Part shown: in pieces, positions 1 through 45,180 of the stretch | How positions within the stretch are numbered: position 1 is the stretch's first letter | How the letters are laid out: each line of letters begins with the position of its first letter | Origin: Phycisphaerae bacterium | Lineage (GTDB): Bacteria > Planctomycetota > Phycisphaerae > Sedimentisphaerales > Anaerohalosphaeraceae | Length of the DNA: 45,180 nt | Assembly (NCBI GenBank): GCA_014859965.1 | Contig: JACZKQ010000097.1 | Location: 1-45,180, forward strand | Direction of reading: 5' to 3' | Made by a program: the position numbers and the translations under genes | The notes under the pieces: generated by a model | Told to the model about the DNA's origin: nothing | What the model saw: the letters and a program-made list of their open reading frames with translations, nothing else | Databases searched by the model: none

Positions 1-100
1 GATGGGGATTGGTTATTATGATTGTGGTGTATGGGGGGCGGATTGTGGCTTTAGCCCGCTGCGTGCGGGCGCGGAGTGAAACAAACGGGAAGGAATGAAA

Positions 101-1456
101 ATGAAGAACTCGGTCGGTCGCGTGCGTGGGTGGATTGAAACAGGCGGTACTGTCAGCGGGAACGGGTCGGGAGCGGGAGGCGGCGCGAGCGGACGGCATC
201 TTAACCGGCGGGGGTTTTTGAAGCGGGTGGTGCAGGCTGGGGCGCTGCTTGGCGTGCCGTATGTGATTCCGGGCGCGGCGCTCGGCAAGGATGGAGCGGT
301 GGCGGCGAGCGAGCGGATCGTTTTGGGGGGGATCGGGATCGGCAATCGCGGCGGGTACGTGTTGGGGTGTTTTCTTCATGAGCCGGACTTGCAGTGCGTT
401 GCGATCTGCGACGTTCGGGCGGCGCGACGCAAGGCGGTCAAGGAGATGGTCGACGGGCGGTACGGGACGCAGGATTGCGTGACGTACTCGGATATGCGGG
501 AGCTGCTGGCGCGGCAGGACATCGACGCGGTGCTGATCGCGACGGGGCCGAACTGGCATGCGCTGGCGTCGACGCTGGCGGCGAATGCGGGTAAGGACGT
601 TTACTGCGAGAAGCCGTGTACGAAGACGATTGCGGAGAGTCTGACGCTTGCGACGACGTTTCGTCGGACGGGTCGGGTGTTTCAGGCAGGGACGCAGCGG
701 CGGAGCCTGCCGAACTTTGCGTTTGCGGTTTATCTTGCGAATCATGGCAAGCTTGGGAAGCTGCATACGCTGCATGCGCATCCGGGCGGATTAGGGGCGA
801 AGATGAGCGGGTGGCCGGCGAAGGCGGTGGAGCCGGATGCGTCGCAGGTGGACTGGGATATGTATCTTGGGCCGGCGGCGTGGCGGCCGTTCGACGGTCG
901 GCTGGACGGGTTCAACTTCGAGAAGGGCGGCGGGATGGTCGGCGGCGGGTGTCTGGAGTGGGGGTCGCACTGCGTGGATATCTGTCAGTGGGCCAACGAT
1001 TCGGATGCGACGGCGCCGGTGGAGTACGAGCCGAAGGACGGTCAACTGCATGCGCGCTACGCCAACGGGGTGAAGCTGATCATGCGGAACGACGGGTGGC
1101 TCGGGCTGGGATCGTGCCCGGTGCGGTTCGAGGGCGAGACGGGCTGGGTGGAGACGGGCGACGACGGGGAGATTGCGGCGAGCGATGCGTCGCTGCTTGT
1201 GGGCAGGGGCAAGAAGATCGGCGGGTATCCGGCGGACTTCCACGTTCGGGATTTTCTGGACTGTGTGAAGACGCGCGGGCAGACGCGGACCAATGCGGAC
1301 ATCGCGTGTTATGCACACATTGCGTGCCATGCGGCGAACGTTGCTTTGTATCTGAATCGCAAGGTGGTGTTCGATCCGGTGAAGAACGAGTTTATAGGGG
1401 ATGAGGCGGCCAATCGGCTTCGTTCGGAGGCGCTGCGGGAACCGTGGCGGCTTTAA
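101..1456 (+). CDS. Tat-exported Gfo/Idh/MocA family oxidoreductase
   Basis: The protein (451 aa) is an NAD(P)-dependent oxidoreductase-like protein of the Gfo/Idh/MocA family. A twin-arginine signal is visible at residues 36-41 (RRGFLK) followed by a hydrophobic stretch, so export by the Tat pathway is expected. After it come a Rossmann start (GGIGIGNRGG) and the family lysine motif YCEKP. The start is placed at ATG 101 because GGGAAGGA lies 6 nt before it; ATG 95 abuts the same ribosome site with no spacing. Planctomycetes carry many exported copies whose substrates are usually unknown sugars or sugar acids. The substrate cannot be read from the sequence. The HEAT-repeat gene follows 45 nt later on the same strand and may be cotranscribed. 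Confidence 0.9.
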   Translation: MKNSVGRVRGWIETGGTVSGNGSGAGGGASGRHLNRRGFLKRVVQAGALLGVPYVIPGAALGKDGAVAASERIVLGGIGIGNRGGYVLGCFLHEPDLQCVAICDVRAARRKAVKEMVDGRYGTQDCVTYSDMRELLARQDIDAVLIATGPNWHALASTLAANAGKDVYCEKPCTKTIAESLTLATTFRRTGRVFQAGTQRRSLPNFAFAVYLANHGKLGKLHTLHAHPGGLGAKMSGWPAKAVEPDASQVDWDMYLGPAAWRPFDGRLDGFNFEKGGGMVGGGCLEWGSHCVDICQWANDSDATAPVEYEPKDGQLHARYANGVKLIMRNDGWLGLGSCPVRFEGETGWVETGDDGEIAASDASLLVGRGKKIGGYPADFHVRDFLDCVKTRGQTRTNADIACYAHIACHAANVALYLNRKVVFDPVKNEFIGDEAANRLRSEALREPWRL

Positions 1457-1501
1457 GATCGGCGTTTTGAAAAGACGTAGGGCATTACAAGGAATATGAG
1501 C

Positions 1502-3466
1502 ATGAACAGACTCAATCGTTTTTCATTGTGCGTTGTTTTGGCGGTGTGGGCGGCTTGCGGTGCGGCTTTTGGGCAGGGGGCGGCCGATCAGCCGGGCGGT
1601 GAGAGAGAGCAGAAGCTGATTGCGGTGCTGAAGTCGGATGCGGCGGGCGCGGAGAAGGCGATCGCGTGTAAGGAGCTGGCGATTTACGGTACGAAGGATG
1701 CGGTTGCGAGCCTTGCGCCGCTGCTGTCGGATGAGCATCTTGCGTCGTGGGCCCGGATTGCCCTGGAGGCGATTCCGGACGGGGCGTGCGATGCGGTGCT
1801 GCGTGAGGCGGCGGGGCGTTTGCAGGGCCGGCTTTCGATCGGGGCGATTAACTCGCTTGGGGTTCGGCGGGATGCGGGGGCGGTGAGCGTTCTGGCGGCA
1901 AAACTGAAGGCTTCGGACGCGGATGTGGTCGATGCGGCAGCGGCGGCGCTGGGGCGGATCGGGAGCAAGCAGGCGGGGGAGGTGCTGTCGCAGGCGCTGG
2001 CGCGTGCGGGCTCGCGGGATCGGGCGGCCGTTGCGCATGGGTGTGTTCTGTGTGCGGAGCGGTATCTTGAGGCCGGGAAGTCCGGCGAGGCGATGGCGCT
2101 GTATGACGCGGTTCGCGGGGCGGATGTGCCGGGGCAGACGATCCTTGAGGCGACGCGCGGTGCGATACTTTCTCGCGGGAGCGCGGGCGTTGGGCTTCTG
2201 ACTTCTCTTTTGGAATCGGATGACCGGGGCCGACTTGGGATCGGGCTGCGGACGGCGCGAGAGCTTGCGGGGCAGGACGTGACGGAGGCGCTGGCCGCGG
2301 AATTGGGGCGGTTGAGTCCGGAGCGGCAGCGGCTGCTGTTTTTGGCGATTGCGGATCGCAGGGATGCGGCGGTGCTGCCGACGATCGTGAAGTCGGCGGC
2401 GCCTGGAAAACCTGCGGGACTGCGGATGACGGCCGTGAGCGTCCTGGAAAACCTGGGCGATGTGTCATGCGTGCCGGTGCTGCTGCAGGCGGCGGCGGAT
2501 GAGGATGCGGCGCTGTCGGCGCGGGCGATGGTGTCGTTGTCGCGGCTGTCGGGCGATGAGGTGGATGGGGTGCTGTTGGCTCGTTTGCCGCAGGCGACGG
2601 GAAGGACGCGGCAGGCGCTGCTTGACCTTGCGGGCGAGCGGCACATTGCGGGGGCGCTTGGAGCGGTTTTGCAGAGTACGAAAGACGCGGATGCGGGCGT
2701 GCGTGCGGCGGCGGTGAAGGCGGTCGGGGAACTCGGCGGGGCGGCGGAGGCCGGTGCGCTCGTGGAACTGCTGATGCGGGCGCAGAACGCCGAGGAGCGG
2801 GGCGGTATCGAGCGGGCGCTTCGCAGTGTGAGCGGTCGGTCGCGGGCGGCGTGCACAGAACACGTGCTGCCTCTAATGAAGAGCACAGACGGCGGCGTTC
2901 GGGTTATCGGATTGCGTGTTCTTGCGATCGCGGGCGGGGCCGAGGCGCTTGGTGCGGTGGTTTCGGCGACGCAGGACAAGGACGAGGCCGTTCAGGACGA
3001 GGCGGTTCGGACATTGTCGACGTGGCCGAACAGTTGGCCGAACGATGCGGGCGTGGCGGGGCCACTGTTGGAACTGGCCAAGTCGGGCAAGAAGGAGTCG
3101 CACCAGGTGCTGGGCAAGCGCGGCTATCTGCAATATGTGCGGGCGGCCGGAGGGCTCGGGAATGCGGAGAAGCTGTCGTGTGTGGTCGAACTGCTGCCTT
3201 TGATCAATCGTGCGGAGGAGAGGCGGTTAGCGGTTGCCGTGCTGGGGCAGATTCCGACGGCGGGTTCGGTGGAGATGCTGACGAAGCTGGCCGAGGATTC
3301 GGCGGTTGCCGAGGAATCGCTGCTCGCCATGGCGAACCTGGGCGGGGCGGATATCGAGGGCGTGTCGGCTGCGCAGCGGCGGCAGATGCTTCAGACGGTG
3401 ATTGAGAAATCCGGGAACGAGGCGACGAAAAAGAGGGCCGGCGAGGCGCTGAAGAAGATTCGTTAG
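1502..3466 (+). CDS. Exported HEAT-repeat protein
   Basis: A 654-residue protein with an N-terminal signal peptide (hydrophobic stretch ending near CGAAFGQ), followed over almost its whole length by helical repeats of about 30 residues of the HEAT/PBS-lyase type. Recurrent patterns are D-x-x-V-x-x-A-A-x-A-L-G-x-I/L-G and V-x-x-A-A-V-K-A-V-G-E-L-G. Such repeats form a curved solenoid that binds other proteins; no catalytic motif is seen. The start at ATG 1502 gives 8 nt from AAGGA; ATG 1496 would leave only 2 nt. It follows the Tat oxidoreductase closely, so a shared transcript ending at the terminator near 3513 is likely. The reading is very G-rich at third positions. Confidence 0.85.
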   Translation: MNRLNRFSLCVVLAVWAACGAAFGQGAADQPGGEREQKLIAVLKSDAAGAEKAIACKELAIYGTKDAVASLAPLLSDEHLASWARIALEAIPDGACDAVLREAAGRLQGRLSIGAINSLGVRRDAGAVSVLAAKLKASDADVVDAAAAALGRIGSKQAGEVLSQALARAGSRDRAAVAHGCVLCAERYLEAGKSGEAMALYDAVRGADVPGQTILEATRGAILSRGSAGVGLLTSLLESDDRGRLGIGLRTARELAGQDVTEALAAELGRLSPERQRLLFLAIADRRDAAVLPTIVKSAAPGKPAGLRMTAVSVLENLGDVSCVPVLLQAAADEDAALSARAMVSLSRLSGDEVDGVLLARLPQATGRTRQALLDLAGERHIAGALGAVLQSTKDADAGVRAAAVKAVGELGGAAEAGALVELLMRAQNAEERGGIERALRSVSGRSRAACTEHVLPLMKSTDGGVRVIGLRVLAIAGGAEALGAVVSATQDKDEAVQDEAVRTLSTWPNSWPNDAGVAGPLLELAKSGKKESHQVLGKRGYLQYVRAAGGLGNAEKLSCVVELLPLINRAEERRLAVAVLGQIPTAGSVEMLTKLAEDSAVAEESLLAMANLGGADIEGVSAAQRRQMLQTVIEKSGNEATKKRAGEALKKIR

Positions 3467-3512
3467 GCCGCAGTATTTCGGGCCGGCAATAAACCTGCTT
3501 TACAGGGTGTGA

Positions 3513-3537
3513 GGGCGACCGCAAGGGTCGCCCTTTT
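3513..3537 (+). terminator. Rho-independent terminator after the HEAT-repeat gene
   Basis: GGGCGACC, a GCAAG loop, and GGTCGCCC form an 8-bp perfect stem followed by TTTT. It lies 46 nt after the TAG stop of the HEAT-repeat gene and should end the transcript of the first two genes. Confidence 0.85.
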
Positions 3538-3634
3538 AAATTCCGATGGCGCGGGCTGTTTGTCCGCGCCGTGCAGTTCTCATATGGCGTCGGGGCTCGT
3601 GTTTTGGCGGCGAGTTGCGTTGGAGGATACGCGG

Positions 3635-3731
3635 GCGGCTGTGTGTAACCGCGGAGCCGCGATGATGGGGAAAGGGACAGGCTGTTAATGGAGACATGAA
3701 ATGTCTATTTCTAATGAGTCCCGGTCCGAGG
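3635..3731 (+). repeat. Direct repeat copy 1, 5' region of the orphan lipoprotein gene
   Basis: This stretch (GGCTGTGTG, AACCGCGGAGCC, ATGATGG, AATGGAGACA, GAGTCC, GTCCG in order) recurs with point changes and small gaps at 4741-4832. It covers the upstream region and the first codons of the gene starting at 3701. The copy downstream has lost the coding frame. The pattern suggests a former tandem duplication of this gene, of which the second copy kept only its 5' end. Confidence 0.7.
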
Positions 3732-4723
3732 TGAGTAAATATATCGCGGTTGCGGTGAACGTAGTGGGCTGGACGTGCTTGTGGGTTGGCGGAGGATGCG
3801 CCAATAGGGAAGCTATACCGAGATCGAGCCATAATCAGATTCTTGCATATTTGATGGAGGGCTACGACGAAAGTTGTCCTGGAATTTACTATGACAGGGA
3901 CGTGCAGGCAGGACCGGAGTCTTCGCGACTTGCCTTGCTGCTGGATTGTCTCGGTGGGTACGATTATTATTCCGGCGGCGTTTCGATCAAGGCTGGAGGT
4001 GCAGAACTCTGGTTCCTGCGCTCGCTGAAATATCATTATGGAGAGAGCAAGGAGTATTTAGCCGTTGGCGGCCAAGGGCCTTGCGAGCCTTTGAGATTTC
4101 CATCCGCGGCGGTGACAAAGGGCAGAAGACAATTCGGCTCGTGGGGAGAGGACGATGTGCTGCAATTCGATAGCGGTACAAGTATTCCGGGTGGTAAGTG
4201 GGGTATCTGTGTTGACGACAGTCTGTCATTCTTTTGTAGAGCTTATGAAAGGCATGACCCTGCAAGGATGGCCGTCGATCCTGCCTACATCTATCTTTAC
4301 TCGACGGATGATCCCAATATTCCTTTATATGCAACAAGACTTGCTCGCCTTCCTGACATGATGCTGAAGATCGGATCTGATCTGTACATCGTTGCCAAAG
4401 ACAACGAGCATCCGTCCGGCTTGCATATGGAGATTTGCGCCGTGGAGAACGGTAAGCCAGCTTATCGCCGGGAGGTAAAGATAGCATGTCCGAGACTGTT
4501 GTTTGCGGAGCGTCTTGAATTCGGTGACTTCGACCCGTTTCAAGGTCGCCTGCTGGTAAGTGTTCATAAGAGCTGGCCATATAAGAGCGAGGCTTTTCTT
4601 TATAACATCGAGCACGCCACACTGACGAAGTTGAGAACGCGAAAGGATGGTTATCCTCTGGGGTTTCTCAACCCCGCAGTCCTTGAAAACGCGGTGCGAT
4701 GCATCCATGTGAAGGACAGGTGA
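3701..4723 (+). CDS. Hypothetical lipoprotein-like protein
   Basis: A 340-residue protein that I do not recognise. The N terminus has a short hydrophobic segment (VAVNVVGWTCLWVGGGC) that could end in a lipobox-like GGGC, which would anchor it to a membrane; the spacing is not perfect. The rest is mixed, rich in Tyr and Asp, with no catalytic motif that I can name. The ribosome site is GGAG, 9 nt before ATG 3701. It has lower GC and less biased codon use than the genes to its left, which hints at different origin. It is flanked by a degenerate direct repeat (3635-3731 and 4741-4832), so it may be the surviving member of a tandem pair. Confidence 0.65.
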   Translation: MSISNESRSEVSKYIAVAVNVVGWTCLWVGGGCANREAIPRSSHNQILAYLMEGYDESCPGIYYDRDVQAGPESSRLALLLDCLGGYDYYSGGVSIKAGGAELWFLRSLKYHYGESKEYLAVGGQGPCEPLRFPSAAVTKGRRQFGSWGEDDVLQFDSGTSIPGGKWGICVDDSLSFFCRAYERHDPARMAVDPAYIYLYSTDDPNIPLYATRLARLPDMMLKIGSDLYIVAKDNEHPSGLHMEICAVENGKPAYRREVKIACPRLLFAERLEFGDFDPFQGRLLVSVHKSWPYKSEAFLYNIEHATLTKLRTRKDGYPLGFLNPAVLENAVRCIHVKDR

Positions 4724-4740
4724 GTTACTCGAAGGCTTAC

Positions 4741-4832
4741 GGCCGGCTGTGTGCAACCGCGGAGCCTCCATGATGGAGAGAAGCGGGCAATGGAGACACA
4801 AAACATCTATACCTGACGAGTCCTAGTCCGTT
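4741..4832 (+). repeat. Direct repeat copy 2, decayed 5' remnant
   Basis: Degenerate copy of 3635-3731 lying just after the stop of the orphan lipoprotein gene. The frame that would match the gene start has an early stop (ATACCTGACGAG where the intact copy has TTTCTAATGAG). No coding body follows before the convergent giant gene begins at 4879. Confidence 0.65.
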
Positions 4833-4869
4833 CAGTTATGCACGTGCAGCCTTGTTCTCACCAGATCCA

Positions 4870-4887
4870 AACAGGTTGTCACCTGTT
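4870..4887 (-). terminator. Hairpin across the stop codon of the LTD/CotH gene
   Basis: AACAGGT, a 4-nt loop, and ACCTGTT make a 7-bp perfect stem that overlaps the TGA stop of the minus-strand giant gene. There is no clear T run, so termination is only possible, not certain. Confidence 0.4.
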
Positions 4888-7800
4888 GGTCCAGAGCCAG
4901 TGTTCAAGCAGGATGACCATGTCCGACCAGTCGATCACAGCGGAGTCGGGCCCGTTGAGATTTAGTTCAGGGTTCCAGCGGGGATCGGAAGCCTCCATCA
5001 TCCAGCATTCGGCCATGTATGCCCAATCCGCCAGGTCGACGGCGCCGTTAGCGTCAAAATCGTAAGGCAGTGTTCCCGGTTTCGGAGAGGCTGTCGACCA
5101 TGCGGCGGGGTCGCTTCCGTGTCTGTCCACTCCGGTCCGCCATAGTGCCCGGCCCGTTCCGGCGGCCCCGGCATCCCAGGGGGACTTACTGAAGTAAATG
5201 ACTTCGTCGACGATGGCCCATGAGTTGGACTGTCCTTCAGCATCCGCCGCTTCGGGTCTTTCCAGTGCAACACGGTTGCCGACGTCGGACAATTTGCCGC
5301 TATAGGGTCCAACGATCTGCGCCGGCTGATCTCCATAGCAACTCTTGAAGGCAGCGAGGCCGGCTTCGTCGGGCACAAACGGCACAATGATCAAGTGCCC
5401 CAGCGGGCCAATTATGGCGTTTGGTGAGAATACGTAATCGACTCCGCCGTCGAGGCGCCAGCCGGTGCTTGTTTCCGTATCCCAGAGACGGATTGGCTGG
5501 GCCGTCGGATTGTACAGTTCGATGTATTCGAACGCTCCATCGGGAGGATAGTACATCAGCTCGCTGATGACGATATGGTCGAGCGGGGTGTTATTGGAGG
5601 CGTTCCTGGAAGGGGGCATATTGTGCCAGTAGTCACCGCCGTCAGGGTAACGGCCGAGAGACGCATTGCTGGGCTGGGCTTTGAATCGTATGCAGTCGAC
5701 GACCCGATCGTAAGGTGCGCCCGGCAGGCAGGACAGGTAGATTTGCTCGCCGGCCTTGTTGAGGCCGAAACCCTGCGTGATGGGATTGTGGAATCCGGTC
5801 ACTTCGTCGTAAGAAATCCGCCCGCCCGCGGCTATCCGGGTTTCCGGAATCGCCCACTTTTTCAGGTCGTCGGCATTATCACTCAGGAACCAGTGATTGC
5901 CGGTCAACACGACCTCCGACATCGTCGGGTTGTACAATTCAATCCAGTCGTTGGAATCGTATTGCGGCAGCGCCGGATTGTTGTAGTCGGTGTGAACCAT
6001 GATTTCGTTGAGGACAACAGACTGCGGGCGGTCGGGGTCCTTGGCGCCGGGCGAGCCGTGTATGTACGTGCTCTGACGCCAGTTGCCGCCGTATTCGAGC
6101 AATCCGGTTTCCTTGGAGGCGATCACCCAATCGACAGGCACGATCGAGTGCCCCGCGCCGTCTCCGGCCAGCGGCCAGCCGCGGCTGTCTTTGTACTCGA
6201 ATGACAGGATTTCGGCGTCCCATGCGTCCTTGAAGGTCAACCTTTCACCGCTGTTGGAGAAGTTGCCCGAGTACTGGCCGGCGATGTGCATGGCCGAGGT
6301 GTTATAACGCAAAGCGAACGCCGCCGGATTATTCAGAATAAGCACATAGTCGTCCGGGGCGAGAGACGTAACGGGGCTGTTGGCGAAGTCAAACAATACC
6401 ACCGCGTCCTGAACCATTTTGACGCTGCGAAGGTCCAGCGCCTTGGGACCGCTGTTGTACAATTCGATGAACTCGTAGTCCGTGCCGCCGATCGGATTAT
6501 ACATGACCTCCGTTACTTTTAAATAGTCCCGCAGCGGACGTTCGGCGACGGTGCTGGTGATTGTAATCGTCCGACTGGACGTCATGTTACCCTGGAAGTT
6601 GTACGCCTCAAACACCAGATCATTTGCACCCGGTTCGAGGGGCACGGCCGTGCTCCAGTAGAAGACCTTGCTGGCGCCGGAGCCTGTGCTCGTCCAGGAG
6701 AGTTCAAGAGGCTGCCGGAGGCCCTGGAGGTACACATGTTTTACGTTGATCCAGGCTTTGCCGCTAACGACCGCCTGAGAATCGGCGACGATGGGGTTGT
6801 ATCCCGTGATCTCGAACGGATACGCCGGGGCGACCCGGCCGGCGATTTCGTTAGTAAGATAACTGTTGCGCTGCCCTATGAACGACAGGTGACTTGCGAA
6901 CGGCTGGAAAGGCAGCAGTTGGCCCATTTGATCCGTCCAGCGTTTCATGTACGCCGTATTGTAGGACGTAATGAGGACGTTACGTACGTGTCCGTAGTAG
7001 AGGCGTTCATAGCCGGGCGAGGCGATGATTCGTGAAAGGTCGCTGTTGGCGATAAGGGGACGCGTCGCCGAGTAGAAGGCATCCAGGTCGTGGGGAAAGT
7101 AAAGCGTCCTGCCGTCGGACGGCCGTACGTACAATTGCATGTTATGCTGTGAATTGTCGCCGCCGTAGTTGTCGCCGGCGCCGCAGGCGACCGCTACGGC
7201 AAAGGCCCCGAGCCATTGATCCACGTCGATCATTTCAGCGACGTGTTCATTGAAATACGCCCCGGTTGTTCCGAAGTTTCTGGCAAAATCCATCAATCCC
7301 TGATACTCATCTTCGGCGCGGTTGTTCTTCTTGAGAAACTGCCAGCGATAGCTCTCTTTATCGGCTCCGTAGTCGCGGATGGTCTTGCCGGTCACTCCGT
7401 CCGGCTGCGGTAATTTGTAATCCTGGGGATCGCCCGAGCGCGTGGTCTGGGGATAATAGATGTACTCGTATTCATAGACCTGGCCGTCGCTGCCGTTTTC
7501 AAACTGATCGTCGAGGAACACCGAATTGAATCGCGCCAATTGGAGCTCGGCGGAGCCGGTGTGCCCGATGGCCGGCGCGATCACCTTGACGAGATCGGTG
7601 TACTTGGTGAGCTGACATGACCCGGCGCGATTCATCGCAATGTGAATCAGCATCTCCCGCTGGCCCGGCGAAGTTCCTTCGGACCGATCGAGGGCGACGG
7701 TCGCATGGACCCCGCCGAACAAATGGTCGGCCGGGAAGCTGACATTGAAGCCGACGTTTCCCGCTTCATGGCGGTGCCGCTGGCTGCTCTTCAGGCGTAC

Positions 7801-10800
7801 GCCGGCATCGTAAAAAATCTCGCTTTCGTTATAGATCACGGTCGCTCCGACGCGGTCGTCGCTCATGAGGTTTATGTTCGTATGCATCCAGTTGTAATCG
7901 TCGGAAAGCATGATGATGCGGAAGTTGTTGAGGCCGTTGTCGGCTGCGAGGTTGTCGTTCACTTTATACAAAGCGCGGGCGTCGGGACCTTGCGGCGGGA
8001 ACATGGAAGGGGTTCCTAACCCGTCGACCGCTTCCGCGTAGAACTGCACCACGGTCGAGGTGCTCATGGCCGGTATCACGGCACGGTAGCGGCCGTCCGG
8101 GCCCGCATTCATCGGCTGACTGTTCCAGCTTTGACCGTCGGGGCGCCAGAACAGTCTCACATCGGAAACGCCGTCCGGATCTTCGGCCGCCACCGATACG
8201 GTTACCGGTTCGCTTGCATACGGTACGGGCGGATAATGGGCAAGGTCTGAAAATGTCGGGCCTATGTTGGACTCGTAACGGCTGTTCTGCCGGCCGGGCG
8301 TGCCGTTGGCTTCGGGCTTTTCAATCAGCACTGTCTTGGCGACGCGATTAAAATAGAGCCGGCTGTTCAGTTGATTGGAGCCAGCGATCCACTTGGCCTT
8401 GAAGGAGATTTCGTACTGCCTGCCATTGACGATAGTGCGCCCGCCGGCGAGCGTTGTTTCGGCATGATTGTGCAGATGACCCGCCGTGCCCGTGGCGATG
8501 AACCGGAGCACCTTGTTTGCGGCATTGTCGGGGTCGCTGATCACTTCGCTGCGGCCATGATTGCCGAGCATTCTCCACGCGGCGGCGGCGCCCGATTCAA
8601 ACGTTCCGTTCTGAATGAGTTGAACGCGTGAACCGTCGGGGTCCTCTATGACGCTTATGTCGTCGAGCAGAACTTCTCCCGCATCGAGAAGGCCGAGGAT
8701 GAACTCCTGCCACTGGCCGTCGGGGCCGACCGCACTGGCCGCGGCTGCGGCTCGATAAGTATACGTGTTCCACGATGTCCGGCTGCTTTCATCGCTTGCC
8801 CGCCAGGCCATAGCCTTTGAATTGTCCGCGTTCGGGTTGCGGAGTTCCAGACTGGCATTGCAGCCGTCGGCATAAGCGGGCCAGGGGTCGCCGTCATAGT
8901 ATCGCACTTCGTCGGCGGTGTTCTTTTTATTGTCCACGAGGACTATTCGTTCCGTTGCATTGGACAGTTTGCCGTCGAACGCTCCGACGATGCGAATGTC
9001 CGGGTATTTGGCGGCCAGCGCCGCTGCATCCCTGGCGATTACGATATATTCACCCGCGCCGATCGTGGTGCCCGACGCAAACTTATAATCCACTGCGTCT
9101 TCGAGTTTCCATCCGGACAGATCAATGGGAATGTCGCCCTTGTTGAAAAGCTCAATCCATTCCTCGGGAGATTCTCCGTCTTCGATCTGCGGAGCGATTT
9201 GCTGCTTCAACTCCAACTCCGGCAGGATGATCATATCCGAACTGGTGATTCCAAAATTAAACCCGTGTAGCGCGAGAATGTTTTGTCCTTCGACGAGGAC
9301 GCCTTTATGTCCGGTGATATCGAAATGTTCAAAACTGGTTGCTTCATGGCTGTTGACTGCGCCCGCATCCCATCGGACCACGGCCGGCACGTGTGCGCTG
9401 CGGGCCACTTCAACGCCGTTGATATAGGCGATAAACGCATCATCATAGAACATTTTAAGGGCAAGTTCGTCGATGCCGTCGAGGCTTGAAACGGTGAAGG
9501 GGATCCGCACGTAGACGCTTCTGTTCTTATTGTACATGGCGTTGTGTACGTTTGTGCCGATCCAGGGGCCGTAGTCGTTGCTCGCATCCCTGTCGTAGCC
9601 GATACCGGTTACGGACCCGACGCCGCTGCTCCAGGAGGCATCGTTGAACGGCTCGTTTCCACCCGTCCATGTCGATCCATAGGAATCGTTTGTCGGCACC
9701 CACGTCGCCGCCGCGGCGCCCGCCTCAACAATCAGGCTCGTCTGGTATTGTGCCGGGCGGCCCTGAACGTAACCGTGATTGTACATTATTTCGTTTATGA
9801 CGACGGCGTCATTAAAAGCAAAGCTGTTTGCCGCGCCGGGGGTAAGGACATCGGGATACTGCCATTTACCCGTGGCCGCCGGAAAGCGTGCGCGATCAGA
9901 ATTCTTTACGACGGCCGCATCCAGCACGGCGGTCCTGTCTGACGAATACAAAAACAATCTGTCCTCGTCGGCAGGGCGAAAGCCCAGCGTCGCGCCATCA
10001 AGGACGAGGTAGTCGCCGGGATTGAGCGAGCCTGCGGGAAACGTATATTCTCCGGCTGTCGAGCCGGCGCATACTAACGCGCAATCCGTCAGGTCGATGA
10101 GTGTCTCGCCGTAGTTTACCAATTCCAGCCAGAAAACGGCGTGGTTGGCACGGGTAATCTCATTGAACGCCACCTTGATCGGCTCAACAGAAGGACCTGA
10201 ACTTTCCGTGGCGTTCACGATGGCGGCAAAGAGGACATCGTTGTTCTGGGCGGATTGATGCACTTCGACAGCCAGCACGTTATTGCCGGCCATCATATTC
10301 GTCACCGGTATCGAAGTGAAACCGCTCATCTGGGGTTCGGCAACGTCGCTCAAAGCCGGGGTTAGATAATTGATTGAGTTTTCCGGCATGTTATAGCGAT
10401 GGATCTGCGCACCGTTGAGATAGAACGCCGCGCCGTCATCCACAAGATGATTCAATTCAAGGGCAATCCACGCCTGCGGGTTGCCGTCATAGACAAACGT
10501 TTTTCTGAAATAGTGTGTTACGGGCCCCTGGTTCACTTGCGTATTGCCGAGGACAGGTATTGCGGCGCCTGCGATGTCAATGCGAAGACCCATCGGATTG
10601 GCGGCGACTTCCCAGTTTTGGAATATGAAATCAATCTGGTTGACCCCCGAAACAAAACCGCTGCTGATTGTAAACGGTCCCTTCAACGCGTCGTGGCCGA
10701 TGGAGGTAATGCCGGTGCTGACACCATTTATGCTGACACCGAGGAGTTCATTGTCCACAGCGACCCGGAAATTCAAGGCGGCGGTCTCGGCGACCCAGCC

Positions 10801-11757
10801 TGTCAAGTCGAATTTCGTGCTGAAGGAGTAATTACCGCCCGGCTGATTGTCGGTCCCCTGAGCCGACAACCCTATCCACATAGAGGAGGCGTCGTTTGCC
10901 GCCCATGCGGGATGATTCTGCATGACCGTCACCGGGGCCAAGGAGGACGTGATGAAGTAATGCGGATCCGCCTGGCCGGGTGATAAGACGCCACCGTTGG
11001 GGGCGCGGCCGGTGCTGTACAGGGTGGTAATCGCTGTGGGCGTTTGCCCGATGACGTCTTGCCCGGAGTGGAAGCCGGCCCGCCCAGTGGCCCATGAGTA
11101 ATCATTGTAGCCCAGATGACGCCACAGGGTGCCTCTATTGACACCTGAATCGTCAAATCGCCAGGTATCGCCGGCCTTAATCAAGTTGCGCCTGACGGCC
11201 TTGATTTGATCGCCGGGAAAGTTCGCCTTACCGGGCGTGCCGCCGCATTGGGCGCTCCACGTCCAGTTCGTCGGCAACTCGGCGAGAGCCGTTGGTTTTC
11301 GTTTGGCAAGTGTTGCTCCGGAGCCGTCCGGGGCAACCGGCCACTCGCCGGCGTCACGGTAATCGACCCGGTCCATGACACGGTTGTCGTTGTTGTAAAG
11401 GACAAGCTGCTCGCCGGAATTGGAAAGGCTGCCCGTGAAGGGGCCGTAGACCTGATCGGCATCGACCACCAGTGCGAGTGCGGCAGGCAAGTCGGTCACC
11501 ACGATATGACCGTGGGCGGGGATGATCGTTCCTTCAGGAAAAACATAGGTGATACCCTCCCGGATGGACCATTTGGAGATGTCCACATCGATCGCGAAAA
11601 GATTATGTAATTCCACCCACTCGACGTCTGCATCTGCATGCGGATGATACATGATCTCATTGAATACTATTACGCTATCTGAGGCCTTTATATCTGCAAT
11701 GGGCAGTGCCATGGATATAATAATAACAGCAAGCGTCATACGATGCGGGCTTTTCAT
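4879..11757 (-). CDS. Giant exported lamin-tail/CotH-kinase protein with dockerin-like C terminus
   Basis: A 2292-residue surface or secreted protein. After a signal peptide (MTLAVIIISMALPIADIKAS) it carries repeated lamin-tail domains, each opening with a V-x-N/S/T-E-x-M-Y-like strand and a later W/Y-I/V-E-L-Y/H-N motif: near residues 30, 530, 657, 1747, 1911 and 2059. A CotH-like kinase fold lies at about 1280-1560 (LSDDYNWMHTN, then a late HDLDAFYS). The last 60 residues have two dockerin-like loops (DFDANGAVDLADW and LNLNGPDSAVIDW). CotH proteins phosphorylate other proteins; dockerin-like ends usually dock to a surface partner. The start is ATG 11757, with AAGGAG 6 nt upstream. It is divergent from the LamG/dockerin gene at 12143. 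Exact partner and target are unknown. Confidence 0.85.
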   Translation of the reverse strand: MKSPHRMTLAVIIISMALPIADIKASDSVIVFNEIMYHPHADADVEWVELHNLFAIDVDISKWSIREGITYVFPEGTIIPAHGHIVVTDLPAALALVVDADQVYGPFTGSLSNSGEQLVLYNNDNRVMDRVDYRDAGEWPVAPDGSGATLAKRKPTALAELPTNWTWSAQCGGTPGKANFPGDQIKAVRRNLIKAGDTWRFDDSGVNRGTLWRHLGYNDYSWATGRAGFHSGQDVIGQTPTAITTLYSTGRAPNGGVLSPGQADPHYFITSSLAPVTVMQNHPAWAANDASSMWIGLSAQGTDNQPGGNYSFSTKFDLTGWVAETAALNFRVAVDNELLGVSINGVSTGITSIGHDALKGPFTISSGFVSGVNQIDFIFQNWEVAANPMGLRIDIAGAAIPVLGNTQVNQGPVTHYFRKTFVYDGNPQAWIALELNHLVDDGAAFYLNGAQIHRYNMPENSINYLTPALSDVAEPQMSGFTSIPVTNMMAGNNVLAVEVHQSAQNNDVLFAAIVNATESSGPSVEPIKVAFNEITRANHAVFWLELVNYGETLIDLTDCALVCAGSTAGEYTFPAGSLNPGDYLVLDGATLGFRPADEDRLFLYSSDRTAVLDAAVVKNSDRARFPAATGKWQYPDVLTPGAANSFAFNDAVVINEIMYNHGYVQGRPAQYQTSLIVEAGAAAATWVPTNDSYGSTWTGGNEPFNDASWSSGVGSVTGIGYDRDASNDYGPWIGTNVHNAMYNKNRSVYVRIPFTVSSLDGIDELALKMFYDDAFIAYINGVEVARSAHVPAVVRWDAGAVNSHEATSFEHFDITGHKGVLVEGQNILALHGFNFGITSSDMIILPELELKQQIAPQIEDGESPEEWIELFNKGDIPIDLSGWKLEDAVDYKFASGTTIGAGEYIVIARDAAALAAKYPDIRIVGAFDGKLSNATERIVLVDNKKNTADEVRYYDGDPWPAYADGCNASLELRNPNADNSKAMAWRASDESSRTSWNTYTYRAAAAASAVGPDGQWQEFILGLLDAGEVLLDDISVIEDPDGSRVQLIQNGTFESGAAAAWRMLGNHGRSEVISDPDNAANKVLRFIATGTAGHLHNHAETTLAGGRTIVNGRQYEISFKAKWIAGSNQLNSRLYFNRVAKTVLIEKPEANGTPGRQNSRYESNIGPTFSDLAHYPPVPYASEPVTVSVAAEDPDGVSDVRLFWRPDGQSWNSQPMNAGPDGRYRAVIPAMSTSTVVQFYAEAVDGLGTPSMFPPQGPDARALYKVNDNLAADNGLNNFRIIMLSDDYNWMHTNINLMSDDRVGATVIYNESEIFYDAGVRLKSSQRHRHEAGNVGFNVSFPADHLFGGVHATVALDRSEGTSPGQREMLIHIAMNRAGSCQLTKYTDLVKVIAPAIGHTGSAELQLARFNSVFLDDQFENGSDGQVYEYEYIYYPQTTRSGDPQDYKLPQPDGVTGKTIRDYGADKESYRWQFLKKNNRAEDEYQGLMDFARNFGTTGAYFNEHVAEMIDVDQWLGAFAVAVACGAGDNYGGDNSQHNMQLYVRPSDGRTLYFPHDLDAFYSATRPLIANSDLSRIIASPGYERLYYGHVRNVLITSYNTAYMKRWTDQMGQLLPFQPFASHLSFIGQRNSYLTNEIAGRVAPAYPFEITGYNPIVADSQAVVSGKAWINVKHVYLQGLRQPLELSWTSTGSGASKVFYWSTAVPLEPGANDLVFEAYNFQGNMTSSRTITITSTVAERPLRDYLKVTEVMYNPIGGTDYEFIELYNSGPKALDLRSVKMVQDAVVLFDFANSPVTSLAPDDYVLILNNPAAFALRYNTSAMHIAGQYSGNFSNSGERLTFKDAWDAEILSFEYKDSRGWPLAGDGAGHSIVPVDWVIASKETGLLEYGGNWRQSTYIHGSPGAKDPDRPQSVVLNEIMVHTDYNNPALPQYDSNDWIELYNPTMSEVVLTGNHWFLSDNADDLKKWAIPETRIAAGGRISYDEVTGFHNPITQGFGLNKAGEQIYLSCLPGAPYDRVVDCIRFKAQPSNASLGRYPDGGDYWHNMPPSRNASNNTPLDHIVISELMYYPPDGAFEYIELYNPTAQPIRLWDTETSTGWRLDGGVDYVFSPNAIIGPLGHLIIVPFVPDEAGLAAFKSCYGDQPAQIVGPYSGKLSDVGNRVALERPEAADAEGQSNSWAIVDEVIYFSKSPWDAGAAGTGRALWRTGVDRHGSDPAAWSTASPKPGTLPYDFDANGAVDLADWAYMAECWMMEASDPRWNPELNLNGPDSAVIDWSDMVILLEHWLWTNR

Positions 11758-11788
11758 GGATGCTCCTTTGGCTTTCAATCCTCTGTAC

Positions 11789-11817
11789 ACTATACCAGTT
11801 TTGGCGTCCTATATCAA
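11789..11817 (-). promoter_or_regulatory. Sigma70-type promoter for the LTD/CotH gene
   Basis: On the minus strand TTGATA, a 17-nt spacer, then TATAGT; the -10 box is about 32 nt upstream of the ATG at 11757. The 385-nt gap 11758-12142 holds this promoter and the opposite one at 11892; I see no gene in it. Confidence 0.6.
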
Positions 11818-11891
11818 TGCGGCACCAGCTAAAACCGGCTTAAGCGTCCGTAATATTCTATGTATGCATGGGGATTTATCGAATATACTTG

Positions 11892-11920
11892 TTGCATCGA
11901 CGGCTGGATTGTCCTATAAT
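11892..11920 (+). promoter_or_regulatory. Sigma70-type promoter for the LamG/dockerin gene
   Basis: TTGCAT, a 17-nt spacer, and TATAAT, leaving a leader of roughly 215 nt before ATG 12143. The same TTGCAT -35 box appears at 18366, 20780 and (minus) 25640, suggesting a house preference. Confidence 0.6.
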
Positions 11921-12142
11921 GACCTACTGTGGCTTATTCAGAGAAAAGGATGGGATATGTCGCCCAAGCACGACGGCCGTCGTGCCATCAGGAGAAGAAT
12001 TTGTTGCGAGGAGTTTAACCAGGCCAGCCACCACAAGCTTAAAGACCATTTCTAACTATTACTCAATCGGGAGATGCCATTGGCAGCAGGCCAATGCGTG
12101 TGTGACAATCTTATAGATTTTTTTTCTCGGAGGACAATGGAC

Positions 12143-15100
12143 ATGAAAAGTTGCAGAATTGTTGTTTTGTTGCTTGTGGCGCAAATGGCGCTTCTCGCTG
12201 TATCAGGCGGGTCAGTCGGCGCCGCACCTTTGGAAACCGTCATCTATCAGGATGGTTTCACGGTCGATGGCGTTGAGCGCCAATACGGCGGCAATCTGAA
12301 CCTGACGACCATCGAAGGGGCTATGCTGAAATGGAACGCGCCCACGAGTATGGTTTTTTCAGAAATCAACGGCCAGGATGTTGTCTACGCTGCTTCGAGG
12401 AATGGTGCTTCGGCGGTCATTAATGCCGATCTTTCGCTTGTGGGCGGTACGGTGAAGATCGAATCAGATGTGATGCCCTTGGGAACCAGAGCGGATGACG
12501 CCCTTAAAGACGACTGGGTGGCAATCGGTTTCCAACCGGGCCAAAGTTCTGTCGGACACGGCGGCGCCAGCCTGTGGATGCTCTTTCGCGGCAATGGCGG
12601 TTACCAGGTATTTCGGTTGGGGACTGCAAATCTGTTGGCCAATGGCTCGGTTGCCGGTTATGCCCAGGGCCAGGTCGCGCATATCAGCGTCACTTACGAC
12701 GCGGATACCCACGTCGCGACCTTTGCCGTCGACGATCAGGTAATCCATACGCAGGACGTGAGCGGCACCGAGTTTGTTGATGCCGCGAAACGGCCGTTTA
12801 TTATTACCTATGACGCCTCGCAATGGTTTGACAATTATACCGTTTCGATGGAAGGCGGGGTCTTGCCGGTAGTGACCGTTCTGGAAAGCCCGGCAAACAG
12901 CGTTCAGGTGCCTGTGGATACGCAGCTTTCGTGGGCCGCCGCATTTCCCGTCGTTCAGGATTTAACATTCGACGTTTACCTGGATCCGAATGAGGCGCGG
13001 GTTACAAGCCTCGATTCGTCGGCTCTTGTCAGTTCGCAACAGAGCGGTTTCAGCTATGCCGTCGCCCTGGATTATGAAACGAGATATTACTGGCGTGTCG
13101 TGCCGTACATCGATGGCGAGCCGAATCAGCCCACGGAAGTGCGCAATTTTCTCACCGAGTATGAAGTTCAGAAGTGGACAAGCGTACCGTGGATGACAGA
13201 CGCCGACCTTGACCTCAGCGTCGACAAGGTATACACCCACGCGGTAGAATTTAATTCCGTCAACGAAGCGTTCGCTACCAGGGTAAAAGGAATCAGTTTT
13301 GAAAACGATACCAATCGCTCCGGCAGTAACTGGTCGCTGACCGGCGCCCCGAATGCGCATGCCGGCACTTCGTTTACCGGCAGCGGCCAAGGCGTCGTCC
13401 TCAATACGAGGTTCTATTATGGCAACCCGTCTGCATTAACACTGACGGGACTTGTGCCCGGAGTGCAGTACCGCACGACTCTTTACACGCACGCCTGGGG
13501 CGATCCCGGCACCCGCGTAGTCGCGATTACGGCCAGCGATGACGGCAAGGCCAATCTGCTGGACGAGAACGTCGACGGCGGCGGCAAGGGGCGGTTGTTT
13601 ATGTACACCTACACTGCACCTGCGTCCGGCAATCTGACCTTCCAGTTTGATGCGGTCGTCCCCGCGAACTCGTGGCACCACTACAGTTTCACCAACGAGG
13701 TTGTACAGGACATCTATCTTGATCCTTCCCCTCTGCCCGGCTCACCTGTCTCAAACAACGTGGATTTGAGCTGGCAGTTAAACGGAGAAGTGGCTAACCC
13801 GAGTTATCGCCTTTATGTCGCCACCGACCCAGGTTTCCTGAATGTCATTGTCGATGCCGACCTGGCCGACAGCACGTATCCTGTCAGTCTGTCGCCGAAC
13901 ATGAACTACTACTGGAAGGTGGTGGTCCGGGACGGCGGCGTTGCTGTGCATGAGAGCCTTGTGTGGGACATTACGACGAAATGGTCTGACGCACCGTGGA
14001 TGACCGATGACGATCTGGATATCAGTGCCGGCAAGATTTACACGCATAAGGTGAATTTCAATGGCGTCAGCGAAACTCTTCAAACCACGGTAAAGGGAGT
14101 CGATTTCGAGAATGATACAGATCGCTCGGGCAGCAACTGGTCGCTGAGCGGCGCCCCCAGTGCTCATGGCGGCTCTGAATTTACCGGCAGCGGCGATGGT
14201 GTCGCCCTCAATACCAGGTTCTATTACGGCAACCCGTCGGCGCTGACCCTGACCGGACTTGTGCCTGGGGTTGATTATCGCACCACCCTTTATACTCACG
14301 GCTGGGGTCCTGCCGGTACTCGCGTAGTCGGCATTACCACCAGCGACGACGGAAGGGTCAATTACCTGGATGAAAACGTTGGCGGCAACGGAGTAGGACG
14401 TTTGTTTATGTACACTTACACTGCTCCTGCATCCGGAAATCTGACCTTGCAGTTTAATCAGGCCACGGATGCATCGTGGCATCACTACAGTTTCAGCAAT
14501 GAAATTGCAGCGGATGTTTATGTTGATCCGAATCCGCTGCCCGGCTCACGAGTCCCCGGGAATCTTAATATGAGCTGGCAACTGCACGGACAGGTCACAA
14601 ATCCGTCTTATAAGCTCTATGTCGCCACGGATCCCAATATGCTTAATCTGGTTGTTCAGCAAACGATCCCCACGGCTGCTTACTCAGCCAGTCTGAATCC
14701 GGAAGTTAAGTATTACTGGAGAGTGGGAGTTGTGGAAGACGGAGGCGCGGTGGTCCACACAAGTCCCGTTTGGCATTTCACGACGTCACCTCCGCCGGAT
14801 GCCGAGAAGGTGCTGGAATGGACCATGGACGAAACAGCCGGACCGATCGCGTACCAGACCGGAAGCAGCGAAGACGCCGATGGCGTCCTGATGGGATTCA
14901 ACGATCCGAACGCTTCGTCGATGTTTGTCCCCGGACTTGTCGGCAATGCTCTGCTTCTGAACGGCACTTCCGAGTATGTGGACGTCAGTAACGCCCACCC
15001 CTATATGCCTACAGGCAACGAAGAGGCCTTTGCGGTTTCGGCCTATTTCCGCACGTTCAAAGCTTACGGGCCGATCTTCTCCATGAGGAATTCGGCAAAC

Positions 15101-16339
15101 GGCACGCCTTTGATTGACATCGCCATCGGCCATGACGGGGCTCGGGAGTCCGCGGGAAGACTGCGCATGCTCGTCCGTGATGACGGCAACGTTCTCAGTC
15201 CGGACAAGAACTCCGGCATCGTGGTGAATGACGGCAGATGGCACAGTCTTGTTGTCATGAGAGCCAACGGCAACTGGTTAATGTATGTTGACGGTGTTGA
15301 ACGCATACGGTTGAGTGGGGTCGCCAGCGGCCAGGTGACACTGGACTGGCTGACCATCGGCACCGAAAAGAAGTGGGTATTTGACGCTTATGGCAGTTGG
15401 AACGGGACGCGGACTGACATTCGCTACTTCGAAGGCATGTTAGACGAGGTCTGTGTGTGGGCCGGTGAAATGCGGCCTCACCAGATCGCCGAACTTGCTG
15501 CAAAAGTGCCTCCGGCCGGCGATATGGATTTCGATCGGGATACCGACACGGCGGACCTGAGGACGGTTGCCGAGAACTGGCTGACGGATTCTTACCTGCC
15601 GGTCCAGCCCTCGCCGCTGATTCTTGAGGACATGGAGTCGTACAATCCCGCCGACCCGAACAGCTACGGCGCCCATTGGGAGGCATTGTACGGCGGCGTG
15701 TCTCTCGAGAACGTATACGGCAATGTGGACGCCGCCCCGGAAGCTGGACTGTCCGTGAATTCCATACAAACCGATTCCGAGTACGGGCAGGTTCTCCAGT
15801 GGAATTACGACTTCCAGCAACAAATTAACGCTATCGAGCGTTTCTGGCTGCGCGATCGGCGAATCGATCTGGCCGCCTACGACCACATCAGCATCCGTGT
15901 AAAGAAACTGCCCGGCAGCACGGGTAACCAGTTCTACATTGATTTCCATGACGGTCGCGGCATGACCGATCCGGAGAACGGAATCTATCCGTGGGTCCTC
16001 GCCTGGAAGGGCAGGATCATTATGCCTCTGGCGAATCTTCCCGAAGGCCAGTGGGTGACATTGAAAGCCGCCATCCCCGGCGGTTTCAACAGCGGGCGTA
16101 TTCGGGAGTGCCGTGACCTCTACGAGGTGTCAATAGGCGTATCCAACCCCAGGAATGCCGACGGTACACCGGGCCCCGGCACGACAGGCACCATCCTGAT
16201 CGATGAGATCGTATTGAGCGACAGCACGACCAATTGTTTCCCAGCGGTCGGCGAATTGCTGCCGGATATGAACGGCGATTGCGTTGTGAATATCAAAGAT
16301 TTCGCCATAATGGCCCGGAACTGGCTCATGGGGCTGTAA
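12143..16339 (+). CDS. Large exported LamG protein with tandem repeat and two dockerin-like segments
   Basis: A 1398-residue secreted protein with a signal peptide (VVLLLVAQMALLAVSGGSVGAA). Residues about 343-881 are two tandem copies of a 268-residue unit, each with a beta-rich domain (PWMTD-x-DLD, FENDT-RSGSNWSL, YYGNPSALTLTGLVPG) and a fibronectin-like tail. A LamG/concanavalin-like domain spans about 890-1110 (LEWTMDET, LMYVDGVERIRL). A dockerin-like loop follows at about 1126 (DMDFDRDTDTADL), then a galactose-binding-like region (LILEDMESYNPADPNSYG), and a second dockerin-like loop at the C terminus (DMNGDCVVNIKDF). It probably binds polysaccharides or glycans at the cell surface. The start at ATG 12143 sits 8 nt after GGAGGA. 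It shares the dockerin end with the divergent LTD/CotH gene. Confidence 0.87.
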   Translation: MKSCRIVVLLLVAQMALLAVSGGSVGAAPLETVIYQDGFTVDGVERQYGGNLNLTTIEGAMLKWNAPTSMVFSEINGQDVVYAASRNGASAVINADLSLVGGTVKIESDVMPLGTRADDALKDDWVAIGFQPGQSSVGHGGASLWMLFRGNGGYQVFRLGTANLLANGSVAGYAQGQVAHISVTYDADTHVATFAVDDQVIHTQDVSGTEFVDAAKRPFIITYDASQWFDNYTVSMEGGVLPVVTVLESPANSVQVPVDTQLSWAAAFPVVQDLTFDVYLDPNEARVTSLDSSALVSSQQSGFSYAVALDYETRYYWRVVPYIDGEPNQPTEVRNFLTEYEVQKWTSVPWMTDADLDLSVDKVYTHAVEFNSVNEAFATRVKGISFENDTNRSGSNWSLTGAPNAHAGTSFTGSGQGVVLNTRFYYGNPSALTLTGLVPGVQYRTTLYTHAWGDPGTRVVAITASDDGKANLLDENVDGGGKGRLFMYTYTAPASGNLTFQFDAVVPANSWHHYSFTNEVVQDIYLDPSPLPGSPVSNNVDLSWQLNGEVANPSYRLYVATDPGFLNVIVDADLADSTYPVSLSPNMNYYWKVVVRDGGVAVHESLVWDITTKWSDAPWMTDDDLDISAGKIYTHKVNFNGVSETLQTTVKGVDFENDTDRSGSNWSLSGAPSAHGGSEFTGSGDGVALNTRFYYGNPSALTLTGLVPGVDYRTTLYTHGWGPAGTRVVGITTSDDGRVNYLDENVGGNGVGRLFMYTYTAPASGNLTLQFNQATDASWHHYSFSNEIAADVYVDPNPLPGSRVPGNLNMSWQLHGQVTNPSYKLYVATDPNMLNLVVQQTIPTAAYSASLNPEVKYYWRVGVVEDGGAVVHTSPVWHFTTSPPPDAEKVLEWTMDETAGPIAYQTGSSEDADGVLMGFNDPNASSMFVPGLVGNALLLNGTSEYVDVSNAHPYMPTGNEEAFAVSAYFRTFKAYGPIFSMRNSANGTPLIDIAIGHDGARESAGRLRMLVRDDGNVLSPDKNSGIVVNDGRWHSLVVMRANGNWLMYVDGVERIRLSGVASGQVTLDWLTIGTEKKWVFDAYGSWNGTRTDIRYFEGMLDEVCVWAGEMRPHQIAELAAKVPPAGDMDFDRDTDTADLRTVAENWLTDSYLPVQPSPLILEDMESYNPADPNSYGAHWEALYGGVSLENVYGNVDAAPEAGLSVNSIQTDSEYGQVLQWNYDFQQQINAIERFWLRDRRIDLAAYDHISIRVKKLPGSTGNQFYIDFHDGRGMTDPENGIYPWVLAWKGRIIMPLANLPEGQWVTLKAAIPGGFNSGRIRECRDLYEVSIGVSNPRNADGTPGPGTTGTILIDEIVLSDSTTNCFPAVGELLPDMNGDCVVNIKDFAIMARNWLMGL
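13172..14785 (+). repeat. Two tandem copies of an 807-nt coding unit
   Basis: Unit 1 runs from 13172 to 13978 and unit 2 from 13979 to about 14785. Many stretches are identical at the protein level (NTRFYYGNPSALTLTGLVPG, GRLFMYTYTAPASGNLT), but many codons differ. This is an old in-frame internal duplication rather than a fresh one. Confidence 0.85.
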
Positions 16340-16361
16340 ATCGGGTTGCGATTGAATGTTG

Positions 16362-16390
16362 GGGGACGGGCTCTGTAATTGCCCGTCCCC
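16362..16390 (+). terminator. Hairpin terminator after the LamG/dockerin gene
   Basis: GGGGACGGGC, a 9-nt loop, and GCCCGTCCCC form a 10-bp perfect stem 22 nt after the TAA stop; the downstream T content is weak. The rest of the 358-nt gap 16340-16697 holds no gene that I can support, only AAGGAG before the next ATG. Confidence 0.7.
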
Positions 16391-16697
16391 TGACTTATTT
16401 CTGGTGTGTTCACTGTTATGAGAACATTGCGGGGCTGTTGGGGCGATTATATGACAGAGGGGGTCACGCACAGAAGCCAATGCCGATTTTATAATGCCGG
16501 ACCTTGATTAGTCTGGCATGTCTAAGTACAATATGTGAAATAAGACAGGTCGGAGTCTCGTCTTACTTACTGGAAGCGGCTTAGGTCAGGGTGTTTCGCT
16601 GGCGCCGCAGAGTTGTTTCAGGGCAGTAACTCGCCTGATTTGTCGAAAAAAAAGGGTTGATGTTTTACTCGTAAAGTTAACTTAAGGAGCCAAACCT

Positions 16698-18068
16698 ATG
16701 TCGAACACGACACGTCGTCAGTTTTTGAAACGCACTGCTGCGGTTGGAGCGTGCACGATCGGTTTCCCGAGCCTCATCCGGGCCCAGGGACTCAATGAAA
16801 AACTCCAGGTGGGGTTTATCGCTGCGGGCGGACAGGCCGGAAGCCACACGGGGCAATCCCATAAGGCAGGCCTGCAGTGTATCGCTTTTGCCGAAGTGGA
16901 CAAGGGCCGCTGGGGCGGCGTTCTCGATAAGGAAGGCTGGGGACAGGCCGTCGGCTACCAGGATTGGCGCAAGGTGTTCCAGAATCATGGTAAGGACCTC
17001 GATGTTGTGTTTGTCGCGACTCCGGATCACACCCATTTTGCTCCCTCGATGACCGCCGTTTCCATGGGCATTCACTGCTACACCGAAAAGCCTCTGACCT
17101 GGTCGGTTCGCGAGGCGCAGTTGCTTACGGCAGCCTACGCCAAAAATCCCAAAGTGGTGACTCAGATGGGCAACCAGGGCCACGGCGGCAACGGCTGGCG
17201 GCTGGCCTACGAATATGTCAAGGGCGGTGCGGTCGGCGACGTCACGGAATTTCACACCTGGACAAATCGCCCGGTGTGGCCGCAGGGCAACGACCGTCCC
17301 GCGGGATCGGATCCGATCCCCGCAAATCTGGACTGGGAAGCCTGGATCGGCGCAGCTCCGATGCGTCCTTACAAGAACGGCGCGTACCATTCGTTTAATT
17401 GGCGCGGCGTGGTCGATTTCGGCTCCGGCGCGCTGGGTGACATGGCCTGCCATACCACCGACGGAATCTATGCGATCATGAATCCCGGCTATGCCGCGAC
17501 CGCCGAGCCGATCTTCATGACGGCGCCCGTCGGTGATCAATGGCCCGCGGGGATGATTGTCAAGAGCACCTACCGTGCAAAACCCGGCCAACCCGGCTTC
17601 ACCACCTACTGGTATGAAGGCAATCGCAAAGACGGAAAACCCTGCATGCCGGAAGCCCCCGAAGAACTCAAGGCCGAGGGACGCGAGCTGCCGAGAACCG
17701 GCAATCTGATCATCGGCACCAAGGGGAAAATGCTGGTCAACGGCGACTACTGGGACACCCCGATGCTGATCCCCGAAGCCAAACGCAAAGAGTTCGGCCG
17801 TCCCGCAACACTGCTCGAACGCTCGCCCGGACACCATCAGGAGTTCTTCATGGCGTGCAGGGGCGAAAAGCCGCGCGAGTTCAGTCAGTCCAACTTCAGC
17901 TATTCCGGTCCTATGACCGCGAATATCCAGCTCGGCAACCTCTGTGCCCTTGCGGGAAAGAAGCTTGAGCTGAACGAAGCAGGCGAGATCACCAACGATC
18001 GGAAGATTAATGACCTGGCTTGGCGCGAGCCGCGCGCGGGTTGGGGACCCTTGGAAATGAAGATATAG
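16698..18068 (+). CDS. Tat-exported Gfo/Idh/MocA family oxidoreductase
   Basis: A 456-residue exported oxidoreductase-like protein. The N terminus is a short Tat signal (twin Arg at residues 6-7, RRQFLKRTAAVG). The family motif YTEKPLTW supplies the catalytic-type lysine, and a GNQGHGGNGWR segment and HTWTNRPVWPQG follow, as seen in the planctomycete subfamily with a C-terminal oxidoreductase domain. AAGGAG lies 7 nt before the start. The protein probably handles a sugar or sugar derivative outside the cytoplasm, but no substrate can be named. It is a single-gene unit, closed by the terminator at 18112. It is more distant from the copies at 101 and 21555 than a recent duplicate would be. Confidence 0.92.
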   Translation: MSNTTRRQFLKRTAAVGACTIGFPSLIRAQGLNEKLQVGFIAAGGQAGSHTGQSHKAGLQCIAFAEVDKGRWGGVLDKEGWGQAVGYQDWRKVFQNHGKDLDVVFVATPDHTHFAPSMTAVSMGIHCYTEKPLTWSVREAQLLTAAYAKNPKVVTQMGNQGHGGNGWRLAYEYVKGGAVGDVTEFHTWTNRPVWPQGNDRPAGSDPIPANLDWEAWIGAAPMRPYKNGAYHSFNWRGVVDFGSGALGDMACHTTDGIYAIMNPGYAATAEPIFMTAPVGDQWPAGMIVKSTYRAKPGQPGFTTYWYEGNRKDGKPCMPEAPEELKAEGRELPRTGNLIIGTKGKMLVNGDYWDTPMLIPEAKRKEFGRPATLLERSPGHHQEFFMACRGEKPREFSQSNFSYSGPMTANIQLGNLCALAGKKLELNEAGEITNDRKINDLAWREPRAGWGPLEMKI

Positions 18069-18111
18069 GTTCATTGCGAGGCATATCTCGCGATGTGGTA
18101 ATTTTACGCTT

Positions 18112-18152
18112 CAGGCGGACTCTGGCTGGTACAGAGTCCGCCTGAGTTTTTT
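18112..18152 (+). terminator. Strong rho-independent terminator
   Basis: CAGGCGGACTCTG, a 7-nt loop, and CAGAGTCCGCCTG make a 13-bp perfect stem followed by AG and six T. It ends the Gfo/Idh/MocA gene. The rest of the 372-nt gap 18069-18440 holds only the promoter at 18366. Confidence 0.95.
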
Positions 18153-18365
18153 CCAGGGGCGGTGGGGGCGTGTCGTCGTTTGCTCGGAGCTTTCCTTGTT
18201 CAGGCATACGGCGTTGGTGCTTGCCGAAGTCGCAGTCTCCATTCAACATGGGCCAGCCCCTGGCCGCCGGAACGCTAAAGGATTGGACCACCCTCTGACT
18301 CTGCCGTAGGCATCGGATCTCGCAGCGGCAAACGGGGCGAATTTGACATCGCGGCTGTTTAAGTG

Positions 18366-18393
18366 TTGCATGGTTCGGGTAACCGGTTAGAAT
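18366..18393 (+). promoter_or_regulatory. Sigma70-type promoter for plsY
   Basis: TTGCAT, 16 nt, TAGAAT. A transcript from here would begin near 18400, which excludes the upstream ATG at 18363 as start and favours the GTG at 18441. Confidence 0.5.
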
Positions 18394-18440
18394 CATTGTG
18401 GATATCCGGAACAAGCGCCACAGAATTTGAATGGACGGTC

Positions 18441-19049
18441 GTGATTTACGGCAAAGAAATTGTGGTTGTCCTGGCTGCTTATGTCTTGGGTTGTATCTCG
18501 ACGGGATACTATCTGACGCGGCTGCGCACCGGCAAGGATATTCGCCGGACAGGCAGCGGCAGCACGGGGGCGCGCAACGTATCGCGCCTATTGGGCAAGC
18601 GATGGTTTGCGGTTACTTTGGCGCTCGATGCCGCCAGGGGGGCGGCCGCGGCGGGGCTGGCGCTGTTCATGGGCGTCGACGAGTGGGTTGTTGCAGTTTC
18701 TGTGCTGGGGGTGGTCGCCGGACATATCTGGCCCGCACAGTTGGGCTTTCGCGGGGGCAAGGGGGTTTCGGTGTTGTTGGGCGGGCTTGTGGTCTTGAAT
18801 TATCATCTGTTGCTGGCGGCGGCGATTGTTTCGGGAGTGCTGTATTTCCTCTCTCGCCGATACATCGTCAGCGGTATGATCGGGATTGCGACGCTGCCGG
18901 TTGCGGCCGCGTTTCTGGATTTCGGGCCGAGGGGCATTTCGGCGGTGGTCCTTCTGGCGGCCGTGGTGCTGTTTGCTCACCGCAGCAATATATACGGAGC
19001 GGTTCAGGAGCAACGCGCCAAGGCGGGTGCGGATTTTGGAAGCCATTAA
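18441..19049 (+). CDS. plsY: Glycerol-3-phosphate acyltransferase PlsY
   Basis: An integral membrane enzyme that moves an acyl group from acyl-phosphate to glycerol-3-phosphate, the first step of phospholipid synthesis. The PlsY signature motifs are present: SGSTGARNVSR (family GSGNxGATN), then GHIWPAQLGFRGGKGVS (family GHxFPvfxxFKGGKGVAT), in a protein with about five membrane segments. Its length (202 residues from GTG) matches the family. The GTG start is chosen because the promoter at 18366-18393 lies after the first in-frame ATG; no convincing ribosome site is seen. The GNAT-aminotransferase gene follows 13 nt later and is probably cotranscribed. Confidence 0.9.
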   Translation: MIYGKEIVVVLAAYVLGCISTGYYLTRLRTGKDIRRTGSGSTGARNVSRLLGKRWFAVTLALDAARGAAAAGLALFMGVDEWVVAVSVLGVVAGHIWPAQLGFRGGKGVSVLLGGLVVLNYHLLLAAAIVSGVLYFLSRRYIVSGMIGIATLPVAAAFLDFGPRGISAVVLLAAVVLFAHRSNIYGAVQEQRAKAGADFGSH

Positions 19050-19062
19050 CAGGGATAACGCA

Positions 19063-20688
19063 ATGGCAGGAACACATACATTCAAGATCGCGACGGAACC
19101 CTGGGAGTTTGAGCAGATTAACCGGCTGAACTACGAGACGTTCGTCGAGGAGATTCCTCAGCACCAGCGCAACGCAAAGGGCGTGCTGGTCGACAAGTTC
19201 CACGAGGAGAACGCCTATATTGTTTGTGTTGTGGGCGGGCAGGTGGTCGGGATGCTCGCGGTCCGCAGCAAGCGTCCGTTTTCTCTTGACGGCAAGCTGG
19301 CGGACCTGGACGCGTATCTGCCGCCGTATCGTTCGATTTGCGAGGTGCGTTTGCTGGCGACGCAGAAGAATCGACGGCACAGTCGCGTGGCGCACGGGTT
19401 GTTGAAGGAGACGGTGCAGTACTGTCTCGACCACGGTCACGACATCGCAGTGATCTCCGGGATACTGGAGCAGCAGAAGCTGTACGAGCATATGGGGTTC
19501 GTGCCGTTCGGGCCGGTGGTGGGCACGGATGAAGCGTTGTTTCAGCCGATGTATCTGACACCGGAAAATTATGCGCGGTCCAGAAAGCCGGCGATCCAGA
19601 TCGCGACGATTCCGTCGACGGGCCGTGTTATACTGACTCCGGGGCCGGTGGATATTTCGCCAACCGTTCGACGGGCATTTTCGGAGGTGACGATTTCGCA
19701 CCGATGTGCGGAATTCGCGGAACTTCACGCAGAGACGAAGGAACTGCTGTGTACGCTCGTCGGGGCGAGGCATGTGGAGATTTTCATGGGTTCGGGGACG
19801 CTGGCCAACGACGTCATCGGCGGGCAGTTGTCGCTGCTGCAAGGACGGGGGCTAATCCTGGCGAACGGCGAGTTCGGGGGTCGGCTTGTGGATGGCGCCA
19901 AACGATTCGGGCTCGACTTTGACGTGCTGTCGCTGAAGTGGGGAGATCGGTTCGAGCGGTCAAAGATCGAACGGATCCTGGACGATGGGCCGGACATCAG
20001 CTGGATGTGGGCGGTGCACTGTGAGACCTCGACGGGTATGCTCAACGACATCGACATGCTCGGGGATATCTGCCGGCAGCGGAACATCCGGCTTTGCCTG
20101 GACTGCATCAGTTCGGTTGGTTCCGTTCCGGTGAACGTGGGCGGCGCGTATCTCGCTTCGGCGGTAAGCGGCAAGGGCTTTTGCTCGTTCTCCGGACTGG
20201 CGATGGTGTTTTACAATCACACGCTGACGCCTTCGAACAAGCGGCTGCCGCGGTACCTGGATTTGCAGATGTATGCGGACAGCGAGGGGGTTCCGTTTAC
20301 GGTGTCGTCGAACCTCGTCGGAGCGCTGAATGCATCGCTCAAGGGGCTGGACGTTGCGGCGAAGTATCGGCACAACTGTGACATATCCAACTGGCTGCGG
20401 CGGGAGCTTCGCAGGGAGGGGCTGGAGGTGCGTGTGGAGGGCGAATGCGCGGCGCCCTGCGTGATGACAGTCGTTGTGCCCGCCGAGTTCAGCTCGGAGC
20501 GGATCGGCCGGCGTCTGGAGGAGTGGGGTTTTTTTACGCATTACAAGAGCGGCTATTTGAAGGAGCGAAACTGGCTTCAAATATGTATGATGGGCGAGGT
20601 TTCGCGCGAGGCCTTGGGGCCGCTCCTGGTTAATCTGCGGCAATTACTCTCGAGAGCGAAACGGCGCCGTCGCTCCGGGTGTCACTGA
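19063..20688 (+). CDS. GNAT acyltransferase fused to class V aminotransferase
   Basis: A 541-residue two-domain cytoplasmic protein. Residues 1-175 resemble a GNAT-type acyltransferase of the N-acyl amino acid/autoinducer synthase kind (FEQINRLNYETFVEEIPQHQ, then EVRLLATQKNRRHSRVAHGLL). Residues about 190-525 are a PLP class V aminotransferase-like fold (ILTPGPVDISPTVRRAF, GSGTLANDVIGGQL, DCISSVGSVPVNV); the family lysine is probably the K in AVSGKGFCSFSG. The two activities in one chain suggest that an amino acid or amino ketone is transaminated and acylated in sequence; the product is not known. It follows plsY by 13 nt, so a role in lipid or signal-molecule synthesis is an attractive inference. 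The first domain has no obvious nearby homolog in the window. Confidence 0.8.
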   Translation: MAGTHTFKIATEPWEFEQINRLNYETFVEEIPQHQRNAKGVLVDKFHEENAYIVCVVGGQVVGMLAVRSKRPFSLDGKLADLDAYLPPYRSICEVRLLATQKNRRHSRVAHGLLKETVQYCLDHGHDIAVISGILEQQKLYEHMGFVPFGPVVGTDEALFQPMYLTPENYARSRKPAIQIATIPSTGRVILTPGPVDISPTVRRAFSEVTISHRCAEFAELHAETKELLCTLVGARHVEIFMGSGTLANDVIGGQLSLLQGRGLILANGEFGGRLVDGAKRFGLDFDVLSLKWGDRFERSKIERILDDGPDISWMWAVHCETSTGMLNDIDMLGDICRQRNIRLCLDCISSVGSVPVNVGGAYLASAVSGKGFCSFSGLAMVFYNHTLTPSNKRLPRYLDLQMYADSEGVPFTVSSNLVGALNASLKGLDVAAKYRHNCDISNWLRRELRREGLEVRVEGECAAPCVMTVVVPAEFSSERIGRRLEEWGFFTHYKSGYLKERNWLQICMMGEVSREALGPLLVNLRQLLSRAKRRRRSGCH

Positions 20689-20779
20689 ATTTCTGGGTCC
20701 GATACGTTATCCTTGCCCCTCTGGCAGTCGATAATTCGAGCATGTCGGTGCGGTGCGCGAGTGTCCCATAAAAAAGTGG

Positions 20780-20807
20780 TTGCATTCCGTGCCTAATGTG
20801 GTATGGT
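20780..20807 (+). promoter_or_regulatory. Putative promoter of the cNMP-binding gene
   Basis: TTGCAT, 16 nt, TATGGT, with the -10 box 36 nt before ATG 20844. Confidence 0.45.
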
Positions 20808-20843
20808 TTAGTGAATGGGCAGGAGGGGAAAGAGGTATAGAAT

Positions 20844-21335
20844 ATGACCGATCATAAGACATGCACGGCGTTTCTGGATGTCGCGAACATTCTGCCGATC
20901 CTGAACAAGGTGTCCATACTGGCGGGATTGTCGCCGGACCAGTTGTATTCGGTGTTTAGGCTGTTGGAGCGGGTCTCCTATAAAGAGGGGGAGGTCGTCT
21001 TTGAACGCGGCGAGAAGCCAAGCCACATATATATCATCGAATCCGGCAAGGTCCGTTTGTATGCGGCCAACGGACAGGCCACGTTGGAGGTTGTGGTGTT
21101 TGACGAGGGCCAGTGTTTCGGGGAGGCGTCGGTAATCGGTATTCGGCCGCACTCGGTGACAGCGGTGGCCGCGGAGGACACGGAATTGATTGTGCTCAGC
21201 CGCAAGGCCCTGATGTCGATTTATGAGCAGGACACACGGATTTTCAGCGTTCTGATTCTCAACATCGCGCGCGAGGCCTGCCGTCGGCTGCACGCATCGA
21301 GCGAGTCGCTTCTCTACTACATCAGCAAAAAGTAG
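20844..21335 (+). CDS. Cyclic-nucleotide-binding domain protein
   Basis: A 163-residue protein made almost entirely of a Crp-like cyclic-nucleotide-binding beta barrel: FERGEKPSHIYIIESGKVRLY, then FDEGQCFGEASVIG with the phosphate-cassette-like GEAS, and a following C helix. No helix-turn-helix DNA-binding domain follows, so it is unlikely to be a complete transcription factor. It may sense a nucleotide or another small ligand and act through a partner. It is a single-gene unit with its own promoter. Neither ligand nor partner can be seen. Confidence 0.85.
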   Translation: MTDHKTCTAFLDVANILPILNKVSILAGLSPDQLYSVFRLLERVSYKEGEVVFERGEKPSHIYIIESGKVRLYAANGQATLEVVVFDEGQCFGEASVIGIRPHSVTAVAAEDTELIVLSRKALMSIYEQDTRIFSVLILNIAREACRRLHASSESLLYYISKK

Positions 21336-21459
21336 CGTGCCGCGCCGTGCCCCTGCTGAACAAGACCGATCATTTCGCCTTTATCCGCGATTCCTTTGCA
21401 CCACACCCAGGATGGGCGTCTGTACGCCTTGTGTTCATGGTATCTGCGCAGCTTTGAAT

Positions 21460-21488
21460 TTGACAGTGCGCAGAGGGAAGCATATCAT
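21460..21488 (+). promoter_or_regulatory. Consensus sigma70 promoter
   Basis: TTGACA, a 17-nt spacer, TATCAT, about 66 nt before ATG 21555 of the Gfo/Idh/MocA gene. This is the best -35 match in this half of the window. Confidence 0.65.
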
Positions 21489-21554
21489 ATTAGGCGAGGA
21501 ACTGATTTGCATGGGATGATTGATGAGCGTGTTTTTCTGTGAAAGGCGGCGGCG

Positions 21555-22829
21555 ATGGCGATTTTGAATCGGCGGGAGTTTATCGGGGGCGCAGTGGCGG
21601 CTACTGGGTTCATGAGCGTGGCTTCGGCGGCTGACGATCGCCCGCTGAGGTTGGGCTTGATCGGCTGCGGGAATTACGGGATGGTAAACGTAAACGCGGC
21701 GTTTAAAGCGGGCGGCGTCCAGGTGGTTGCCGTCTGCGATGTCGACAGTGCGCACATGAACGACAGTGCCGACAAAATAGAGGCGAAACAGGGCTCGCGC
21801 CCGAAGCTGTCTGCAGATTACCGTACGCTGCTTGAGCAGGGCGGCGCAGAGGCGGTAATTATCGCCACACCGCCGCAATGGCATGCGCTGATGTTCATCG
21901 ATGCGCTGGCCAAGGGGCTGGACATCTATTGCGAAAAGCCGCTGTCGTATGACGTGCGCGAAGGGCAGGCGATGGCTGCCGCCGCCGAGAAGGCCGGGCG
22001 GATCGTGCAGATCGGTTTTCAGCGCCGAAAGAGCAAGGCGATCCAGCAGGCGCGGGAGTTCGTTCGCGAGGGCGGCATCGGCAAAATCGTGCAGGCGGAC
22101 GTGCAGATTCATTACACGGCCGGGCTGCGTGACACGACCGTCAAATCGCCGCCGGCGACGCTCGACTGGAATGCGTGGTGCGGGCCGGCGCCGAAGCTGC
22201 CGTACTGCGAGCAGATCGGGCACTTCGCCTGGCGGCTGGAGAAGGAATACGGGCACGGGCACCTGGTCGACTGGGGGATTCATCTGATCGATGCGACGCG
22301 GTGGATTCTCGACGAGGGTATGCCGCAGTCGGTGCAGGCGGCCGGGGGCATTTACTATTTCAAGGACAAGATTACGACGCCGGACGTGCTGACGGCTCAG
22401 TTTGATTTTGCGACGTGTCCGGTGGTGTGGCGGCATCGCCTCTGGGGCGCCGAGGAGTACACGCCCGAGGTGTCCAACGGCATCTTTGTATATGGTGACA
22501 AGGGCACGGTCTTCGTTACGGACAATAAGTGGGTCGTCATCGGCAAGGGAAGGAATGCCGAGCGCAAGGTGACCGAGATCAGGAGCGATATGGGCGGCGA
22601 GCACATGCAGGAGTTCCTCGAAGCGGTGCGGACCCGCAAGCAGCCGATCTGCACGACTGCCGACGGGCACAAGTCGACAGCGACGGTGAAGTTGGCGATG
22701 ATTGCGTTGGAGACGGGGCGCAAAATCGCCTGGGATGCGGACCGACAGGACATCGTGGGCGACGCGGCGGCGGCAAAAATGCTCAAGCGGCCGTATCGCG
22801 CCCCGTACAAGCATCCTTTCCGCTCTTAA
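21555..22829 (+). CDS. Tat-exported Gfo/Idh/MocA family oxidoreductase
   Basis: A 424-residue exported oxidoreductase-like protein. The Tat signal has twin Arg at residues 6-7 (NRREFIGGAVAATG). It then shows a Rossmann start (LGLIGCGNYG), the lysine motif YCEKPLSYD and a FQRRKSKAIQQ segment. It resembles the first gene of the window (101-1456) more than the one at 16698, for example in the IATPPQWHAL/IATGPNWHAL and the YCEKP segments. Substrate unknown. A consensus promoter precedes it, and the FEYGU selenoprotein gene begins 128 nt after its stop on the same strand. Confidence 0.92.
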   Translation: MAILNRREFIGGAVAATGFMSVASAADDRPLRLGLIGCGNYGMVNVNAAFKAGGVQVVAVCDVDSAHMNDSADKIEAKQGSRPKLSADYRTLLEQGGAEAVIIATPPQWHALMFIDALAKGLDIYCEKPLSYDVREGQAMAAAAEKAGRIVQIGFQRRKSKAIQQAREFVREGGIGKIVQADVQIHYTAGLRDTTVKSPPATLDWNAWCGPAPKLPYCEQIGHFAWRLEKEYGHGHLVDWGIHLIDATRWILDEGMPQSVQAAGGIYYFKDKITTPDVLTAQFDFATCPVVWRHRLWGAEEYTPEVSNGIFVYGDKGTVFVTDNKWVVIGKGRNAERKVTEIRSDMGGEHMQEFLEAVRTRKQPICTTADGHKSTATVKLAMIALETGRKIAWDADRQDIVGDAAAAKMLKRPYRAPYKHPFRS

Positions 22830-22957
22830 CGTATGGCGGACGTCCCTCGGGCGCCTGCTGCAGCCACAGAGATTTCATGTAATCTCTTCGGGTGCGGGGC
22901 GTCTATATACCGGCCGGCTGTGTGTCGGGTGGTGGTAATTCAGTAAGGAGGCATTGC

Positions 22958-24361
22958 ATGGAGAAATGCGGGGTTCTGAGGCTGTGTGTCGTGTTTGCGG
23001 CGGCGCTGGGCGGCGGTCTGCCGGCGGCTTGGGCGGATGAACGGCCAACCGGCCGGTTGATGATCGTCGGGGAGCATATCGAGCGGCTCGTTCTGGTGGA
23101 CCAGCACGGTGAATCGCAGATTTATTCGGGCGACGATCTCAATACCGGCATTAGTCTGGCGCCGGATAGATACCGGCCTCGAGAAGTGTATTTGAAGGGC
23201 GGATACCAATGCCATCTCTGGTCGGAGATGCAGTTTGCGCCGGTGAAGGTCGAGGCGGGTCAAACAACGGAACTGAAGGTCGGGGCGCCGCTGACGCAGG
23301 GGCTCAAGGTTGAGCGGCGAGGCAAGTTGTTTCTGCTGCAGTACGAGCTGCAGGGCGTCGGCGGCGAAACGTATACGGCTGCGAACCGAGGCGCACCGCC
23401 CGAGTTTGCCGTATACAAGGGTGATCGCAAGGTAGGCGGCGGCCGATTTGAGTATGGCTGAGGCGGCACATGCTCGTACTCGTGGCGAGTACCTTTTCAT
23501 GTTCATGGTGATTTGAAATTCGTAGCTCAGCACGACCTGGGCGAGTTGGGGCCGAAGGAGAGTGCGGCGGTGACTGCGTCGTGGCGCCTTGTGGATCAGT
23601 TTTCAGGTCTGGCCGTCTGGGTGCTTCTGGCTGCGGCAATTGTCCTGTTAAAGGAGAATCGCAATCGAAAAGTGCTGCTGATCGTGCTGCCGGTAATAGC
23701 TGTGAACCTTCTGTGGATCGGTATCAAGTTGCTTCTTGCCAGCTCAGCGGGAATGCCATCCGGGTCGGCGGCGTTGTTTGACGTTCTGGTCGCGGGCTTC
23801 ACTGTCGGTGCGGCGCTGGTGTTGTTGATCGCGGGCCGATTCAAGGGTATGAATCGCTTCCTCATCGTGCTGTTGGCAGCGGCGGTGATGGCGGCCGCAT
23901 TCGCGCTGTCTTATATCGGTTCGCGGGGACTGGTCTTTGGCGGCGAGGCGATTCAACTGAGCATCTTCTTTGGCGTGATAACCGTGGCCGCAATGCTGGC
24001 CCTGGTGCTGGCGGGTCTGTTTTGCCGCAGGCATTTCGGGGCGGTCAAGTTTGCATTATGGCTCGGCGCCTGGTGCGTGCTCCTGTGCGCGGGCATGCTG
24101 CTGTCAGTGGCGCTTACCGTGGCGCTGGTGATGACGGCCCTGGGCAACCATATGTCCGTCTGGGGCCAGATCGGCAAGTTTATCTTCGCCGGTGGCACAA
24201 TGGGCGCGGTGGTCTATGTGTTTCTGCTGCCATTCGTGGTCCTGGCGATCAGCAGCGACCTTTTCGGCGGGCGGTTTTACGGGTGTTTCCGGCGGAAGGG
24301 TATGGTGATTCCGCAGGCGGGTGTAGAAGCGGACGTGGCAAACGACCGGCAAACGACTTAG
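22958..24361 (+). CDS. Candidate selenoprotein, FEYGU family, fused to a polytopic membrane domain
   Basis: Read with TGA 23459-23461 as Sec, this is one 467-residue protein with Sec at 168. It has a signal peptide (LCVVFAAALGGGLPAAWAD), an extracytoplasmic beta-rich domain (about 30-165) ending in FEYG-U-GGTCSYSWRVP, a short linker, then about eight membrane segments to the C terminus. The 5' and 3' parts are in the same frame with no stop but the TGA; the 3' part alone lacks an ATG or ribosome site (its first possible start is a TTG at 23513). AAGGAG lies 7 nt before ATG 22958. The Sec and the Cys four residues later form a UxxxC pair suited to redox chemistry outside the cytoplasm. A SECIS-like hairpin follows the TGA. 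The same motif and upstream domain recur in two genes at 37.4-38.8 kb. A conventional call would split it in two genes. Function unknown. Confidence 0.85.
23476..23492 (+). promoter_or_regulatory. Candidate bacterial SECIS element (FEYGU membrane protein)
   Basis: GTACTCG, loop TGG, CGAGTAC: a perfect 7-bp stem at +15 to +31 after the TGA, with the loop at +22 to +24. Position and small GU-containing tip fit what SelB recognises in bacterial mRNAs. Confidence 0.75.
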
Positions 24362-24421
24362 GTGGCACGGCCATCCTGGCCATGTTTTGCAGCGTGCCCA
24401 CGGGCAGGATGCCCATGCCAC
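24361..24421 (+). repeat. Short intergenic inverted-repeat element
   Basis: GTGGCA and TGCCAC at the ends frame two near-mirror segments, GGCCATCCTGGCC and GGGCAGGATGCCC. It lies between the convergent ends of the FEYGU gene and the ferredoxin gene. I recall similar sequence dispersed between genes in planctomycete genomes; within this window only one copy is seen. It could act as a bidirectional terminator. Confidence 0.55.
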
Positions 24422-24435
24422 ATTGAGCGGAGGAC

Positions 24436-25299
24436 TTAGTTTGTGACCTCCTGCTGCTCTTCGACCCGTTCGGGGGCGGCAGGGCCTTCGAAAACGGTGC
24501 TGACGCCGAGTGCTCCGGGCCCGCAGCGTGTGCATTCGAGGCAGCGGATGCAGCCGTGGTGGTTGGGGTCATTGTCCGGTGCGCCGCCGTAGGCGCAGAG
24601 GGTGCGGCAGCGCTTGCATGCGGTGCATTTGTGGTCTTCGAGCCGCATGGACAGGACGCTGAAGCGATTGAGGAACCCGAAGATCGCGCCTAAGGGGCAC
24701 AGGACGCGGCACCAGGGGCGGATCGTGATGAACATCGCCACGATCATCGCGACGACGATGCTGATTTTGACGGCGTTGGGCCAGATGATTTCCTTGCCCG
24801 TGACGGCCTGCGTAATGACGTCCGGGACGGCCTTTTCGAGTGCGCCGGCCGGGCAGATGCGGCAGACAAACAGCGGGTGGCCTTCGCCGAAGAGATACGG
24901 AATCACGAAGACGGCGCCGATGAGCACGACATAACGGAAGTAACCGGTCCATAAGGGCAGACTGAATTTCTTGATGGGGACCTTGGCGCCCAAATCCTGG
25001 AGAAGCCCGAAGGGGCAAACCCAGCCGCAGATCAATGCCCCAAAGAGCGCACCCACTGCGAGAACGGTGCCGATGGCGAGGAAGGGGAACACATGTATGG
25101 CGCTGAATTGGGCCATGATCCCGATCGGGCACGCGAAGGTCGACAGGGGGCAGGCGTAGCAATGGAAGACGGGGCCGCACACGTTATGGAGGCGCAGACC
25201 AAACGGACCGAGCCAGGCAAATAGAAACCCGACTTGGACCCAAATCCGCCACGGCAGTATGCGGGCGACAAACCGATTCAGTTTTGTTTTCTTGACCAT
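24436..25299 (-). CDS. Membrane-bound polyferredoxin, NapH/CcoG-like
   Basis: A 287-residue integral membrane electron carrier. It has about five membrane segments carrying Cys-Pro motifs (CPLSTFACPIG, CGWVCPFG, CRICPAG, CRVLCPLG) and a C-terminal cytoplasmic pair of 4Fe-4S sites (CTACKRCRTLC and CIRCLECTRC). Proteins of this type pass electrons across or along the membrane from quinol or low-potential donors. The likely start is ATG 25299; no ribosome site precedes it, so translation is probably coupled to the upstream CxxU gene, whose SECIS-like hairpin includes this ATG. In the same operon as a candidate selenoprotein and convergent with the FEYGU membrane protein, it may feed electrons to these redox tails. 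Partner unknown. Confidence 0.88.
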   Translation of the reverse strand: MVKKTKLNRFVARILPWRIWVQVGFLFAWLGPFGLRLHNVCGPVFHCYACPLSTFACPIGIMAQFSAIHVFPFLAIGTVLAVGALFGALICGWVCPFGLLQDLGAKVPIKKFSLPLWTGYFRYVVLIGAVFVIPYLFGEGHPLFVCRICPAGALEKAVPDVITQAVTGKEIIWPNAVKISIVVAMIVAMFITIRPWCRVLCPLGAIFGFLNRFSVLSMRLEDHKCTACKRCRTLCAYGGAPDNDPNHHGCIRCLECTRCGPGALGVSTVFEGPAAPERVEEQQEVTN

Positions 25300-25312
25300 G
25301 GACACCACAGTC
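25294..25312 (-). promoter_or_regulatory. Candidate bacterial SECIS element (CxxU protein)
   Basis: GACTGTGG, loop TGT, CCATGGTC: an 8-bp stem with two G-U pairs at +15 to +33 after the TGA. It extends past the TAA of the CxxU gene and over the ATG of the ferredoxin gene. Confidence 0.6.
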
Positions 25313-25317
25313 TTGAT

Positions 25318-25572
25318 TTAGCTGCCTCACGTAGCGCAGGCTTTGGGTGATTCGCCGGTGTAGGTTTGCTTGACGCTGCCGGATTCGTCGCGTTCGAGGC
25401 CGCCGACGGATGCCTGGCGGACAGCGTCCGGTTCGCGGGTTTCGATCGCGGCGGCGCCGTCCTCCTTGGGATGGACGTTTATGACGTGAAACGCCACACC
25501 GTAGGCCAATAAGCCCACGCCGAGCAGGACGAGTGTGATCGATACGAGCGTTTTTCTTCGAGATTGTGCCAT
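25318..25572 (-). CDS. Candidate small membrane selenoprotein with C-terminal CxxU
   Basis: With TGA 25327-25329 read as Sec the protein has 84 residues: one N-terminal membrane helix (LVSITLVLLGVGLLAYGVAFHV), an exposed polar tail, and the C terminus KACATUGS followed by TAA. This puts Cys79 and Sec82 in a CxxU redox pair at a flexible end, like the C-terminal Cys-Sec tails of other redox enzymes. If TGA were a plain stop, the protein would end in KACAT, with a lone Cys. Only two residues lie after Sec, so the frame itself says little; the evidence is the CxxU spacing, the hairpin, and the presence of a Sec system. CGGAG lies 6 nt before the ATG. It begins an operon with the membrane polyferredoxin. 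Confidence 0.65.
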
Positions 25573-25616
25573 TGGCGACTCCGTGCGTTTATTCTGAACA
25601 CATTCGGATCGGCAGC

Positions 25617-25645
25617 ATTATAATATCAAACCCAAATTCATGCAA
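25617..25645 (-). promoter_or_regulatory. Promoter of the CxxU-polyferredoxin operon
   Basis: On the minus strand TTGCAT, a 17-nt spacer, TATAAT, with the -10 box 44 nt upstream of ATG 25572. The region between the divergent genes also contains ATTATAAT, usable on either strand. Confidence 0.6.
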
Positions 25646-25749
25646 CTATTTCGGTTATGCATACGTTACGATGGACAGCGGCACTGGTTCTGGAGCAAAG
25701 TTGCGGCCGCTCTGCCATATTGTTGGTTTTACACATGAAAGGGACGGAA

Positions 25750-26052
25750 ATGAACGTCAAGAAGATTACGATTGTGGCTCTGTGCCTGGGTGCACTGGTG
25801 ATTATTTCGAGCGGCGGATGTAAGGAGCGGCAGCCCGCGGCCGCAGGGGATGCTGCTGTGGCAGCAGCGGCTACTTTTGCGAACATAAAATGTCCGATTA
25901 TGGGCAGCCCGATTGTGCCGGACAAGGTACCGGCGAATCTGATTCGTGAATACAAGGGGCAAAAGATTGGTTTCTGTTGTGCGGGGTGTCCTCAAAAGTG
26001 GGATGCGCTTTGGGAGCAGGACAAGGTGGCTAAATTGGCCGCCGCGCAATAG
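25750..26052 (+). CDS. Small exported lipoprotein with YHS/TRASH-like metal site
   Basis: A 100-residue protein with a lipoprotein-like signal (IVALCLGALVIISSGGC) and a compact Cys-rich domain: NIKCPIMGSPI, then IGFCCAGCPQKW. This pattern is typical of YHS/TRASH-like domains that bind a metal through Cys. The start at ATG 25750 follows GGGACGGA closely; an earlier ATG at 25657 would add a non-signal leader. It is divergent from the CxxU-polyferredoxin operon, so it may belong to the same membrane redox or metal system. Metal and role are not known. Confidence 0.8.
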   Translation: MNVKKITIVALCLGALVIISSGGCKERQPAAAGDAAVAAAATFANIKCPIMGSPIVPDKVPANLIREYKGQKIGFCCAGCPQKWDALWEQDKVAKLAAAQ

Positions 26053-26063
26053 ATCGGTTTCAG

Positions 26064-26102
26064 CCGGCCGGGCTCATGGCAGTGAATCTGTGTCCCGGCC
26101 GG
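26064..26102 (+). terminator. Hairpin after the YHS-like lipoprotein gene
   Basis: CCGGCCGGG and CCCGGCCGG form a 9-bp perfect stem with a 21-nt loop, 12 nt after the TAG; followed by a T-rich but interrupted tract. Confidence 0.55.
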
Positions 26103-26270
26103 TCTACTCTTGCTCTTTTCTAAGCGGCCTGCATTAAGCCAGACCTCATGCTTGCGACGGGCCCGCGATCTGCCGCGTGATGAATCCGCTTGACTTGCCG
26201 CCGACCTCTGCCATAAACTATATTGTTGTGTATGTGGGGTAATTGCTGGCTTGTCGGAAAGGGGCAGGAG

Positions 26271-27626
26271 ATGGGCAAGAAGGATTCAGGACTGACGCGG
26301 CGAGGATTTATAGCTGCGGCGGGATCGGTCGCGGCGGTCGGTTCGCAAATGACCGGAGCCTACGGAGATATCACCAGGAGGGCAGGTAAGCTGGCGGTGC
26401 TGGGGGGCGACCCGGTGAGAAAGAACAAACACTGGCCTCAATGGCCCTTCTGGGACGACAAGGTCGTGGAGTCCGTCACAAAGACGACGCAAAGCCGGGT
26501 TTGGTGCCGGATTCAGTCGCCTTCGGGAACGGTTCCCACGTTCGAGAAGAAGTACGCCGAGATGACGGGGGCGGGGTACTGTGTGGCGACAGGGTCCGGC
26601 ACGCAGGCGCTGCATACCTGCGTGGAGGCGCTGGGGATCGGGCCGGGGGACGAAGTAATCACGTCACCGTATACAGATCCGGGAACGATTGCGGCGATTC
26701 TGTCGGCGCGGGCGCTGCCTGTGATGGCGGACCTGGATCGGGCATCATATCAGCTCGACCCGGCGGAGGTGGAGCGGAGAATCAATGAGAACACGCGCGC
26801 GATCATGCCCGTGCACATGATGGGGCAGCCGTGCGACATGGACCGGATCATGGCGATCGCCAGGAAGCATAATCTGCGGGTGATCGAGGATGCATGCCAG
26901 GCGCACCTGGCGAGACATCGCGGCAAGGTGTTGGGGACCATCGGCGACGTCGGCTGCTTCAGTTTTCAATCGAGCAAGGTGATCGCCTGCGGCGAGGGCG
27001 GCGCGGTGATTGGAAATGACGAGAAGCTGATGGACATGTGCTATACGGTGCACAACCACGGCACATCGCGGCGCGGCCGGACCGAGGTAATCGGGCCAAA
27101 GTACCGCATGAACGAGTTCGAAGCGGCCGTGCTCTTAGGGCAATGGGACGGGATCGAAGAGCGCCATGCAAAGCGAAACGAAAACGCGGCGCACCTGACA
27201 GCGGGGCTCAAGGACCTGCCCGGCATCATCCCGCAAAAGCTGTATCCGGGTACGGAGTGCGGCTCGTTTTACCTTTACACGATGACCTACAAGAAGGAGC
27301 ATTTCAACGGGGCGGACCGGGCGACTTTTATCAAGGCGGTGGCCGCCGAAGGCGTCAGTCTCAGCCCGTACATCCCGCGGGGCCTGCATCGCGAGCCCTG
27401 GATCGAAAACGTGCTGAACACGAACGTTTACAAGAAGATGTACACTGAGGCGCGGCTGCGGCAATACCGTGATGAGCTTGCGTGTCCCAATTGCGACGCG
27501 GTTTGTGATGAAATGCTGATGCTGTGGGCGTCGGGGCCGCTGTTGGGCACAAAGGAGGACATGGACGACGTTGTCGATGCGATCGTTAAGGTCTACGAAA
27601 ACAGAGATCAGTTGAGCAAGGCATAA
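26271..27626 (+). CDS. DegT/DnrJ/EryC1 aminotransferase-like protein with Tat signal
   Basis: A 451-residue PLP-dependent protein of the sugar aminotransferase family. Family marks are GSGTQALHTCVEALGIGPGDEVI, the aspartate segment VIEDACQAHLA and the PLP lysine in SFQSSKVIACGEGG. What is odd is the N terminus: LTRRGFIAAAGSVAAVGS, a typical Tat signal, so the folded, PLP-loaded enzyme would be exported. The start ATG 26271 follows AAAGGGGCAGGAG. DegT proteins usually act in the cytoplasm on nucleotide sugars, so an exported form suggests a different substrate or a structural role. It converges with the ceramidase-like gene 11 nt away, and a second DegT protein without a signal lies at 29012. 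Confidence 0.88.
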   Translation: MGKKDSGLTRRGFIAAAGSVAAVGSQMTGAYGDITRRAGKLAVLGGDPVRKNKHWPQWPFWDDKVVESVTKTTQSRVWCRIQSPSGTVPTFEKKYAEMTGAGYCVATGSGTQALHTCVEALGIGPGDEVITSPYTDPGTIAAILSARALPVMADLDRASYQLDPAEVERRINENTRAIMPVHMMGQPCDMDRIMAIARKHNLRVIEDACQAHLARHRGKVLGTIGDVGCFSFQSSKVIACGEGGAVIGNDEKLMDMCYTVHNHGTSRRGRTEVIGPKYRMNEFEAAVLLGQWDGIEERHAKRNENAAHLTAGLKDLPGIIPQKLYPGTECGSFYLYTMTYKKEHFNGADRATFIKAVAAEGVSLSPYIPRGLHREPWIENVLNTNVYKKMYTEARLRQYRDELACPNCDAVCDEMLMLWASGPLLGTKEDMDDVVDAIVKVYENRDQLSKA

Positions 27627-27637
27627 AAAAGCGGCGG

Positions 27638-28999
27638 TCAGCGGGACTTCATACGGGCCAGGAGGTCGAGCGCCTCGGCGATGAGGATTTCCGCGGAGCC
27701 TTTGGCAAGCAGTGTGCCGGAGCCCGGTTCGTAGCCGCCCTGATCGTATGCGGCCGCGGGGCAGACGTAACCGACGGCGTCGTTGGCGAGGCTGACCAAG
27801 ACGAGTTTGTCGAGCCCCGCCTTGCTCTTGATCTCCAGGCCGATCTCGACGAGGATCTCTCCCGGCAAACCCACGAGGTAAATGTCGCCGATGCGAAGGA
27901 CCTGGATTTCCGTTCTAATACAGCCGGCCGTTTCGAGCGTGACGGTCTCCTTCAAGGGCAGTTCTATTTGCTTTGTCAGGGCGGCCAAGGGTGCGTTTCC
28001 GGTGGTTTGGACGAATTGGAGGCTCTTGAGGGCTTCGGCCCCGATTGCCTTGCCGATTTTTTCGTGGGCAGGCAGGCCCCGCTGGTAGGGCACGAGATCG
28101 CCGGCCGGGGCGAGGGTGAACAGGCAGGTTCCTCCTTCGATTTGTTCGACCAGGGCGGCGGCGTCTCCGGGATAGTCGGCGGATATTGCAGTTGCCGCGG
28201 AGGGGTAGACGCAGACGGGGTGGCAACCGAAGTTGATGATCGTACCCATGACAGCGCCCGCTGTGTCTTCCACCCGGAGCACGCAGAGGTCCGGGTCGAC
28301 CGGGCCGAATTGCAGGCCGGATTCCTGCTCAAGCCGCGTGAAGGATGTACATGTATGGCCTTCGGGGTCGGTGCGGGTAACTCTGGTGGCGGCGACTTCG
28401 GGGGTTACGCTCAGAGTCATTTTCGCCTTGCCGTCCGGGCCAATGGGCCGACGGTTGAAAACTACCTCCGGTAGCTTGCCCCGGCCGAAACCTATGCCGG
28501 CCGGGCGCATGTCGGCTCGTGCGGCACACACACAGTCGGCAAGTTTATCAACGAGTGCGTGCAGGTATGCCTGATCGATCTTCGAAGCGTCCAGGCGGTT
28601 TTCGGCGGGAATCTTGGAACGGGTGAAGATTTCCGGGCCGGAATGGGTGTGTGTGGCGCAGATGAGGACGTTTTGTTCGGGGATGCCGCATCGTTCTTTG
28701 ACGAGGGTTCGGACGGGCGCGGCGAGTTCTTCAAGCGGGGCATAAAGCAGGTCCGTCGAGAGGACGGCGAGGGTCGTGCGGCCGTCGGTCAGGACCATGG
28801 CCCGGGCGTAGAGCGGGTCCAGGACCGTTTCGCTGGGTTTGCCCCATGAGCCGATGAGCGGGATGCCAACCGGGCAGGTGATCTCCGTGCGGGCAAACCC
28901 GGCCCTAATCGCGCCGCCATCATTCACCTCTGCCGCAGATGCGGCGGGCAGGAAGACGCAGGCAAGAAGCGCCAGGCAGCAGATGATAAGCGTTCGCAT
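27638..28999 (-). CDS. Exported neutral/alkaline ceramidase-like protein
   Basis: A 453-residue secreted protein with a signal peptide (LIICCLALLACVFLPAASA). The body begins AGFARTEITCPVGIPLIGSWGKP and contains VLICATHTHSGPE, the zinc-ligand motif of the neutral ceramidase N-terminal fold, and later NFGCHPVCV. Planctomycetes have many such proteins; true ceramide hydrolysis is unproven for them and other amide or ester substrates are possible. It starts 13 nt after the DegT gene ends upstream, so the two minus-strand genes form an operon. The TGA of that DegT gene is in frame with this ATG but is an ordinary stop: the next codons lead straight into a signal peptide. Confidence 0.85.
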   Translation of the reverse strand: MRTLIICCLALLACVFLPAASAAEVNDGGAIRAGFARTEITCPVGIPLIGSWGKPSETVLDPLYARAMVLTDGRTTLAVLSTDLLYAPLEELAAPVRTLVKERCGIPEQNVLICATHTHSGPEIFTRSKIPAENRLDASKIDQAYLHALVDKLADCVCAARADMRPAGIGFGRGKLPEVVFNRRPIGPDGKAKMTLSVTPEVAATRVTRTDPEGHTCTSFTRLEQESGLQFGPVDPDLCVLRVEDTAGAVMGTIINFGCHPVCVYPSAATAISADYPGDAAALVEQIEGGTCLFTLAPAGDLVPYQRGLPAHEKIGKAIGAEALKSLQFVQTTGNAPLAALTKQIELPLKETVTLETAGCIRTEIQVLRIGDIYLVGLPGEILVEIGLEIKSKAGLDKLVLVSLANDAVGYVCPAAAYDQGGYEPGSGTLLAKGSAEILIAEALDLLARMKSR

Positions 29000-29011
29000 G
29001 GGTGATGCCTT

Positions 29012-30379
29012 TCATTTGGTGCCGCCGGGGGCGGTCTTCTGCTCGCTGAAAAAGCTGGTGTAGCCGCCGATGCGGTCGTCGCCGCCGGGGTCGTCGACCA
29101 GCAGGGCCTTGTGGTTGCGGATGACCTTCTTGTAAGCTTCGGCATGCTGGGTGATGATTTCGGGCCGATAGTGCTTGAACCAGGGCGCCTCGAACGTCAG
29201 CCGGTTGGCGGCCTCGGCGACAGGCAGCTTTTCAGGGAAGCGGTAGGGGGAGGCGGACGGGTGGAGGTTGGCCAGGCAGGTCGGCCGACCGTGGCCGTAG
29301 ACGTCCATCGTCGTGAAGAGGGGATGCAGGTGCAGCGGCTTGTTGCAGCCGGGCCGGCATACCGCGCCCTCGGCGGCGACGGCCTGGCTGAAGCGCATAA
29401 GCGACAGGCCGCCCAATTCCTCGGGCACATAGCGGAAGAGCGGGTAATACCAGCCGCCCTTTGTCGTGTTGCCGCCGGGCACGGGCCGGATGGGGCGGAT
29501 GCCGGGCAGATCATCGAGCAGGTCGCAGAAGTAGTTCATGGCCTTGTCGATCTCGGCCATTTGTGCGGGATATGCGTCGAGTTGGACAAGCCCCACGGCA
29601 GAACTGAGCTGGTGCATGCGATTTTTGAAGCCGCCGCAGGGCAGCCCGCGGAACGGCTTGAGGTCGTCGAGGGTGATTTCGTTATGGCGGATGTAGTGGC
29701 CGAAGAGCAGGGCGCGTTCGTGGATGCGCTGATCGTCGGTGAAGAAAATGCCGCCTTCGCCGACGGCCAGTGATTTGCCGGACATCAGCGAGAACGCCCC
29801 GACCGTGCCGATCGTGCCGACCTGGCGGCCTTTGTAGAGGGCGCCGTGCGCGTGTGAGCAGTCTTCCAGCACCATAAGATTGTGGCGGCCGGCGACGTCC
29901 ATGATGGCGTCCATGTCGGCTGGCATGGCGGCGTAGTGCACCGCGACGATGGCTTTGGTGCGCGCGGTGATGCGTCGTTCGACGCCGCGCGGATCGATGC
30001 ACAGGGTCTCGGGGTCCGAGTCGGCGAAGACGGGAACGCCGCCGAGCGTGTAGACCTGAGCAATCGACGCCCAGTACGTAAGCGAGGGGGCGATGACCTC
30101 GTCGCCTGCGCCGATGCCCATGCCGTACATGGCTTCGAGAATCGAGGCCGTGCCGTTGGGGGCGGCCAGCGCGTACTTGCGGCCGAGTGCGGCGGCGTAT
30201 TTGCGTTCAAATTCCTTGGTGACCTCCAGGCCCGACATCTGCCCCGCGCGGAGGACCTTGAGGACGGCCGCTTCGTGAGCCTCGGTGATAATGGGCCATT
30301 TGAAGATGTCGCCGGGATCGGCGGTGACGGTCTTACCCCCTCCGAAAAGGGCCAGTTGCTCGTGATCCGGTGTGTTCAT
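29012..30379 (-). CDS. DegT/DnrJ/EryC1 family aminotransferase
   Basis: A 455-residue cytoplasmic PLP enzyme of the sugar aminotransferase family. Visible marks: NGTASILEAMYGMGIGAGDEVI, the acidic segment VLEDCSHAHGA, and the PLP lysine in SLMSGKSLAVGEGG. No export signal is seen, in contrast to the relative at 26271. The start at ATG 30379 has AAAGG 5 nt upstream; longer frames run into the tRNA-Sec gene. It precedes the ceramidase-like gene by 13 nt and follows tRNA-Sec by 80 nt on the same strand, so it may be on the tail of the selD transcript. The substrate, possibly a keto sugar or keto cyclitol, cannot be read. Confidence 0.9.
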   Translation of the reverse strand: MNTPDHEQLALFGGGKTVTADPGDIFKWPIITEAHEAAVLKVLRAGQMSGLEVTKEFERKYAAALGRKYALAAPNGTASILEAMYGMGIGAGDEVIAPSLTYWASIAQVYTLGGVPVFADSDPETLCIDPRGVERRITARTKAIVAVHYAAMPADMDAIMDVAGRHNLMVLEDCSHAHGALYKGRQVGTIGTVGAFSLMSGKSLAVGEGGIFFTDDQRIHERALLFGHYIRHNEITLDDLKPFRGLPCGGFKNRMHQLSSAVGLVQLDAYPAQMAEIDKAMNYFCDLLDDLPGIRPIRPVPGGNTTKGGWYYPLFRYVPEELGGLSLMRFSQAVAAEGAVCRPGCNKPLHLHPLFTTMDVYGHGRPTCLANLHPSASPYRFPEKLPVAEAANRLTFEAPWFKHYRPEIITQHAEAYKKVIRNHKALLVDDPGGDDRIGGYTSFFSEQKTAPGGTK

Positions 30380-30459
30380 GTCAGCCTTTCGTTGAAAAGC
30401 AAGGTCATGGGCACTGTCCCGGCTCGACGCCCGAACAGCAGCAGGATCGCCGGGCAAAA

Positions 30460-30554
30460 TGGCGGAGGCGAATGGGAATCGAACCCACCCGGGACCTTAT
30501 CGGCCCCACAACGGTTTTGAAGACCGCGGGCAACACCAGTCACCAGTCACCTCC
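30460..30554 (-). tRNA. selC: tRNA-Sec (anticodon UCA)
   Basis: All hallmarks of bacterial tRNA-Sec are visible. The acceptor stem has 8 bp (GGAGGTGA with TCGCCTCC), the T stem 5 bp (GTGGG with CCCAT around TTCGATT), the D stem 6 bp (GGTGAC with GTTGCC) with a 4-nt loop, and there is a long variable arm (GGGGCC with GGTCCC). The anticodon loop is CTTCAAA, anticodon TCA at 30518-30520. The discriminator is G and CCA is encoded. It lies 24 nt after the selD stop on the same strand, so it is probably cut from the selD transcript. Confidence 0.97.
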
Positions 30555-30578
30555 GCATATTCATCAGTTATCGCCGCG

Positions 30579-32177
30579 TCACGGCTGCGGCTTATGCTGC
30601 TTGTAGAACATCATACACGGTGCGCCGCCGAATGCAATGCCCATCCACGCGGCCTCGTCGATTTCCTGCTCGGTAAAGCCTTTTTCGCGGGCCTTTGCGA
30701 TATGGCTGGCGACGCACGGCTCGCACCGCTGGGCGACGGACAGCGCAATGGAAATTGCCTGTTTGGTGTAGGCGTCCAGGCCGCCGGGGCGATTCACCTG
30801 CCCCATGAAGTCCATGAACTTCTGTTGGGCGCCCGATTCGTCCGCCGTGCCGGCAGCAGGCGTCGACGCAGCAGCAAGGGTCTCAGCACAGCATGCGGTT
30901 TCCGCCGGCGCGGCGGCCGGGGGCATAACAGCGGGCTCCTTCGGCGCCTTCTCCCTCGGTCGCGGGTCGGGCAGTGTTCGCTGGCCCGTCGTTCGCACAT
31001 GCACCTTGCCCGCGCCCCTGGCCAGGACTCTGCCGATCACCACAGCGGCCAATACGCCGGCTTCGTGCAGGGCCTTGAGCAGCGTGTCGGCCTTGCCCGG
31101 CTCGATAGCAATCAGCAGCCCGCCGGAGGTCTGGGCGTCAAAGCACATGTCCAGCATCTCGGGCGTGAGGCCTTCGCCTCCGATGACGCGGCCCCCGCAG
31201 GACTCCTTGTTGCGTTCGATCGCACCGGGCAATATCCCATCGGCGACGTATTGCAGCAGATGCGGAAAGACCGGCAAATCGTCCCAGACGACCTCCACGT
31301 CCACGCCGCTGGACAAAGCCATCTCCGACAGGTGGCCCATAAGGCTAAAGCCGGTCACGTCGGTGCAGGCGTGCGCGCCGAATTCGACCATCAGCCGCGA
31401 GGCCTCCTTGTTGAGCGTGGTCATGGATACGGCCGACGCCTCAACGCTTTCAGCGAACGCCCGGCCGATCTGCGAGGCGAACGCGATGATGCCTGTGCCC
31501 AGCGGCTTGGTAAGGATCAGCACGTCGTCGGGGCGGGCGGTGGCGTTGGCGGTAACCTGATTAATGGGCATAACGCCGGTGACCGCAAAGCCCGCCTTGA
31601 TCTCAGGGTCATTGATGCTGTGGCCGCCGATGATGGCGACGCCCGCCTCTTTCATCTTGTCGATGCCGCCGCGAAGGATTTCAGTGAGCGCGTTGTCGGG
31701 CACTTTGCGCACGGGAAAACCGATGACCGAAAGCGCCGTCAGTGGAATGCCGCCCATCGCGTAGATGTCGCTGACGGAGTTAGCGGCGGCGACCTGCCCA
31801 AAGGTGTACGGATCGTCGACCGACGGCGTGAATACATCGACCGTCTGCACGAGCGCCTTGCCGTCGCCGATATCGAAAATACCCGCGTCGTCGCCTGCCG
31901 GCACGCCGACCAGCACGCGCGGATCGTCGACCACGGGCAGCCCCTTGAGAACCTCCTTAAGGAATGCCTGATCGATCTTGGACGCGCAGCCGGCCTTCTC
32001 GATGAGGTGCGTGAGCTTGACCTCACCGGTCGGCGATTCGACCCGCTCACCCGCACAGAGGCAGATATCCTTCTCGCGGAACAGGTCGCAAGGGCAAGGC
32101 TTTCTGGCATCGCAGATGCAGTGACCCAGCTTGATCGAACGTTTCATGATCCGTTTGCGTTTTTCGAGATTACGCAT
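30579..32177 (-). CDS. selD: Selenophosphate synthetase with Cys-rich N terminus and C-terminal AhpD-like domain
   Basis: SelD makes selenophosphate from selenide and ATP. The core (about residues 53-400) is the usual PurM-like kinase, with the catalytic Cys64 and Lys67 in AGCASK (E. coli has GCGCK; the second Cys is Ser here). Two additions are unusual. Residues 18-45 hold three CxC pairs (Cys 20/22, 28/30, 39/41: CIC, CPC, CLC), which could bind an iron-sulfur cluster or a selenium species. Residues about 430-532 are a carboxymuconolactone decarboxylase/AhpD-like domain with CEPC at 485-488 and His492, the CxxCxxxH active-site pattern, joined by an Ala/Pro-rich linker. The 532-residue protein is far longer than the usual 345. 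It ends an operon with HgdB-like genes and precedes tRNA-Sec. Confidence 0.95.
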   Translation of the reverse strand: MRNLEKRKRIMKRSIKLGHCICDARKPCPCDLFREKDICLCAGERVESPTGEVKLTHLIEKAGCASKIDQAFLKEVLKGLPVVDDPRVLVGVPAGDDAGIFDIGDGKALVQTVDVFTPSVDDPYTFGQVAAANSVSDIYAMGGIPLTALSVIGFPVRKVPDNALTEILRGGIDKMKEAGVAIIGGHSINDPEIKAGFAVTGVMPINQVTANATARPDDVLILTKPLGTGIIAFASQIGRAFAESVEASAVSMTTLNKEASRLMVEFGAHACTDVTGFSLMGHLSEMALSSGVDVEVVWDDLPVFPHLLQYVADGILPGAIERNKESCGGRVIGGEGLTPEMLDMCFDAQTSGGLLIAIEPGKADTLLKALHEAGVLAAVVIGRVLARGAGKVHVRTTGQRTLPDPRPREKAPKEPAVMPPAAAPAETACCAETLAAASTPAAGTADESGAQQKFMDFMGQVNRPGGLDAYTKQAISIALSVAQRCEPCVASHIAKAREKGFTEQEIDEAAWMGIAFGGAPCMMFYKQHKPQP

Positions 32178-32207
32178 AGTCGTGTCCTATGTCAGCTTGA
32201 ACGTTAT

Positions 32208-32981
32208 TCAGTCTTTCCTCATTGCCATGATGGCGGCGCCGAGCGCGCCTGTGATTTGCGGGTGCGGGCAGATCGCCACCTCGCTGCCGAGGGCTTCGGC
32301 AAGGGCTCTGTCCATGCCGCCGACGAGTGCGACGCCGCCGGTGAAGATCACCGGGCCGTGGACGACCGCCCCGGCCATTGCGGCGGTTCGCCCCGCGATG
32401 GCGTGCATGACACCCGCGACGATGTCGGCGGGTTCAGCGCCCGAGGCGAGCAGCCCCACGATCTCCGTCTCCGCGAAGACGACGCACATGCTGCTGATCT
32501 GGGCGGGCCGGCGGCTTTGGCTTGCCAGTTCACCAAGGTCGCACAGTCGCACGGCGAGCCGGTCGGCGACGATTTCGAGAAATCGGCCGGTGCCCGCGGC
32601 GCAGCGGTCGTTCATGGCGAAGTCGCGGACCCTGCCACCGGTGTCGAGGTGCAGCAGTTTGCTGTCCTGGCCGCCAATGTCGATTACCGTGCGGGCCGTG
32701 TCGACGAGCCTGCGGACTCCGGCGGCATGGCAGGTGATCTCGGTGACGGTGGTGCCGGCGACAGAGACGATGGCTCGTCCGTACCCCGTAGCGACGGCGC
32801 CCGCGACGTCCGACTCCCCGATGCCATTCTCTTCGAGCAATTGCCTGTAAAGCCGCCCGGCGAGTTTCGCCTGTTCGACGCCCTGGTCGGCAATCGCCGA
32901 GGCGACGATGCGGCCCGATGGGCCGTCGAGCAGCACGATCTTGACGGCTCTTGAGCCCGCGTCGATGCCTGCGTAAATCAT
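32208..32981 (-). CDS. BadF/BadG/HgdC-type ATPase activator
   Basis: A 257-residue ATPase of the family that activates 2-hydroxyacyl-CoA dehydratases, benzoyl-CoA reductases and double-cubane proteins by ATP-driven electron injection. It starts with the ASKHA phosphate loop GIDAGSRAVK, followed by TVIDIGGQDSK and the cluster region MNDRCAAGTGRFLE and SSMCVVFAETE; the two Cys bind a 4Fe-4S cluster bridging a dimer in the family. FTGGVA completes the nucleotide site. The ATG overlaps the stop of the upstream gene (ATGA), so translation is coupled. selD begins 30 nt later. It is the expected partner of the three upstream dehydratase-like proteins. Confidence 0.93.
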   Translation of the reverse strand: MIYAGIDAGSRAVKIVLLDGPSGRIVASAIADQGVEQAKLAGRLYRQLLEENGIGESDVAGAVATGYGRAIVSVAGTTVTEITCHAAGVRRLVDTARTVIDIGGQDSKLLHLDTGGRVRDFAMNDRCAAGTGRFLEIVADRLAVRLCDLGELASQSRRPAQISSMCVVFAETEIVGLLASGAEPADIVAGVMHAIAGRTAAMAGAVVHGPVIFTGGVALVGGMDRALAEALGSEVAICPHPQITGALGAAIMAMRKD

Positions 32982-34363
32982 GGTTGCCTCCGTTGATGGA
33001 TGGTTTCGACGAGCGCCTCGATGCGGGTTGCGATGGCGGGGCGGATCGCATCGGTCAGCGGCGGAATTTCGATTTCGAGCACGGCAAGCCCGCATGTCTT
33101 GCGGAGGTGCTCGGCGATGATTCGGCCCTCGACGGCGCAGTGGCTTGCGCCCGGTATGCGGGAGATGATCACAGCCTCAGCCCCGAAGGTGCGGGCGTCG
33201 GCGGCGATGCGGGCGGCGCGGTCGACCGCCGAGCCGGCCATCGGATCGGCCAGTGCCGCCAGGGCGAGTGCTTCGAGCGGTTCGACATCTTCACGCAGGA
33301 GGTCCAGTGCGTGGGTAAACATGTATTCCGTGCCGCAGATCCTTGCCCCGTATTGTTCAAGCAGGTTCATCACCCGAAGGTCGGCGACAGGGTTGACCCA
33401 GAAGACCTTTACGGCGTCCGGGCTGCCGAAGCCGACTCCCGCGGCGATGCGAGCCTGCACCTCGGCGCCGAGTTCCTCAAGCACCGCCGCGGTTTCTTCG
33501 CGGTCGCTGCAGTAATGGATCGCCAGCATCTCGGCAATGAGCATCTCCAGCGCGGGCATGGGACAGCGCGACGCCGTGAAGACCGTGCGGCGGAGTTCCG
33601 AAAGCAGGCGGCGAATGTCGTTGGCGCGGGCGATGGCCGACGACAGCGCGGCGTCGTCGAGTTGGACGCCGGAGACCTCTTCGAGGGCCCTTTGCACGAG
33701 CACCAGTTGCGCCCGCACAAAGTCGACCTGCGATTGGGCAGCGACAAACGTTCCGCCCGGAAGCGTTACACATTGCTCGCCTTGTTCGGGACCCCGGCGG
33801 TGCGGGATTTCCCACCACACAATTGTGTGCCCGAGTCCCTCCAGCCGCTGGGCGATGGCGCTGAAGTCGTCGCATGTTGCCCCGACGCTGCACGTCAGCA
33901 GGTCCGGGATCGGAAAGTGATTGCCGGTGACGAACGCGCCCAGCATGGCTCGCACGGGGCAGAAAGATTCGTCGACACCGAGCGAGTCGGCGACGGCCAG
34001 CAGCCGGTCGCTGTTTTCCATCACGCAGGGAATCCACCATGCGCCGTCGGGGTAAAAGGCGACCACGTTATCCAGCGCATTGGCCATCACCGCCGTCGTG
34101 CCAAGGTCCTTCATCACGCCGACGATCTTCTTCCCCTCCGACCTCGCTTGCGTCAGGCGTTCTTCTTCAGTCAGCAGGAAATTCCACAGACGCAGCGCGG
34201 CGGCCGAATCATCGAACATCAGTTTTCGCAGGCGATAATCCCCATCCTCAGCGTGGCGGCTGAGTTTGCCCCCATAGAAGGGCTCCGCCAGTCCTGCCGA
34301 TTTCAACGCCTCATAGCGCCCGTCCCACTCGTCGAGCGTGATCTGTCGCAGCTTTTGCGTCAT
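32978..34363 (-). CDS. 2-hydroxyacyl-CoA dehydratase-like subunit (HgdB superfamily)
   Basis: A 461-residue protein related to the 2-hydroxyacyl-CoA dehydratase/benzoyl-CoA reductase subunits. Segments such as FCPVRAMLGAFVTGNHFPIPDLLTCSVGATCDD and a later WWEIPHR place Cys residues where the family binds its cluster; the second half repeats the fold (VFWVNPVADLRVMNLLEQYGARICGTEYMF). It starts at ATG 34363, overlapping the upstream stop (ATGA); an upstream in-frame ATG would overlap the previous gene by about 190 nt. It lies between a second HgdB-like gene and the ATPase, so it is probably one of two unlike subunits of an ATP-driven reductase. No CoA substrate can be inferred, and no CoA-transferase gene is nearby. 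Confidence 0.85.
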   Translation of the reverse strand: MTQKLRQITLDEWDGRYEALKSAGLAEPFYGGKLSRHAEDGDYRLRKLMFDDSAAALRLWNFLLTEEERLTQARSEGKKIVGVMKDLGTTAVMANALDNVVAFYPDGAWWIPCVMENSDRLLAVADSLGVDESFCPVRAMLGAFVTGNHFPIPDLLTCSVGATCDDFSAIAQRLEGLGHTIVWWEIPHRRGPEQGEQCVTLPGGTFVAAQSQVDFVRAQLVLVQRALEEVSGVQLDDAALSSAIARANDIRRLLSELRRTVFTASRCPMPALEMLIAEMLAIHYCSDREETAAVLEELGAEVQARIAAGVGFGSPDAVKVFWVNPVADLRVMNLLEQYGARICGTEYMFTHALDLLREDVEPLEALALAALADPMAGSAVDRAARIAADARTFGAEAVIISRIPGASHCAVEGRIIAEHLRKTCGLAVLEIEIPPLTDAIRPAIATRIEALVETIHQRRQP

Positions 34364-35268
34364 TGCAGCGTCTCCAGAAAAGCCTGTACGCGGCCGGCCG
34401 TCCGCTCGCCGGCGGCCGGGCTGTCGTCGCTGACATCCAGATCGAGCAGCGGCACGTGCAGGGCATCCCTGAGCCGATGAACTTCCGCATGCCAGAGGTC
34501 GCACCACACAAGACGCCGACAGATGACGCCCTGCACACGGCGCTCGGTGCATTCACGGGTGAGCCAGTCAAAGAGACCGGTGTTGGGTCGCTTCCAGACG
34601 GCGGGAATCGAATCGAAGTAAGCCCGCGCGAGTTCACCGACTGGATCCTGCCGCAGCAGCGCGGGATCGAACCGGTCCGGCAGCGTGCGCTCGCCGGTCT
34701 CGGTTGCGTCGAATACGATTCGCCCGCCGTTCCGCACGACCAGATCAAACAGCCCCGACTCTCCTGCGAGCAGAGGCCCGCCGACAAGTGCGAGCCGAAC
34801 GCCGCCGCTGTCGGCAACCCGACGGTCGGGCATCGCTTGCCTGCGCCCGTCAAAGTCAAGCATCGTCGCCGCCAGGGCATCGGCCGAAGGCACGCACCCC
34901 CCAAGGGTGTACAGCCACCGTCCCATGCGGCCAAGCTCGTCGATGTAAAGTTGAGTGCAAGCAGCGTTCCGCCACGTCTTGGGCAGATTCAACAGGAAGG
35001 TCTCCACGCATGTCCCATCGACCACGAGGTCGCGCACCCTGCGCATCTGGTCGCACGCGGTGGTGAAGATCGCCCCGCAGGATGTGCTGTCGCCGAGCAC
35101 GTGATTGGCAAATGCCCGGGCAAAGGGACAGAGGCCTTCGATTGGAGCGACTGCGGCATGCATCCCTGTCGACTGCGGCATTATGCGAGCGGGCCGCAAC
35201 CCGTGCGCGGCGATCCACTCGGCCGGGACGAACGGACATGTGTAGAGGATCTGCGACACGCCGGTCAA
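34360..35268 (-). CDS. 2-hydroxyacyl-CoA dehydratase-like subunit (HgdB superfamily)
   Basis: A 302-residue member of the same superfamily, shorter than the typical 380-430 residues. Its cluster-site cysteines are in LYTCPFVPAEWI, EGLCPFARAF, FTTACDQMRRVRD and RRLVWCDLWHAE, in family order. The start is a TTG overlapping the stop of the upstream gene (TTGA), and its own stop overlaps the next ATG (ATGA). Such tight coupling suggests subunits made in equal amounts. With the 461-residue neighbour it may form a heterodimer carrying iron-sulfur clusters, activated by the ATPase at 32208. Confidence 0.82.
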   Translation of the reverse strand: MTGVSQILYTCPFVPAEWIAAHGLRPARIMPQSTGMHAAVAPIEGLCPFARAFANHVLGDSTSCGAIFTTACDQMRRVRDLVVDGTCVETFLLNLPKTWRNAACTQLYIDELGRMGRWLYTLGGCVPSADALAATMLDFDGRRQAMPDRRVADSGGVRLALVGGPLLAGESGLFDLVVRNGGRIVFDATETGERTLPDRFDPALLRQDPVGELARAYFDSIPAVWKRPNTGLFDWLTRECTERRVQGVICRRLVWCDLWHAEVHRLRDALHVPLLDLDVSDDSPAAGERTAGRVQAFLETLQ

Positions 35269-36428
35269 TCCTTCCTTGCCATTTCGAATAACGCCTCGAC
35301 GCGGACCGCGATGCGGGCCGAGTCCGACGGCGAGTAGTCGGTTTCGATTTTCAGGTAGGGTAGCCCGAGTCTTTCAGCGGCAAGCCGCCGGACAAAATAC
35401 GACTCGACGTCGTAGGTCAAGCAGGCCTGCCAGACAAGGTCGATAATGCAGTCGGCTCGATATGTGCCGGCGAGTTGTTCGAGCATCTCCATGCGCCGGT
35501 CGTTTCGCGTCATCACCGAGCACGGCAGACGAAAATACTTCTCCGCGATCGCCTCCATCGGGTCGGCGGCGTTTTCGTCGACGTCTTCGAGAATGGGCTT
35601 CAGGCCGGTGCAGTTTTCCATGCAGACGACCAGACCTCCGTTTGCCTCGATAAGATCCACAATGCGTTCGGCCCCGTGCACCACGGGCACGCCGGTGAGA
35701 AGCACGCGCACCGGCCGCTTGCTCGCCCCTACCAACGGCGCCGAGCGATAAAGCTGCAGAGCCTCATCATACTGCTCGAAGTCGGCTTCAATACCTGATA
35801 TGCTGCTCTTGAAGTCGAGCAGTTGTCGTCCCGTAATCGGCGGTGCGTCACCGGCCATAAGCTGAGCTAATTGCCGCCTGAGGCCGCGTTCGCGATTCAT
35901 CGTACGGATCGCCCCGCGGAGTCTCTCATCGGTGATCCGCATATCGAATCGCCCCTCGAGAACGCGTTTGAACTTGTCCAGTTCGCTTCGCCAGTGCTGC
36001 ATGGCGTCGGCGTCGTCGGGTTTCTGCGCCAGTTCGAGCACGTGCATCGGCCGAGTCTCGGACAGAAGTTCATACATCTTCTTTTTGCCGTCGCACGTAG
36101 TCTCGGCGACGATAAGATCCGCCATTTCGAGAAAAGGGTTCGTCTTCTGAACGTGGTAGCCGTACGTCGATTTGATCAGCGGGCAAAGGTTCGCCGGCAG
36201 GTGCTGCTCGGCGGCCGCAATCGTCTGCTGCGAGCCCCCGCACAGACAGACCGGCACGGCGTCGGCCGCCAGAATCAATTCGCGCGGCGTAAACTCGCAC
36301 ATGATGCCCACGATGCCCCTGCCCTGTGCCTTGGCCCTCGTGGCGTATTCGCAGCATCGGCCGATCATACCGCCGAACCACGCACGCGGCCCGTCGCCTG
36401 GTTTGCTATTGGGACAGCATTGTGTCAT
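35265..36428 (-). CDS. Double-cubane cluster protein-like (YjiM/DCCP type)
   Basis: A 387-residue protein that resembles the E. coli YjiM/double-cubane cluster protein branch of the HgdB superfamily, in length and in motif order: GIMCEFTPRELILAADAVPVCLCGGSQ, NLCPLIKSTYGY, ADLIVAETTCDGKKKMYE and IDLVWQACLTYDVES near the end. Known members hold an unusual iron-sulfur double cubane and, when fed electrons by their ATPase, reduce difficult small molecules. The ATPase at 32208 would be the partner. Its stop overlaps the TTG start of the next gene. The presence of this protein in an operon ending in selD and tRNA-Sec is striking; the physiological substrate is unknown. Confidence 0.85.
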   Translation of the reverse strand: MTQCCPNSKPGDGPRAWFGGMIGRCCEYATRAKAQGRGIVGIMCEFTPRELILAADAVPVCLCGGSQQTIAAAEQHLPANLCPLIKSTYGYHVQKTNPFLEMADLIVAETTCDGKKKMYELLSETRPMHVLELAQKPDDADAMQHWRSELDKFKRVLEGRFDMRITDERLRGAIRTMNRERGLRRQLAQLMAGDAPPITGRQLLDFKSSISGIEADFEQYDEALQLYRSAPLVGASKRPVRVLLTGVPVVHGAERIVDLIEANGGLVVCMENCTGLKPILEDVDENAADPMEAIAEKYFRLPCSVMTRNDRRMEMLEQLAGTYRADCIIDLVWQACLTYDVESYFVRRLAAERLGLPYLKIETDYSPSDSARIAVRVEALFEMARKD

Positions 36429-36494
36429 GTCGGACCTTTCTTCAAGTCGAGCGGGGTTTACCCCGCCGCGGTGGCAAATCTGCTCAAATGCAGA

Positions 36495-37301
36495 TCAATC
36501 CTCTTTCCGGGCGACGAAAAGCCCCTGTGCGATACGGCCGTCGTGGGCGAGTTGCTGCATGAACTGCATCTCGCCGGCGATCGCCGTCAGCATGCCTTCG
36601 TCGAAGCCGATGATCTTTAGCACGTCATAGCCCAACTGCTTGCCGACCATGTCGAGGTACAAGTCGACGTAGGGCGCAAATCGGCCGGTGTCCTCGGCGG
36701 TGACGATGCGGCAGTTGTTTGCTTCCAGCAATCCACAGTAGCCGTCGATGTCCTCCATGTTGGCAAACTTCATGAACTTCATGAATCGTCCGGCCTGCTC
36801 GTCGGAAAGCCCCGCCGGCCCCTCTACCCAGTCGGTGAAGGCGATGACGCCGCCGGGTCGCACGATCCGCGCCGCCTCGGCGATGAGCCGCTCTTTGTCC
36901 TCAACATAGCACCACGCGTCTTCGCCCCAGACAAAGTCCACGCCATCGCTTTCGAGACCGCTGTCGCAAACATCGGCGAGCACGAAGTCAATGCGGTCGG
37001 CAAGGCCTTCCGCGCGGCAGCGCCGCTGCCCTTCTTTCACGACGGCTTCGGTAGCGTCCACGCCGACCATCCGTGCCGCGCCCTGCATGCGCACCAGGAA
37101 CCGCATGCCCGCGCCGGTGCAGCAGCACAGGTCGACGCCGTGGGCGCCGGCGGCAATACCCGCCTTTTCGCACAGGTCCAGCGACGAAAGGAACCCGCCG
37201 ATATGAATCTGTTCGCCCATGATCCGTTCCCACAACCGGCCTTCTGGGCCGCTGTAGACCTCCTGCACGTCCGTCAGAGCGATGCCTTCGATTCTCTTCA
37301 T
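36495..37301 (-). CDS. SAM-dependent methyltransferase
   Basis: A 268-residue class I methyltransferase. The SAM-binding glycine motif is GVDLCCCTGAGM, followed by VGVDATEAVV (acidic ribose contact), DFVLADVCD and FVWGEDAWCYVED; the C-terminal half resembles sarcosine/dimethylglycine or ubiquinone-type methyltransferases. It is the first gene of the run of minus-strand genes leading to selD (66 nt to the double-cubane protein) and lies after the terminator at 37328. It could methylate a small molecule in this pathway. A selenium-methylating role is possible only as speculation. The triple Cys in the SAM loop is unusual. Confidence 0.87.
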   Translation of the reverse strand: MKRIEGIALTDVQEVYSGPEGRLWERIMGEQIHIGGFLSSLDLCEKAGIAAGAHGVDLCCCTGAGMRFLVRMQGAARMVGVDATEAVVKEGQRRCRAEGLADRIDFVLADVCDSGLESDGVDFVWGEDAWCYVEDKERLIAEAARIVRPGGVIAFTDWVEGPAGLSDEQAGRFMKFMKFANMEDIDGYCGLLEANNCRIVTAEDTGRFAPYVDLYLDMVGKQLGYDVLKIIGFDEGMLTAIAGEMQFMQQLAHDGRIAQGLFVARKED

Positions 37302-37327
37302 CTCTGTCCTTGTCTATACCCTGAGCC

Positions 37328-37366
37328 AAAAAAAAGGCGGGCAAGAGCATCGCACTCTTACCCGCC
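37328..37366 (-). terminator. Strong rho-independent terminator after the FEYGU pair
   Basis: On the minus strand GGCGGGTAAGAG, a 7-nt loop, CTCTTGCCCGCC, then eight T. The 12-bp stem starts 24 nt after the TAG of the FEYGU gene at 37390. This position fits the readthrough end of that gene and not its TGA, which lies 150 nt earlier. Confidence 0.95.
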
Positions 37367-37389
37367 GATATTCGTGACCGTATCTTGGT

Positions 37390-38061
37390 CTAATTAATCA
37401 TGTGCCAGGTTTCGTCCTGTTTCATCTCAAAGGGGCCCGACTCGACGTCGACAACTACGCGGAATGCGCCCTCGAAACCTTTTGGCACTCGCCACGAGTA
37501 CCGGCAGGTTCCGCCTCAGCCATACTCGAACTTGCCGGTCTGCAGCACATTGCCGGCCTTGTCGAGAATGGTGAATTTCGGCGCACCCACGGTCTTGCCG
37601 TTTCGCTTAAACATTGAATAATGTTCGCCGTGCGCTCCCACAAGCAACGGGGCGAGAAGCCGCACGCCGCTGCCCGCAGCGGTAACGTCAACCTTGGCAA
37701 TCAAAGGACCGTCCAGCTTCACGACCGTGGTCTGCCCTTTTTCGACAACGACAGGGGCCAGTTCGCCCCATGGTCCGTTGCTGTACACTTGCCATTCTTC
37801 CGTGGTCTTGCTTCCGCCGCCGGAGACAATCTGCTGCTCAAGAGTCCTGTACAATTGCACCGGCGTGTATTGGCCGGCCCTGATAGGCTGGGGTTCTGTG
37901 GTTGGCCCGACGGTAGCCCCCAACCCGAGCGATCCCCGAATAATCAGCCTCGCCCCTTCGGAGTCGGCTGCGATCATACCGGTTTTGCGCAGAGAGAGCA
38001 GCCCCGCGGCAACCAACCCCAAAGCGAGAAGAACCATTACAATCGCGACTAACTTTTTCAT
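37390..38061 (-). CDS. Candidate selenoprotein, FEYGU family
   Basis: With TGA 37516-37518 read as Sec this is a 223-residue protein, Sec at 182, ending at TAG. One N-terminal membrane helix or uncleaved signal (AIVMVLLALGLVAAGLLSL) anchors an exported beta-rich domain. The shared core runs from VVVEKGQTTVVKLDGPL through GEHYSMFKRNG and PKFTILDKAGNVLQTGK to FEYG-U-GGTCRYSWRVPKGFEG; 41 residues follow Sec. The paralog at 38151 aligns both before and after the TGA (GPFEMKQDETW against GPFETKQELEW), so the region after the TGA is a conserved protein. A strong terminator lies just past the TAG. A conventional call would stop at residue 181. Predicted role: extracytoplasmic UxxxC redox protein; substrate unknown. 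Confidence 0.88.
37484..37502 (-). promoter_or_regulatory. Candidate bacterial SECIS element (FEYGU protein, 37390 gene)
   Basis: GGTACTCG, loop TGG, CGAGTGCC: an 8-bp stem with one U-G pair at +14 to +32 after the TGA, loop at +22 to +24. Confidence 0.75.
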
Positions 38062-38150
38062 AATCGCCTCACGCGAAAATTACAGAGCACGCCCGCCAAT
38101 ATACCAGAGCAGCGGACCCGCCGCAACCACTAATATTCGCCTGATCCGGC

Positions 38151-38834
38151 TCAGTAAACCGTATACCACTCCAGTTCCTGTTTTGTTTCAAACGGGCCGA
38201 GGTTTGCGTCGATTTTGACCTGGTACCGTCCCTTGAAAGATTGGGGCACCCGACACGAGTGCTTGCACACGCCGCCTCAGCCATACTCAAAATGCCCGGC
38301 TGCGAGCACCTGACCGTTTTCGCCCACAAGCTGAAACCTCGGGGCGGGCTCCCATGCGCCGTTTTTCAGGGCGCCCGGTACGTATTTTTCGCCGGCCTGT
38401 CCTTCCAGATGGACCCCCACAGTAACCCTGTTGCCGTACGCCTGAGCCTCGGTCCGGATGAACAGCGGCGGGCCGCTCTTGCTGTCGCGAACCACCACGC
38501 TGGATTGGCCTTTCATGAGTTGCAGGGTCCAGAGGTCTCCGTCCGCCGTGCGCATCTCGGGCGCCCCAAGCTTTTTCAGGCTAGGCATGTCGGGTTTAGA
38601 AGGCGTAAACAGGCGAATGCAGGCAATCGTCAGGATGACAGCGCCGCTGGCCGCAAGAAGCACTGCCGGCCTGCGCCACAACGGTCGCTCCTCATCGTAC
38701 CCGGCGAAGAGCGACTTGAGCCGGCGGAACCCATCCGTCGCCATCTGCCGGCCCTCCCCCGACTGGATCCGGTCCCAGACCCGAAGCACGGTCTGAGAAA
38801 TCAGACCGAACAGTGCCAAAATAAAGTTCTTCAC
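38151..38834 (-). CDS. Candidate selenoprotein, FEYGU family
   Basis: With TGA 38277-38279 read as Sec the protein has 227 residues with Sec at 186 and a TGA stop at 38151. The start is GTG 38834, 8 nt after GGAGGT. A cytoplasmic N-terminal part (about 60 residues) precedes one membrane helix (AVLLAASGAVILTIACIRLF), so the C-terminal domain would face outward. That domain shows KGQSSVVVRD, AGEKYVPGALKNG, PAPRFQLVGENGQVLAAGH and FEYG-U-GGVCKHSCRVPQSFKG, then GPFETKQELEW. Its resemblance to the 37390 gene continues for 41 residues beyond the TGA. Here the second Cys (SCRVP) replaces the Trp of the paralogs. It lies 89 nt upstream of the 37390 gene in the same orientation and shares its terminator. 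Confidence 0.87.
38246..38262 (-). promoter_or_regulatory. Candidate bacterial SECIS element (FEYGU protein, 38151 gene)
   Basis: GCACTCG, loop TGT, CGGGTGC: a 7-bp stem with one U-G pair at +15 to +31 after the TGA, loop at +22 to +24. Compared with the paralogs, a U-A pair has become C-G, a compensatory change. Confidence 0.75.
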
Positions 38835-38912
38835 TATAATGGACCTCCCGTAAAGCCGGCATTCCTCGCCATTTGCGCCTCCAATAGGGTCTCGCCGGCA
38901 GCCGGCCCACAC

Positions 38913-38941
38913 ATATTACAGTTCATTCGGGGAGAAAACAA
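38913..38941 (-). promoter_or_regulatory. Promoter of the FEYGU pair
   Basis: On the minus strand TTGTTT, a 17-nt spacer, TAATAT, about 78 nt before the GTG at 38834. Confidence 0.45.
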
Positions 38942-38961
38942 AGAAATCTTCATAATCTTTC

Positions 38962-38990
38962 TTCCTGTAAGTAGCGATATGGGCTATAAT
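38962..38990 (+). promoter_or_regulatory. Promoter of the pseudopilin gene
   Basis: TTCCTG, 17 nt, TATAAT, 44 nt before ATG 39035. The -35 box is weak, the -10 perfect. Confidence 0.5.
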
Positions 38991-39034
38991 ATATGCGGGC
39001 GGTTTGCGATTCCAAAGATCGAAAGGGCATAATA

Positions 39035-39895
39035 ATGTCTCGGCAGGCGAAAAAGGGATTCACGCTGATCGAACTGTTGGTCGTGATCGCGATCATCGCG
39101 ATGCTGCTTTCAATCATGGCGCCGTCGCTGCACGAGGCCCGTGAACGCGGCAAACGGGCCGTATGCCTGGCGAACCTTCGCGCCATCGGCCATGCCATCC
39201 ACGTCTACGCCCTCGACAACAACGACCGGCTTGTACCCGGAGATTCCCGCGTCTCCTGGGAAGTCTGGGGCCCAGTCACCGAAGGGCCGGATTGTGCCCC
39301 CGCGGGCGCGTCGGCCTACCGCCACGTGAACCTGGGGCATTTAATGGTGACCGACGAAATCATCCCGCTGCCGTCCGGAAGTGAACATGTGTTCTTCTGC
39401 CCATCCGGCCGATCGCCGAGCGGGTCGAACATACGCCAGGAATTTGATACTCGCTGGGGCCGCACCGGCAGCCATGCGGCCACAAGCTATATGTTCAACA
39501 ACGCCCTCGACGGCTTCGATGCCTATGTGCAGGATGGCGACACCGCGGTGCTGTCGCACAAAAACGTGGTCCAGTATCTGCTGGTTGACGGCAGCGCGCA
39601 CGCCTACAAGGACCAACCGCTGGTCTACGACGACGCAATCGGGCCCGAGCACCTGCAGGAGGTCGCCTTGCGGCACGGAGTCTGTTTTCCCACCCTTCTC
39701 CTGCACGAGTGGCTCGCCGAAGGCCGGGTCAACATGCAGGAAGCCCGCACCTTCCTGGCCGACGCGACCGCCTGGGCGACCGCCAACCAGAAACCCGCCG
39801 CCGCCGTCTGCCTGGCTGACATCAGAAACACCGCACTCGTCTCGGACGTAGTCGGCGTATGGGGCGGCGCAATGCCGAACCCGCCCTCCGGCTGA
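39035..39895 (+). CDS. Type II secretion-like pseudopilin (H-x9-DG family)
   Basis: A 286-residue prepilin-like protein. The N terminus KKGFTLIELLVVIAIIAMLLSIMAPSL is a classical prepilin cleavage and methylation site (cut between G and F, Glu5), with the helix that packs in the pilus core. The C-terminal half contains HKNVVQYLLVDG, the H-x9-DG motif common in the expanded pseudopilin families of planctomycetes. No other secretion genes are nearby, so it is a stand-alone minor pseudopilin. It ends in tandem stops TGA TAA. ATG 39035 is preferred to upstream ATGs because it places the cleavage site at residue 7. Confidence 0.9.
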   Translation: MSRQAKKGFTLIELLVVIAIIAMLLSIMAPSLHEARERGKRAVCLANLRAIGHAIHVYALDNNDRLVPGDSRVSWEVWGPVTEGPDCAPAGASAYRHVNLGHLMVTDEIIPLPSGSEHVFFCPSGRSPSGSNIRQEFDTRWGRTGSHAATSYMFNNALDGFDAYVQDGDTAVLSHKNVVQYLLVDGSAHAYKDQPLVYDDAIGPEHLQEVALRHGVCFPTLLLHEWLAEGRVNMQEARTFLADATAWATANQKPAAAVCLADIRNTALVSDVVGVWGGAMPNPPSG

Positions 39896-40002
39896 TAAAG
39901 CCAAACAACCCGCGGTCGTGTCGACCGCAATAACAAAAAAGGGCACAGTGGATTCACTCGACTTGAGCCCGGCTCTGACGTATGCCCAAGGATGAGATTA
40001 GA

Positions 40003-40236
40003 ATGAAATTTACCCAGTACTTTCTCTACACGAGAGCTCGGCCGGATCGTTCAGGTATCCTTGACGCGTGGATGCAGAGAGCAATAGATAAGCCTTTACG
40101 GACGGAGGCTCAGAAAGACGGAAGAATTCGGAAGTGGACGTACGTACAAGAAGTTGGTAAATACTTGCGAGTGGTCTTGTTGGATGACGGCGAGACGGTG
40201 CACAACGCGTTCTTTGATCGGGATTTCCGGGAGTAA
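40003..40236 (+). CDS. Small protein, possible toxin-like partner of a DUF2283 protein
   Basis: A 77-residue soluble protein beginning MKFTQYFLYTRARPDR and ending LLDDGETVHNAFFDRDF. I cannot assign a fold with certainty; the size, the FDR-x-F end and the gene placed 3 nt upstream of a DUF2283-like gene resemble DUF4258-like small proteins that often pair with DUF2283 partners, sometimes described as toxin-antitoxin-like. The start is uncertain: ATG 39982 would add seven residues, ATG 40003 has a purine-rich stretch upstream. Confidence 0.65.
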   Translation: MKFTQYFLYTRARPDRSGILDAWMQRAIDKPLRTEAQKDGRIRKWTYVQEVGKYLRVVLLDDGETVHNAFFDRDFRE

Positions 40237-40239
40237 CAA

Positions 40240-40446
40240 ATGAAGATCAAGTATTTTGCAGAGACAGACACGGCTCTGGTAGAGTTTTCGGAACATGCCG
40301 TGTCAGAGACACGCGAGATAAACGAGAACATCTACGTGGATTTGGACGCGGACGGCAATCTTGTCAGTATGACCATTGAGCATGCCGCCAGTCAGGCCAA
40401 TATTGCTGAAGTGGCGTACCAGCAGATCGGCCCTGTTGCTGGCTGA
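40240..40446 (+). CDS. DUF2283-like small protein
   Basis: A 68-residue protein with the pattern of DUF2283: KYFAETDTALVEFSE, then NIYVDLDADGNLVSMTIEHA. It follows the small gene at 40003 by 3 nt, so the two are translated together, and selA starts 23 nt after it. Function unknown; a partner or antidote role for the upstream protein is plausible. Confidence 0.75.
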   Translation: MKIKYFAETDTALVEFSEHAVSETREINENIYVDLDADGNLVSMTIEHAASQANIAEVAYQQIGPVAG

Positions 40447-40469
40447 TCAGAGCGATTGCGGGGTAATGC

Positions 40470-41876
40470 ATGAATGATTCGAGTCAGGAGCTTTTGCGGC
40501 GGATACCGTCAGTGGATGCCTTGTTAAAGCAGCCCCAGGTCGCCGGCCTTATCGACCGCTTCGGTCGCCGCATCGTGGCCGATTCGTTTCGCCGCGCCGC
40601 CGACAACGTCCGCCAGGCAATACTCTCCGGCCAAACACAGGGCTTCGACGACGGAGTCGATCTCCGCATCATGGCAGACGCCGCCGCCCGGGTCAAGGCG
40701 CTCACACACCGCCACTATCGCCGCGTCATCAACGCCGCCGGCATCGTCCTTCACACCGGCCTCGGCAGGGCGGTCCTCTGCCGCCAGGCCGTCGAGCAGC
40801 TCGCCGAAGAGATGGGCCACTACTCGCTCCTCCAGGTCGACACCGAAGAAGGCAAACGCTCCACCCGCGACAGCCACATCGAGCAACTGCTGCAAATCCT
40901 CACCGGCGCAGAAGCCGCCACAGTCGTCAACAACAACGCCGCCGCGACCTCCCTCGTGCTCAACACTGTCGCCGCCGGCCGCGAGGTCATCGTCTCGCGA
41001 GGCCAGCTCGTCGAGATCGGCGGCGCATTCCGCCTCCCCGACGTCATGGCCTTCAGCGGCGCAAAGATGATCGAGGTCGGCACGACCAACAAGACCCACG
41101 TCCGCGATTATGAAAACGCCATCACCGAAAACACCGCGGCCCTGTTGCGGGTCCATCCGAGCAACTACAAAATCCAGGGGTTCACCTCCGAGGTATCGCT
41201 CGATGACATGGTCGCCATAGCGCGCCGCCACAATCTCGTCATGATCGACGACGTCGGCGCCGGCTCTCTGGTCGATTTCTCAAAGTACGGTTTCGAGCCC
41301 GAGCCCACCCTCGCCCAGTCCGTCGCCGCCGGAAGCGACATCATCACCTCCAGCGCCGACAAGCTCATCGGCGCCTCCCAGGGCGGCATCATCCTCGGCC
41401 GCACCGCGTGGATCGACGCCGTCCGAAAAAACCAGTTCGCCCGCATCGTCCGCGTAGGCAAGCTCACACTGGCGGTCCTCGAAGCCACCCTGAAACTCTT
41501 CCTCGACGAAGCCGCCGCCCTGCGCGAGGTCCCCACCTGCCAAATGCTCCTGCGGCCCGCCGACGACATCGCCCGCCAGGCCAAACGCATCGCCGCCCAA
41601 CTCCAAAAGGCCCAACTCCCCGCCGAGATCGCGACCGCCCCTGGCTTCTCCCAAACCGGCAGCGGCTCTCTGCCCACCCAAAACATGCCGACGACCCTGG
41701 TCACGGTCACGCCCGCCAAGATGACCGCTGAAACCCTCGCCGCCCGCCTCCGCAGCCACAAAACCCCCATCTTCTCCCGAATCCAAAAAGCCCAGATCCT
41801 CCTCGACCCTAGAACCCTCCGAGAAGACGACGAAAAAATCCTCACCCAGGCCCTCATCGAACTCCTGAAGACATAA
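40470..41876 (+). CDS. selA: L-seryl-tRNA(Sec) selenium transferase
   Basis: SelA is a PLP enzyme that converts Ser-tRNA-Sec to Sec-tRNA-Sec with selenophosphate. The 468-residue length is typical. The N-terminal tRNA-binding part (RRIPSVDALLKQP) is present, the family segment NAAGIVLHTGLGRA follows, then NNNAAATSLVLNTVAAGREVIVSRGQLVEIGG, and the PLP lysine is K298 in SSADKLIGASQGG. It follows the DUF2283-like gene by 23 nt. selB is downstream but separated by an AbrB-Doc module, an unusual insertion because selA and selB are normally adjacent. Codon use is very C-rich on this strand. Confidence 0.98.
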   Translation: MNDSSQELLRRIPSVDALLKQPQVAGLIDRFGRRIVADSFRRAADNVRQAILSGQTQGFDDGVDLRIMADAAARVKALTHRHYRRVINAAGIVLHTGLGRAVLCRQAVEQLAEEMGHYSLLQVDTEEGKRSTRDSHIEQLLQILTGAEAATVVNNNAAATSLVLNTVAAGREVIVSRGQLVEIGGAFRLPDVMAFSGAKMIEVGTTNKTHVRDYENAITENTAALLRVHPSNYKIQGFTSEVSLDDMVAIARRHNLVMIDDVGAGSLVDFSKYGFEPEPTLAQSVAAGSDIITSSADKLIGASQGGIILGRTAWIDAVRKNQFARIVRVGKLTLAVLEATLKLFLDEAAALREVPTCQMLLRPADDIARQAKRIAAQLQKAQLPAEIATAPGFSQTGSGSLPTQNMPTTLVTVTPAKMTAETLAARLRSHKTPIFSRIQKAQILLDPRTLREDDEKILTQALIELLKT

Positions 41877-41926
41877 AAGACCCTGCTGCTGAGTTCTGTT
41901 TTGGCACAAAGGCCCTCGTAAAGACG

Positions 41927-41966
41927 TTGACACGAACACCCGATGGTGTTACAATGTATATACATT
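41927..41966 (+). promoter_or_regulatory. Promoter with palindromic operator of the AbrB-Doc module
   Basis: TTGACA (41927-41932), a 17-nt spacer, TACAAT (41950-41955), then a perfect 14-nt palindrome AATGTATATACATT (41953-41966) that overlaps the end of the -10 box. A site for the AbrB-type antitoxin to repress its own operon is the obvious reading. Confidence 0.8.
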
Positions 41967-41987
41967 AGAGCATCTAAGGAGCGTGCT

Positions 41988-42212
41988 ATGGTTAAGAGCC
42001 TCACAAAACACGGCAACAGTTACGCCTTAATAATCGATAAGCCGATCATGGAATTGCTTAATATAGCTCCTGAGACGCCACTGGAGGTCACTACGGACGG
42101 CAAGTCGCTGCTGATTCGCCCCGTCGAGAGGACACGACAGGAGAAATTCGAAAAGCTCTTAAAGCAGACCTGTGAGCAATACAATGAAGATTTGAGAAAG
42201 CTTGCCGAATAG
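41988..42212 (+). CDS. AbrB/MazE-type antitoxin
   Basis: A 74-residue protein with a swapped-hairpin AbrB DNA-binding fold (VKSLTKHGNSYALIIDKPIMELLNI, then LEVTTDGKSLLIRPVE) and a charged C-terminal tail that would bind the toxin. It should neutralise the Doc protein and repress the module through the palindrome at 41953-41966. The Doc gene starts 3 nt after its stop. The start at ATG 41988 is chosen because earlier starts overlap the promoter. Confidence 0.88.
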   Translation: MVKSLTKHGNSYALIIDKPIMELLNIAPETPLEVTTDGKSLLIRPVERTRQEKFEKLLKQTCEQYNEDLRKLAE

Positions 42213-42215
42213 TCC

Positions 42216-42599
42216 ATGGCTGTCGATTTCCTTACCGTCCAAGACGTCATCCGCATACACGACCAAGTAATTCATGATTACGGTGGCGATCCGAACATCC
42301 GGGATGAGGGTCTCCTTTTATCGGCCGTTGCCGTGCCGCAAGCGGCCTTTTTCGGCGAATATGCCCATATTGACTTACATGAAATGGCTGCCGCCTATCT
42401 CTTCCACATAGTGATGAACCACCCCTTTGTAGATGGAAACAAGCGGACGGGCGCTGTTGCCGCAATTCTCTTCTTGGCAATGAACGACGTCTCCTTCACT
42501 GCCAAAAGAAACGTTCTTGCAGAGTTTACGTTCCAGCTTGCACAAGGAAACAAAACCAAAGCCCAGACCATTGAGTTCGTGCGAGAACACATCCTCTGA
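42216..42599 (+). CDS. doc: Doc-type Fic-fold toxin
   Basis: A 127-residue toxin of the Doc/death-on-curing family. The motif HPFVDGNKRTGA fits the Doc signature H-x-F-x-D-x-N-K-R-x-G (Fic family HPFxxGNG in variant form), which binds nucleotide and metal. Doc proteins phosphorylate and inactivate EF-Tu. That is of interest here because the module sits between selA and selB, and SelB is an EF-Tu relative; this is only an observation. Length is normal and the active site is intact, so the module looks functional. Confidence 0.92.
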   Translation: MAVDFLTVQDVIRIHDQVIHDYGGDPNIRDEGLLLSAVAVPQAAFFGEYAHIDLHEMAAAYLFHIVMNHPFVDGNKRTGAVAAILFLAMNDVSFTAKRNVLAEFTFQLAQGNKTKAQTIEFVREHIL

Positions 42600-42671
42600 C
42601 GAATCGCAGTTGCAGTTTTCGCCCCAGTCGTTATTCTGTCCAAGACTAACCCTTTAAGACATGCGGGAGAT

Positions 42672-44591
42672 ATGGCGACATCAAAAATCAACATTACGTT
42701 AGGCACGGCCGGGCACATTGACCACGGCAAAACGGCCCTGATCAAGCTGCTCACCGGCTGCGATACGGACTTCCTCAAGGAGGAGAAAGAGCGGGGCATG
42801 TCGATCGAGCTGGGCTTTGCCCCCTGCACCATCGCCGACCTCGAAGTCGGCATCGTCGACGTCCCCGGCCACGAGCACTTCATCAAAACCATGGTCGCCG
42901 GCGCCACCGGCATCGACGGCGTCATCTTCGTCATCGCCGCCGACGACGGCGTCATGCCGCAGACCCGCGAGCACCTCGACATCCTCACGCTGCTCGGCGT
43001 CGCCCACGGCATCGTCGCCCTCACGAAGGTCGACGCCGTTTCGCCCGAGCGGGTCGCCGCGGTCACCGACGAGGTCCGCCGCTTCCTGACCGGCACGTTC
43101 CTCGCCGACGCCCCCATCCTGCCGATGTCCTCCATCACCGGCCAGGGCTTCGACGGCTTCTACGAAGGCCTCCGAGACCTCGTCGCCCAAATCCGCCCGC
43201 GCACCGTCGAAGGCGTGTTCCGCCTCCCGATCGAAAAGACCTTCTCCGTAAAAGGCTACGGCTCCGTAGTCACCGGCATCCCCGTCTCCGGCTGTGCCGC
43301 CGTCGGCGACGAGGTTGTGCTCCTGCCGCAGGGCCAGAAGGGCCGCATCAAAGCCATCCAGGTCTACAGCAGCCCCGCCGAGCAGGTCCTCTCCGGCCAG
43401 TGTGCCGCCCTCAGCGTCCCGCAGTGGGACTACCGCAGTATCGTCCGCGGCAACGTCGTCACCGTCGGCCGCTACTTCGCCCCGCGCCAGTGGTACCTCT
43501 GCAAGCTGCAAATGCTGCCGCAGGACAAGCTCTTCCTCAAGACCGGCACGCAGGTCAAGTTCCACACCGGCGCAAGCGAAGTCGTCGCCAAGGTCTACCT
43601 CATGGAGGGCAACACAATCACCGCCGGCCGCGAGCAGGTCGTCCAGATCCACACCGAGCGGCCCGTGGTCGCCGCCCCCGGCGACCGCTTCATCATCCGC
43701 ACGCCCAGCCCCGCCAACACCATCGGCGGCGGCCTCATCGTCGAAGCCATGGACCAGCGCATCCGCCGCAGTCGGCCGGACCTCCTCGACGAGGCACGCG
43801 CGCGGGCCGAAGCCGTCTCCGGCGAACTCAGCTTTCTCGAATACTGCGTCAAAACCGCAGAAGGCGGCGCCGCAAACCCGCAGCAGCTTTCCCTCCGCGC
43901 AAAAATCCTGCCGCCGCGACTGGACATGCTCCTGACGCAATTGCAGCAGGCCGGCACAATCACCCGCCTCTCCGGCAATCTGTTCGTACACGTCTCGGCC
44001 GCCGAGCAACTCGAAAACAAGCTCACCGACGCCGTGCGCCAGTTTCACAACACCCAGCCCGAGAGCCCCGGCATAGCCCCCGACGCGCTGCTGCACGCCT
44101 CCGGCCTCAATAAGAACGTCTTCGACGGCCTCCTCGAACGCATGCTGGCCGCCGGCACACTGACCCAGCGAAAAGGCTGCATCGCGCTGCCCGAACATCG
44201 CGAGGATTTCGACCCCGCCCAGCGCCGCCTGCTCGCGTCGGTCGAGGACCTGTTCGCAAAGCGCCTCTTCAACCCGCCGTCCATCGACGAAGCCGCCGCC
44301 GCCATCGGCGTGCCCGTCGGGGCGGTCCAGAAGACGGTCCGCATCCTCACCGAGCAGCAGACCCTCGTGCAGATCGACCGCGACAACGTCTTCCACAGCA
44401 AGGCAATCCGCGAGGCCTCAAGACGCCTCACGGAGCACATCCAAAAAGAAGGAAAGCTTGAAAGCGTCGCCTTCAAGTACCTGCTCGACACAACCAGAAA
44501 ATGGGCGATTCCGCTGCTCGACTACATGGACAAGATCGGCGTAACAATGCGCTCCGGAAACACACGCTACCTCAAGAAACCCCTCGCTTAG
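42672..44591 (+). CDS. selB: Selenocysteine-specific elongation factor
   Basis: SelB carries Sec-tRNA-Sec to ribosomes paused at UGA with a SECIS. The 639-residue protein has the G domain at the start (GTAGHIDHGKTALIKLLTG, then DVPGHE and TKVD), two EF-Tu-like barrel domains up to about residue 370, and winged-helix domains from about 380 to the end, the last of which bind the SECIS hairpin (DKIGVTMRSGNTRYLKK is the typical end). GGGAGAT precedes the ATG. The complete SECIS-binding end supports active decoding. It starts 72 nt after doc and is followed by the PGUGSP gene. Confidence 0.98.
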   Translation: MATSKINITLGTAGHIDHGKTALIKLLTGCDTDFLKEEKERGMSIELGFAPCTIADLEVGIVDVPGHEHFIKTMVAGATGIDGVIFVIAADDGVMPQTREHLDILTLLGVAHGIVALTKVDAVSPERVAAVTDEVRRFLTGTFLADAPILPMSSITGQGFDGFYEGLRDLVAQIRPRTVEGVFRLPIEKTFSVKGYGSVVTGIPVSGCAAVGDEVVLLPQGQKGRIKAIQVYSSPAEQVLSGQCAALSVPQWDYRSIVRGNVVTVGRYFAPRQWYLCKLQMLPQDKLFLKTGTQVKFHTGASEVVAKVYLMEGNTITAGREQVVQIHTERPVVAAPGDRFIIRTPSPANTIGGGLIVEAMDQRIRRSRPDLLDEARARAEAVSGELSFLEYCVKTAEGGAANPQQLSLRAKILPPRLDMLLTQLQQAGTITRLSGNLFVHVSAAEQLENKLTDAVRQFHNTQPESPGIAPDALLHASGLNKNVFDGLLERMLAAGTLTQRKGCIALPEHREDFDPAQRRLLASVEDLFAKRLFNPPSIDEAAAAIGVPVGAVQKTVRILTEQQTLVQIDRDNVFHSKAIREASRRLTEHIQKEGKLESVAFKYLLDTTRKWAIPLLDYMDKIGVTMRSGNTRYLKKPLA

Positions 44592-44604
44592 CTCAGACGC
44601 TGCA

Positions 44605-44633
44605 TTGAACACCGCCCCCGGCCGTGGTACAAT
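44605..44633 (+). promoter_or_regulatory. Sigma70-type promoter after selB
   Basis: TTGAAC, a 17-nt spacer, TACAAT, 45 nt before ATG 44679 of the PGUGSP gene. A dedicated promoter supports a real gene there. Confidence 0.6.
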
Positions 44634-44678
44634 GCCTGACAGTACGTAAAAGAGTGTTCAAATGGAAAGGCATTCCAA

Positions 44679-44960
44679 ATGCGTTACGGCAAAATAGCGG
44701 CAGCATTCCTGGCCTCCGGCCTGGCTGCACTGACGATTGCCATCCTGCAGCCCGGGTGAGGCAGCCCGATCAGGGCTGTTGGACAGCTCTATGCCTTTGT
44801 TGGAGCGCCGTTGGGCGTGCTCGTTTCGGGTGTCCTGGGCCTGATCTACGACAGGCAAAAGGCGCTCGCGGTAATGATGACGCTTCTGGCCGGCGCATGG
44901 GGAGCGGTCCTCGCCTTCATCTGCCTGCTGATCGCTATAGACGTCTCGAAATCCTTCTGA
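44679..44960 (+). CDS. Candidate small membrane selenoprotein (PGUGSP)
   Basis: With TGA 44757-44759 read as Sec this is a 93-residue membrane protein with Sec at 27. Helix 1 spans residues 5-24, then QPG-U-GSPIRAVG, then two further hydrophobic segments (FVGAPLGVLVSGVLGLIY and MMTLLAGAWGAVLAFICLLIAI), ending TGA at 44958. GGAAAGG lies 8 nt before the ATG, and a promoter is visible. No Cys is near the Sec, so the redox logic is less clear than in the other candidates, and a Trp codon changed to TGA (a broken gene or sequencing error) cannot be excluded. The hairpin after the TGA has the same form and place as in the other candidates. It lies directly downstream of selB. Confidence 0.6.
44772..44790 (+). 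promoter_or_regulatory. Candidate bacterial SECIS element (PGUGSP protein)
   Basis: AGGGCTGT, loop TGG, ACAGCTCT: an 8-bp stem with one G-U pair at +13 to +31 after the TGA, loop at +21 to +23. A second possible fold, AGCCC-GATCA-GGGCT, overlaps its left side. Confidence 0.55.
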
Positions 44961-45093
44961 CGCATTCCGATTGCGAAAGCGACTCGGCAGCATTTGTGTT
45001 CACCCATAGCCCTACGCTAAATTGTGCAATCCCAGGGCTGGCGCATTCTCCGGATGTCCGCATCTCAAACCCAACATGCGGCGACAATGGAGA

Positions 45094-45180
45094 GCAAAAC
45101 CGGTTGGGCAGAGGCCAAAATCAGGAGCATCTGTTCGCCGGGGGGGGGATTTTGGCCTCTGGGGCCCCGACCGGTTTTGC
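45094..45180. repeat. Long inverted repeat with G9 run at the window edge
   Basis: The arms 45094-45122 and 45148-45180 pair over 14 bp and 10 bp perfect blocks plus a short imperfect stretch, with a 4-nt bulge; the loop contains nine G. Between 44961 and 45093 I see no gene. It could be a mobile repeat or terminator, but a palindrome ending exactly at the end of the sequence, with a G run, is also typical of assembly artefacts. Confidence 0.7.

Follow-up and report, generated by a model that had tools for sequence, protein, structure and literature searches.

Reading frame and conservation of the in-frame TGA

In the stretch of DNA analysed here (the window; 45,180 nucleotides of contig JACZKQ010000097.1 from a Phycisphaerae bacterium), ORF calling under genetic code table 11 yields two neighbouring forward-strand ORFs, one at 22892/22958–23461 and a TTG-started one at 23513–24361. 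The question raised by this locus is whether these are two genes or a single gene interrupted by a TGA that is read as selenocysteine (Sec), and, if so, what kind of protein such a gene encodes. A single frame runs from the ATG at 22958, with a Shine-Dalgarno-like AAGGAGG (22945–22951) 6 nt upstream, through the in-frame TGA at 23459–23461 to the TAG stop at 24359–24361. The complete selenoprotein gene (22958–24361, + strand) thus comprises 467 residues with one in-frame TGA at codon 168 (U168), and both the frame and its splitting in two are exactly as described in the original prediction.

The DNA motif surrounding the TGA is present in three copies in the window, compared to 0.01 expected from shuffled sequences. 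The two other copies belong to reverse-strand FEYGU selenoprotein genes at 37390–38061 (Sec codon 37516–37518) and 38151–38912 (Sec codon 38277–38279; start uncertain). The earlier description of the fused gene as a third FEYGU paralog is an undercount, as the genome has at least seven family genes: six copies of the DNA motif were found when up to 2 mismatches were allowed, and a profile search found seven copies of the Sec domain.

A query with the full-length protein against 148 relatives recovered the joined architecture in about 30 genomes. We aligned 30 loci from 23 genera (the window included) with homology on both flanks of the TGA; TGA occupies the Sec column in all of them, and neither TAA nor TAG occurs there. 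Identity to the window protein over the flanks on both sides of the TGA is 30–48%, and the shared TGA is therefore not due to recent copying. No start codon is conserved within 150 columns 3′ of the TGA in these loci, and the best early candidate, the TTG at +19, occurs in only eight, in agreement with the proposal that the downstream part has no start of its own. Nearly all named records in which the fused gene occurs are Planctomycetota metagenome-assembled genomes, several labelled Sedimentisphaerales or Phycisphaerae; a few records are labelled otherwise.

The membrane domain alone was detected by profile search in 38 of 161 genomes of the order, and matches outside the order were marginal. 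The matches opened in those 161 genomes included no membrane gene that was recognisable as intact, separate and equipped with its own start. Several loci seemed to lack the TGA: undetermined bases cover the site in the second copy of genome G107 and in G023, and the others are a frame break (G120), a fragment (G145) and a decayed copy (G084:C175). None of them counts as evidence for a separate membrane gene. The G107 copy (L040, G107:C1 at about 464.7 kb) is a tandem second fused gene with an N run over the Sec site; tandem pairs of the fused selenoprotein gene are also found in two genomes (L047, 7165–10177; L076, 1562–5828).

A SECIS-type hairpin follows the Sec codon

Immediately downstream of the TGA we found a SECIS-type hairpin (23476–23492, +; GTACTCG-TGG-CGAGTAC, 7-bp stem), supported by synonymous constraint and covariation. 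Codon choice in the block that follows the TGA is nearly frozen compared with codon usage elsewhere in the same genes: Ser is TCG in 52/52 cases (19% elsewhere), Tyr is TAC in 29/29 (42%), Arg is CGA in 27/30 (15%) and Val is GTA in 28/30 (17%). These codons spell the 7-bp stem although the amino acids permit many synonyms. Over gap-free sites of the whole family, each stem pair is intact in 66–75 of 75. Among 32 distinct sites, 94.2% of cells are paired, and changes on both sides affect four stem pairs in 21 cells, a cell count matched by none of 500 shuffles. The clearest compensatory case is the exchange of Tyr and Val (TAC/GTA, SYSWRVP) for Leu and Glu (CTC/GAG, SLSWREP) between different subfamilies, by which TAC...GTA becomes CTC...GAG and the stem pairs change from A-U to U-A and from U-A to C-G. 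GCC...GGC forms provide a further stem replacement.

Published constraints on bacterial SECIS elements are a loop of 3–9 nt, a stem of 4–16 bp, a G in the first two loop positions, a spacing of 16–37 nt and a minimum free energy of at most –7.5 (PMC13188914). The hairpin described here falls within them, with a 3-nt loop (UGG, G second), 7 bp and a spacing of 21 nt. Folding energies of the 39-nt segments range from –8.3 to –15.2 kcal/mol, the minimum-energy fold not always being this hairpin. No Rfam match was found around it. A DNA pattern based on the SECIS hairpin retrieved 32 contigs; among these, L071 matches by chance, and a few others carry non-fused family members.

Selenocysteine machinery and decoding of the TGA

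All the genes expected for Sec insertion are in the window, 6–20 kb from the fused gene: tRNA-Sec with anticodon TCA (30460–30554, –; ARAGORN), selD with a C-terminal AhpD domain (30579–32177, –; TIGR00476 over cut-off, TIGR00778), selA (40470–41876, +; TIGR00474 over cut-off) and selB (42672–44591, +; TIGR00475 over cut-off). The AhpD domain fused to SelD (TIGR00778) resembles the AhpD of known arsenite-methyltransferase selenoproteins.

SelB scored over its cut-off in 38 of the 148 relatives, and 37 of these also match the full-length family query; the 38th (G047) has Sec-domain matches. Neither SelB nor the family was found in 97 genomes. The co-occurrence is highly significant (Fisher test, p about 1e-22), with the reservation that related genomes are not independent. 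Thirteen family genomes have no SelB over cut-off. Many of these are incomplete bins; the single-contig genomes G105, G107 and G137 also belong to the thirteen. Truncated SelB-like pieces are present in G098, G108 and G137; such pieces do not explain the absence of SelB in G105 and G107.

Two other readings of the TGA have to be weighed against these data. If it were a true stop, the locus would hold two real genes, or a decayed one, with the membrane protein made from a start of its own, for example the TTG at 23513. Such a reading is what table 11 literally yields, but it is at odds with the invariant TGA column free of TAA and TAG, with the start survey and with the membrane-domain matches that were opened, and on these grounds we rejected it; the frozen synonymous sites and the covarying hairpin likewise leave it practically no probability. 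If the TGA were instead translated as a different amino acid, Trp or Gly, through reassignment or leaky readthrough, the frame would also stay open, as it would under any decoding of TGA. However, TGA terminates at least seven further genes in the window, and in several homologs of the fused gene it serves both as an internal codon and as the stop. TGA is an ordinary stop in both sets and the code is therefore not reassigned. With tRNA-Sec and selAB present, a covarying SECIS and a conserved Cys close to the site in the manner of Sec-Cys motifs, we give this reading hardly any credence.

The two apparent genes are thus almost certainly one selenoprotein gene, whose TGA would be decoded as Sec through the SECIS hairpin and the sel machinery. 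The TGA conservation, the hairpin covariation and the selB co-occurrence together bear out the original prediction that a single selenoprotein, joined to a polytopic membrane domain, lies hidden in two split genes, and they make the case for Sec decoding as good as sequence alone can give.

Predicted architecture of the fused protein

The protein was modelled with AlphaFold2 using 29 homologs (mean pLDDT 87.6, pTM 0.79). A signal peptide is assigned to residues 1–26 (22958–23035; + strand, as for all parts of the gene), with an AWA/DE cleavage site placed by eye and a low-confidence model helix at residues 6–17. The model continues with a first beta domain (residues 31–110, 23048–23287) and an Ig-like domain (residues 112–214, 23291–23599; also by structure comparison) that bears Sec168 and Cys172. 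The U168-GGT-C172 segment lies at the hairpin turn between strands 157–163 and 173–177. Structure searches with the Ig domain returned generic Ig/Fn3 matches alone (Z about 7), DsbD not being among the matches listed.

The Ig domain is followed by a membrane domain (residues 211–443, 23588–24286), in which seven helices span residues 218–432. Modelled alone, it reaches a pLDDT of 89.2, and basic residues alternate between its loops as expected for an N-out/C-in orientation. An eight-helix domain had been proposed; eight are reached only when the signal peptide is counted. Very probably, judging from the model, the protein consists of a signal peptide, a periplasmic beta and Ig-like part with Sec168/Cys172 on a beta-hairpin turn, seven helices and a cytoplasmic C-terminus.

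Strictly conserved Cys or His residues are lacking in the membrane part; only C356 and C443 (74% each) come close, both on the cytoplasmic side. For this reason, the suggestion that it is an electron carrier finds no support, and neither sequence nor fold backs a role as a membrane electron carrier or transporter. Comparison of the membrane domain with PDB folds gave nothing convincing (best Foldseek E 0.36), and the best VIA score, Z 7.6 to UCP1, falls short of what is trusted for helical bundles. The fused protein is not covered by any Pfam or NCBIfam model, and a PDB sequence search with the Sec-domain profile gave no match.

A Planctomycetota family with a putative Sec-Cys pair

Profile searches found the Sec domain in 37 genomes of a phylum-wide set of 392 and in 32 of 248 genomes of the class. 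It is also present in other architectures throughout the phylum, and in most cases no membrane part is attached. An internal TGA is present in 59 of the 60 matches listed for the phylum set, the remaining one being without a stop. For the class set the figure is 93 of the 100 matches listed; of the other seven, five lack a stop and two are the same decayed locus, which was counted twice.

Across 98 distinct family sites, the partner Cys occupies U+4 (Cys172 in the window protein, 23471–23473) in 77 and U–1 in 11. The latter occur in a divergent subfamily with a C-U pair (GC-U-GxGF..AVxVP, with other downstream sequence; L134, L139, L141, L144, L146, L147, L149, L151, L152). In another divergent member, L155 (G422:C29), one TGA codon directly follows another (PAG-U-U-GSALPV), which may reflect a double-Sec site or an error in the sequence. 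A few fused homologs (L037, L082) have no partner Cys. The TGA-less homologs examined mostly have other residues at the Sec place and mostly no partner Cys. The shifting position of the Cys, together with its loss along with U, suggests a functional Sec-Cys pair.

Cys homologs are a usual, not a defining, property of bacterial selenoproteins. Such homologs of the full 467-residue form were looked for and none was found, and among the Sec-domain homologs examined just one (L162, genome G692) has Cys at the Sec place. For this search, several hundred genomes from one phylum and eight others were scanned with a profile in which Cys is the preferred residue at the Sec position. The fused gene belongs to a selenoprotein family that is widespread in Planctomycetota and apparently undescribed, and in which Cys almost never stands instead of Sec. 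We propose, tentatively and a little short of an even judgement, that the FEYGU Ig-like domain defines a large Planctomycetota selenoprotein superfamily with many architectures, several copies per genome and Sec practically never replaced by Cys, and that the seven-helix fusion is a new kind of Sec-dependent membrane protein with a function unrepresented in known families.

Genomic neighbourhood of the fused gene

The conserved neighbour of the fused gene in the window is a NapH/MauN-like membrane ferredoxin (24436–25308, –; Fer4_5, TIGR02163 below cut-off), which is found near the fused gene in 9 of 20 context loci; sel genes are nearby in about half of the 20. In relatives, the fused gene often lies beside another Sec protein (SFEYGU...SLSWREP). 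A second frequent neighbour there contains carboxypeptidase-regulatory repeats and, at its C-terminus, a thioredoxin-like domain that has QRPS in place of CxxC (L045 4718–7210, L046 2558–5752, L051 10123–12585, L008 2288–4321). This replacement weakens the thioredoxin-like neighbour as a candidate redox partner, and no obvious one is therefore to be seen in it.

The sel genes are accompanied by a double-cubane-cluster reductase, an activase and a methyltransferase. In the window the double-cubane block (32208–36428, –) sits between selD and the FEYGU genes and comprises an acyl-CoA dehydratase activase (32208–33095, –), a second related subunit (32978–34552, –) and a double-cubane-cluster anaerobic reductase (35265–36428, –; NF040772 over cut-off). 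The block recurs beside sel genes in L041, L048, L051 and L056, and a link to selenium reduction is conceivable. The methyltransferase (36495–37301, –), weakly related to the DVU_1556 and ArsM families, is kept beside the sel/double-cubane block in relatives.

Possible function of the fused protein

As an overall explanation we lean slightly towards a Sec-decoded fused protein that would act as a Sec-Cys extracytoplasmic redox module similar to the N-terminal domain of DsbD (nDsbD), the Ig fold of which has a hairpin with C103 on one strand and C109 on the other (PMC7347389). Sec168 and Cys172 would form a reversible selenylsulfide on the hairpin of the Ig domain, and the module would pass electrons between periplasmic partners and a reductant, which might be the NapH-like ferredoxin encoded next door. 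The seven-helix part would serve as an anchor or docking platform, not as an electron path; we treat it so because it has no conserved His and only the two 74% Cys, at the cytoplasmic face. That the selenylsulfide makes the protein a membrane-anchored extracytoplasmic thiol/selenol oxidoreductase working like nDsbD is an analogy that we consider evenly poised; searches with the protein gave no sequence match to DsbD, and the structural matches listed included no notable one to it.

Other roles can be envisaged for the same architecture. The Sec-Cys site might bind a soft metal(loid) or a selenium or sulfur species, which the membrane part would transport or the protein deliver, linkage to sel genes then reflecting selenium supply. 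The sel genes and double-cubane reductase block linked in about half of the context loci are compatible with this, and a Gly-flanked U in a loop could carry a ligand; since the helices are not lined by conserved polar or Cys/His residues, no transporter fold was matched and the Sec domain is mostly found without a membrane part, we regard it as unlikely. A redox-sensing receptor, in which a periplasmic Sec-Cys switch alters the seven-helix domain and signals via the basic C-terminal tail to a cytoplasmic partner, would suit the N-out seven-helix topology after an extracellular beta domain, the conserved Arg and two 74%-conserved Cys at the cytoplasmic face, and a weak match to 7TMR-DISM in one of 29 homologs (E 0.0014). 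Yet PF07695 matched no fused gene over its cut-off in 40 relatives, G000 included, and there is no intracellular signalling module, which makes a receptor distinctly improbable. The gross plan of an Ig domain with a hairpin redox pair joined to a polytopic domain, as in DsbD (PMC7347389), could further suggest that the membrane domain itself conducts electrons from the cytoplasm to the Sec-Cys pair. With no conserved Cys pair within the helices, no DsbD Pfam match, seven helices instead of eight and both partly conserved Cys on the cytoplasmic side, such a conduit is very unlikely.

Comparison with known systems

The redox module favoured above shares with DsbD a periplasmic Ig-like domain, a redox-capable beta-hairpin pair and a joined polytopic membrane domain. 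The pair is Sec-Cys with a distance of four residues, whereas that of DsbD is Cys-Cys with a distance of six. Unlike DsbD with its eight-helix tmDsbD, the fused protein has seven helices, no conserved Cys pair within them and no C-terminal thioredoxin domain. DsbD/CcdA Pfam models gave no match to the window protein up to E 10 and none at E 0.1 to the 29 homologs. Lacking a sequence match and a conserved membrane Cys pair, the fused protein does not appear from its sequence to be identifiable as a DsbD family member.

Seven helices following an extracellular beta domain are also the plan of 7TMR-DISM (PF07695), whose N-outside topology agrees with our model and loop charges; the fused FEYGU protein differs in having no intracellular module. 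The OS_HP2 (seleno)protein NF041425 (DUF1573-like, UxC) is likewise a beta-rich secreted domain with Sec. It differs in motif and does not match the fused protein; around the Sec region of the second paralog of the window it scores 13.3 bits (E 0.08), against a cut-off of 100.

The FEYGU motif, the Ig-like Sec domain and the membrane fusion are absent from the 119 families and subfamilies of a 2026 review (PMC13188914, Table 1). Our search of the open-access literature found no description of selenoproteins of this lineage; a description elsewhere is possible. Standard annotation cuts the members at the TGA, and a multi-copy family of a major environmental phylum is therefore likely to be invisible in protein databases.

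With the known bacterial selenoprotein families the FEYGU family shares an in-frame UGA, a SECIS hairpin just downstream and a nearby Cys; most known families have many Cys homologs, in contrast to almost none here. According to the 2025 deep-Sep paper, every selenoprotein known so far seems to have Cys homologs, and the filter used there may miss any that have none. In the light of that statement, the near absence of Cys forms is the most consequential part of our finding: a nearly Sec-only family puts the belief in Cys homologs directly to the test and asks what chemistry needs selenium. In this family the Sec-Cys pair is placed on an Ig-like fold, not on the usual thioredoxin-like one, in a protein tied to sel genes and a double-cubane reductase block.

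Follow-up and report, generated by a model that had tools for sequence, protein, structure and literature searches.

Why should genes for three HgdB-superfamily reductases and an activating ATPase run directly into selD and tRNA-Sec in a Phycisphaerae bacterium? The junctions were read directly from the sequence of the window, which is the whole stretch of 45,180 nucleotides that was analysed, and all genes from HgdB1 to tRNA-Sec lie on the minus strand. HgdB1, a double-cubane-cluster protein of the DCCP type (35265..36428; PF06050, E 5.5e-98), overlaps by 4 nt (TTGA) the short HgdB-superfamily subunit HgdB2, which has a TTG start (34360..35268; PF06050, 1.7e-29). The third subunit, HgdB3 (32978..34363; PF06050, 7.6e-37), has a 4-nt overlap at each end, both ATGA, with HgdB2 on one side and on the other, with GGAGG upstream, an activating ATPase of the BadF/BcrA/HgdC type (32208..32981; BcrAD_BadFG 7.2e-53, TIGR00241 8.3e-72). 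A spacing of 30 nt leads from the ATPase to SelD (30579..32177), and 24 nt separate SelD from tRNA-Sec (30460..30554; anticodon TCA; ARAGORN; Rfam RF01852, 77.2 bits, 2.7e-14). The preliminary description had given this order, the overlaps and the 30-nt spacing, and all were confirmed to the base. The gene order is not a chance product, because the same order recurs across dozens of genomes.

The operon outline of the preliminary description stands from the HgdB trio through the ATPase and selD to tRNA-Sec, but the unit was drawn too small. A SAM-dependent methyltransferase, MT (36495..37301, minus strand; Methyltransf_11, 7.6e-16), immediately precedes the HgdB genes at most of the related loci and accompanies them and the ATPase in relatives. 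The conserved module is thus MT, three HgdB proteins and the ATPase, with MT as its first gene. The module genes contain no in-frame TGA, the sole TGA in any matched stretch being in the SelD of locus L221. The same island also holds SelA (40470..41876, plus strand; TIGR00474, 547.8 bits) and SelB (42672..44591, plus strand), the latter named by reading from a 639-aa ORF at the expected place with homologues at the same position in relatives. It further holds three genes with an in-frame TGA and a gene for a NapH/MauN-like membrane 4Fe-4S protein (24436..25308, minus strand). This protein is 58% identical to one of locus L141, which matches TIGR02163 at 1.8e-22, below the cut-off of that model, and its assignment draws also on synteny beside tRNA-Sec in relatives. 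Such proteins repeatedly adjoin tRNA-Sec and selD (L138:2223-3086, L139:7376-8236, L160:14718-15833, L217 and L231), in Omnitrophota too, and the NapH/MauN-like protein is a possible electron partner. Between the ATPase and selA of three Omnitrophota loci (L214, L217 and L231) lie, within the Sec region, genes whose products by eye resemble trypsin-like/PDZ and NifX-domain magnetosome-type proteins.

SelD of the window is of the Cys type and passes TIGR00476 with 351.6 bits (cut-off 125; AIRS/AIRS_C domains); Cys64 of its GCASK motif is 97% conserved. It carries an N-terminal extension with six cysteines (Cys20, 22, 28, 30, 39 and 41) that are conserved at 97-100% in 35 homologues, and it is fused to a C-terminal AhpD/CMD domain (CMD 3.1e-16) whose CxxC at 485/488 is conserved at 86% in the same homologues. 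A SelD with the six-Cys N-terminus, a CC pair in the linker and the AhpD domain is common to the module-adjacent SelD of several phyla. We rejected the SelD-AhpD fusion as a module-specific mark, since transporter-adjacent SelD can be fused too and module-adjacent SelD can be without the domain (L140 and L145).

The preliminary description had proposed a survey of gene order and co-occurrence for the trio, the ATPase and selD. We ran it on 98 genomes of the host's order, which are draft MAGs, with statistics uncorrected for phylogeny. SelD is present in 20 of the 98. Full-length HgdB3 is present in 14, and all 14 encode SelD (Fisher p 1e-12, uncorrected for relatedness). The module sits beside selD in 13 of these 14 genomes and on a separate contig in G253. 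HgdB3 fragments, together with the transporter described below and the selenoprotein motif, are also present in G291; SelD was not found in this genome, probably because of an assembly gap. Distances between SelD proteins correlate with those between module proteins at r 0.71-0.83, no less strongly than two module proteins correlate with each other (0.63). The module is nearly confined to genomes that encode the Sec system, which speaks against the objection that the trio might occur in species without one. It very likely belongs to selenium or Sec metabolism. The link to selenium that had been suggested is well supported; in the role proposed, the proteins would reduce a selenium compound.

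What replaces the module in the six of the 20 SelD-encoding genomes of the order that do not have it? In four of the six (G283, G271, G267 and G205) a three-gene ABC transporter lies directly before selD. Loci with the transporter in this place, where the module is missing, are L138:5142-7898, L139:10142-12801, L143:5834-8559, L148:3228-5963 and L170:1205-4038. It consists of an NMT1-type binding protein with an HPCCC motif, a permease and an ATPase, and is NitT/SAO-like. The most telling functional clue is an exact exchange between two genomes of one genus, G275 and G283 (L136 and L138), whose flanks match at 88.5% over 2.1 kb and at 90.4% over 4.9 kb. Between these flanks G275 has 6.1 kb with the MT-HgdB-ATPase module and G283 has 3.7 kb with the binding protein, permease and ATPase, and the right-hand breakpoint of the swap is the start of selD. 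The binding protein occurs in eight of the 98 genomes, namely five of the six module-minus genomes with SelD, two of the 14 module-plus genomes, which thus carry both, and G291. The complementarity of transporter and module among the 20 SelD-encoding genomes has a p value of 0.007, which is uncorrected for phylogeny and comes from few genomes. Five additional transporter carriers were found in the phylum sample, and each of them encodes SelD. The interchange of an importer and a reductase module directly before selD suggests two ways to supply the substrate of SelD. The transporter is therefore a candidate selenium importer, and we see about an even chance that the module works on the supply side.

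The swap could also concern a metal, because the closest models of the transporter concern organometals. SAO denotes selenocysteine-assisted organometal systems, which have been proposed for soft metals and metalloids. The transporter subunits match SaoX, SaoP and SaoA, all below cut-off (34, 151 and 232 bits against 300, 295 and 360), and the subunits inspected contain no TGA. It is conceivable, though unlikely, that mercury, arsenic, tellurium or another soft metal or metalloid is what both the module and the alternative transporter deal with, in an SAO-like way, with the Sec genes nearby since selenoproteins join the pathway. The resemblance of MT to the ArsM/SDMT superfamily, with its conserved cysteines, and the UxxxC loop of the island selenoproteins are in keeping with this. 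On the other hand, the module is tied to selD, selA and selB themselves in phyla that gave no match to the local selenoprotein motif (Omnitrophota and Myxococcota), and no metal-resistance neighbour recurs among the recognised genes.

The three genes with an in-frame TGA encode predicted selenoproteins of one family. The first (37387..38061, minus strand; TGA 37516-37518) reads FEYGUGGTCRYSWRVP and was found by reading through the TGA and by pattern search, with homologues that have the same TGA in many loci. The second (38151..38912, minus strand, start uncertain; TGA 38277-38279) reads FEYGUGGVCKHSCRVP, and the third, membrane-anchored (22958..24361, plus strand; TGA 23459-23461), reads FEYGUGGTCSYSWRVP. 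The family motif, [FY]xYGUGGxC(R/S)YSWRVP, lies close to the C-terminus of the proteins, which are beta-rich and often anchored in the membrane. Members occur also in L136, L138, L140, L156, L174 and other loci, and the host genome, which was probed by pattern, has five matches. The DNA pattern is found in 19 of the 20 SelD-encoding genomes of the order; the credible matches in SelD-minus genomes are just those of G240 and G291, and one in G269 looks like chance. As the pattern tracks SelD almost perfectly in the order and a reversed-pattern control gave no matches, the TGA very probably encodes Sec. In a structure model (pLDDT 82) a transmembrane helix accompanies a beta-rich domain with the Sec in a low-confidence loop, and the strongest matches are weak ones to beta-sandwich domains. 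The proteins have no Pfam match and reach 13.3 bits (E 0.08) with the OS_HP2 model NF041425, whose cut-off is 100. Since the family is also absent from the 119 families of a 2026 review (PMC13188914), it is apparently an uncatalogued selenoprotein family.

Does the module serve these proteins? The second role that had been suggested was the maturation of selenoproteins, in which the module would mature or reductively activate them instead of supplying selenium. Genes of the YGUGGxC family often adjoin the module, and very-low-potential reductases are known as activators of other systems, which would fit such a role. However, five module-minus genomes (G283, G271, G267, G205 and G234) retain YGUGGxC selenoproteins, and the motif is missing in 17 of the 35 module-carrying genomes tested, including Omnitrophota and Myxococcota in which the module flanks selD. 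Each is thus found without the other, and we rejected the family as the general client of the module. This independence indicates that it is the Sec genes, not this client, to which the module is coupled. An in-place replacement by an importer is also hard to explain by maturation, which we regard as rather improbable. Because of the ABC-transporter swap and the independence of the module from the selenoprotein family, selenide supply is favoured of the two roles.

The association extends well beyond the order. When 84,980 species genomes were scanned with a query that includes the window, 80 loci were selected for their similarity to it. They come from about nine phyla (Planctomycetota, Armatimonadota, Myxococcota, Sumerlaeota, Hydrogenedentes, Lentisphaerae/Verrucomicrobiota/Kiritimatiellae, Omnitrophota and Riflebacteria among them), and 51 of the 80 have at least one of selA, selB, selD and tRNA-Sec. 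At least four arrangements are seen. The module can precede SelD, follow SelD (L183, L207 and L217), follow SelA-SelD-SelB (L178 and L212), or lead from its ATPase into SelA (L199 and L218). Such different gene orders argue for a repeated association and not one inherited accident. SelA above its curated cut-off was detected in 26 of the 30 genomes that have no selA, selB or selD near the module. The four module carriers with no SelA (L181, L203, L223 and L229) may be incomplete genomes; the L202 genome has SelB and SelD beside the module, yet no SelA was detected. With the Sec-gene neighbourhood recurring across phyla, the trio is not equally common beside unrelated genes, an outcome that would have spoken against the link.

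Two anaerobic traits could instead share one mobile island and co-occur as both suit anoxic habitats, with no functional link between them. The island does act as a unit and is patchy in the order, and SelD is in any case widespread in the phylum (136 of 199 genomes sampled). We discounted whole-phylum co-occurrence as evidence, because with SelD so common it says little; most Sec users there lack the module, which is present in about 11 of the 136 SelD-encoding genomes, and module carriers of the wider phylum have it away from selD. The absence of a link is nevertheless hard to reconcile with the several gene orders in several phyla and the repeated adjacency to selD, and Sec genes persist in genomes where they are not linked to the module. 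We hold it to be quite improbable.

HgdB1 passes the double-cubane-cluster reductase model NF040772 with 418.1 bits (cut-off 350). It aligns with the solved DCCP structures 6eno and 7yyl at E 1e-60, with Cys44, 63, 82, 112, 273, 303 and 336 aligned, and these seven cysteines are 95-100% conserved in 64 homologues. In HgdB2, Cys47, 72 and 256 are conserved at 96-100%. In HgdB3, which resembles DCCP, 3o3m and BzdN/BzdO structures, Cys113, 135, 164, 285 and 409 are conserved at 100% in 81 homologues. Against the equivalog models for dehydratases and benzoyl-CoA reductases, with cut-offs above 400, the best scores of HgdB2 and HgdB3 were 24 and 19 bits, so that by sequence they are placed in the same superfamily as HgdB1 and among none of its named enzymes. 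The ATPase passes the activator model TIGR00241, of the acyl-CoA dehydratase activase type, with 241.7 bits (cut-off 125.4), and its Cys84, 127 and 166 are invariant. MT ranks with the most strongly conserved parts: in an alignment of 26 rows drawn from several phyla its mean column identity is 74%, Cys59 and Cys131 are invariant and Cys60/61 nearly so, with conserved Cys near the SAM loop. Its AlphaFold model is confident and is closest to small-molecule SAM methyltransferases such as SDMT and PMT (phosphoethanolamine methyltransferase), and its 52.2 bits with the DVU_1556 family model NF045667 are below the cut-off of 155. Elsewhere the host genome encodes two further HGD-D proteins (G000 C37:29794-30885 and C84:2601-2789), one of them inside a 1358-aa frame that is possibly an activase-HgdB fusion. 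An ordinary operon of carbon metabolism, of the 2-hydroxyacyl-CoA dehydratase or benzoyl-CoA reductase-like kind, would account for the PF06050 and BcrAD_BadFG domains but is highly improbable, given that HgdB2 and HgdB3 fall far below every such cut-off, that the neighbours are Sec genes instead, and that, as previously noted for this locus, no CoA-pathway gene is recognised as a recurrent neighbour in about 90 loci, whose neighbour families were named in part.

How would such a module serve SelD? The cassette probably prepares selenium for selenoprotein synthesis. By a slightly better than even chance it is a selenium-supply module, in which the reductases make selenide or an enzyme-bound equivalent for SelD from selenium that is poorly usable by thiols. 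Activator ATPases couple ATP hydrolysis to very-low-potential electron transfer into HgdB-type clusters, and here the ATPase would drive such electrons into the iron-sulfur proteins of the module. HgdB1 would be a double-cubane reductase, and HgdB2 and HgdB3 would likely form a second reductase of heteromeric type. The substrate would be zero-valent or organic (e.g. methylated) selenium that ordinary thiols use poorly, and the product selenide or its enzyme-bound equivalent. A low-potential reductase would suit thiol-resistant selenium, because the step from oxidation state zero to selenide takes place at low potential. The Cys-rich N-terminus and the AhpD domain of SelD may accept the selenium or keep it reduced, and SelD would convert the product to selenophosphate for SelA. 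Through its conserved cysteines MT probably works on this selenium pool as well, either as an outlet for excess or by providing the second half of a methyl cycle. What the sequences show is the gene content, the conserved linkage to Sec genes, the near-restriction to Sec users, the conserved cysteines and the replacement in place by an ABC transporter; selenium as the substrate, the direction of the reaction, the division of labour among the HgdB proteins and the role of MT are what we infer. More tentatively, a dedicated ATP-driven low-potential selenium reductase might be the missing selenide donor, which some species traded in place for a dedicated selenium importer.

According to the literature (PMC13188914, PMC11097638), it is understood only in part from which donor and in what form SelD receives its selenium, and an importer dedicated to selenium has yet to be identified in bacteria. 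A selenide-supplying module would be a concrete candidate for the first gap, and the transporter that replaces it is one for the second, where it would be the first specific selenium importer in bacteria. Double-cubane reductases would also gain a natural role. The natural swap between sister species makes the supply idea directly testable. Double-cubane proteins near Sec genes are already known (PMC5322559, PMC10418091). In Slackia heliotrinireducens, HgdB subunits and an activase are tabled without discussion among the genes near selA, selB and selD (Lin et al. 2015, PMC5322559, Table 1). Kountz and Balskus (2023, PMC10418091) tied double-cubane proteins and clusters of corrinoid methyltransferases to the use of methyl-selenide in anaerobes; certain anaerobes supply SelD from methylated selenium, and DCCP genes are found in the clusters concerned. 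Our literature search, outside which most subscription journals lay, found no description of the module, and as far as searched the conserved module, the swap and the YGUGGxC family are new.

Among known systems, the DCCP and ATPase of Carboxydothermus hydrogenoformans (6eno, 7yyl) are alike in that HgdB1 is a member of the same curated model, keeps the cysteines and has an adjacent activating ATPase. Unlike that pair, the present module has two more HgdB paralogues and a SAM methyltransferase and lies upstream of selD. To our knowledge, no natural substrate of DCCP has been established. With (R)-2-hydroxyacyl-CoA dehydratases and class I benzoyl-CoA reductases the module shares the fold family, ATPase-driven single-electron chemistry and the three-Cys pattern of HgdB2 and HgdB3, whereas its proteins meet no equivalog model of these enzymes and have no CoA genes nearby. 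The SAO transporter provides the best NCBIfam matches of the alternative cassette, all sub-cut-off as given above; the cassette differs in sitting before selD and in the TGA-free subunits that were inspected. The Slackia region likewise has 2-hydroxyglutaryl-CoA dehydratase subunits and a CoA-type activase near selA, selB and selD, but is organised with YedF, DUF3343 and Sec lyase, and the likeness noted is one of gene content (PMC5322559). The type 1 mlp clusters (PMC10418091) also belong to Sec-using anaerobes, concern selenium supply from methyl-selenide, and sometimes include DCCP and selABD. Their basis is a set of corrinoid methyltransferases together with a corrinoid protein and RACE. 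No such component was noticed in the present case; here the methyltransferase is of the SAM type, the HgdB trio forms the core, and the phyla differ too.

Follow-up and report, generated by a model that had tools for sequence, protein, structure and literature searches.

A SelD subfamily with an N-terminal six-cysteine domain and, usually, an AhpD domain, which may carry its own selenium relay

The window, a stretch of 45,180 nt of a Phycisphaerae contig, encodes a predicted selenophosphate synthetase (SelD) that carries an N-terminal domain with six cysteines in front of the kinase core and a Cys-Cys linker and an AhpD domain behind it. This SelD form with the N domain (N-SelD), which usually also contains AhpD, is conserved, being present in many anaerobic bacteria, yet apparently undescribed. 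We read it as a conserved Cys-type SelD subfamily, which may possess its own thiol/metal relay for reducing selenium or passing it on; a probability of about 0.5 is assigned to this reading. The cellular reduction and delivery of selenium to SelD are still unsettled (PMC13188914), and a SelD whose own chain includes conserved thiol modules and probable metal modules makes the question of selenium delivery testable.

The selD fusion gene and its genomic context

The following features were identified in the window and in the SelD protein:

30460..30554, minus strand: tRNA-Sec (ARAGORN; RF01852, 77.2 bits), 24 nt after the selD stop codon
30579..32177, minus strand: selD fusion gene, 532 aa (N domain, SelD, Cys-Cys linker and AhpD)
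30594..30839, minus strand: AhpD/CMD domain (aa 447-528), with CEPC 485-488 and His492 at 30702-30725
30840..30992, minus strand: disordered linker (aa 396-446), pLDDT below 50 at 416-445
30888..30893, minus strand: linker Cys-Cys pair (C429, C430), nearly invariant
30993..32024, minus strand: SelD kinase core (aa 52-395), Cys type (TIGR00476; residues align with E. coli SelD 3u0o)
31977..31988, minus strand: SelD active site C64-A-S-K67 (E. coli C17..K20), from the alignment with E. coli SelD
32043..32168, minus strand: N-terminal 3xCxC domain (aa 4-45), RKRxMxRSIxLGHCxCx(5)CPCx(8)CxCAGER
32208..33095, minus strand: acyl-CoA dehydratase activase-like ATPase (BadF/HgdC; TIGR00241, 241 bits, cut-off 125)
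32978..34552, minus strand: HGD-D family protein "HGDa" (PF06050)
34360..35268, minus strand: HGD-D family protein "HGDb" (PF06050)
35265..36428, minus strand: double-cubane-cluster anaerobic reductase, DCCP (NF040772, 418 bits, cut-off 350)
36495..37301, minus strand: SAM-dependent methyltransferase at the head of the cassette (PF08241)
40470..41876, plus strand: selA (TIGR00474, 547.8 bits, above cut-off)
42672..44591, plus strand: selB, here without the N domain (TIGR00475, 360 bits, above cut-off)

The fusion ORF starts with an ATG that is closely preceded by AGGA, and its relatives have their start at nearly the same position (MI[ND]xExRKR). The original prediction of a SelD with additional thiol parts at its front and back was borne out by matches to TIGR00476 (aa 54-361) and to the CMD model PF02627 (aa 451-520) and by the six-Cys N terminus; the coordinates, strand and length of the ORF and the numbering of C20/C22, C28/C30, C39/C41, C485-E-P-C488 and H492 were all right. 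An assembly or frame error joining two separate genes had been put forward as the observation that would overturn it. Locus L127 could be taken to favour such an error, as its AhpD is encoded by a separate ORF (8184-8408) right after selD, which overlaps the end of selD in another frame and comes with no Cys-Cys linker. However, the architecture with all parts was found in 61 complete proteins, and the fused protein is present in dozens of genomes from independent assemblies, including single-contig genomes such as the 4.25-Mb genome G006, and is under strong purifying selection. An artefact was therefore rejected, and its probability is negligible.

With 351.6 bits, the SelD core lies far above the cut-off of the equivalog model TIGR00476 (125 bits). 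C64, K67, D97, D114, N133, D137 and D273 align with E. coli SelD, and every mappable catalytic residue is kept; the protein is predicted to synthesize selenophosphate from selenide and ATP. The replacement of the second Cys of the SelD motif by Ser had been pointed out as well, which is correct as sequence but unremarkable: CAS is found at the active site in 87 of 90 relatives, and the active sites of other Planctomycetota SelDs are varied (GUGCK, GUACK, GCAAK, GUASK, GUAAK), which led us to reject a special meaning of this position. A CxxC motif has been reported in less than 5% of single-domain SelDs (PMC2398784). By these comparisons, the Ser in GCASK is ordinary and uninformative. The N-SelDs that were read are all of the Cys type.

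The distribution of N-SelD follows that of the selenocysteine machinery. Among 59 related genomes, 12 contain a true tRNA-Sec (at least 67 bits), and these are exactly the 12 with N-SelD, including G019, in which only the AhpD end is visible next to a contig break. In a sample of 294 genomes of the phylum, SelD was detected in 196, most of the listed ones having one in-frame TGA (Sec type), and 11 of the 12 N-SelD genomes of this sample encode a tRNA-Sec. Beside the tRNA-Sec gene of the window, a neutral/alkaline ceramidase-like gene is located between two DegT/DnrJ-type aminotransferase genes (26223-30457). A further ORF of the window (4879-11790, minus strand) encodes 2303 amino acids with repeated lamin tail domains.

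Upstream of selD and on the same strand lies a conserved cassette (32208-37301), which encodes the activase, two diverged HGD-D proteins, DCCP and the methyltransferase. The activase and HGD proteins are found upstream of selD in about half of the 57 loci with at least 5.5 kb of flank, and the methyltransferase was matched in 37 fetched loci, where it mostly adjoins DCCP directly. Two Armatimonadota loci (L094, L121) show the order selD-selB-methyltransferase-double-cubane. HGDa is confined to SelD-positive genomes, both among the relatives (8/8) and in the phylum sample (17/17). DCCP has been provisionally tied to selenium elsewhere (PMC10418091), and activase/HGD genes are linked to Se genes of Slackia in STRING (PMC5322559); the loci described here tie the methyltransferase/double-cubane cassette to selenium. 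Programmed frameshifting of DCCP was considered for L062, L072, L085 and L087, where the gene lies in two frames, and rejected, since masked runs of N explain the split.

The N-terminal six-cysteine domain

The N domain has a size of about 45 residues. All six Cys are invariant in 66 of 66 aligned domains, the spacing CxC-x5-CPC-x8-CxC is the same in all 90 distinct sequences, and R7, M11, R13, S14, A42, G43 and E44 are conserved in addition; the invariance of the Cys and of their spacing greatly exceeds what chance would give. For a single pair, the window protein and its closest relative L049, codon substitutions were compared: pN of the N domain is 0.06 with synonymous change being saturated, and pN amounts to 0.49 in the linker versus 0.06-0.14 in the domains. 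AlphaFold (AF2) predicts a helix followed by Cys loops with a short helix, with a pLDDT of 88-94 in the full-length model and of 84-92 when the domain is modelled alone. No Pfam model matched the N-terminal 50 or so amino acids in the full-length scan, and nine N domains scanned alone against Pfam up to E 10 yielded a single spurious match (E 0.25); sequence searches likewise placed the domain in no known family of Pfam, NCBIfam or the PDB, and such an assignment was dropped. A Sec form of the domain, suggested by a TGA in a partial match in G025, was also discarded, since the 31 amino acids that can be read there, at the end of a contig, represent an intact Cys version.

A contig scan with the N domain alone as query revealed 163 encoding stretches, 80 of which were kept. 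Their records are labelled Planctomycetota, Lentisphaerota, Kiritimatiellota, Verrucomicrobiota, Acidobacteriota, Armatimonadota, Aminicenantes and Fermentibacteria, and N-SelD spans about eight phyla. The domain is joined to SelD everywhere except for an extra copy on the SelB of L124 and for L116, where the contig ends inside the domain; the combination of N domain, SelD and AhpD recurs in several of the 59 related genomes. When the 81 N-SelDs were placed in a maximum-likelihood tree together with 30 ordinary SelDs, they all grouped in a single clade (support 100/99). The simplest reading is a single gain of the N domain followed by its retention, and the domain can serve as a marker for this clade. 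The presence of AhpD changes about eight times on this tree, in which a few of the "absent" entries reflect contig or locus ends. Three genomes (G043, G288, G331) have a second SelD match elsewhere, which contains an in-frame TGA in G043 and G288.

In the Lentisphaerae locus L124, which has the operon order selA-selB-selD, both SelB (4839-6986) and SelD (6986-7897) begin with the six-Cys domain. This SelB matches TIGR00475 with 319.6 bits, and its N domain keeps all six Cys, the sequence having diverged from the SelD copy. Among the fetched loci, 28 gave a SelB match, and in one of these SelB carries the domain; this single case argues for a role in the Sec pathway and not in the SelD reaction alone, and it is as compatible with a module serving the Sec pathway in general as with a reductant specific to SelD.

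The N domain shows a weak resemblance to the catalytic chain of ferredoxin:thioredoxin reductase (FTR). It shares the order CxC..CPC..CxC and the CPC-x8-CxC spacing with the Synechocystis protein (PF02943), and the match in spacing was noted from the motif ahead of any structure search. Foldseek returned only four matches at E up to 10 among 350,542 PDB chains, all of which are FTR catalytic chains, the matches being weak and not significant (E 5-10, TM about 0.2). Using hhalign, the comparison with an FTR alignment gave a P value of 0.0014, above all 200 column-shuffled controls, at a probability of just 4-18%, and VIA-align gave a Z below 2. A bona fide FTR catalytic-chain gene (PF02943; 2282-2566) ends about 20 nt upstream of N-SelD in L105 (Aminicenantes), and certain bacteria have an FTR that is itself a double selenoprotein (NF041072; PMC2398784). 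Unlike FTR with its CPC-x16-CPC-x8-CHC pattern, the N domain has a first gap of x5 and contains neither His nor an aromatic residue in the last CxC, and PF02943 gave no match to N domains up to E 10. The domain is therefore not filed as FTR, and its identity as a true FTR was rejected, as both defining features tested, the PF02943 match and the spacing, fail; it is possible that it works like FTR.

The linker cysteines, the AhpD domain and a possible selenium relay

The match of the C-terminal domain to PF02627 (E 3e-16; 59.6 bits versus a cut-off of 23) includes the CxxC (C485, C488) and the catalytic H492, and the domain also matches TIGR00778 and the PDB AhpD/CMD entries 5dik, 1p8c and 1vke. 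Its closest NCBIfam matches are Se/As-linked AhpD forms; the scores for the selenoprotein families NF041537, NF045649 and NF041047 lie below cut-off. Of 75 complete proteins, 61 combine the CxxC of AhpD with the Cys-Cys pair of the linker, 12 have neither, two have Cys-Cys only and none has CxxC without Cys-Cys, i.e., the pair is present in 61/61 proteins with the CxxC and in 2/14 without it (Fisher 3e-12, relatedness being ignored). In L036 and L058, which are two of the 12 with neither, the AhpD domain is retained, but CxxC and Cys-Cys are both gone. The two motifs are read as one putative functional pair. The Cys of the N domain do not depend on this pair, because they persist where AhpD and Cys-Cys are lost. 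Several lineages lack AhpD or have lost its CxxC, and neither AhpD nor Cys-Cys is present in most Aminicenantes and some Verrucomicrobia/Lentisphaerae N-SelDs, which implies that a shuttle formed by them is not essential to the family. AhpD fragments located 3' of selD in L050 and L083 are degenerate remnants without CxxC. The N-SelD of L037 (G043), which lacks AhpD, has the C-terminus CCSSKESSCCGGD, a Cys-Cys tail.

In the proposed relay, the N domain would bind a metal, with an Fe-S cluster as the likeliest form, and would take low-potential electrons, perhaps from a ferredoxin pool that would also feed the activase and DCCP. The linker Cys-Cys and the AhpD CxxC/His would act as one dithiol shuttle, which takes selenium as perselenide or selenosulfide and releases it in reduced form beside C64/K67, where ATP would be used to form selenophosphate for SelA. 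With such a built-in relay, the protein would itself supply the reducing or delivering function that is provided elsewhere by a donor protein or by an active-site Sec. The relay is favoured by the six invariant Cys with fixed spacing over about eight phyla, the covariation of Cys-Cys and CxxC, the conservation of the catalytic residues, the exact co-occurrence with tRNA-Sec (12 of 59 genomes) and the parallel with published Ndh- and NifS-SelD fusions. Furthermore, N-SelDs are of the Cys type, in contrast to the listed SelDs of the phylum, most of which have one in-frame TGA. The adjoining reductase cassette, the likeness to selenoprotein AhpD domains and, weakly, the FTR-like hints also point in this direction. 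However, the weakness of these hints, the members without AhpD and Cys-Cys, the N domain of the L124 SelB, which the reduction of the SelD substrate does not explain, and the lack of a cassette next to selD in roughly half of the loci whose flanks are long enough count against it. A selenium or redox role of both extra parts had been suggested at the outset; it is the most economical reading of the Cys invariance, the covariation, the tRNA-Sec co-occurrence and the AhpD matches to selenoprotein families, but AhpD turned out to be dispensable and the N domain is found on one SelB, too. In a more far-reaching version, the N domain would be a miniature FTR-type Fe-S/dithiol centre and a dedicated Sec-pathway module, which together with the Cys-Cys/AhpD shuttle would turn SelD into a single chain that reduces selenium with electrons from ferredoxin and also makes selenophosphate; this version is doubtful.

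In the main rival explanation, the same six Cys would stabilize, via a metal, a docking domain that is not a redox centre. Its R..M.RS/AGER face would bind SelA or tRNA-Sec, thereby holding SelD, and once SelB, in one Sec-synthesis assembly, and AhpD would be a separate protective or Se-reducing add-on. The occurrence of the domain on both SelB and SelD in L124 is the main support for this explanation, which also agrees with the conserved non-Cys residues, with the position of tRNA-Sec directly 3' of selD in many loci and with the retention of the N domain even where AhpD is lost. A purely structural site, however, usually needs four Cys and not six invariant ones, and with only one SelB carrier among the 28 loci, we consider docking unlikely. 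AhpD proteins are known CxxC peroxidases, and AhpD and Cys-Cys may act as a peroxidase or in thiol repair, keeping the active-site Cys of SelD reduced during oxidative stress, with no selenium passing through; the match to the PDB AhpD 5dik and the covariation of Cys-Cys and CxxC, which resembles that of a redox pair, fit this role. It is quite improbable given that the adjoining cassette is of the oxygen-sensitive anaerobic reductase type, that carriers with a source named in the record title are mostly from sediment or other anoxic samples and that the closest NCBIfam matches of AhpD are Se/As-linked forms; moreover, the N domain would be left unexplained.

Comparison with known systems

Fusions of SelD to an NADH-dehydrogenase-like protein (Ndh-SelD) or to NifS are known (PMC2398784, PMC4561486), and the published fusions with a redox or Se-donor module carry it at the N terminus and, with one exception, contain SelD-Cys (PMC4561486). 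The N-SelD form with AhpD is absent from the text of PMC2398784 and PMC4561486, and no published description of a SelD with the N domain was found in the searchable literature. The window protein contains no NADH-dehydrogenase-like or NifS domain according to the Pfam and NCBIfam scans. Like Ndh-SelD and NifS-SelD, it has a candidate redox or Se-donor module ahead of a Cys-type SelD; unlike these proteins, which are extended on the N-terminal side only, it carries other modules and carries them at both ends. The whole kinase core, the Cys/Lys active site and the Asp/Asn/Thr ligands are shared with E. coli SelD (3u0o), to which the window protein adds the six-Cys domain, the Cys-Cys linker and AhpD, with CAS-K in place of CGC-K.

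The AhpD domain has the CxxC-x3-H motif in common with the arsenite methyltransferase-AhpD and MduS selenoproteins (NF041537, NF045649), and a methyltransferase of a related type is encoded in the same operon. In contrast to these selenoproteins, it contains Cys instead of Sec, is joined to SelD and not to a methyltransferase, and scores below the cut-offs of both families. The upstream DCCP and activase exceed the cut-offs of their families (NF040772, TIGR00241) and resemble the known DCCP/activase cassette; what differs here is that the cassette also encodes a methyltransferase and two HGD-D proteins, both of them diverged, and is arranged in a row with selD and tRNA-Sec.

Follow-up and report, generated by a model that had tools for sequence, protein, structure and literature searches.

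Decoding of UGA as selenocysteine (Sec) by SelB and a bSECIS hairpin is established, and the commonest bacterial selenoprotein is FdhA. The family described here is like FdhA, GrdA and SelD, which are decoded by SelB/bSECIS, in its in-frame UGA, its hairpin 20 nt downstream and the presence of SelA, SelB, SelD and tRNA-Sec. Those three belong to other protein families, however, and the product here is predicted to be an exported immunoglobulin-like (Ig-like) beta domain. Thioredoxin-fold selenoproteins (Trx, Grx, Prx-like and DsbA-like, with UxxC or CxxU) also have Sec and Cys near each other and a probable thiol redox role, but the present family has U-x3-C and an all-beta model, and no match to thioredoxin-fold selenoprotein families was found with Pfam or NCBIfam.

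The nearest motif in the 2026 inventory of selenoproteins is that of NF049953 (hypothetical protein DG, GUxG, ribbon_DG_selen), whose Gly-Sec-x-Gly is alike on paper; the model matched 0 of the 7 loci of this genome, and its best match elsewhere had E 0.007. Another candidate, NF041425 (OS_HP2), overlapped copy 2 (listed below) at the Sec loop with E 0.08 and 13.3 bits against a cut-off of 100, and no family member passed this model at E 0.01. It was rejected because its best match in the genome (L006:1315-2406, plus strand; 53.4 bits, below the cut-off), which is free of TGA, looks like a DUF1573 protein.

None of 92 members matched any model of NCBIfam 20.0 at E 0.01, and the inventory, which covers 119 selenoprotein families and subfamilies and whose table includes the families of Haft & Tolstoy 2025, has no corresponding entry. 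Pfam gave scattered weak Ig-like matches only, and seven of the 92 members weakly matched MG2. No paper dealing with a U-x3-C or FEYGU family, or with selenocysteine in Sedimentisphaerales, came up in a literature search of incomplete coverage. An earlier sequence-only reading of this DNA had proposed a new selenoprotein family that it did not recognise among the known ones, which agrees with its absence from NCBIfam 20.0 and from the inventory; by the sources searched, the family is very probably undescribed. The explanation that fits best as a whole, that these are selenoprotein genes decoded by SelB/bSECIS and encoding an exported Ig-like redox domain of an undescribed family, is in our judgement quite probable.

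Predicted selenoprotein genes and selenocysteine machinery in the window

The window, which is the whole stretch of 45,180 nt analysed here, has three predicted selenoprotein genes. It also has tRNA-Sec, SelA, SelB and SelD within 45 kb, so that the Sec machinery is complete.

38152..38834, minus strand: predicted selenoprotein gene, copy 1; 227 codons, GTG start, U186
38277..38279, minus strand: predicted Sec codon TGA of copy 1
38149-38151, minus strand: terminal stop of copy 1, a second TGA
37393..38061, minus strand: predicted selenoprotein gene, copy 2; 223 codons, U182
37516..37518, minus strand: predicted Sec codon TGA of copy 2
37390-37392, minus strand: stop of copy 2, TAG
37336..37366, minus strand: Rho-independent terminator 3' of copy 2; 14-pair stem, starting about 23 nt past the TAG
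22958..24361, plus strand: predicted selenoprotein gene, copy 3; 467 codons, U168
23459..23461, plus strand: predicted Sec codon TGA of copy 3
30460..30554, minus strand: tRNA-Sec, anticodon TCA (ARAGORN; Rfam RF01852, 77.2 bits)
30579..32177, minus strand: SelD fused to an AhpD-type domain (TIGR00476, 351.6 bits; TIGR00778, 50.7 bits)
40470..41876, plus strand: SelA (TIGR00474, 547.8 bits)
42672..44591, plus strand: SelB (TIGR00475, 360.4 bits)

Translation of the minus strand with TGA as U confirmed what had been claimed for the two neighbouring genes: each meets an in-frame TGA after FEYG, continues for 41 similar residues beyond U, and ends at a normal stop, with the joined lengths of 223 and 227 residues and the strong terminator after copy 2 as described. 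The second TGA of copy 1 is a real stop, therefore the first TGA would be recoded by its context. The description as two adjacent paralogs did not hold; it is instead a superfamily with seven members in the genome, and the third copy lies within the same window. Copy 3, the tRNA-Sec and the sel genes of the window had been missed in the earlier reading.

The claim that the conservation after the TGA exceeds chance was borne out. The FEYG-TGA-GG motif (TTYGARTAYGGCTGAGGNGG) had three exact matches in the window and none across 100 shuffles, the protein downstream is conserved in at least about 138 genes, and after the TGA pS was 0.51, far above pN of 0.19, in pairs chosen by protein identity, which brings some bias. 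The motif shared by the members is (F/M/L)-E-(Y/F)-G-U-G-G-x-C-x-x-S-W-R-x-P.

By hydropathy, copy 1 has a single transmembrane (TM) segment at about residues 58-76. Copy 2 has an N-terminal TM segment at about 4-22 and the Ig-like domain at about 118-223. Copy 3 has a signal-like N-terminus, followed by the Sec domain and several TM segments, and the TGA joins these parts. Hydropathy and positive-inside charges suggest that the domain is exported, membrane-anchored and faces the outside. The UxxxC pair on the outer side of the membrane, as earlier proposed, is thus seen as far as the U-x3-C itself is concerned, and its outer placement is the probable reading of these hydropathy and charge patterns.

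bSECIS hairpin

Each of the three genes has a candidate bSECIS hairpin after the TGA.

38246..38262, minus strand: hairpin of copy 1; loop GUGUC, covariance model 45.2 bits
37485..37501, minus strand: hairpin of copy 2; covariance model 59.4 bits
23476..23492, plus strand: hairpin of copy 3; covariance model 58.4 bits

According to PMC13188914, a bSECIS element has an apical loop of 3-9 nt that has G in its first two positions and lies 16-37 nt from the UGA, an upper stem of 4-16 bp, and an MFE of at most -7.5 kcal/mol in this structure. The hairpin here has a 5-nt loop and 6 pairs, within the loop and stem rules, and the window copies agree with the loop-G and spacing rules (loop GUGGC or GUGUC, 20 nt). 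About a quarter of 101 members have A first in the loop (TCA or ACA codon) and follow the G rule only loosely. Folding of 48 nt gave -23.8 kcal/mol for copy 2 (z -4.1), with the hairpin present, and -11.7 kcal/mol for copy 3, with the hairpin inside a larger fold. Copy 1, whose hairpin is the weakest of the three, gave -14.1 kcal/mol, and its single-sequence MFE favours another fold.

Pairing of columns 18-23 with 29-34, counted from the T of TGA, was found in 97.9% of cells against 86.1 ± 0.7 in shuffled alignments, and 63 cells were changed on both sides against 17.7 ± 4.7; five of the six pairs showed such double changes. None of 500 shuffles reached the observed values on any measure, slid control structures failed, and RNAalifold recovered the same hairpin unprompted. 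The 3' arm was not forced by the pattern used for scanning GTDB genomes, whose last codon was that for Trp (column 27). Codon pairs follow the hairpin (Tyr TAC-Val GTA, Leu CTC-Glu GAG, His CAC-Val GTG, Phe TTC-Glu GAA), and in the change from Ser TCG/Arg CGA to Thr ACG/Arg CGT the compensation is partly at a synonymous site; the hairpin Arg codon is CGA in 76 of 101 members. As a bSECIS element it would be a clean case, with the effect of base pairing on the encoded residues visible in either arm.

The covariance model found just the seven family loci in the 5.28 Mb genome at E 1e-6 or better, the next match having E of about 1, and three places only in the window at E < 1. Rfam has no matching SECIS family. 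We propose that SelB with Sec-tRNA-Sec would read the UGA after FEYG as Sec, directed by this hairpin 14 nt past the UGA (about 20 nt to the loop).

Distribution of the family

Pattern and protein searches detected seven members in the genome, on contigs C167 (three, the window), C129, C195, C153 and C4, with TGA at the same column in 7/7. Their common part is a domain of about 100 residues, C-terminal or near C-terminal. The N-terminal parts vary: L001, for instance, has leucine-rich repeats, and L005, L013 and L015 have longer regions that look extracytoplasmic. The C-terminal parts also differ, and copy 3 runs into a multi-TM region. L008, L016 and L017 were rejected as chance matches.

A profile built from the seven members (A1) and used on 59 related genomes gave about 44 one-TGA matches in 13 of them, plus three stop-free matches. 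Scanning GTDB species genomes with the TGA pattern matched at least 111 stretches; matches such as L087, L095, L104, L118, L135, L136, L145 and L159 were dropped for want of a fitting frame. Scan and relatives combined gave at least 142 distinct sequences, and with four that look decayed set aside, at least about 138 intact members. By record titles the hosts are mostly Planctomycetota (Sedimentisphaerales, Phycisphaerae, Pirellulales), and further ones belong to Verrucomicrobiota, Lentisphaerae, Hydrogenedentota, Sumerlaeota, BRC1, Omnitrophota and Riflebacteria. In a sample of the phylum, 53 of 392 genomes had a family match, wider variants included.

Homologs that all end at FEYG had been named beforehand as evidence against a selenoprotein; in nearly all homologs the TGA stands in this column and the frame continues past it. 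An assembly error, a pseudogene or chance similarity might be suspected since the window comes from a draft contig, but the same TGA occurs in many independently assembled genomes. That explanation is already refuted, and its probability is negligible. Because the standard code ends these genes at FEYG, truncated hypothetical proteins probably conceal a widespread selenoprotein group. The motif together with the hairpin gives a concrete annotation model, by which well over a hundred gene calls could be corrected.

The four decayed copies have the TGA and the hairpin in a broken frame (L049 at about 11812, L051 at about 3308 and L103 at about 2049, all minus strand; L132:2824, plus strand), and the L049 and L051 pieces sit upstream of a methyltransferase gene (G006 and G035). 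A reading of the four as leader elements was rejected in favour of decayed copies as the likelier one; in L103 and L132 pieces of the usual C-terminus survive out of frame, so that these two look like pseudogenes.

The two pieces upstream of the methyltransferase gene would also suit a selenium sensor, in which the UGA and hairpin are mainly regulatory and the FEYG-terminated product does the work. To our knowledge UGA recoding is never complete, which is a point for such a sensor. In addition, PMC4513850 reports in vivo UGA recoding of 30-40% that depends on selenium. Against the sensor, purifying selection on the 41 post-U residues is as strong as on the residues before U, the tail appears to complete the beta domain in the model, and the two copies with out-of-frame remnants are pseudogene-like. 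We consider the sensor very unlikely as the main role.

Relation to SelB and cysteine forms

SelB was above the cut-off in 10 of the 59 relatives. TGA members were present in 10/10 of those and in 3/49 relatives without SelB (Fisher P 5e-9), and the three SelB-less genomes with TGA members are all incomplete (G011, 76%; G019, 89%; G020, 88%). In the phylum sample, SelB occurred in 43 of 50 family-bearing genomes, the seven exceptions being 56-88% complete, and in 26/26 of the nearly complete family-bearing ones; it occurred in 17 of 30 genomes without the family. The family is a likely reason for the retention of Sec machinery in many uncultured Planctomycetota and their relatives.

A lack of Cys/Sec alignment across the TGA in any relative had likewise been named as evidence against the family. 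Such an alignment is present, in distant relatives only. In the stop-free FQSQCCGNYRFSW of G013, G021 and G033, all without SelB, Cys aligns to the Sec column with no gap, and GGCCGGGY (MGGCCGGGY in L217) has Cys where other Planctomycetota have GGCUGGGF. L226 and L227 are adjacent Cys-Sec variants (GCUGGGF), and G250 has a Cys form together with SelB in one genome. The Cys forms seen are distant and have no Cys at +4. The form FEYGCGGxC, which a close Cys relative would have, did not turn up, the GTDB scan pattern having required TGA.

Reading of the UGA by a near-cognate tRNA or suppressor, for instance as Trp and free of selenium, would be compatible with the in-frame conservation taken alone. 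It does not agree with a hairpin that covaries exactly where SelB binds, with the tie to SelB and the sel genes beside the family genes, with Cys and not Trp at the Sec column of distant relatives, or with the true termination of copy 1 at a TGA, and we regard it as extremely improbable. Sequence comparison shows that coding continues beyond the TGA, that the hairpin is present, that TGA members are tied to SelB and that distant relatives have Cys in the Sec column; on this basis the UGA after FEYG is almost certainly decoded as Sec.

Domain structure and possible function

AlphaFold2 with 92 sequences and Cys in place of Sec modelled residues 120-223 as all beta, with pLDDT mostly > 90. With this model Foldseek found no match at E < 0.001. 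VIA-align gave generic Ig-like matches only, alpha-2-macroglobulin and complement MG domains being prominent. The likeness to alpha-2-macroglobulin MG and other Ig-like/FN3 domains is one of fold class, with Z up to 6.6 over 84-94 residues, and Z < 8 means a common arrangement only, too distant for a claim of kinship. We know of no Sec or GUGG loop in alpha-2-macroglobulin MG, Ig-like or FN3 domains. No Trx-fold chain was among the fold matches listed, which by itself excludes nothing, and a PDB sequence search found nothing. The model thus points to an all-beta, immunoglobulin-like domain with no thioredoxin fold. With the family, known Sec chemistry would gain a scaffold that is Ig-like instead of thioredoxin-like and has a U-x3-C pair.

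Essentially all members of the main group retain Cys at +4, which the search pattern required for most of them, and so do nearly all HMM-found relatives. The Sec selenolate and this Cys four residues on could form a reversible selenenylsulfide, by which the domain would act as an extracytoplasmic thiol/selenol redox module. We favour this redox role of the exported domain, by a modest margin over its being wrong. The wider variants YGUGGGGW and GCUGGGF keep Sec and have no +4 Cys, so U-x3-C is not universal, and the mechanism in general may be other than a Se-S pair.

Those variants are also what a binding or carrier module (for a metal, a metalloid, or selenium or sulfur species) would lead one to expect, in which Sec is inserted and serves like the arm of SoxY with no redox couple. 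SoxY is a GGCGG thiol carrier with an Ig-like partner, SoxZ, and its carrier motif is C-terminal. The likeness is a chalcogen residue flanked by glycines, here Sec within the Gly-rich loop YGUGG; a methyltransferase and selenium genes adjoin, and the weak Foldseek list has a SoxYZ chain and CopC at a non-significant E of 0.05-0.14. However, GGCGG of SoxY is at the very C-terminus, whereas 41 residues follow Sec in copies 1 and 2 and 41 or more in the family, and the retention of the +4 Cys described above also speaks against a carrier. A carrier role is therefore the less likely one, and we think it rather improbable compared with the selenenylsulfide module.

Gene island

The window genes are part of an island with the following further members.

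32208..33095, minus strand: acyl-CoA dehydratase activase-like ATPase (TIGR00241, 241 bits); conserved synteny
32978-34552, 34360-35268 and 35265-36428, minus strand: three double-cubane-cluster reductase-like genes (NF040772; 53.9, 61.4 and 418.1 bits, only the last above the cut-off of 350); conserved synteny
36495..37301, minus strand: SAM methyltransferase directly downstream of copy 2 (PF08241, 59 bits; NF045667, 52 bits, below the cut-off of 155)
24436..25308, minus strand: NapH-like membrane Fe-S protein, convergent with copy 3 (PF12801, 50.1 bits; TIGR02163, 57.8 bits, below the cut-off)

Parts of the island recur in G002, G035, G036, G006 and G023. It comprises two Sec genes in tandem, one of them multi-TM, a separate short Sec gene, and genes for the NapH-like protein, a small Cys membrane protein, SelD, the activase, the three double-cubane-type proteins, the methyltransferase, SelA and SelB. 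A carboxypeptidase-regulatory-repeat protein, whose thioredoxin-like end is degenerate and has no CxxC, also belongs to it. In the window this island is partial and interrupted by other genes; the activase, the three double-cubane-type genes and the methyltransferase gene stand there between SelD and the Sec genes of copies 1 and 2. This recurrence supports a shared selenium-linked function, and synteny leaves the specific pathway unproven.

The NapH-like gene also follows Sec genes in G035 and G036. Electrons for the Sec domain would perhaps come from this membrane Fe-S protein of the same island, although we hold it doubtful as the donor. FdhA was not found in this genome, so the family could be one of the main users of Sec there. 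A wider proposal joins the FEYGU family, the NapH-like protein, the double-cubane reductases with their activase, the methyltransferase and the Sec machinery as one island into an undescribed extracytoplasmic selenium redox system, with the family as the main or only reason why these lineages keep Sec; we offer it tentatively, as something short of an even chance.

Two smaller observations concern the neighbours. A small membrane protein with Cys near its C-terminus lies beside the NapH-like gene (24436-25572, minus strand, for the two), and the two likewise come after the Sec genes in G035 and G036. Between the Sec genes and SelA there is a pseudopilin-like gene (PF07963; 38993-39895, plus strand), and similar genes are found in the islands of G002 and G035.
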